The notes below the pieces were generated by a model. That model saw nothing but the letters and a program-made list of their open reading frames with translations, was not told the origin of the DNA and searched no databases. 29,550 nt of DNA from a virus. Positions 1 through 29,550 of this stretch are shown here, one piece after another (the first letter of the stretch is position 1; each line of letters opens with the position of its first letter). The translations under genes and the position numbers were made by a program. The stretch is from IMG/VR virus record IMGVR_UViG_3300048593_000309, positions 1-29,550 of that record; one strand, given 5' to 3'.

Positions 1-175
1 TGTCGGTAGAAAGCGCGCTCGATTGCGTCGTGGCGCACTTCTTGTTCAGCAACTTCCTTAACGCTTGATTGGCGAAAAATCCGATCTTCAAACCATTCTC
101 GTCGCAATGTTTGCGAACCTCTTCGTGGAGCGCCGAGTCGATGGTGATAACTGTGTATTTGGCTGGTTTCTTCAT
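1..175 (-). CDS. Ribbon-helix-helix-like small protein, partial (C-terminus outside the window)
   Basis: The frame opens with ATG at 175 and stays open to the window edge (58 codons seen). The N-terminus MKKPAKYTVITIDSALHEEV looks like a short beta strand followed by a helix. It is followed by KIGFFANQALRKLLNK, the strand-helix-helix pattern of ribbon-helix-helix DNA-binding proteins of the ParG/CopG type. Such proteins usually act as dimeric repressors that insert a beta sheet into the DNA major groove. It starts 2 nt after the stop of the upstream gene, so it is probably in the same transcript. The family call comes from pattern only, and the target is unknown. Confidence 0.6.
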   Translation of the reverse strand, partial: MKKPAKYTVITIDSALHEEVRKHCDENGLKIGFFANQALRKLLNKKCATTQSSALSTD

Positions 176-177
176 AA

Positions 178-690
178 TCACTCGCTCTTCATCGGAGTCG
201 ATTGAACGCCATTGTAGGCGATGGTCTTCGGGCGGTAGATGCCTACCTGCTCCGTTTCCTCGACCCAACTAGGACCGCCGCGAATGTGGAATATGCAGGA
301 AGACATTCCGTTCCAACTCTTCGTGCTGCTCTTAGCCGAGGTGTAGGTGGAGCCGAACGTAGCGTTCAGATCGTCACTGCTCATCGCCTTGACGTTGGCC
401 CAGTCGATGTCGCCTGCATGCCATAACTTGAAGCCTAGTTCCAGCGGAGCTACTACCTTAGCAACGCCGGGGAAGTGCCACACCCACTCGTCATGGGATG
501 ACGCATCACCGCTCATAACCGCATAGCACTGGTAATTGCCAAGCGGTACGGAGCCACTGCCCCAGTCGCAGCTCTCGCCGGGTTTAAGAACAGCCGAGCG
601 TGTCGGATGGTCGTTGCATTTAGGCTGCTCGAAAAGAGCAACAAGAACGGGGACTTCGGTTTGGTTTTCGATTTTGATGTGGGTACTCAT
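178..690 (-). CDS. Hypothetical protein, 170 aa, beta-rich
   Basis: I start this at ATG 690 (MSTHIKIENQTEVPVLVALF). The frame is open further upstream, but that extension is low-complexity Ser/Thr/Arg sequence and would cover the neighbouring gene. The protein alternates hydrophobic and polar residues in the first 60 positions (IKIENQTEVPVLVALFEQ, then KPGESCDWGSGSVPLGNYQC), as expected of a beta sandwich. It is Trp- and Ser-rich in the second half, with no signal peptide or membrane segment. I do not recognise the family. No clear SD precedes the start. It lies between a 65-residue unknown gene and the RHH-like gene, all on the same strand. Confidence 0.65.
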   Translation of the reverse strand: MSTHIKIENQTEVPVLVALFEQPKCNDHPTRSAVLKPGESCDWGSGSVPLGNYQCYAVMSGDASSHDEWVWHFPGVAKVVAPLELGFKLWHAGDIDWANVKAMSSDDLNATFGSTYTSAKSSTKSWNGMSSCIFHIRGGPSWVEETEQVGIYRPKTIAYNGVQSTPMKSE

Positions 691-718
691 AGCTATTCGG
701 AGGTGTAAATGGTGTCGG

Positions 719-916
719 TTATGGGGTTGGTTGCAGGATGAAATCGAAGTTGATCTTCCAGTTGTCTCCAAGTCGGTTGTAGGTGTCGTGCTTGATCTTC
801 CAGAGTCGAGGATCGCGGGTCGTCTTTGTGTGACGGCAGCGGATACGGACGTCGATGTCCTTGAGCGCCACATTCCTCAGCCGGTCGTCTTCTGGTAGTT
901 CGTGCAGGTGTTTCAT
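719..916 (-). CDS. Hypothetical small basic protein, 65 aa
   Basis: The ATG at 916 overlaps the stop of the preceding gene as ATGA, which supports translational coupling and fixes the start. The product (MKHLHELPEDDRLRNVALKD...) is charged, basic and soluble, with no recognised domain. It is the last tightly coupled member of the small-gene run read leftwards from 3210. A 28-nt gap separates it from the next gene. Confidence 0.6.
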   Translation of the reverse strand: MKHLHELPEDDRLRNVALKDIDVRIRCRHTKTTRDPRLWKIKHDTYNRLGDNWKINFDFILQPTP

Positions 917-1113
917 GTCAGTAGGTGTTTGATGATCTGATTTCTGTCTTTAATCGTCGCTCTCAAGATGCTCTCAAGCACAACGTGAGGGTTGATTGTC
1001 GCAACGTGTTTCCACTCTGGGCTTTGATCGACGTGCTTGGCTGTGTCTAAGCTCTCTACGCGAACGATGCCGTTAAATGCGTGGATGTAGATGAATGCGG
1101 GGCTGTCTTTCAT
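913..1113 (-). CDS. Hypothetical protein, 66 aa
   Basis: I chose ATG 1113 (MKDSPAFIYIHAF) rather than the in-frame start at 1128. It forms an ATGA overlap with the upstream stop at 1110-1112, and an AAGGAG lies 5 nt ahead of it. The protein begins with a beta-strand-like segment (AFIYIHAFNGIVRVESL), perhaps a small sheet-based fold, and ends in a basic helix (RATIKDRNQIIKHLLT). No family is recognised. It belongs to the coupled small-gene run. Confidence 0.65.
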   Translation of the reverse strand: MKDSPAFIYIHAFNGIVRVESLDTAKHVDQSPEWKHVATINPHVVLESILRATIKDRNQIIKHLLT

Positions 1114-1352
1114 TTGGACTCCTTCCACAGTAGAAGATCCGCTCGCATTTCGTCGTTCTCGGTTTCAAGTTGTTGTATGTACGCCAGTCGCGCCGCTGCG
1201 AGTCGCTCTACCTCTTCATGCCGCTTGGCTCGCTCTGAAACCTCACTCAGGTATTTCCGAGTCGCGGCTAGTTTGCGCTCCAGTCTTCGGCATAGCATAC
1301 CGAGGTCGGCTATGTTGTGAGCGGTTGAGTCGGATATTGGTGTGTCGCTCAC
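1110..1352 (-). CDS. Small coiled-coil protein of the MSDTP array, 80 aa
   Basis: The GTG start at 1352 overlaps the previous stop as GTGA and follows a GGGAGG SD. The N-terminus MSDTPISDSTAHNIADLGM is nearly the same as in the gene at 2003-2224, followed by a Leu/Glu/Arg/Lys-rich helix (residues about 20-75) typical of a coiled coil. MSDTP-type small proteins are common in phages of Gram-negative bacteria and their role is not known. This copy ends in WKESK rather than KEAKP, because its last codons carry the AAGGAG that serves the ATG at 1113. Confidence 0.7.
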   Translation of the reverse strand: MSDTPISDSTAHNIADLGMLCRRLERKLAATRKYLSEVSERAKRHEEVERLAAARLAYIQQLETENDEMRADLLLWKESK

Positions 1353-1567
1353 GGCTTGGCCTCCCTCGCTTTGAGCATTGCATCGGCAATCTCGTACACA
1401 TATGGCCCATCATATTCATCAAGGAAATTTCGTGATGCCATCAATCCCTGCAACGCCGCTGCAGCGAAGTAGTCGCGAAGGGTCATGCCGAAATGGTCAG
1501 CATTGTTACCTTCGGGATGATACCCCATCGGAAACGCCGGTCCTCCGTCGTTGATTGGTTCGCTCAC
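1349..1567 (-). CDS. Conserved phage hypothetical protein with GMTLRDYFAAAALQG motif, 72 aa
   Basis: GTG start at 1567 in a GTGA overlap, preceded by AAGGAGG. The protein has a Gly/Pro-rich head (NDGGPAFPMGYH) and the motif GMTLRDYFAAAALQGLMAS. That motif recurs in a widespread family of small phage proteins of unknown function. It is not related in sequence to the coiled-coil genes around it, yet it shares their C-terminal REAKP end and junction. No membrane segment is seen. The start is fixed by the overlap and the SD. Confidence 0.75.
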   Translation of the reverse strand: MSEPINDGGPAFPMGYHPEGNNADHFGMTLRDYFAAAALQGLMASRNFLDEYDGPYVYEIADAMLKAREAKP

Positions 1568-1785
1568 GGCTTGGCCTCCTTGGCTTTGCGCCCTTGCATC
1601 TGGCGCAGCATCACCGTCAACGCCTCCTCCAACCGCTTGATCCGCTCATTGGACGCGTTGAGTTCGCGTTCGAGTTGGCGGCTCCAATCCAAAACTTCAT
1701 CGACTGATGTTGGATCAAACTCCAATTCGGCGTCCGTCCTCGGTGTGTCGCTAACCATTTTGTTGGTGTCACCAATATGGTTCAC
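1564..1785 (-). CDS. Small coiled-coil protein of the MSDTP array, 73 aa
   Basis: The preferred start is GTG 1785, which overlaps the preceding stop as GTGA and has a GGAGGAG upstream. ATG at 1758 (MVSDTPRTDAE) is an alternative that would match the MSDTP start of the paralogues. The second half is a strong heptad helix (LERELNASNERIKRLEEAL) and the end is KAKEAKP. The helix resembles those at 1782, 2003 and 2415. Function unknown. A coiled-coil oligomer or a decoy of a host factor would be speculation. Confidence 0.65.
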   Translation of the reverse strand: MNHIGDTNKMVSDTPRTDAELEFDPTSVDEVLDWSRQLERELNASNERIKRLEEALTVMLRQMQGRKAKEAKP

Positions 1786-2006
1786 GGCTTCTCCTCCTTG
1801 GCTTTGCGCCATCTATTGCTGGAGTAATAATCACGGCAGTATTTTTCCATCTCATCTCCAGCCTCCTCCAGCCGCTTTATGCGCTGCTTCAGCTCCTCGC
1901 AGCCTTCGCGGAGTTGCAGATTGGATTTGGTGAGTTTGTCGATGCGATCTTTGGCTACTTTCAAATCCCATAGAGTGGCGATCAGTTCATGTTCAATATC
2001 GCTCAC
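1782..2006 (-). CDS. Small coiled-coil protein of the array, 74 aa
   Basis: GTG start at 2006 (MSDIEHELIATLWDL) in a GTGA overlap with an upstream GGAGG. A frame extension to 2033 exists but lies inside the previous gene. Almost the whole chain is predicted helix with heptads, including QRIKRLEEAGDEME, a motif shared with the genes at 2415 and 2762. The C-terminus is KAKEEKP. It has no recognised domain and no membrane segment. Confidence 0.65.
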   Translation of the reverse strand: MSDIEHELIATLWDLKVAKDRIDKLTKSNLQLREGCEELKQRIKRLEEAGDEMEKYCRDYYSSNRWRKAKEEKP

Positions 2007-2224
2007 GGCTTTGCCTCCTTGGATTTGTTCCACATATCAACGTCATATCCATAGCTGAGTTCGTTGGCCATCAAGTCACCTGATGTTTCGAGCGCGGCAA
2101 TGTAGTCGTTCAGCTTTGAGATGCGCTCATTTGCCGCGTTGAGTTCGCGTTCGAGTTTGCGGCATAGCATACCCAGCTCGGCTATGTTGTGCGGTGTTGA
2201 GTCGGAGATGGGGGTATCGCTCAC
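2003..2224 (-). CDS. Small coiled-coil protein of the MSDTP array, 73 aa
   Basis: GTG start at 2224 in a GTGA overlap, with AAGGAGG just upstream. The first 30 residues match the product of 1110-1352 almost position by position (MSDTPISDSTPHNIAELGM), which points to a recent duplication. The helix LERELNAANERISKLNDY follows, and the end is NKSKEAKP. The rest differs from its sister copy, so the two have a shared head and diverged tails. Function unknown. Confidence 0.7.
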   Translation of the reverse strand: MSDTPISDSTPHNIAELGMLCRKLERELNAANERISKLNDYIAALETSGDLMANELSYGYDVDMWNKSKEAKP

Positions 2225-2418
2225 GGCTTTGCCTCCTTAATAATTAAAAGAATTCCCATATAAATTATCCAAACGGCTCCAATAGGTATCAGCCAAAACA
2301 GCCGAAAGACCATTCCAAAGTCATACTGCCCACTAGAACGGTATGGCCTGACCATGACGCACAACATAATTACTGTAATAAATATTGGTATGATCCACGA
2401 TTTGATTGTGATAGTCAC
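2221..2418 (-). CDS. Two-segment membrane protein in the small-gene array, 65 aa
   Basis: GTG start at 2418 (GTGA overlap) after a GGGAGG. Two hydrophobic stretches are visible: IIPIFITVIMLCVMV (residues about 9-23) and VFRLFWLIPIGAVWIIYMG (about 37-55). They are separated by a polar Arg/Ser/Gly loop. The last residues IIKEAKP match the tail of the coiled-coil genes although the rest is unrelated. It could be a small inner-membrane protein such as a superinfection-exclusion or holin-like factor, but nothing in the sequence decides that. Confidence 0.65.
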   Translation of the reverse strand: MTITIKSWIIPIFITVIMLCVMVRPYRSSGQYDFGMVFRLFWLIPIGAVWIIYMGILLIIKEAKP

Positions 2419-2765
2419 AGCTGGTCCTCCCTCGCTTTGAGCCAGTCAATAAACGTAAACGGGTTGTGATTGTTGGCGAGTGCATCACCCGCCTCCTCCA
2501 GCCGCTTTATGCGCTCGCCCCTGTCCTCGTACAACGCAACGTCTGCAACCAGCGCGGCGTACTGGTTCTTCGCGTCCATTAGATCCGCCTCCAACCGCTT
2601 GATGCGGTCAGCCAGATTGAGAGCGTGAATATTCAGTTTCCTGAACATCTCATTGGCCGCGTTGAGTTCGCGTTCGAGTTTCAGGCCTTCAGTTAATAGA
2701 TATGATTCAGTGCAATCTTCCTGTGCCTTACGAAGCGCAAGGTTCATCCTCGGTGTATCACTCAC
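2415..2765 (-). CDS. Coiled-coil protein of the MSDTP array, 116 aa
   Basis: GTG start at 2765 in a GTGA overlap, with an AAGGAGG. It is the longest array member, with head MSDTPRMNLALRKAQEDC and then an almost continuous helix. The helix contains the phrase RIKRLE twice (ADRIKRLEADLMDAK and GERIKRLEEAGDALANN), suggesting an internal duplication of the unit found singly in neighbours. It ends in KAREDQL, a variant of the KEAKP tail. Function unknown. Confidence 0.7.
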   Translation of the reverse strand: MSDTPRMNLALRKAQEDCTESYLLTEGLKLERELNAANEMFRKLNIHALNLADRIKRLEADLMDAKNQYAALVADVALYEDRGERIKRLEEAGDALANNHNPFTFIDWLKAREDQL

Positions 2766-3058
2766 GGCTTGGCCTCCTTGGCTTTGTTCCAGTTCTCAAT
2801 CTCCATGTGCCACCCCATAAAGGCGGCAGCAGCGCATAGTACATCCCCTGCCTCCTCCAACATCTTGATGCGGTCATCTTGTTCCCTAATCTTTTTGGAT
2901 TGAATGCTATCCATCCATTGTTCACGCATGATCTGTAACACCTTCGCTGCTGTCTCCGTAGGTTTAAGATGCTCGGCTACAGTGATGCGTCCATCGGAGT
3001 GGATTGTGAGTAACTGTGCGTTGCACTTTTTGCTATCAAGGATGATTGTATCGCTCAT
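2762..3058 (-). CDS. Array protein with beta head and coiled-coil tail, 98 aa
   Basis: ATG start at 3058 in an ATGA overlap, with an AAGGAG on the minus strand. The head MSDTIILDSKKCNAQLLTIH and SDGRITVAEHL look like a short beta region. A helix with DRIKMLEEAGDVL follows, then an aromatic end (WHMEIENWNKAKEAKP). The LEEAGD motif and the tail tie it to the array. No family is recognised. Confidence 0.7.
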   Translation of the reverse strand: MSDTIILDSKKCNAQLLTIHSDGRITVAEHLKPTETAAKVLQIMREQWMDSIQSKKIREQDDRIKMLEEAGDVLCAAAAFMGWHMEIENWNKAKEAKP

Positions 3059-3210
3059 TTCGACTCCTTATTCTTCCGGTTCCGTGTCCAGTAACTGACC
3101 GCATAGTTTTTAACCTTCTTAGCCGCTTTGTGAATTTCTCCAGCCTCTTTCTTGCTGATGCTGTACACTCCGGTGCCGCCTTTGATAATGCTCTGTATTC
3201 TGTCGCTCAT
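3055..3210 (-). CDS. Small basic protein, 51 aa
   Basis: I start at ATG 3210 (MSDRIQSIIKGGTGVYSISK), which overlaps the thyX stop as ATGA and follows GAGGAGG. The in-frame extension to 3342 runs inside thyX and is Arg-rich shadow sequence. The product is very basic (KKVKNYAVSYWTRNRKNKESK at its end). That might suit nucleic-acid binding, but no domain is recognisable. It is the first gene of the small-gene run after thyX. Confidence 0.6.
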   Translation of the reverse strand: MSDRIQSIIKGGTGVYSISKKEAGEIHKAAKKVKNYAVSYWTRNRKNKESK

Positions 3211-3854
3211 AGTGCCTCCTCGATTGCTGCGTGGACGTGTGGGAATTCGACTGCGAAGATCGTGTCGCGGATAGCTTCGGCGATCTGACGATGCTCTTTC
3301 TGTGTACCCTTCGCGCATCTCTGCTCCAGATAATGAATCCATGATCGGATGTTGCCGGTCATGTACAGCGTCGTTTGAGCGCAGAGAGGGAGAACCATTC
3401 GTGCCGTCTCGCGGCTCACGCCTTCCCTAAGCAGTGTTCGATAGGTTGTGAACGCAAGCTCAACAGACTTAGCAACCACATTCATGGCCCACTCCTGCGG
3501 ATACATGTCGCCGCTTCCTTGACGATTCGCTCTGTCCTGAGTGCGAAGCTCGACAGGTTCAACCTCGTCGCACGGCGCATAGCGTTGGCTAAACTCTTGG
3601 AAGCAAAAGCTGCGATGCCTGATAATCTGAGCGGATATGGCGCGGCTTGTCTGAATCTCGACCGTCATGCTGGCCTGCTCAAAGATGCTCCAATGGCCGT
3701 TCTTGATACAGTAGGCCAATAACTTTGGAGCGGTCAGCAGACTCATCTGATTGCTCGGATTGCTGACTCGCGCTGCGTAGGTGATGAAATCGGATGCGGT
3801 CAAAGCGCCGTCACCGATAATTGGTTTTGTGATTGCTGCTAGTTTTACTCTCAT
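3207..3854 (-). CDS. thyX: Flavin-dependent thymidylate synthase ThyX
   Basis: ThyX makes dTMP from dUMP using methylene-tetrahydrofolate and NADPH with FAD, as a tetramer in the cytoplasm. The signature RHRSFCFQEFSQRY lies at residues 79-92. It fits the family pattern RHRxxSxNExSxRY, with Cys in place of the first Ser and Gln in place of Asn. The C-terminal part contains ARMVLPLCAQTTLYMTGN and RSWIHYLEQRC, the substrate-binding and helix regions of the family. The length of 215 aa is normal. It is the last gene of the recombination operon and overlaps the small gene at 3210 by ATGA. Phages carry ThyX to raise the dTTP supply during replication. No strong SD precedes ATG 3854. Confidence 0.95.
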   Translation of the reverse strand: MRVKLAAITKPIIGDGALTASDFITYAARVSNPSNQMSLLTAPKLLAYCIKNGHWSIFEQASMTVEIQTSRAISAQIIRHRSFCFQEFSQRYAPCDEVEPVELRTQDRANRQGSGDMYPQEWAMNVVAKSVELAFTTYRTLLREGVSRETARMVLPLCAQTTLYMTGNIRSWIHYLEQRCAKGTQKEHRQIAEAIRDTIFAVEFPHVHAAIEEAL

Positions 3855-3919
3855 AGATACAAATTTTAGGTCTTAGTTTCGAGCGTTATCTCGGAATGCG
3901 CTCCCCTCCGTGATTCGTT

Positions 3920-4357
3920 TTAGAACGGCTTCGGATCAAGATCGTCGCCATCGACTTCGGCAATCGGAACCTCGCGCATGTTCTTGATGCGAAGCGTCTT
4001 TTTCGTCTCGCCGTTGACCATATACTCCTCAAAGCGAGCGGTGATGAGCAACTCCAAGCCGGTCATCGACTTCAGGAACGCCGCGTAACTGCCCTTGACG
4101 CCAAGGAAGTCGTACTCGGTTCCATCAGGAACATTGTGCTTCGTTGCTGCGACGAGCTGATTGACGCGGAACCAGACATTCTCCTGATTGATGAAGCGGT
4201 CAGTGATGGATGCGCCATCTTCAGTTTTGAAGGTCACCTTACAGACCTCGCGGCCCTTCGCATCGAGGGTTTCCTCTATCTTAGAGACGGTGACGGTGTA
4301 GTCGCCTTCGGCGTTGATGTAGCTGCCTCCGGCATCCTTGCGGTTTACTGTGAACAT
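3920..4357 (-). CDS. SSB-like / DUF669-type protein with acidic C-terminal tail
   Basis: A 145-residue protein between the RecE-like nuclease and ThyX. The body is rich in alternating beta residues (YTVTVSKIEETL, VCKVTFKTEDGASI, ELLITARFEEYMV), as in an OB fold. The last residues VDGDDLDPKPF form an acidic tail ending in Pro-x-Phe, like the protein-interaction tail of bacterial SSB. Position and tail suggest that it coats single-stranded DNA or helps the annealing protein. DUF669-type phage proteins occupy similar loci. The SSB role is inferred from layout and tail. ATG 4357 has an AT-rich leader and no SD. Confidence 0.6.
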   Translation of the reverse strand: MFTVNRKDAGGSYINAEGDYTVTVSKIEETLDAKGREVCKVTFKTEDGASITDRFINQENVWFRVNQLVAATKHNVPDGTEYDFLGVKGSYAAFLKSMTGLELLITARFEEYMVNGETKKTLRIKNMREVPIAEVDGDDLDPKPF

Positions 4358-4371
4358 AATTTATTCGGTGG

Positions 4372-5166
4372 TTAGTTTTCGGATTTATTCAAGACCCACT
4401 TAGGGCATGAAAGGGTTTGTGTCGCTGTTGGATAGGCTGGCCAACTGTCCAGTGCGCGGCATTCGTGCAGCGTCGAGATTGCTTTGCGTCGCAGATTCGC
4501 ACCAGCCTGAAGCCATTCGGCATCCAACTTGTAAATGGCGACGGCGTATGGCGCTTTGCGTTCGACCGCTACAAAGACGAAGGCATCAGCGCCAGTCATC
4601 TCCAGATAGTGCGCGGCCTGAATGTGATAGCCGAACGATGCGATGGTTCGCAGGAAGGCTTCGGGCGATGCGTCGTCGGTCGTTTTGATGTCAACGAGCG
4701 TATGACCCTCGATCCACAGATCGGGACGTGCCTTGAGAGCAATGCCGGTTTCTTCGTCCTGAGCGAACACGCTGGCTTCGATCCTATGCGGCAGATGAAT
4801 GATGTCCCAGAACGGATGGCGACGGACAGAGTTGGCCACTCCTTGCACATCAATGTCTTCAGCGTGAGTCAGGTGGATGCGGCTCTTGTGCTGCTCCTTC
4901 CACGCTTTGCCTTCCTTAGTACGTCCATCGATGTCCGGCGGAACGACAGCGACGACTTGCGAGTAGAGTTGCGGTTCCAATACAGCGGTATGAATCGCCG
5001 TACCCATCTGCATGGCCTTGCTCGGCTCCTGATGCTCCTCCAGCGCGGCTTTGTAGTGAGCCGGAGACTTGAGGATCTTGGACATCATCGACTTAGAGAG
5101 AGCGTCAACGGCGTGATATTTCTCCGCTGGCATGTCGAGGTTGACGAATTGATTGAGAATGCTCAT
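4372..5166 (-). CDS. RecE-like PD-(D/E)XK exonuclease (DUF3799 type)
   Basis: Expected to degrade the 5' strand of double-stranded DNA and hand 3' tails to the annealing protein. Visible motifs: a conserved N-terminal GTAIHTAVLEP (residues 55-65), RIEASVF with a candidate metal Glu (130), KARPDLW with Asp 149, LVDIKTTDDA with the core D-x-K (159-161), and QAAHY (183-187), the Q-x-x-x-Y helix of RecB-type nucleases. The 264-residue length suits the RecE C-terminal nuclease domain alone. The start ATG 5166 overlaps the upstream stop as ATGA, so it is coupled to the RecT-like gene. Confident at family level. Confidence 0.88.
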   Translation of the reverse strand: MSILNQFVNLDMPAEKYHAVDALSKSMMSKILKSPAHYKAALEEHQEPSKAMQMGTAIHTAVLEPQLYSQVVAVVPPDIDGRTKEGKAWKEQHKSRIHLTHAEDIDVQGVANSVRRHPFWDIIHLPHRIEASVFAQDEETGIALKARPDLWIEGHTLVDIKTTDDASPEAFLRTIASFGYHIQAAHYLEMTGADAFVFVAVERKAPYAVAIYKLDAEWLQAGANLRRKAISTLHECRALDSWPAYPTATQTLSCPKWVLNKSEN

Positions 5167-5969
5167 TCGGTGGGCGGGTTAGCGAACGCCTTAGCCTTGG
5201 AGATGAAGCTGTCAGGATCGGCGACGATCATGTTGGCCACCTTGGTGGATACATCGCGGAAGTTCTGGCCTTCCTTGATCAAGTTCTTGCTGACGAGGAA
5301 CGCATTCGCGATATCAGAATGTGGCTCAAGAATCTGCTCTAATTTCTCAACGAGCGAGAAGGCCGGTTCCGGCGTCACGTTGACCGTCTGGCGCGTCGTA
5401 GCGGTGATGGTGGGTGTTGACGGCGCAGCAAAATCAGCAGCCTCCTCCGGGGTATAGACGCCAGCAACAACTTCAGGTGCGAGCATTCGAATAGCCTTGG
5501 AGATGCAGCGCGCACGAAGCATAGCTGCCGGATCTTTCTGCCATCCAGAACCAGCCTTGGCGGGAAGCAGTCCTGCGATTTTGGCATCCTCGGTCGTAAA
5601 TCCGATTTCGCATTCGTTGCCGTCGAATTTCCAGACTCCGATAGCAGCAGTCGAATCGAACTGCTTCCAAATGACCTTACCGCCCCGAGTCCGATATCCA
5701 GCGAGCATGGCGTCTGAGCGCATCGTCAACGAGCCGTTGACCAGATGAAACTCTCGCTTGAAGTCGAACGGAGTTTTGCGAGTGGCTAGGCATTCAAGGG
5801 CGATCATGTTGCCTTGCTCGTCCTTCTGACAGTTGAAGACTCCGCTTCGCGCAATCCACGATCCGAGTTCCTTGACCGCTTCAAGCGATGTTCCGATGCG
5901 GGAGTAAAACTCTCCGTCAGGACTGACTGGCGGTTGCGGTTGCGTTGTTGCTAATAGGTTGCTGCTCAT
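5163..5969 (-). CDS. RecT-like single-strand annealing protein
   Basis: A 268-residue protein whose centre has the RecT-type pattern. DAMLAGYRTRGGKVIWK (86-102) and EIGFTTEDAKIAGLL (121-135) are followed by AAMLRARCISKAIRMLAPE and GVYTPEEAAD (148-179), the family's conserved helix and the motif after it. Proteins of this type form rings on single-stranded DNA and anneal complementary strands, working with the neighbouring nuclease. The N-terminal 20 residues are Pro/Gln-rich and probably disordered. The ATG at 5969 lies 53 nt inside the HTH gene, in a different frame. The call rests on motif and neighbour. Confidence 0.8.
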   Translation of the reverse strand: MSSNLLATTQPQPPVSPDGEFYSRIGTSLEAVKELGSWIARSGVFNCQKDEQGNMIALECLATRKTPFDFKREFHLVNGSLTMRSDAMLAGYRTRGGKVIWKQFDSTAAIGVWKFDGNECEIGFTTEDAKIAGLLPAKAGSGWQKDPAAMLRARCISKAIRMLAPEVVAGVYTPEEAADFAAPSTPTITATTRQTVNVTPEPAFSLVEKLEQILEPHSDIANAFLVSKNLIKEGQNFRDVSTKVANMIVADPDSFISKAKAFANPPTE

Positions 5970-6186
5970 TTGTATTCTCTTGTTGTTTCTTTGTTTTTCT
6001 TGCGTATGGGTTCACTGCTCCGGTTGTCGCTCGACTCGTCAGAATCGCGGCGATGTCGGACTCGGTGAACAAGATTCGTCGGCCAATCCTTCTATGCTGG
6101 ACGCCGTCATGGCGCACGATCCGCCGTAGCGTTTCGCAGCAGATTTGGAGCATGGCTGCTGTTTGTTTGGCGGTGAAGACTTTCAT
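5917..6186 (-). CDS. Small MerR/excisionase-type helix-turn-helix protein
   Basis: Residues 1-55 (MKVFTAKQTAAMLQICCETL, then VQHRRIGRRILFTESDI) match the HTH_17 / excisionase pattern. That pattern is a helix-turn-helix followed by a beta hairpin wing rich in Arg, then a short acidic helix. The C-terminal 25 residues are Gln/Asn/Thr-rich, and their codons overlap the start of the RecT-like gene. It starts within an ATGA overlap with a 22-codon leader peptide. It heads the recombination operon and could regulate it or act as a recombination directionality factor. No integrase lies in the window to support the latter. Confidence 0.75.
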   Translation of the reverse strand: MKVFTAKQTAAMLQICCETLRRIVRHDGVQHRRIGRRILFTESDIAAILTSRATTGAVNPYARKTKKQQENTNEQQPISNNATATASQS

Positions 6187-6251
6187 CTCGTAGAAATCGA
6201 CAGCGTTCGGGTGTTAACTTGGGAAACCAATGTGTAAACCCGTAAGAGCAT
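6183..6251 (-). CDS. Putative leader peptide, 22 aa, coupled to the HTH gene
   Basis: ATG 6251 is preceded by AGAGGAGCGAG, one of the better SD sites in a region where most genes lack one. The peptide (MLLRVYTLVSQVNTRTLSIS, then TR) ends in TGA overlapping the ATG of the HTH gene. The SD and start codon lie inside the loop of an 11-bp perfect inverted repeat (6201-6211 with 6268-6278). The frame is open up to 6380, but that longer form has no SD. Whether it is translated is unproven. Confidence 0.45.
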   Translation of the reverse strand: MLLRVYTLVSQVNTRTLSISTR

Positions 6252-6278
6252 CTCGCTCCTCTCTATGCCCGAACGCTG
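6201..6278 (-). promoter_or_regulatory. Inverted repeat enclosing the leader SD and start
   Basis: The arms CAGCGTTCGGG (6201-6211) and CCCGAACGCTG (6268-6278) are perfect 11-bp complements 56 nt apart, in the 220-base gap upstream of the HTH gene. In the minus transcript the right arm lies just before the SD and the left arm lies within the leader ORF. A second inverted pair overlaps it: GGGTGTTA at 6209-6216 and TAACACCC at 6323-6330. This could be an operator for the HTH protein or a translational switch. No convincing -10/-35 pair was found. Confidence 0.45.
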
Positions 6279-6407
6279 AAAAGGGGTTGCAATCAGGTGT
6301 TCAGTCACGGGCGAAAATCCACTAACACCCTGTCGCGAGTTCCCTTCGCGCTCTAAGTCTGATTGCAGAAAATTGGTCATTGTTGCGGACGTAGCCTCGC
6401 AGTTGTC

Positions 6408-12466: not shown

Positions 12467-12940
12467 TTGGACACTTGGCATGCTTTGTGGGACAAAGTGA
12501 GCGTGAACAAAGAGAAATGGGAACAGGCTAAGAGTCTTTATCTGGCGGGAATGGAATGGAAAGCAATTGCAAACGATTTGCAACTTTCGCAGGCAACACT
12601 ACAGACTCGCGCCAGTCGTGAGGGAATCACAAAATTGAAGGCGCAAATGCAAACGATTTGCACTGAAAAGAAAACCCAATCATTGGAAAGCCTGTCTGCA
12701 ATCGTTCGGAGCAAACTGGCGGAGGATGCAGCGTCAACGATTGAACGGGTAAACGGGTACGACCTAGACGGAATCAAAGATGAAAGCGTGCGTGAATCCA
12801 TTCTAGGCTCCGTTGCGAAGCGAAGCGCGCTTGTGTTTGGATGGAGCGAAGCGGGCGAAAGCACGTCGGTCAGCATTAACTTGCTTGGTTCCATGCCTGA
12901 CAAATTGTTCCACGTGGAACAGAGCGTGAATCCCGTTTGA
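12467..12940 (+). CDS. HTH protein, putative terminase small subunit
   Basis: Residues 18-50 (WEQAKSLYLAGMEWKAIAND, then SQATLQTRASREG) form a helix-turn-helix of the type at the N-terminus of small terminase subunits. The second half has AKRSALVFGWSEAGESTSVS and INLLGSMPDK, an ending seen in similar phage proteins. Small terminases bind pac or cos DNA and load the large subunit. The large subunit here is 14 kb away on the other strand, which is unusual. The start is uncertain: TTG 12467, or GTG 12497 or 12503. Its C-terminal codons LFHVEQ are encoded by the parS-like palindrome. Confidence 0.55.
   Translation: MDTWHALWDKVSVNKEKWEQAKSLYLAGMEWKAIANDLQLSQATLQTRASREGITKLKAQMQTICTEKKTQSLESLSAIVRSKLAEDAASTIERVNGYDLDGIKDESVRESILGSVAKRSALVFGWSEAGESTSVSINLLGSMPDKLFHVEQSVNPV
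12906..12921. promoter_or_regulatory. parS-like palindrome TGTTCCACGTGGAACA
   Basis: A perfect 16-bp palindrome matches the bacterial chromosomal parS family (consensus near TGTTNCACGTGAAACA; the GTTCCACGTGGAAC core is known in Pseudomonas). ParB binds such sites and spreads along the DNA. It lies inside the 3' end of the putative small terminase gene. No parA or parB is seen in the window. Confidence 0.7.
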
Positions 12941-13121
12941 AGTGAAGATAACAGTGTTTGTGCAACACGTAGGAACTTATAGTCAGGATAAGTAAATCTA
13001 ATGGGACAAAAGGATTGTTTTTCCTAGGATTGGTATGATTCTTGCCGGCAAGGTTGGCACCCCCTTTGCGGGGTGGCTTCGTTTACGATACCCCCCTCAA
13101 AAATTTTCCGTCTTTTTGACC
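12941..13121. other. 181-base gap with a GC hairpin
   Basis: It holds the palindrome TGCCGGCA (13043-13050) and a hairpin CACCCC/GGGGTG (13058-13063 with 13070-13075). A run of C follows and then AAAAATTTT. There is no U-tract behind the hairpin, so it is a weak terminator candidate. A longer frame of the next gene starts here (13035) but is judged non-coding. Confidence 0.4.
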
Positions 13122-13658
13122 ATGTTAAGTAAAATTAAAATTGGTCAAGTTATTTCTCTCAATCAAGCTGAGAGGAAGTTGGCCCACTTCGTAGCCAAGA
13201 ATCGCAACGGCAATAACCGTCATTTCAACACTACGAACTTGAAGATAAGCGCGGATGATCCTGCGACGGTGGATCTGGAAGGCGTGTGCGGCGAGATAGC
13301 TTTCTGTAAGCTATTTAATGTCTACCCCGACATCGACACGGATCGTGAGCCTCCGCATCCGCTCTACGACGCGATTATCCCTCCCATTCCACCGGGCATT
13401 CGCATCGATGTGAAGACGACCAAGTACGAGAATGGAAAGCTACTAGTCGATGCGCGCAAAGGTTCCAAGACCGACGGCGTAGATTTCTACGCTCTGATGA
13501 CCGGTCAATTCCCCGGTCCGTATACGTTCAGGGGATTCATCGCGAAGGAGCATATCATCCAGCCGCACAGAATCGGAACGATCATCAAGGGATACAAAAG
13601 CTACATTGCTGACCAGAGCGAACTCATCGATAGTATTTCCGAGCAAGACTTATTCTGA
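13122..13658 (+). CDS. PD-(D/E)XK-like nuclease-fold protein, 178 aa
   Basis: Start at ATG 13122 (MLSKIKIGQVISLNQAERKL). The longer frame from 13035 gives a non-protein-like prefix. The centre has DLEGVCGEIAFCKLF with a candidate Glu, then YDAIIPPIPPGIRIDVKTTK with the D-x-K signature, followed by a beta strand (LLVDARKG). This is the order of PD-(D/E)XK nuclease folds. Phages use such proteins as resolvases, homing or packaging nucleases. Lying between the putative small terminase and the capsid gene, a packaging-related role is possible but unproven. Confidence 0.6.
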   Translation: MLSKIKIGQVISLNQAERKLAHFVAKNRNGNNRHFNTTNLKISADDPATVDLEGVCGEIAFCKLFNVYPDIDTDREPPHPLYDAIIPPIPPGIRIDVKTTKYENGKLLVDARKGSKTDGVDFYALMTGQFPGPYTFRGFIAKEHIIQPHRIGTIIKGYKSYIADQSELIDSISEQDLF

Positions 13659-13859
13659 TTGACGCCATAGGCACCAGTGTGTCTCAGTCCGGCTATCGAC
13701 CTTAAGCAAGGCGGAGGCTTGGTCAGCCATCGCAAAACTGTCTAAGCGGCAATGACGCTCCGCATCGGTCAGAACGCGTAGGTCCGGTCCGCCATCGTTT
13801 GATGGATGGATAGAATGGCCTACCAAATGCAGATAACGTCGGTTTAATTTTTTCTCAAT
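13659..13859. other. 201-base gap before the capsid gene
   Basis: No plus-strand gene fits here. A minus frame ending at 13650 runs into the capsid gene and looks like a shadow, though its last 60 codons (HPSNDGGPDLRVLTDAERHC region) are protein-like. The capsid promoter or leader is expected here, and the sequence just before the ATG is AT-rich (GGTTTAATTTTTTCTCAAT). Confidence 0.4.
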
Positions 13860-15098
13860 ATGGCTTGTCCCAATGTCTTCAACGCCTTCGCCGTAGCGAC
13901 TGAGTCGCTCGCGCAGGACGTCTATAAACGCGCCTCGTATCGCTCGATGTGGCTCAATATGATTGAGCGCGGCGAGTATCCTCAAGGTACTGGTTTGACC
14001 CAGACCTCGTTCAACACGACCAGCATCGAGCCGACTTCGGCTGAGGAGTGGTCGGCCATTACGCTGGCGAGCGGCTCCAACGGCGGCGCTTGCGATGTCA
14101 CCTACAGCGAGGTTCCGGTTGGTTTTAATTCCGTTACATGGAGTCCTGAGCGTTTCGCGCTCAAGGGTCCGCTCTTGTGTAAGGATGACCTGACCTTCGA
14201 TCATCGCGTCGAGGCGTTCTTGCGCGTGTACTTGGAGAAGCTCTCGATCCGCGCTCAGCGTTCATGGGAGACTCGCTATCAGAATACGTTCGCGAAGTTC
14301 GCGATCAAGGCTGTGGCCGACTCGTCCTTTACTCAGGTCGAGACGATTCCCTCTGGCGTGAATGAGTTCCCGTGGATTCAGACCGGATCGGCTGGTCAGG
14401 CGCTCAATCAGTCTACCTCTGAGTTGACTCAAGAGATGCTCGATGTCGCGGCTGCTACGCTGATCCGTAACGGTGCGACGAATCCTGATAGCTCCGGTTT
14501 CATCTCGTACAGCAGCGATGGTCCGGTATTTCCGCTATACATCGGCTTGGAGGCTTCGCAGCGTATCGCTCAGAACAACCCTGCGTTCCGCGAGGATCTG
14601 CGTCAGGCTGATATGGGCAGTGGCAGCGGTGCGGAGTTGCTCAAGCGCATCGGTGCGAACCGGGTGATTAAGAACTATCGCCATGTGCCGAATCTGTTCC
14701 CGCCCCGCTTCACCTATGCCGGTGGCAAGTACACGCTGGTCCAGCCCTTCACTAGTGGTGCCGGAACCAATGGTACTGTGTTCAGCGTCAATTCGAGCTG
14801 GACGACCGCTCCGTACGAGGCCGCGTTCATCGTGACTCCGTATGTGTTCAAGAGCCACATCGTGCGGCCCGTGAATCGGGTTGGCGATCTGAGCTGGATG
14901 CCGACCAACTACATGGGCGAGTGGCAGTGGGTGACTGGTGCCTACAAGCTCGATGTGGATTGTGCCGATCCGCTGGAGAAGAAGGGTCAGCATTACGCTG
15001 AGTTCGTTCATGCTTCGGAGCCAGTATTCACAAACCAAGGAATGACGATCATCTTCCGCCGCTGCACCGGCGCGCTGACTCAGATCATCTGCTCGTAA
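13860..15098 (+). CDS. Probable major capsid protein, 412 aa
   Basis: The size, composition and position suit a major capsid protein. It is mixed alpha/beta, lacks a signal peptide or membrane segments, and is flanked by a terminator and small virion genes. Notable stretches are TESLAQDVYKRASYRSMW, VTWSPERFALKGPLLCKDDL, RAQRSWETRYQN (typical of an E-loop/spine-helix region), SSDGPVFPLYIGLEASQRIA and YEAAFIVTPYVFKSHIV. The family of these uncultured podovirus-like phages is only weakly recognised. It is the sole large gene in the plus structural block and ends before two terminators. The capsid assignment is inference from size, place and composition. ATG 13860 lacks a SD. Confidence 0.7.
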   Translation: MACPNVFNAFAVATESLAQDVYKRASYRSMWLNMIERGEYPQGTGLTQTSFNTTSIEPTSAEEWSAITLASGSNGGACDVTYSEVPVGFNSVTWSPERFALKGPLLCKDDLTFDHRVEAFLRVYLEKLSIRAQRSWETRYQNTFAKFAIKAVADSSFTQVETIPSGVNEFPWIQTGSAGQALNQSTSELTQEMLDVAAATLIRNGATNPDSSGFISYSSDGPVFPLYIGLEASQRIAQNNPAFREDLRQADMGSGSGAELLKRIGANRVIKNYRHVPNLFPPRFTYAGGKYTLVQPFTSGAGTNGTVFSVNSSWTTAPYEAAFIVTPYVFKSHIVRPVNRVGDLSWMPTNYMGEWQWVTGAYKLDVDCADPLEKKGQHYAEFVHASEPVFTNQGMTIIFRRCTGALTQIICS

Positions 15099-15123
15099 TC
15101 GATCAGAGGTTCATACGAAAGAT

Positions 15124-15156
15124 CCGCAGGCGTGAAAATGCTTGCGGGTTTTTTGT
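15124..15156 (+). terminator. Rho-independent terminator 1 after the capsid gene
   Basis: CCGCAGGC (15124-15131) pairs with GCTTGCGG (15140-15147) with one G-U pair across an 8-nt loop, followed by a T-run (15149-15154). It lies 26 nt after the capsid stop codon and reads rightwards. Confidence 0.85.
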
Positions 15157-15225
15157 TTTGGGACATCGTTGCCTCGGTTGATTCAATAGGTTGAATGTCT
15201 TGTAAATCGCCTCACAACGAGGCAC
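15157..15225 (+). ncRNA. Structured region between two terminators
   Basis: Between the terminators lie GCCTCGGTTG and CAACGAGGC (near-complementary, one bulge) enclosing ATTCAA-TAGG-TTGAAT (15181-15196). GACAT (15162) and ATGTC (15195) are also complementary. It could be a short RNA ending at terminator 2. No promoter is identified. Confidence 0.35.
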
Positions 15226-15262
15226 CCCGTCACTGGCCCGAAAAGTTAGTGGCGGGTTTTTT
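15226..15262 (+). terminator. Rho-independent terminator 2
   Basis: CCCGTCACT (15226-15234) pairs with AGTGGCGGG (15248-15256) with one T-G pair, followed by TTTTTT (15257-15262). It is about 100 nt after terminator 1 and reads rightwards. Confidence 0.85.
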
Positions 15263-15318
15263 ATTGCCCGTTATCGCTTAGACATTGACATCCCAATAGG
15301 TCGCGTAATGCTCCCCGT

Positions 15319-15603
15319 ATGCCGTCATTTACGATTCCAAAAGGCGTAGAAATCCCCGAGAACCTTGCGGAGGGCGAAGCGTTCCAGACTATGGCGACTA
15401 TCGTTCTTGGTAAGAATGGTAAGGCGGAGGTCATCGAGATTGATGGTGTGGCCATTCCCGGATACGAGAAGAAGTCCAAGGGCAAGAAGCTGGCCGAGCG
15501 CGGCGAGGAGGAGGAGATGGAGGTAGAGGAGGGTGCGACTCCCGGCGGCGGTGGATTTATCGCCGAGGTGATGCAGCGCGGCGCTGGTCCGATGGCACGA
15601 TAA
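15319..15603 (+). CDS. Hypothetical virion-block protein, 94 aa
   Basis: ATG 15319 (MPSFTIPKGVEIPENLAEGE). The first half is beta-rich (AFQTMATIVLGKNGKAEVIE), and then come a Lys-rich stretch, a long acidic run (RGEEEEMEVEEGA) and a Gly-rich end (TPGGGGFIAEVMQRGAGP). It looks partly disordered, as in head-completion or decoration accessory proteins. No family is recognised. It begins 57 nt after terminator 2, so its own promoter should lie between, though none is clear. Confidence 0.6.
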   Translation: MPSFTIPKGVEIPENLAEGEAFQTMATIVLGKNGKAEVIEIDGVAIPGYEKKSKGKKLAERGEEEEMEVEEGATPGGGGFIAEVMQRGAGPMAR

Positions 15604-15623
15604 CCATTTTTCCATAGAACGAT

Positions 15624-16061
15624 ATGCCAAACATCACATGCGACGAGGCGGCAACGCTCATCAACGAGGCGGCGTCGCTGGGATGTCGCTCTCCGTGGGA
15701 AGTTGAGTTGGCCAAGCTGGCGCTGGAGAACCGCATTGCGACGTATCTTCAGGGCGGCGGCGCGACACGCGGTGCGTATCGGTCGGTGACGACCAGCGGC
15801 AGCGTGGTGAGCGGCGATTACTGCCTGATCTGCGATGCGACGGCTGGCGCGATTACGCTGACATTGCCCCCGGCGGCGCTGGTTGCTGGTCGTATCTATG
15901 TTTTCAAGCGCATCAATGCTGGCGCGAATACGGTGACGGTCGATGCGTACGCGTCCGAGACGATTGACGGAGCGGCCACACATGTGCTGTCCCCGCAATG
16001 GAATTCGATTACCATCATTTCGAACGGTACGGCTTGGTTCATCACTTCGCATCCGTTCTAA
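15624..16061 (+). CDS. Virion appendage protein with beta domain, 145 aa
   Basis: The first 40 residues (MPNITCDEAATLINEAASLG, then WEVELAKLALENRIA) are a helical head with two Cys and resemble the head of the gene at 16068. The rest is a beta repeat (SGDYCLICDATAGAITLTLP, FKRINAGANTVTVDAYAS, SITIISNGTAWFITSHPF). This pattern is found in many tail-fibre and appendage proteins. It likely forms part of a virion spike or fibre. No SD is seen. The paralogue pair suggests a head domain used as a shared docking module. Confidence 0.7.
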   Translation: MPNITCDEAATLINEAASLGCRSPWEVELAKLALENRIATYLQGGGATRGAYRSVTTSGSVVSGDYCLICDATAGAITLTLPPAALVAGRIYVFKRINAGANTVTVDAYASETIDGAATHVLSPQWNSITIISNGTAWFITSHPF

Positions 16062-16067
16062 AATATC

Positions 16068-16277
16068 ATGGCAAACATTTCTTGCGCCGATGCGGCCACA
16101 CTAATTGCGGAGGCTCAGGGAGCTTCGTGCATGAGTCCGCGTGAACGCATTCTGCTGGAGATTGGCCTACTCTGGGAAGCGGCGACGCTTGGCGGAACGG
16201 CTGATATCACGGCGGATAACACGGTGATAAGCGCGGACGTGACGATCATCACGGCGGACATGACCGAATTTCTGTAG
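16068..16277 (+). CDS. Small paralogue of the appendage head domain, 69 aa
   Basis: MANISCADAATLIAEAQGAS and MSPRERILLEIGLLWEAA align with the first 40 residues of the protein at 15624. Its tail is short: ITADNTVISADVTIITADM, a beta repeat of the ADxTxI type. It lacks the beta domain. It probably docks to the same virion site as its longer sister. It starts 6 nt after the previous stop. Confidence 0.65.
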   Translation: MANISCADAATLIAEAQGASCMSPRERILLEIGLLWEAATLGGTADITADNTVISADVTIITADMTEFL

Positions 16278-16304
16278 GTTAACGAAACATTCATTTAGTC
16301 ATAT

Positions 16305-17318
16305 ATGTCAAAGCAAACCATCAATATCGGCGCATCGCCGAACGACGGAACGGGGACGCCGCTGCGGACCTCGTTCGATTATACCAACCAGAACTTCACT
16401 GAGATATACACCGCTCTTGGCGGTGGTGTCGCCCTTCCCGGTGCGACGACTCAGGTCATCTTCAATGATGGCGGAACGAATCTGGCAGGCGATGCCGGTC
16501 TGGTTTACAACAAGACAACCGATGCGCTGACCGTTGCCGGACTCGTTACCGCTGGCTCCGCCACCATCACCGGCGCACTGACGGTGGACACCACGACGCT
16601 GGTGGTTGATGCGACGAATGATCGGGTGGGTTTTAAGACCGCTTCTCCTGCTGATATTGTTGAGGTTGTCGGATCTGGATCTACTGGAATCCGAGTCAGC
16701 CGATCTGGCGCTTTGACGCAATACGCGACACTTTCCGCTGGAGCGACAGGTCCGACGCTTGATGCGTCATCCGCTCTTAGTTCGCTTAGTTTTGGAATTG
16801 CAGGCACCACCGCCGTGACGATTAACTCCACCGGCAATCTTGTTTTAAAAGGTGGAACCGCTGGAGCCAGTGGCGTTGGTGTCACATTCCCAGCCGCTCA
16901 AATCGTTTCGTCCGATGCAAACTGTCTCGACGATTACGAGGAGGGGACTTGGACAGGGACGTTGGCCGGACTTACTACAAGCCCAACCGTTGCTGTAACC
17001 ACAACTGGACGATATACCAAGATTGGAAGAGAAGTTAAAGTAAGCATTTACTTCCAAGGTGTTAGCACAGTTGGAGCAAGTGGAATTATAAGGATTACCG
17101 GTTTGCCATTCACATCTGCAAACGATGGAGTTGGTAGCATCGGGACGTTTTCTACGGATTTAGCGGCAACTTTTACTGGTTATGTTGTTGCTGCACTTGG
17201 AGGAAATTCAACCATTATTGAGTTTGCTTCTAGTCAATCAAATGGAGCCGGTGGATTTGCAACTCATAACGCCGGATTAAATCGTTATGTTGCTGCAACC
17301 TTAACGTACAACGTCTAA
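16305..17318 (+). CDS. Tail-fibre-like virion protein, 337 aa
   Basis: The start INIGASPNDGTGTPLRTSFD then YTNQNFTEIYTALGGG is a known N-terminal module of phage fibre-type proteins. A beta-repeat shaft follows (ATITGALTVDTTTLVVDATN, rich in T, A, G, V). The C-terminal 130 residues start with LDDYEEGTWTGTL and hold GRYTKIGREVKVSIYFQG, a conserved C-terminal fibre domain that probably contacts the host surface. By eye the last 350 bases are richer in A/T than the shaft, in line with domain exchange. It is probably a receptor-binding or side-fibre protein. Confidence 0.8.
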   Translation: MSKQTINIGASPNDGTGTPLRTSFDYTNQNFTEIYTALGGGVALPGATTQVIFNDGGTNLAGDAGLVYNKTTDALTVAGLVTAGSATITGALTVDTTTLVVDATNDRVGFKTASPADIVEVVGSGSTGIRVSRSGALTQYATLSAGATGPTLDASSALSSLSFGIAGTTAVTINSTGNLVLKGGTAGASGVGVTFPAAQIVSSDANCLDDYEEGTWTGTLAGLTTSPTVAVTTTGRYTKIGREVKVSIYFQGVSTVGASGIIRITGLPFTSANDGVGSIGTFSTDLAATFTGYVVAALGGNSTIIEFASSQSNGAGGFATHNAGLNRYVAATLTYNV

Positions 17319-17322
17319 TACT

Positions 17323-17574
17323 ATGCTAACAGAACGCACCATTTTCTCGCTCTGCGAGGTTCTTCCTTCAACCGTCCTTCAGGTCCGTCTTGCGGACCAG
17401 ATCGTCGATGGCGAGGTTGTCAAAGCCTCCACATTCCGCCGCTACTGTCTCGCTCCCGGCTCAGACCTTACGGGTCAGCCCGAGCAGGTTGTAGCGATAG
17501 CTGGAGCCGTATGGACTCCTGCCGCTGTCGCAGCCTACGCCGCAAGCCAAACCCCTAGCCCCACCATCCAATGA
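17323..17574 (+). CDS. Small virion-block protein, 83 aa (paralogue pair, first)
   Basis: ATG 17323 (MLTERTIFSLCEVLPSTVLQ). Its second half shares the pattern YCLAPGSDLTGQPEQVVAIA, then VWTPAAVAAYAAS with the next gene. It is beta-rich, then ends in an Ala-rich helix. It resembles short proteins found beside fibre genes in related phages, perhaps fibre chaperones or decoration proteins. That role is inference. It overlaps the next gene by ATGA. Confidence 0.6.
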   Translation: MLTERTIFSLCEVLPSTVLQVRLADQIVDGEVVKASTFRRYCLAPGSDLTGQPEQVVAIAGAVWTPAAVAAYAASQTPSPTIQ

Positions 17575-17900
17575 TCGTACCAGTCAACATTGTCGCAGTG
17601 CAGGTAAACCAGAACAACTCGCTGTTCGTTACGACCGGAATCGATTACGACAACAGCGGAACGATTGTCGGCAGTGAGATTGTCTCTCAGTACACATTGA
17701 ATCCCGGTGACTCGCTGGAAGGCCAGCCAACCGAGGTGGTGAATATCGCCAATGCGCTGTGGACTCCGGCGGTTGTCGCGGCTTACAAAGCGGCGAATCC
17801 GGTGGTGCCTCCTCCTGAGGTTGTTCCTCCGTTGATCGAGCAGGCTGTGCCGGTTTTGGTTGCACCCGTCGAAACTGTCGTCGATGCTCCGGCGGCATGA
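17571..17900 (+). CDS. Small virion-block protein, 109 aa (paralogue pair, second)
   Basis: ATG 17571 in an ATGA overlap. MIVPVNIVAVQVNQNNSLFV leads to YTLNPGDSLEGQPTEVVNIA and LWTPAVVAAYKAANP, shared with the product of 17323. The last 40 residues are Pro/Val-rich (VVPPPEVVPPLIEQAVPVLV), likely extended and disordered. It comes from a duplication followed by gain of the tail. Function unknown; it is part of the fibre block. Confidence 0.6.
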   Translation: MIVPVNIVAVQVNQNNSLFVTTGIDYDNSGTIVGSEIVSQYTLNPGDSLEGQPTEVVNIANALWTPAVVAAYKAANPVVPPPEVVPPLIEQAVPVLVAPVETVVDAPAA

Positions 17901-18055
17901 TTAAAATTGAACTGACCGCCGAACAAGCGAACACCCTGCTGCAACTCATTGATATCGCCATCAAGGCTGGCGGTTTCCAGAATGCAAAGGTCGGAGTACC
18001 TCTGGCCGAAATCATTCTCGAAGCCGCCAAATCGCAGGCTCCGCTCGCTAACTAA
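17897..18055 (+). CDS. Small helical protein, 52 aa
   Basis: ATG 17897 in an ATGA overlap (MIKIELTAEQANTLLQLIDI). Two amphipathic helices are predicted: AEQANTLLQLIDIAIKAGGF and PLAEIILEAAKS. No membrane span or signal is seen. The compact coupling to the gene before and a start of the lysis cassette 8 nt later suggest it is co-expressed with both. Confidence 0.6.
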   Translation: MIKIELTAEQANTLLQLIDIAIKAGGFQNAKVGVPLAEIILEAAKSQAPLAN

Positions 18056-18063
18056 CCATCACG

Positions 18064-18258
18064 ATGACGGACCACCACGCTTTTATTAGAGACATCTCAA
18101 TCGGCGTCGGTGGTCCGATCATCGGTATTCTGGGGAACGCGGTATTTTCAGATCCTCATCTCAAGACTGCATCGTTAGCTCTTGGCGCATTCGCCGCGCT
18201 TCTAACCTGCGCCGTCAAAGCACTCGAACTGTATCGCAAACTAAAAACAGAAAAATGA
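18064..18258 (+). CDS. Putative holin or holin-partner, 64 aa
   Basis: ATG 18064. Two hydrophobic stretches are visible (ISIGVGGPIIGILGNAVF and LALGAFAALLTCAVKALEL), with a short polar loop and a Lys-rich C-terminus (YRKLKTEK). Small two-span proteins just before a second membrane protein and spanin genes are typical holin or antiholin genes. Holins open the inner membrane at lysis. Family not named. It overlaps the next gene by ATGA. Confidence 0.6.
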   Translation: MTDHHAFIRDISIGVGGPIIGILGNAVFSDPHLKTASLALGAFAALLTCAVKALELYRKLKTEK

Positions 18259-18452
18259 ATCCTAATCTCTCCTCTCTCGTTCGCCACATCTTGACCGCTG
18301 CCGGTGGTTTCCTCGTCGCCAAAGGGTTGGCCAGTGCTGATCAACTCGCTGAACTTGTAGGCGCTGTCGTAAGCATCGCTGGCGTTGGCTGGTCTGTTTA
18401 CAACAACAAGAAGACCGCGAAGGCTGCGCCCGACGTCGCCAAAGCTGAATGA
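18255..18452 (+). CDS. Putative holin, Pam3-gp28-like, 65 aa
   Basis: MNPNLSSLVRHILTAAGGFL, then VAKGLASADQLAELVGAVVS and IAGVGWSVYNNKKTAKAA match the pattern of a short phage holin family. It has two hydrophobic segments separated by a polar turn, with a WSVYNNKK end. It should sit in the inner membrane. It starts in an ATGA overlap and ends in one with the spanin-like gene. Confidence 0.75.
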   Translation: MNPNLSSLVRHILTAAGGFLVAKGLASADQLAELVGAVVSIAGVGWSVYNNKKTAKAAPDVAKAE

Positions 18453-18628
18453 ACTTCTTGGCCGACTTGGTGATGAAGCTGGTTATCTGGCTTCACGCGC
18501 TGACGAAGCAAGATGTCACAAGCGAAGATGCGAAAAAACAACCCGATCTTAAGCGCGGTCTGCTTGCTCGCATTGATGAGCATGAGCGTGAGCTGCGCGA
18601 GCCGGGTGATTTACGTCCCCCACGGTGA
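18449..18628 (+). CDS. Putative inner spanin (Rz-like), 59 aa
   Basis: ATG 18449 in an ATGA overlap. It has an N-terminal hydrophobic segment (FLADLVMKLVIWLHAL) followed by a charged helix (KKQPDLKRGLLARIDEHERE). This resembles a short inner spanin that anchors in the inner membrane and spans the periplasm. It is much shorter than the classic Rz, so the call is tentative. The lipoprotein gene lies inside its 3' half in another frame, as in Rz/Rz1 pairs. Confidence 0.5.
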   Translation: MNFLADLVMKLVIWLHALTKQDVTSEDAKKQPDLKRGLLARIDEHERELREPGDLRPPR

Positions 18629-18755
18629 GCCTGTGCGCCTTGCTGAGAGCGTTAAGGCTAAGGTTTGGGTGGTTGACTCTACCGGCAAAACGGTGCGTAG
18701 TAATAACCGCATCATCATCCACGAAGGCTGGTATGCACTACCAAAGGACAAATGA
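18528..18755 (+). CDS. Putative outer-membrane lipoprotein spanin (Rz1-like), nested
   Basis: A signal-like start MRKNNPILSAVCLLALMSMS is followed by a lipobox with Cys (VSC). A mature chain then follows with VIYVPHGEPVRLAESVKAKV. That Pro and Val-rich chain is a known pattern of phage outer spanins. The mature part has no other membrane segment. ATG 18513 is an alternative start. The gene starts inside the inner-spanin-like frame, 101 bases before that frame stops. Lysis role: bridging to the inner spanin to disrupt the outer membrane. The family call rests on pattern and nesting. Confidence 0.7.
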   Translation: MRKNNPILSAVCLLALMSMSVSCASRVIYVPHGEPVRLAESVKAKVWVVDSTGKTVRSNNRIIIHEGWYALPKDK

Positions 18756-18910
18756 GCAATAACGCACCGTACAAAGGTTCACCGTCTGTTAAGGGGAGTG
18801 GCAGCGGACCTTACAAGCAGTCTCCTCCGCCGAAGCCTCCGGTTAAGCCGAAGCCTGCTCCAAGTGGAAGCGGCCCTTATAAAGGCGGCAGTGGTCCGTA
18901 TCGTAAGTGA
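18752..18910 (+). CDS. Gly/Pro/Lys-rich small protein with GPYK repeats, 52 aa
   Basis: ATG 18752 in an ATGA overlap (MSNNAPYKGSPSVKGSGSGP). The unit SGPYK/R recurs three times with a Pro/Lys linker (SPPPKPPVKPKPAPSG). It is basic and disordered. It may bind RNA or DNA, or act as a minor virion or lysis accessory protein; nothing settles this. It is the last gene before the convergent terminator. Confidence 0.6.
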   Translation: MSNNAPYKGSPSVKGSGSGPYKQSPPPKPPVKPKPAPSGSGPYKGGSGPYRK

Positions 18911-18921
18911 TTCAAAGCAAA

Positions 18922-18953
18922 ATCCCCCAGCGGTAACAAAAACCACCGGGGGA
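18922..18953. terminator. Terminator between converging blocks
   Basis: ATCCCCC (18922-18928) pairs with GGGGGAT (18947-18953), with partial pairs inside (GCGGT/ACCAC). On the minus strand the hairpin is followed by TTTTGCTTT, so it likely ends the leftward transcript of the scaffold gene. On the plus strand there is no T-run. Confidence 0.65.
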
Positions 18954-18974
18954 TAATTACTTCTACGCGTAAGG

Positions 18975-20156
18975 TTAGCGTCCTAACGACTTCAGGACGT
19001 TCGTGACGAAGTCCTCGCTCTTCGAACCATTCGCATTTGATGCACGGGAGCCGCCAGCCGTTGCTTTCGAGCTAACACCGGGTTCACTGCCTCGATACTT
19101 CGCTAGTTCGGCTTGCAAGCGCTTGTTTACCTCGACCTGAGAGTAGAGAAGCTCACGGTATTTCGGCGCGGCAGCGGCCCACAGAGCGGCCTTCGCGAGG
19201 TCTTCTTCGCTGTTCTCGCCATTGAAGATCTGCTGCGCGAGGCTAAGTCGGCCAGTTAGTTCCGTATTCCATTCGTCGTCGTTCTCACGCGGCTCAAAGA
19301 TTTCCAGAGCGCGAGCATTCTCGCTGACCTTTGTCCAAGTCTTATTGGCCGACTCCAATGCAGCGCGAGTGCCTTCCTCGTTGTCCTGCTGGTACTTCGA
19401 AATGATCGAGTCGTAATCGGACTTCGCCTCTGACATCTCCGCAGACTTCTCGCCGTTAATCTCGTCGTACTTGACGATCAGAGCGCCAAGCTTCGCCTTC
19501 TTAGAGGGCGAAAGACCCTCAACGATGTCGTCGATCTGCGAGTTCCGATAATCGTTCTCAGGCGACTTGAGCAGGCCAACAAGCCTGTCGCCATCCGTGC
19601 CAACGACAGATTTCATCGAGTCGAACACGCCGGTAATCTTGCCTTCGTACTTTTTGACAAAGTTGGGATGGCGCTCAATGTCGAGGAGTCGAACACGTTC
19701 GGAAAGCGTGTCGCGTTCTTCCTGCAAAGTCTTGAGTTGAGCTTCGAAGTTCGGATTGGCAACCTTGCCAGACTTCATCTCTTCAAGCTGCTTGGCCAAC
19801 TGCGCCTTCTCTTCCTTGATCTTGCGGAAAGCATCAGCGGCTTTCGTGGATTTGATGGACTCAGGGATGCCAGAGTCATCAGTAGCCGAGGATTCCTCGG
19901 TAGCTGGAGCCTTCTCCTTCGGACTGAACATCCGCTCGATATCCATCTCAGACTTGCTGAGCTTGGTGTTCGCGTCGGATTTAGGCTGCGTTTGCTTCTT
20001 TTGCTTAGGCTCCTCGGTTACTTGCGAAGCTTTTGCACTAGCCTCTCCAGCGGCAGCATCCTCAAGAGTGTTAGCCTTGAAAGATTCGATGAAGGAGCTT
20101 TCGAAATCAGGCGTTTGCGCGGAGTTAACGGTCGGTGAGTTCAGTGGTTCTTCCAT
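18975..20156 (-). CDS. Probable scaffolding protein, 393 aa
   Basis: The sequence is acidic and Ser/Glu/Lys-rich with a disordered N-terminal 100 residues (AEASAKAS-type). Long helices follow: AFRKIKEEKAQLAKQLEEMK and LKTLQEERDTLSERVRLLDI, a coiled coil, at about residues 110-160. The C-terminus has KYRELLYSQVEVNKRLQAEL and a final basic helix (EDFVTNVLKSLGR), as in scaffolds that bind the capsid with a helical C-terminus. No protease domain is seen. It is at the end of the portal-led transcript. The scaffold role is inferred from composition, coiled coil and position. ATG 20156 has no SD. Confidence 0.65.
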   Translation of the reverse strand: MEEPLNSPTVNSAQTPDFESSFIESFKANTLEDAAAGEASAKASQVTEEPKQKKQTQPKSDANTKLSKSEMDIERMFSPKEKAPATEESSATDDSGIPESIKSTKAADAFRKIKEEKAQLAKQLEEMKSGKVANPNFEAQLKTLQEERDTLSERVRLLDIERHPNFVKKYEGKITGVFDSMKSVVGTDGDRLVGLLKSPENDYRNSQIDDIVEGLSPSKKAKLGALIVKYDEINGEKSAEMSEAKSDYDSIISKYQQDNEEGTRAALESANKTWTKVSENARALEIFEPRENDDEWNTELTGRLSLAQQIFNGENSEEDLAKAALWAAAAPKYRELLYSQVEVNKRLQAELAKYRGSEPGVSSKATAGGSRASNANGSKSEDFVTNVLKSLGR

Positions 20157-20162
20157 AAAATG

Positions 20163-20495
20163 TTAGTATTGTTTTTCAAATGTTGCTTCAGGTTCTCTCG
20201 TTGTGTCGGTTACTGCAAGTTTTCGAATGTTTTCGAGGCAATGAGCGTAGCCAGCGGTTACACCAGCAGCGAAAACAATGTCCGATTCCTTGCTTCCTTG
20301 GGAGGGCATAGGCACCGGCATCGACTCAGCCACGATGCGTAAAGCCATCCGAAGAATCGGATTTCGTAAAATAAGCGCAAGTTCGCCCTGTTGGCCAGCC
20401 GTTGTCCATTCGAGAATGTCTACCTCAGGCAAGTCCATCAGGCTTTTCGCCATCTCCTTGCGGTTCTTCGTCGAGCCTCTTAGCCAGTTCATCAT
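20163..20495 (-). CDS. Hypothetical protein, 110 aa
   Basis: ATG 20495 (MMNWLRGSTKNRKEMAKSLM) lies 71 nt inside the GH130-like gene in another frame; ATG 20453 (MAKSLMDLPEVDILEW) is an alternative start. The middle is helical (ELALILRNPILRMALRIVAE), and VFAAGVTAGYAHCLENIRKL near the end is also helical. The protein resembles small phage helper proteins that precede scaffold genes, but no family is recognised. The stop is 6 nt from the scaffold start. Confidence 0.6.
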   Translation of the reverse strand: MMNWLRGSTKNRKEMAKSLMDLPEVDILEWTTAGQQGELALILRNPILRMALRIVAESMPVPMPSQGSKESDIVFAAGVTAGYAHCLENIRKLAVTDTTREPEATFEKQY

Positions 20496-21780
20496 ACTTT
20501 GATTTCTTGTTTCGTTTTAGTTTATGTCTCTGCGGAATTGGATCGAGAACTTCGTCGAGTTTGATCGGGTTCTCTTTGTTGACGACGTCACGCTTGGGTC
20601 GAATCACCTTCGTCACCTCAAGCAAGTCGGCCAACGGAATCTTGATGTAACCACAGTCCACATCGTTGATGCCGTACGAGACGACAAACTTATTCTTTGC
20701 GGTATCGAAGAATGCGCCGCACGGGAATACGACCGCAGGCAATCCCGGCCACCAATCTTGCTGATTCGTTCCAGTCAGAAGCGGCAGCGTCGTCATGCGA
20801 ACGATGCGGAAAGGCGGCTTCGCTTCGAAAGCGTAGGCACCCATGTAGTAGCGGCGCTTCTTGTTGATCCACGGCAGCGAACTGTGGAAGAAGGTCCAGT
20901 ACAGGCCGTCGCATAGGATCGGATTGGAGCCTCCGCGCACCTCGCCAAACTTCCAGAGCGGATTGAACTCGTCGGTGACGTATTCCTCCTCCTTCTCTAA
21001 ACGCCCATTAAGGCGTACAACGACGTGTGGGTTGGCCGAATACACCATGTGTGGCGCATTATCGTGGACGAAGTAGAGCCAGTTCTTCTCATGCCCATCG
21101 TTGATCATGGCCTGCGCGTAGTTGTTGCCGTAGATCATGTCGAAACGGCCTACGTTCAGGAAATGCTTGTCCAGAAGGAACATTCCTTGGTGCGCGTAAC
21201 TCTTGAACGGGACGAATGTGCAGCACGCAAGCCCGTACTTGTCGCCGAATTTTAGGACGCGAGGGTCTTCGAATTGTTCGAGGGGGTAGTGGGAGATTAA
21301 CTGGGTCAAAGACTTCTTTGTGGCGCGAAGATCCTGACTCAGTTCGAAGATGACGATGTCGTTCTTCTCGATGTAGACATCCTCGTCCTTCTCGCGCTTG
21401 TTACGGCAGCGACGGGCGAAAAGCATGATTCGACCATCTGGTTCGAGCATGATTGCCGGGTTGAAGTAGTACGTCCCCGTTTCCTGCGGCAGGACGATTT
21501 TGCCAGTCTCCCAATCGGTTTGTTCACTCAGCTTGGGGACGTCATTTTTTGCGTAGCTCATTAGAAACTCGGCAGCGAATTTGACTTCATCGTAGAGAGC
21601 GAGCCAATGATCGCGCTCCTCGCGGACCTCGGTCAAATGCTCGTCATGTTCTTTGGTTCGAATCTCAAGCGTTTTGCGAAGGTCTTCGATTTCCTGAAGA
21701 AGATCCGCCGGACCATCGCCGCCCGTTGCAAATCGTTTGAGAGCTTTGAGGGACAGACTTCGGATTATGTCTTTCATCAT
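20425..21780 (-). CDS. GH130-like beta-propeller glycoside phosphorylase/hydrolase-type protein, 451 aa
   Basis: An N-terminal coiled coil (residues about 25-62) precedes a body with the GH130 signs. FNPAIMLEPDGRIMLFARR (106-123) and FEDPRVLKFGDKYGLACCTF (170-189, EDPR motif) are followed by EVRGGSNPILCDGLYWTFFH and VVFPCGAFFDTAKNKFVVSY. GH130 enzymes are five-bladed propellers that phosphorolyse or hydrolyse beta-mannosides. The tail is Lys/Pro-rich. It overlaps the GT25 gene by ATGA. The substrate is unknown and catalytic residues are not assigned, so it may act on or merely bind glycans. I am confident of the fold family, less so of activity. Confidence 0.75.
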   Translation of the reverse strand: MMKDIIRSLSLKALKRFATGGDGPADLLQEIEDLRKTLEIRTKEHDEHLTEVREERDHWLALYDEVKFAAEFLMSYAKNDVPKLSEQTDWETGKIVLPQETGTYYFNPAIMLEPDGRIMLFARRCRNKREKDEDVYIEKNDIVIFELSQDLRATKKSLTQLISHYPLEQFEDPRVLKFGDKYGLACCTFVPFKSYAHQGMFLLDKHFLNVGRFDMIYGNNYAQAMINDGHEKNWLYFVHDNAPHMVYSANPHVVVRLNGRLEKEEEYVTDEFNPLWKFGEVRGGSNPILCDGLYWTFFHSSLPWINKKRRYYMGAYAFEAKPPFRIVRMTTLPLLTGTNQQDWWPGLPAVVFPCGAFFDTAKNKFVVSYGINDVDCGYIKIPLADLLEVTKVIRPKRDVVNKENPIKLDEVLDPIPQRHKLKRNKKSKYDELAKRLDEEPQGDGEKPDGLA

Positions 21781-22406
21781 GGATACAAGTTTGTGTTCTC
21801 CTGCGTAGCTAACCTTGGAAGAACCCCGTAGAAGTTCATCCTTGGCATTGAATCGACCAGCATCTGGATGTCGATTGGTGCCCAGACCTTTTGATTCGTT
21901 TCGAGGAGCTTACAAACGCCCTCGTAATTTACAAGATATGCGTGGGTACACATGCCTCTCACTAGTTTGTAGAGGTTTGATGCGATGTAACCGTGATCTT
22001 CGATGGGGTCGGTGCAGCAACTTCCGAGGTAGACGACGTGCCAATCATTCGGAAGGAACTGAAGGTTGTCATTGGCCTTTGCTTTCCAGTTCTCGTCAAG
22101 AAACTCAACGTCATCCTCGACGATCAAGAAGGTGCGATGATCGGTTACCTTCGATTCAACCATCCACTTGATGGCCGACCAGACGGAGAAGTGACTAAGT
22201 CCGGCGACGATGGTCTTGCACTTCGCCTTCTCCTTCTCGCGAGTGTGATAGTAGTCGGTTGAAATGCCGCAGTTATGCGAACGAAAGCCGTAAATCGGAA
22301 CCGCATCAATTCCGAACGACTTCATGTATCTGATGCACCGCTTCTCCTTTTCGCCCTCAGGTTTTGAGACAATGAAGGTCGGTGTATTCTCGAAATCAAC
22401 TTTCAT
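21777..22406 (-). CDS. GT25-family glycosyltransferase, 209 aa
   Basis: I start at ATG 22406 (MKVDFENTPTFIVSKPEGEK), in an ATGA overlap with the methyltransferase gene; a longer frame to 22451 is rejected. GT25 signs are the N-terminal VSKPEGEKEKRCIRYMKSFG, YHTREKEKAKCKTIVAG and LSHFSVWSAIKWMVES. They are followed by FLIVEDDVEFLDENWKAKAN, the EDD metal motif, and HVVYLGSCC. It resembles LPS-type glycosyltransferases that add sugars from nucleotide donors. It is a paralogue of the gene at 22998. The acceptor is unknown. No membrane segment, so cytoplasmic. Confidence 0.85.
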   Translation of the reverse strand: MKVDFENTPTFIVSKPEGEKEKRCIRYMKSFGIDAVPIYGFRSHNCGISTDYYHTREKEKAKCKTIVAGLSHFSVWSAIKWMVESKVTDHRTFLIVEDDVEFLDENWKAKANDNLQFLPNDWHVVYLGSCCTDPIEDHGYIASNLYKLVRGMCTHAYLVNYEGVCKLLETNQKVWAPIDIQMLVDSMPRMNFYGVLPRLATQENTNLYP

Positions 22407-22993
22407 CGGTTTGGAAGGATGTAGATGATGCCACGTCGCGCACCTGTGCATCGGCTCGGATGATTGTAGTAGTAGCTATAGCCATAACGCTGAGTTAAAG
22501 TTTTAGCCCTATAAATAGCGTCTAGCTTCTCTTTAACGTATCCAAAACATATTTCATGTTCTTTGTAAGCGTCGTACCCAAGTTGTCCGGTGGGTTCTTT
22601 GAAGTCGTGGATTGCGATGACTGGATGAATATCGAACCGATTGATTGCCTCAAGCTCTTCGAGAAGCGGCAGATAGTCGTTCCAATGCGCGTCGAGGAAG
22701 AAGATTGTGTCGTGTCCAACGCCGTGATGCGGGATGAACCAGTTCATGCAGGCATCGCTGCTACCTTCGAACATCTCGACGTAGACGTTCTCGCGCTTAA
22801 ACCGTTCCTTCGCCTTCTCAACCCGATCATTGTCGAGTTCGCAGGAAACCGTCTTCAGGAAGTTCTTGGCCAACCAGATGGTCGTATCACCTTCGTGCGT
22901 TCCTGTTTCGACCGCAGTCGTCAGCTCGAAGCGTTCCTTGAGGTAAAGAAACTCCTGCTCAATGAATGTGTCTCCGTTGAATGGTGAACCCAT
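22403..22993 (-). CDS. Class I SAM-dependent methyltransferase-like protein, 196 aa
   Basis: Residues about 26-42 (TAVETGTHEGDTTIWLAKNF) look like a class I SAM-binding motif (E-T-G-T-x-x-G-x-T). CELDNDRVEKAKERFKREN is the acidic loop and helix after strand 2. HDTIFFLDAHWNDYLPLLEE fits strand 4 with its Asp. AIHDFKEPTG is strand 5. Such proteins often methylate sugars in glycan loci. It overlaps the downstream GT25 gene by ATGA. Substrate unknown. ATG 22993 has an A/T-rich leader without a SD. Confidence 0.75.
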   Translation of the reverse strand: MGSPFNGDTFIEQEFLYLKERFELTTAVETGTHEGDTTIWLAKNFLKTVSCELDNDRVEKAKERFKRENVYVEMFEGSSDACMNWFIPHHGVGHDTIFFLDAHWNDYLPLLEELEAINRFDIHPVIAIHDFKEPTGQLGYDAYKEHEICFGYVKEKLDAIYRAKTLTQRYGYSYYYNHPSRCTGARRGIIYILPNR

Positions 22994-22997
22994 AGTT

Positions 22998-23600
22998 TTA
23001 GTCGGCTAAATTCATTCCCTCTTGATCGGCGACACGCGGGAAAATTGTGAAGCAGTTGAGGTGATGCTTGCTGTTGAAATACATCTGCAAATCAATCGGA
23101 GCGTAAATTTTCTCGTTCGTCTCGATTAACGTCTTCAGCGCCTTCTTTCGGACAACGTAGCAGTGGGTGCAGAGCGGCATCCCCTCGAACAGATTGGAAT
23201 CATACTCACGGCTAATCTTGCCGTGAACGCAGCATGAGCCGGGATAGAGCAAATCCCAATTCTCAGGAAGCTTGGTTAGAGCGCGTTCAACCGTCTCGCG
23301 CCAGTTCGGCCTGAACAAGATGTCATCCTCAAGCACCATGACCATCTCAGGAGTGTTTGGATCAAACTCTAGGGCGTTCCAGAGCATCCAATGCGACATC
23401 GTGCATCCGACATGCTTGTGGCAGATTGTGTATCCAGAGCCGGGGTTATCGACCTCGTACGGAATGCTGGCCTTTAGCCCAGACTTCTTCCCATCAAGAC
23501 CATAGAAAATCCGATAGCTATTGATTCCAGCGGATTCAAGGTTTTCTTTTAAGCGCGGGATGCGAGAAGAACCTCGCACCGTGATAACGACCGTTTCCAC
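22998..23600 (-). CDS. GT25-family glycosyltransferase, 200 aa
   Basis: Start GTG 23600. The N-terminus METVVITVRGSSRIPRLKEN, then YRIFYGLDGKKSG and GCTMSHWMLWNALEFD are typical GT25 features. VMVLEDDILFRPNWRETVER carries the EDD motif, and WDLLYPGSCCVHGKISREY follows. The C-terminal CTHCYVVRKKALKTLIETNE and PIDLQMYFNS match its paralogue at 21777. It should transfer a sugar to a glycan. It is 4 nt from the methyltransferase gene downstream. Confidence 0.85.
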   Translation of the reverse strand: METVVITVRGSSRIPRLKENLESAGINSYRIFYGLDGKKSGLKASIPYEVDNPGSGYTICHKHVGCTMSHWMLWNALEFDPNTPEMVMVLEDDILFRPNWRETVERALTKLPENWDLLYPGSCCVHGKISREYDSNLFEGMPLCTHCYVVRKKALKTLIETNEKIYAPIDLQMYFNSKHHLNCFTIFPRVADQEGMNLAD

Positions 23601-23604
23601 GGGG

Positions 23605-24222
23605 TTACTTTAACTTTCGATAGATGGCAAATACGCTCTCGTTAAGGTCAAATCGCGAGATAAATTCGCAACGCTTGAGGACAAACTTGATGGCTGTCTG
23701 AGTTGAATCCCAGTTCACATCGTCCATGACCAGATAGCCGCCAACCTTTAGCTTTGGGAGCCAGTTGACGACATCGCTCGTAGACGGCCATTCGGCGTGA
23801 TTGGCATCGATGTGAACCATGTCCATGTCCGGCAGAAATCGTGAAGCGTCCCACGAAGACATGCGGCAGAACTGAATATTCTTCACGACTCCAGCGCGAA
23901 CTGTGTGCCCAACAAAAGCCTCGTAGTGCCTGTCCAGATCAAGCGTAGCCCACCACTCTTGATTCGCAGTAGACTCGTCATCGATACAGTCCTCTTTCTT
24001 CCAAGAGTCGATGGCGTAAACGGTTCCGCTTCCGTTGAGCTTGCATGCGTAGGCTAGAGCAAGCGTTGACTTGCCTTCAAAAACACCTACTTCAGCAATC
24101 CTTTGAGGCTTTGATTCGAGGACAAGCTTGGCAATTTCAAGCCCCTTTTTCGGATCGCACCATCCTCCCATTTTAGGGAACTGATCGGCGATGAATTGAG
24201 CGACATTTTGTTCGTTTTCCAT
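23605..24222 (-). CDS. Class I SAM-dependent methyltransferase (Methyltransf_24 type), 205 aa
   Basis: RIAEVGVFEGKSTLALAYAC (residues about 41-60) is the SAM-binding motif I. It is followed by TVYAIDSWKKEDC, the acidic end of strand 2. MDMVHIDANHAEWPSTSDVV and LPKLKVGGYLVMDDVNWDS fit strands 4 and 5, as in sugar or small-molecule O-methyltransferases. It precedes the GT25 gene by 4 nt and follows the portal by 3 nt, so one operon. The substrate is not known. The last part (FELNE-like, SRFDLNESVFAIYRKLK) closes the fold. Confidence 0.8.
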   Translation of the reverse strand: MENEQNVAQFIADQFPKMGGWCDPKKGLEIAKLVLESKPQRIAEVGVFEGKSTLALAYACKLNGSGTVYAIDSWKKEDCIDDESTANQEWWATLDLDRHYEAFVGHTVRAGVVKNIQFCRMSSWDASRFLPDMDMVHIDANHAEWPSTSDVVNWLPKLKVGGYLVMDDVNWDSTQTAIKFVLKRCEFISRFDLNESVFAIYRKLK

Positions 24223-24225
24223 ATT

Positions 24226-26475
24226 TTATCCCTGACGCGACAAGTTGGATTCCGCAGTTGCATTCGCACGCTGAATATCAGCGGTTGTCTTCGCATTCCG
24301 GCGTGACAAATCTGCCATCGCCTTCGTGTTCTGACGCTGAATGTTGGCCATAGTCTCGGCGTTCTGGCGAGCGATTTTCGCCTGAACCTCCGCGTTCATC
24401 ACGGCTGTACGAGGATCGGAGCCTTGCTGAATTGCCTGAGCCTGCTGCTGCTGCGCCATCGCTTGCTGCTGCTCTTGGAGCATCTGACCAAGCTGCTCAA
24501 CGGTCTGCCCGAGCATTCCAAGCTGCTGGACGTACGCATCGACCTGCTGCTTGCGCGACGGATCGGTTGCGAGGCGCTGGATGTGCTGCTGAACATGCTG
24601 ACCAATACCCTGCATGAAGAGCATGATTTCCTCTGGGTTACCGCCACCTTGAAGCGATGACGCTGCTTCGTTCGCCGCGCCAAGGTGAGTCTCGATGTGG
24701 ATGATCTGATTCTGCGTGTCGGTGACGAGCGGCATGTTGCCCTGACGCAGTGAGGCATGCTCCAGAACAGCCAGAGCGGCTTGATCCTGCGTACGAGACG
24801 ACTGGAGCTGAGAGGGCAGATAACGATCCACCATCTGTTGGCCAACCTGTGCGGCAATATAGTCCTTGAGCAGGTTAATTTTGCCGCCCTCTGGAAGCGA
24901 ACCGGACAACTGGAGAAGCGAACCGAGAAGCTGTTGCTTAGCAAACTGAGAACCTTGGCCCACAGTCCTAGTCGCCTCAACGTAGTCGATGTCGATCATT
25001 GCCTGCACCGGAACGCCGCGCTCTTTGCATCGACGCTGGAACTCGATGGCGTCCTTATCGGACTTCGTAATCGGGTTCAGATTAGGATTCGAAGCGCGGT
25101 TGTACCGTTCCTCAAAGAAGGAATCGAGCTGAGTGTAATACCGGCTCAACTGCGTCTTACCGATTGCGGACTGCTGTGAGACGATGGCTTGGACTTCCGT
25201 CGCTGTCCGTGGGTTGCCCTGCGGCTTGTTGAGCGATTGGCGATACTGAGAGAGATTGCCTTGAAGAACATTTTCAAGGTCCGCATTGACCGCCATTGGA
25301 GCATCCAGAACTCCAGCAATATTCTGCTGAACGACTTCGTAATCTGGCGGAAGAATGGCATACGGTCCTTGCTGTACGACGCTTGTCTTGCTCAGCGCAT
25401 TGGCGTTCAGGGGTCGGAATAGGATCTGAGTCCTCGCAAACGCGCTGTCTACCATTGAGCAGCGAAGACGATTCTTTAGCTCCATCGGCTGAAGCATCTT
25501 GATGCCTAAGCCCTTAACGCCGTGATGCTCGCCGTCGCCACGGTCGTAGTACATCGGATGAATGACCTGCTCCCACCGGCTGAACCGGCGAAGCTTGCGA
25601 TACATAAAGCTCTCGCTGTCGCGCTCATCGATGATTACATGGCTGATCTGGCCATCGAATTCCTTGTAGAAAACGTGGCACATCAACACGACCTCGGAAC
25701 GTGCGCTGAACGTGATGTCGTTCGAGCGAAGCTGCTTCTGGAAGAACTCCCAGTCGTACTGAACGCCAGAACGATACGGCTCAGGCATCGCCGCACGAAT
25801 GCGCTGACGGACATAATCGACATCCCAACCGGAAGCTTTTGCCGCCTTTTCGTCTTGGATCTTCTCGAACAGATCATCCACGCCCATGCGCGTACGGACG
25901 CAAGCTACCTTCCAGTCGCTCACGTTTGACTTAGTGCCGTCTGGGACGAGCAGGTCCGTCGCCATGATGGCTTTGCAGCGCCAGTTGGTGTTGTCCTCAA
26001 AGATCAGCGGACCATCGCCAATGAGAACCATCTCACGCTGCGAGAGCTGCATAATGTAGTCGAAGTCCTTGTCGAGCTTCTGGAGCCGGTCAAACTCTTC
26101 CGTGATAATCTTCGACCATTCCTCCCGCTTATCCATGTCATTACCGTACGCGGTACGAATGTTCGTGTAGGTCGGAACCTCGGCGAACACGTCGTAGAAG
26201 GCGGACATCGCCAGCGTGAGGAACGCTTCCGACTCACGAAAGTTGACGTTGGTGCGGAACGCTTGGTTGTTGCGACGCAGTTCTGCTGGATTGTACGGAG
26301 GATTTCCATCGACCAGACCGCGCAGCTTGGCTCGCGTACTATTACGCAGCTCATCAGCCATGATAAGCTTCTGAAAGATTTCGCGAGCGGATGCCGCGTC
26401 GGCTATGCGCGTTTCAGGCGCTTTGCCGTCTTCGTTGATAGTTTCAAGCGGCAGTTGGGCTAGGTTTCCGTACAT
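24226..26475 (-). CDS. Portal (head-tail connector) protein, 749 aa
   Basis: Long, mostly helical protein next to the large terminase, the normal portal place. Podovirus-type connector signs include MYYDRGDGEHHGVKGLGIKM, KPQGNPRTATEVQAIVSQQS and SFFEERYNRASNPNLNPIT. The dodecameric portal forms the DNA entry ring and binds the terminase. The C-terminal part is Gln-rich and then has four 11-residue repeats (702-745, core R-x-N-x-x-x-x-A-D/N-I/L), a hendecad coiled coil that may build a barrel. The length is long for a portal, close to P22-type portals. It overlaps the Cys-rich gene by 16 nt. Confidence 0.85.
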   Translation of the reverse strand: MYGNLAQLPLETINEDGKAPETRIADAASAREIFQKLIMADELRNSTRAKLRGLVDGNPPYNPAELRRNNQAFRTNVNFRESEAFLTLAMSAFYDVFAEVPTYTNIRTAYGNDMDKREEWSKIITEEFDRLQKLDKDFDYIMQLSQREMVLIGDGPLIFEDNTNWRCKAIMATDLLVPDGTKSNVSDWKVACVRTRMGVDDLFEKIQDEKAAKASGWDVDYVRQRIRAAMPEPYRSGVQYDWEFFQKQLRSNDITFSARSEVVLMCHVFYKEFDGQISHVIIDERDSESFMYRKLRRFSRWEQVIHPMYYDRGDGEHHGVKGLGIKMLQPMELKNRLRCSMVDSAFARTQILFRPLNANALSKTSVVQQGPYAILPPDYEVVQQNIAGVLDAPMAVNADLENVLQGNLSQYRQSLNKPQGNPRTATEVQAIVSQQSAIGKTQLSRYYTQLDSFFEERYNRASNPNLNPITKSDKDAIEFQRRCKERGVPVQAMIDIDYVEATRTVGQGSQFAKQQLLGSLLQLSGSLPEGGKINLLKDYIAAQVGQQMVDRYLPSQLQSSRTQDQAALAVLEHASLRQGNMPLVTDTQNQIIHIETHLGAANEAASSLQGGGNPEEIMLFMQGIGQHVQQHIQRLATDPSRKQQVDAYVQQLGMLGQTVEQLGQMLQEQQQAMAQQQQAQAIQQGSDPRTAVMNAEVQAKIARQNAETMANIQRQNTKAMADLSRRNAKTTADIQRANATAESNLSRQG

Positions 26476-27089
26476 GGTCGTTTTTTCCAGCAGTGAGCCG
26501 GAAGGTTTTCGTTCTCTGTAGCGTCCGAGAATTTATGAAGGGTTTCAATGGGAAACCAAACCATGCTTCTGATAAAGCAACCGCAAAACTCGCAGCTTTG
26601 CAGGCTTTCGTCTACCGGAGTGCTGCCGTGTTGAGAGAAAGTTTTGACAGCATCCTTTAGCACACGGGCGTTGCATCCGGTGCATCCAAGTGGTTTTCGA
26701 TTGTAAACGCAGGTCGAGCAGATGCTTGCGCGCCTATTCGCCTCCGCCTGATCAACCTTACCGCCGCCAACCGTAAGTCCGTGGAGAAGACTCATGCTGA
26801 ATCGGATGACGTCTCCGATCTGAAGCGATTTACGTCCCTCTGGCTTGGGAACATTAACTTCGTTGTAAGAGCAATCGGCACCGTTACGACACGCATATTC
26901 GGTGATTAAATCGTCAAGGTTGCTCGGGATTTGAATCGCGTTTGCCGTGTAGTGATTGCGAACAAACTCATGGAGCTGCGCCCACGATCCTCCGGGTACT
27001 TCAATGCCAGTCTCGGGAATGCGGTAATGCCATCCGCCGGGGATGACCATGTGTTCGTTCAGAACTTTGTAACCAGTGGTTTTGCTCAT
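26460..27089 (-). CDS. Cys-rich zinc-ribbon-like protein, 209 aa
   Basis: It carries CSTCVYNRKPLGCTGC (Cys 124, 127, 136, 139), a C-x2-C-x8-C-x2-C zinc-ribbon pattern. A further CEFCGC (166, 169, 171) and two Cys near the C-terminus (200, 206) follow. The N-terminal half is not recognised (GWHYRIPETGIEVPGGSW). It sits between the large terminase and the portal, with overlaps to both, so a role in packaging or portal assembly is possible but not shown. No known family is assigned. The ATG 27089 overlaps the terminase stop by ATGA. Confidence 0.7.
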   Translation of the reverse strand: MSKTTGYKVLNEHMVIPGGWHYRIPETGIEVPGGSWAQLHEFVRNHYTANAIQIPSNLDDLITEYACRNGADCSYNEVNVPKPEGRKSLQIGDVIRFSMSLLHGLTVGGGKVDQAEANRRASICSTCVYNRKPLGCTGCNARVLKDAVKTFSQHGSTPVDESLQSCEFCGCFIRSMVWFPIETLHKFSDATENENLPAHCWKKRPCTET

Positions 27090-28786
27090 GCTTCAATCGT
27101 TTCGTCGTAGTAAATTGAATCTGCGTCCTTCACTAGCTTTTCCCAGACCTTATCCATCTTCGTAAAGCGCGGCTCTAAAACAGCAGTTTTGCGCACCAGA
27201 TCAAGCAAGACTACAGCAGCGTCGGCCAAATCAGGCGATTTTCCTGTCCGTTGCTTCATCACGGTCTTGGATTCGACCGATATCTTCCGCTTGGAATCAT
27301 CGAACATACGGGCGCAGAACTCCTGCAACGTCTCGATATCCATGCCTCCAAGGCGCTCTTCAACGGCCCATTTACGCATCGAGAACCAGAGTTCCGTTAC
27401 CTTTCTATCGTAAGCCTCATTGCATGGCCTACTGTCCTCGTCGCTGACGGGAATGGTTGATGGCGAGCCACCGAACTCGACGCGATGAATTACACCCCAT
27501 TCGCGAGTCAAGATGTCGGCCAATCCACCGCCTTCACCGCTTGAATCCAGACCAAATTTGTCCGGTGGAACGCCGCGCTTGTTGCATTCTTCTTTGACCC
27601 GATTGGCTATCTGGTAATGCACCGGCTCCGTTAACTGAGCGTTGACGGATATGTGGATGATGTCTTGAAAAAGTATGCTGACCTTGTCGTTTGCGGTGCC
27701 AACTTTGGCAAAGCGAAGGATACATCTGTCGCCGCCAAAGCCCGGATCAAGACCGGCAACGATTTGAACATTGGTCGTAAACACCAAACTTTTTGTAGGT
27801 GTGTGCGTCTCAATCAGCGATTCGGACAGAACCGTCTTGACCATGCCGTCCGGCGACCAGAATCCGCGTGTGTACTTCCAAAACGTAGGGCTTTGCTCGC
27901 CCTCATGCCGCATAGCCGACAAGACCTGATCCTGAGTAATGAGGTACGGATACTTCGTGCGGCCCTCGCTGATGTTGGGCGACTTCATGCCGTCAAAGCG
28001 TCGGCACATCCCGCGTTCTGTTAGCCAATGCTGATCTTCAATCGTTACACTGCGCCAGCCTTTTGCCGGTGTGCAGAAGCGTCCGTGCGGATCAAACTTT
28101 GAGGCGGGGTTTCCGATGACCAACATCTTAAACTCGCGGCAACCCTTAGAAAGGTTCGTACACGCTTCGAAAGCCGCTTCAGGCGTATCCGTAGCTTCGT
28201 CGATAATAACCATCACACGCTCGGCGTGGATGCCCTGAATGTTGGCCACAGCCTTTGATGTGTTGCCCTCGGCGACGGCGATAGCGGAAATGGAGTGTCG
28301 GTCGTCGCCTTTGATGGCTTGAAGACTCATCTTCGAATCGACCATGTTTCCGGGGAATCCGCGTGATTTTCGAACAAGATCCTGAAGATTGGCCCACATA
28401 CGCTTTCGGATCATCTTTGCCGTTGTAGACGTGAGAACAACGGTTGTCTTGGAAGGGTTGGCCAACCACCAAACAGTCGCAAAGAGCGTCGCGCCGAAAG
28501 TCTTTCCGCTCGCGCCGCAACCTGCCCATCCGACGTAGTCGTGTTCGCAAAGACCTTCGACTTGTGCTTCGAGCCACGGGTTCCAGCTCATCTTCGGCCA
28601 TAACATTTTCGTGGCGTTACGAAAATGATCGAAAGTACCTAGTCCGCCCTCATTCGGTTGGAGCCGATTTCTGAATGCGTAGAGTTCCAGTTCTAGGTCT
28701 GGAATCTTGACGGGCGAACGAATCCCGTACTTGTGGTCGATCAATGGATGCTCTGACACTTGCTCTGGCATAGTTTGGCCTTGCAT
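27086..28786 (-). CDS. terL: Terminase large subunit (ATPase-nuclease)
   Basis: It drives DNA packaging into the prohead. Walker A is GCGASGKT (residues 89-96 counting from ATG 28786), Walker B with catalytic Glu is VMVIIDEA (191-198), and a coupling-type motif is LVIGNPAS. The RNaseH-like nuclease begins at AGLDPGFGGDR (Asp 347), continues with FGLDSSGEGGG, and ends near SPDLADAAVVLL. The order and length (566 aa) match phage terminases. The start could also be ATG 28771 (MPEQVSEH); a TTG at 28837 is unlikely because it would overlap the divergent fibre gene. It leads the leftward structural transcript. Confidence 0.95.
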   Translation of the reverse strand: MQGQTMPEQVSEHPLIDHKYGIRSPVKIPDLELELYAFRNRLQPNEGGLGTFDHFRNATKMLWPKMSWNPWLEAQVEGLCEHDYVGWAGCGASGKTFGATLFATVWWLANPSKTTVVLTSTTAKMIRKRMWANLQDLVRKSRGFPGNMVDSKMSLQAIKGDDRHSISAIAVAEGNTSKAVANIQGIHAERVMVIIDEATDTPEAAFEACTNLSKGCREFKMLVIGNPASKFDPHGRFCTPAKGWRSVTIEDQHWLTERGMCRRFDGMKSPNISEGRTKYPYLITQDQVLSAMRHEGEQSPTFWKYTRGFWSPDGMVKTVLSESLIETHTPTKSLVFTTNVQIVAGLDPGFGGDRCILRFAKVGTANDKVSILFQDIIHISVNAQLTEPVHYQIANRVKEECNKRGVPPDKFGLDSSGEGGGLADILTREWGVIHRVEFGGSPSTIPVSDEDSRPCNEAYDRKVTELWFSMRKWAVEERLGGMDIETLQEFCARMFDDSKRKISVESKTVMKQRTGKSPDLADAAVVLLDLVRKTAVLEPRFTKMDKVWEKLVKDADSIYYDETIEA

Positions 28787-28825
28787 TAGTTCTCGCTGGA
28801 CTTGACGGTCTGGCAAAGGAAAAAT

Positions 28826-29550
28826 ATGCCGTCGCAACTTGTTTCTTCAACCGGCTGTTGCCAGCCTTGCGATACCGTTCCGGTTGTCGTGAACGTCCCC
28901 GGACCACAGGGTGCTGCGGGTACTAACGGAACAAACGGCGCGAACGGGGAAAATGCGTTCTCGTATACGACCGCGTCGTTTGTAGTTCCGACGTTTGGAG
29001 CATCGGTTGTCGTTGCGGTTGCGAACACTTCGTTTCTTCCAGAGTCGGTTGCTGGACAATTTTTTGTATCGGTTCAGGGATGCGGCTACTTGCAGGTTAC
29101 ATCGGTAGACGGCTTGCTGGTAACCCTACAAAACCCACTTGCAGGCGTTCTCGGAATCCCAAATGCGATTCCTACGACGGTGATTCCTATTGGTTCACTT
29201 ATCACGCTGTCGGGTGCAATTGGCGCTACGGGTGCGGCAGGAGCGTCTGGCGGAGCATCCTCCGCAGCGACGTACATTGTTCGAACTCCCGACGCATCGG
29301 TTCCGAGCGCAACGGCGCTCAATTCATTTTCATCTGGCTATCTCAAGACCCAAGGGTCGAGCGGATCTGGTTTTCTATCGACCGTCGCAACGGTTCCTGT
29401 CGGCGATATTAGCGGCGTGTTGCCGGTCGCAAACGGTGGAACGAACCTATCGACCGTACCTACCAATGGCCAACTGCTCATTGGCAACGGAACGGGATAC
29501 ACGCTGGCAAGTCTGACCGCAGGCTCGAATATCACGATTACGCCGGGTGC
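28826..29550 (+). CDS. Collagen-like tail-fibre protein, partial (3' end outside the window)
   Basis: ATG 28826 has AAAGGAAA 5-12 nt upstream, and the frame stays open to the window end (241 codons). The N-terminus (MPSQLVSSTGCCQPCDTVPV) contains three Cys. It is followed by a collagen-like run of G-x-x repeats (VPGPQGAAGTNGTNGANGEN, about residues 28-47), then a beta-rich body (FVVPTFGASVVVAVANTS). A second short run is GAIGATGAAGASGGASS. The later DISGVLPVANGGTNLSTVP is a typical fibre-shaft motif. It likely is a long fibre or neck appendage protein. It is divergent from terL with a gap of about 40 bases. Confidence 0.8.
   Translation, partial: MPSQLVSSTGCCQPCDTVPVVVNVPGPQGAAGTNGTNGANGENAFSYTTASFVVPTFGASVVVAVANTSFLPESVAGQFFVSVQGCGYLQVTSVDGLLVTLQNPLAGVLGIPNAIPTTVIPIGSLITLSGAIGATGAAGASGGASSAATYIVRTPDASVPSATALNSFSSGYLKTQGSSGSGFLSTVATVPVGDISGVLPVANGGTNLSTVPTNGQLLIGNGTGYTLASLTAGSNITITPG

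Follow-up and report, generated by a model that had tools for sequence, protein, structure and literature searches.

A putative interchangeable glycan-building cassette within a row of head-type genes in a tailed-phage group known from metagenome contigs

The DNA analyzed here, called the window, is a stretch of 29,550 nt from a virus, in which five tightly packed genes for glycosyltransferases (GTa, GTb), methyltransferases (MTa, MTb) and a GH130-like protein (GH) lie downstream of the terminase large subunit gene. The features considered are the following:

27086..28837, minus strand: terminase large subunit, with which the co-directional gene row begins (PHROG_2, 1.4e-23)
24226..26475, minus strand: 749-aa gene, portal by position only; serves as upstream homology arm and has 161 relatives among viral contigs
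21785..24223, minus strand: exchangeable segment from portal stop to GH start, bounded by identity breakpoints against loci with different alleles
23605..24222, minus strand: MTa, class I SAM O-methyltransferase of the Methyltransf_24 type, with which the exchangeable cassette begins
22998..23600, minus strand: GTa, GT25 glycosyltransferase with EDD and PID motifs (Pfam PF01755)
22403..22993, minus strand: MTb, probable class I methyltransferase (weak profile basis)
21777..22406, minus strand: GTb, second, distantly related GT25 with an ATGA overlap at each end
20425..21780, minus strand: GH130-like protein, predicted five-bladed propeller, constant gene of the locus (Pfam PF04041)
20163..20495, minus strand: 110-aa gene, function unassigned, overlapping the GH end between GH and scaffold, conserved with the backbone
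18975..20156, minus strand: 393-aa gene, scaffold by position only (gene order)
18922..18954, minus strand: terminator-like hairpin of 13 pairs directly after the last gene
16305-17318: tail-fibre variant (PHROG_677)
5163..5969, minus strand: RecT-like annealing protein (Pfam PF03837, 3.2e-5, 24.0 bits, at the cut-off)
4372..5166, minus strand: PDDEXK-type protein adjoining RecT, candidate exonuclease (Pfam PF12684, 9.8e-29)

All five open reading frames of the original prediction were recovered on the minus strand in the order MT24–GT25–MT–GT25–GH130-like, co-directional with the terminase, and the tight packing it described (gaps of 3-4 nt or overlaps) agrees with the spacing read from the sequence: 3 nt separate the portal stop from the MTa start, 4 nt MTa from GTa and 4 nt GTa from MTb, while the MTb/GTb and GTb/GH junctions are ATGA overlaps, which places the GTb start at 22406 as compared with 22451 in the ORF list. 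The five genes are under purifying selection at a level close to that of portal and terminase, with median pairwise dN/dS values in the type-A rows of 0.047-0.090 for the five genes, 0.058 for the portal and 0.042 for the terminase. The position between portal and scaffold genes was upheld as far as the co-directional, closely spaced arrangement after the terminase is concerned, but profiles did not confirm the two flanking identities, and both names are used because of gene order after the terminase large subunit only. The 749-aa gene gave no significant match in Pfam, PHROGs, NCBIfam or a PDB sequence search, nor by hhalign to one "head to tail connecting protein", and the 393-aa gene gave none in Pfam, PHROGs or NCBIfam. 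Apart from the 13-pair hairpin (18954-18922), the window has no long GC-rich hairpin of the terminator type; a 10-pair one lies within a 209-aa gene (26603-26581), and terminator-like sites were not commoner than in shuffled sequences (11 vs. a mean of 12.6).

Both GT25 assignments had been proposed on the basis of EDD motifs, and EDD and PID motifs are indeed retained in GTa and GTb when aligned, but only GTa exceeds the profile cut-off of 24 bits (Glyco_transf_25 PF01755, E 5.6e-14, 52.9 bits), with GTb falling slightly below it (E 1.9e-4, 21.8 bits) and also matching PHROG_2835 (E 1.3e-6). The claim of two class I methyltransferases likewise held for one of the pair: MTa is well above the cut-off of 26.3 bits for Pfam Methyltransf_24 (PF13578, E 9.6e-20, 71.9 bits), matches the O-methyltransferase 3cbg in the PDB (E 7.4e-5), and its gene kind occurs in 49 of 71 distinct loci, but no methyltransferase profile exceeds its cut-off in MTb (best in Pfam Methyltransf_25, E 0.0032, 18.6 bits vs. 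27), which matches the methyltransferase PHROG_22502 at E 0.008 and nothing in the PDB under E 0.6. Because these matches are weak and below the cut-off, MTb is a probable rather than a certain class I methyltransferase. The labels GT32, GT7, GT4, GT2 and GT108 are used below for the respective Pfam or PDB names. Two cassette GT25s have their best match in GenBank phages in Burkholderia phage AP3.

GTa and GTb share 36% identity across 140 aa and had been regarded as paralogues in line with local duplication. Recent tandem duplication is not supported, since the two group apart in the GT25 tree, where GTa clusters at support 97 with GT25s from other alleles (c5, c13) and GTb forms a long branch of its own, and since each travels without the other and with its own methyltransferase (MTa-GTa alone in 4/71 distinct loci, MTb-GTb without GTa in 10/71). 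An ancient duplication is possible, because the GTa and GTb sets join each other in the tree (support 83, flagged as long branches).

The GH130-like propeller was corroborated by a profile match above the cut-off (PF04041, E 3.7e-11, 43 bits vs. 26), by a modelled five-bladed propeller and by PDB matches. The structure of aa 62-410, predicted using distant homologues, reached a pLDDT of 81 (the whole protein with close homologues gave 41), and it matched 5b0p in the PDB by Foldseek (2.0e-11), a fold that GH130 mannoside phosphorylases have in common with the Leishmania GDP-mannose mannosyltransferases of GT108 (6q4z, 2.4e-8). The likeness to both groups, with VIA Z scores of 27.4 (5ay9) and 21.6 (6q4z), includes an EDPR-type motif (E171-D172-P173-R174) that aligns to the EDPR of 7fip; its Asp, presumably the catalytic residue of GH130 enzymes, does not vary across 20 close or 13 mixed sequences, and D172, P173, R174, H299 and others are invariant among the 13 sequences from three phage groups. 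Lin0857 has two EDPR-type motifs and its two alignments to the window GH disagree on the counterpart. Regarding the phosphate-binding positions, H299 is retained and the GRV of Lin0857 aligns to GEV. The phage subfamily differs from known GH130 and Leishmania enzymes in KNW and HSS residues kept across the three phage groups, and the window GH is at most 19% identical to PDB proteins among the 50 matches listed. The protein looks enzymatic, and its kinship to GT108-type transferases is one of predicted fold similarity only. Its helical, coiled-coil-like N-terminus (about aa 1-85) is a feature of the window clade, and its C-terminal tail is charged.

GH130-like genes also occur outside this phage group. 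Larger phages have GT25 and GH no more than about 5 kb apart in 9/9 loci, GH130-like domains are fused behind GT4-type transferases in three loci, and a Methyltransf_24-GT25 fusion occurs; no portal was found among the ten neighbours checked, which included clamp loader, tail-lysozyme-like and tail-fibre-like proteins. One lambda-like phage carries the gene between a capsid gene and a head-tail attachment gene, and no GT25 or GT2 match was found in 10/10 lambda-like records with GH, some or all of which may be fragmentary; the GH protein may therefore act alone there. Among the giant-virus structure matches, some are named as enzymes of glycan synthesis. Searching GenBank phage records by tblastn with three GH members gave one weak match in total (E 9e-3), which points to a phage GH130-fold enzyme family that is barely detectable in this way.

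Related loci were drawn from the best 80 of 161 portal relatives and the best 80 of 137 GH relatives, with distant clade members outside the sample. They comprised 158 portal- or GH-centred loci, 138 with both ends, and 120 with nearly whole portal and GH, corresponding to 64 distinct ones; distinct sequences were counted because portal- and GH-centred loci often stem from one contig. Loci were typed by tblastn for the arrangement and tree counts, while the pair-sharing, tail-fibre, metagenome and 58/58 figures below use earlier ORF-based labels in which the GT32-MT11-MT24a-GT25c5 type, one of the allele types, was merged. Between the portal stop and the start of GH, the 138 loci (71 distinct sequences) hold ten combinations drawn from methyltransferase, GT25, GT32-like and GT7-like genes, with 2-5 such genes per set in closely similar backbones, and every arrangement has at least one GT25 and at least one methyltransferase (71/71 distinct portal-to-GH loci). 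The GH gene itself is present in 58/58 portal contigs that continue for 4.6 kb or more downstream. Among 12 hand-picked loci, nine of them with different alleles, high identity to the window stops at the portal stop (24219-24224) in 9/9 and returns at the GH start (21777-21784) in 8/9. Five of the nine alleles retain a cassette gene in common with the window at 66-83%, and exchange is therefore partly modular and not always of the whole cassette. On trees of 64 rows each, 27 allele changes are needed for the portal (least possible 8, shuffled mean 36.5) and 25 for GH, and an allele is shared by 52% of the 44 pairs at 97-98% portal identity and by 8/11 pairs at ≥ 98%. Three metagenomes, taking the number in the contig name as the sample, hold two alleles each. 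Because of the ten combinations, the breakpoints at gene borders, the 27 tree changes and the constancy of GH, we describe the locus as an exchangeable, serotype-like cassette, a variable block between constant genes that is swapped among similar backbones. Other regions of these genomes are likewise hypervariable. No portal match was found in 50,697 GenBank phage records, and the group is known from metagenome contigs only.

Regarding the host, the GH gene was found in the bacterial genome collection on a single 4.8 kb contig of an uncultured Nitrosomonadales bin, and 3/398 genomes of its phylum match the gene, including the bin itself, which is too weak to name a host. Similar tail-fibre ends (> 0.5) were seen in 2/47 different-cassette and 2/26 same-cassette pairs at ≥ 93% portal identity (41 rows), too few for an association between cassette and fibre to be assessed.

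The enzyme kinds resemble those of the gp108-gp110 island of mycobacteriophage Che8, which also combines GT25 with Methyltransf_24 and in addition has GT2; by profile search, gp108 is GT2+Methyltransf_24, gp109 a weak GT2 and gp110 a GT25. The three Che8 genes have 4-nt overlaps, comparable to the packing of the window cassette, and, unlike that cassette among head-type genes, they are located close to the right end of the genome. A GH130 match was found neither in gp108-gp110 nor, using the window GH as tblastn query, in Che8, and the cassette enzymes are only weakly similar to the Che8 ones (28% over 67 and 112 aa for the GT25s vs. gp110; E 0.093 for MTa vs. gp108). The GT25 gp110 is reported as essential for capsid glycosylation (PMC12363180), and by analogy, the window cassette could be a virion-glycosylation island using the same enzyme kinds. 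In Chlorovirus PBCV-1, virus-coded glycosyltransferases are likewise described as building capsid glycans that differ between antigenic variants. That system differs in involving a eukaryotic virus, N-linked glycans and variants that arise by mutation rather than cassette exchange. Bacterial O-antigen and capsule cassettes and phage gtr seroconversion have constant flanks around a variable glycosyltransferase block swapped by recombination; in contrast to these, the window cassette sits among phage head-type genes and has no flippase or polymerase among its five genes.

We consider the locus, with a probability of about 0.6, to be an interchangeable glycan-building cassette within a row of late, head-type genes. 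The original prediction of a late synthesis or remodelling of sugars, on the virion or on host glycan, would be the best reading of its position, and a methylated virion glycan would be the most likely product. The enzymes would be made late together with head proteins, GT25 and partner transferases would draw on nucleotide-sugars of the host to glycosylate a virion protein, and the methyltransferases would cap or modify them. The constant GH130-like enzyme would perform one step that every allele needs, in which a core sugar of the mannose type is added, moved or trimmed. One glycan type would be exchanged for another by homologous recombination across the constant flanks, possibly through a RecT-type system that the phage itself encodes (the RecT-like protein being a candidate driver), the outcome being a phage "serotype" system.

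Alternatively, and as the main rival, the enzymes might act late in infection to change the decoration of a host surface glycan such as LPS or capsule, blocking superinfection or progeny loss on debris, and alleles would vary because host surface glycans vary. Pfam names GT25 as an LPS-biosynthesis family, the AP3 GT25 has a moron-like position behind the tail genes and close to a regulator, mannosides are substrates of known GH130 enzymes according to PDB match titles, and 0 pairs with fibre ends more than 0.8 alike differ in cassette, which leaves room for a link to host choice. We nevertheless regard this target as less likely than the virion: the cassette is tightly coupled to the portal gene and its neighbours, Pfam gave no membrane protein family among the five genes, and the same cassette accompanies different fibre ends in 15 pairs at > 95% portal identity.

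Less probable still is a GH130-like protein that binds or degrades carbohydrates as part of the virion, with the other four genes as loosely linked cargo. Its place between capsid and head-tail attachment genes in the lambda-like phage, the lambda-like records with neither GT25 nor GT2 and the coiled-coil-like N-terminus would fit such a role, but the invariable pairing with GT25 and methyltransferase genes in the portal-to-GH loci, the GT25-GH proximity and GH-GT4 fusions of larger phages and the names of the giant-virus matches argue against it. Glycosylation of phage DNA bases as a protection against restriction seems highly improbable; phage glycosyltransferases that modify DNA exist (PMC12619734) and MTa finds its best PHROG match in a family labelled DNA methyltransferase, but MTa belongs to Methyltransf_24, an O-methyltransferase type, and the PF00303 thymidylate-synthase-family gene was absent from 12/12 long contigs of the group, five of which have end repeats. 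Enzymes of that family are the usual source of hydroxymethylated bases.

The preferred reading, an interchangeable cassette that builds virion glycans, implies that these phages may wear interchangeable sugar coats on their particles, in analogy to bacterial serotype switching. More tentatively, and with clear reservations, it could amount to a true virion serotype system in free-living phages, in which at least ten head-gene glycan cassettes are swapped by phage recombination and kept under balancing selection by a reader of virion sugars (host defences, grazers or decoy glycans), with the new phage GH130-fold family as the common transferase that starts or links every glycan. A literature search covering titles and abstract openings, with most subscription journals outside its scope, returned no account of this locus; such sources describe virion sugars in mycobacteriophages and discuss them as a protection against animal antibodies. 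Here, matching machinery is present in a metagenomic phage group and in a group of unrelated larger phages, and in the former one allele is exchanged for another, as in the serotype loci of bacteria. Should the virion be the target, the question is what in nature reads phage sugars without antibodies, and backbones at 97-99% portal identity with differing cassettes would offer a direct comparison.

On the minus strand of the window, a virus record of 29,550 bases, the genes are ordered as terminase large subunit (PHROG_2 match, 1.4e-23), a 209-aa gene, a 749-aa "portal", MTa, GTa, MTb, GTb (two methyltransferases alternating with two GT25 glycosyltransferases), a GH130-like gene (GH), a 110-aa gene, and a 393-aa "scaffold", with 3–4 nt spacing or ATGA overlaps at the cassette gene junctions. 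Gene calls and profile searches recovered the five genes as originally predicted. Their placement between portal and scaffold holds as a position in the row, but the flanking names, given by gene order, are unproven: neither identity was confirmed by Pfam, PHROGs, and NCBIfam or, for the 749-aa protein, additionally by a PDB sequence search and one hhalign comparison. Of the terminator-like hairpins, the longest, with 13 pairs, directly follows the last gene of the row and a 10-pair one falls within the 209-aa gene; neither terminator-like sites (11 vs. 12.6 in shuffles) nor promoter-like sites (3 vs. 6.1) were in excess in the window. Other features of the window were:

3207-3854, ThyX-type thymidylate synthase (Thy1, 5.5e-45)
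4372-5969, RecT-like protein, with a Pfam score at the cut-off, adjoining a PDDEXK (DUF3799) protein
13860-15098, plus strand, 412-aa gene, well conserved among profiled genomes
16305-17318, plus strand, tail-fibre-like gene (PHROG_677, 2.8e-10), start conserved and end highly variable

The 412-aa gene, without a significant match in PHROG, NCBIfam, or PDB sequence searches, possibly encodes the major capsid protein, on the opposite strand to the portal row.

Viral contigs were scanned for portal (161) and GH (137) relatives, and the best 80 of each were retained, yielding 138 loci with both flanks, 71 of them distinct by sequence (one relative, L074, sits on a 92,531-base contig, ~2× the size of its kin). 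Cassette content differs among these loci while the neighbouring genes stay constant. By tblastn typing of the 71 distinct loci, the window's type MT24a-GT25a-MTb-GT25b was found in 26, GT32-MT11-MT24a-GT25c5 in 17, GT32-MT11-GT25c7-MT24c and GT7-MTb-GT25b in 8 each, GT32-GT25c7-MT24c and MT24a-GT25a in 4 each, and four further arrangements once each; all 71 carry both a GT25 and a methyltransferase. Pfam matches in nine cassette representatives comprised Gly_transf_sug (GT32-like; 5.1e-13, 5.2e-10), Glyco_transf_25 (2e-24, 2.3e-12, 7.6e-10), Methyltransf_24 (4e-17), Methyltransf_11 (5e-8, 2.4e-7), and a weak Glyco_transf_7C (2.8e-4, below cut-off). Among the best 80 portal relatives, GH was present in all 58 contigs that extend 4.6 kb or more downstream and visible before the contig end in 11 of the remaining 22.

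The borders of exchange were examined by aligning 12 hand-picked loci with close backbones to the window, three with the same allele throughout and nine with a different one. In all nine, the high-identity alignment (90–97%) stops at 24219-24224, where the portal gene ends (stop codon 24226-24228), and in eight it returns at 21777-21784, where GH begins (21780). The ninth (L013) gives a single alignment from 22999 onward at 83%, because its allele has MTb-GTb in common with the window. MTa is still alignable in L096, L008, and L028 (71–79%), continuing into GTa in the first two, and MTb-GTb in L022 (66%); exchange therefore proceeds partly by gene pairs. A portal tree (64 rows, nine labels) required 27 allele changes (minimum 8; mean of shuffles 36.5, none of 200 giving so low a count) and the GH tree 25; alleles are thus in part passed on by descent and frequently exchanged. 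The allele is shared by 52% of 44 pairs at 97–98% portal identity and by 8/11 pairs at ≥ 98%, and, going by contig names and cassette types, three metagenomes hold two alleles each. Other regions are equally variable, including the tail-fibre region, the early region, and 35.5–40 kb of the reference map, which cautions against over-interpretation; between terminase and scaffold, however, the variation profile shows no such stretch apart from the cassette. The RecT-like protein and the adjoining PDDEXK protein are probably a phage recombination pair, which could drive cassette exchange via the fixed flanks. The original prediction was right in part, and this allelic exchange of a glycan cassette next to a constant GH130-like gene, which lies beyond it, is the more interesting feature.

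Regarding the enzymes themselves, Pfam placed GTa, MTa, and GH firmly, GTb just below the cut-off, and MTb weakly. A profile of the cassette GT25s and relatives, including rows from mycobacteriophage Che8 and Burkholderia phage AP3, matched viral glycosyltransferase R655 (8.4e-17), chains named GT25 (2.5e-15), and procollagen galactosyltransferase in the PDB, and the alignment shows the EDD and PID motifs kept in both GTa and GTb. Median pairwise dN/dS (type-A rows, 20–23 per gene; pairs with dS 0.1–1.2) was 0.050 for MTa, 0.069 for GTa, 0.047 for MTb, 0.090 for GTb, and 0.088 for GH, compared with 0.042 for terminase, 0.058 for portal, 0.075 for the 209-aa gene, 0.126 for scaffold, and 0.193 for the 110-aa gene; the low values of the five genes are consistent with working enzymes.

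The GH core (aa 62–410), predicted from 26 sequences (pLDDT 81, pTM 0.83), matched GH130 phosphorylases best in a Foldseek search of the PDB (5b0p, 2.0e-11), with 9erg, a mannoside synthase (1.0e-9), and the GDP-mannose-dependent mannosyltransferases of Leishmania (6q4z, 2.4e-8) ranking lower; VIA-align gave Z 27.4 against 5ay9 (rmsd 2.9 over 281 residues) and Z 21.6 against 6q4z (3.5 over 275). Residues invariant in 13 sequences from three phage groups include D172 P173 R174, K232 N233 W234, H299 S300, F352 P353, G370, and N372 D373, and the N-terminal ~85 residues are not common to the distant members. Viral proteins matching in structure come from uncultured phages and giant viruses, among others, and some bear glycan-enzyme names (e.g., LicD-type protein, fucosyltransferase).

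A GT25 query led to larger phages (contigs of 44–124 kb), where GT25 lies within ~5 kb of a GH130-like gene (34–41% identity in the best piece) in 9/9 loci (L227-L235, some near-copies), and a GH query led to a 134 kb contig (L237) with consecutive GH, GT25, GT32-like, and MT11-like genes. Fusions and a third, lambda-like group were located as follows:

L231:3092-5530, L232:3622-5676, L234:744-2798, GH130-like domain behind a Glycos_transf_1 (GT4-type) domain in a single protein, the GH match being above the Pfam cut-off in L231 only
L227:6380-7657, Methyltransf_24-GT25 fusion ORF, domain order as in the window's MTa-GTa, adjoining a GT7-like gene that shares 62% identity with its counterpart in the GT7-MTb-GT25b allele
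L243-L262, lambda-like group records, GH130-like gene after the capsid gene

The last group is lambda-like by its terminase, portal, and capsid families (L252), and its GH130-like gene (above the Pfam cut-off in L262, below in L252) lies between the capsid and head-tail attachment genes. Read by eye, the ORF order places portal- and capsid-type genes before GH in 7/7 listed loci and an attachment-type ORF after it in 5/7; GT25 and GT2 matches were found in 0/10 records tested.

The best experimental comparison for the cassette is Che8, whose gp108 is by profile GT2 plus Methyltransf_24, gp109 weakly GT2, and gp110 GT25; the similarity of the cassette GT25s to gp110 is weak and lies around the EDD region. 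PMC12363180 describes Che8 gp110 and Corndog gp38 as essential to glycosylation of the viral capsid and ascribes to the sugars of capsid and tail tube a shielding of the particles against antibodies; PMC11256854 and PMC12619734 likewise describe sugars on virions. The original prediction had left virion and host surface glycans as alternatives, and modification of the host surface by the cassette enzymes is the main rival reading, the less likely of the two. Because of the Che8 comparison, the place among head-type genes, and the enzyme fusions, we infer by analogy that the cassette product would be a methylated virion glycan, for which the GH130-like enzyme may perform a shared step.
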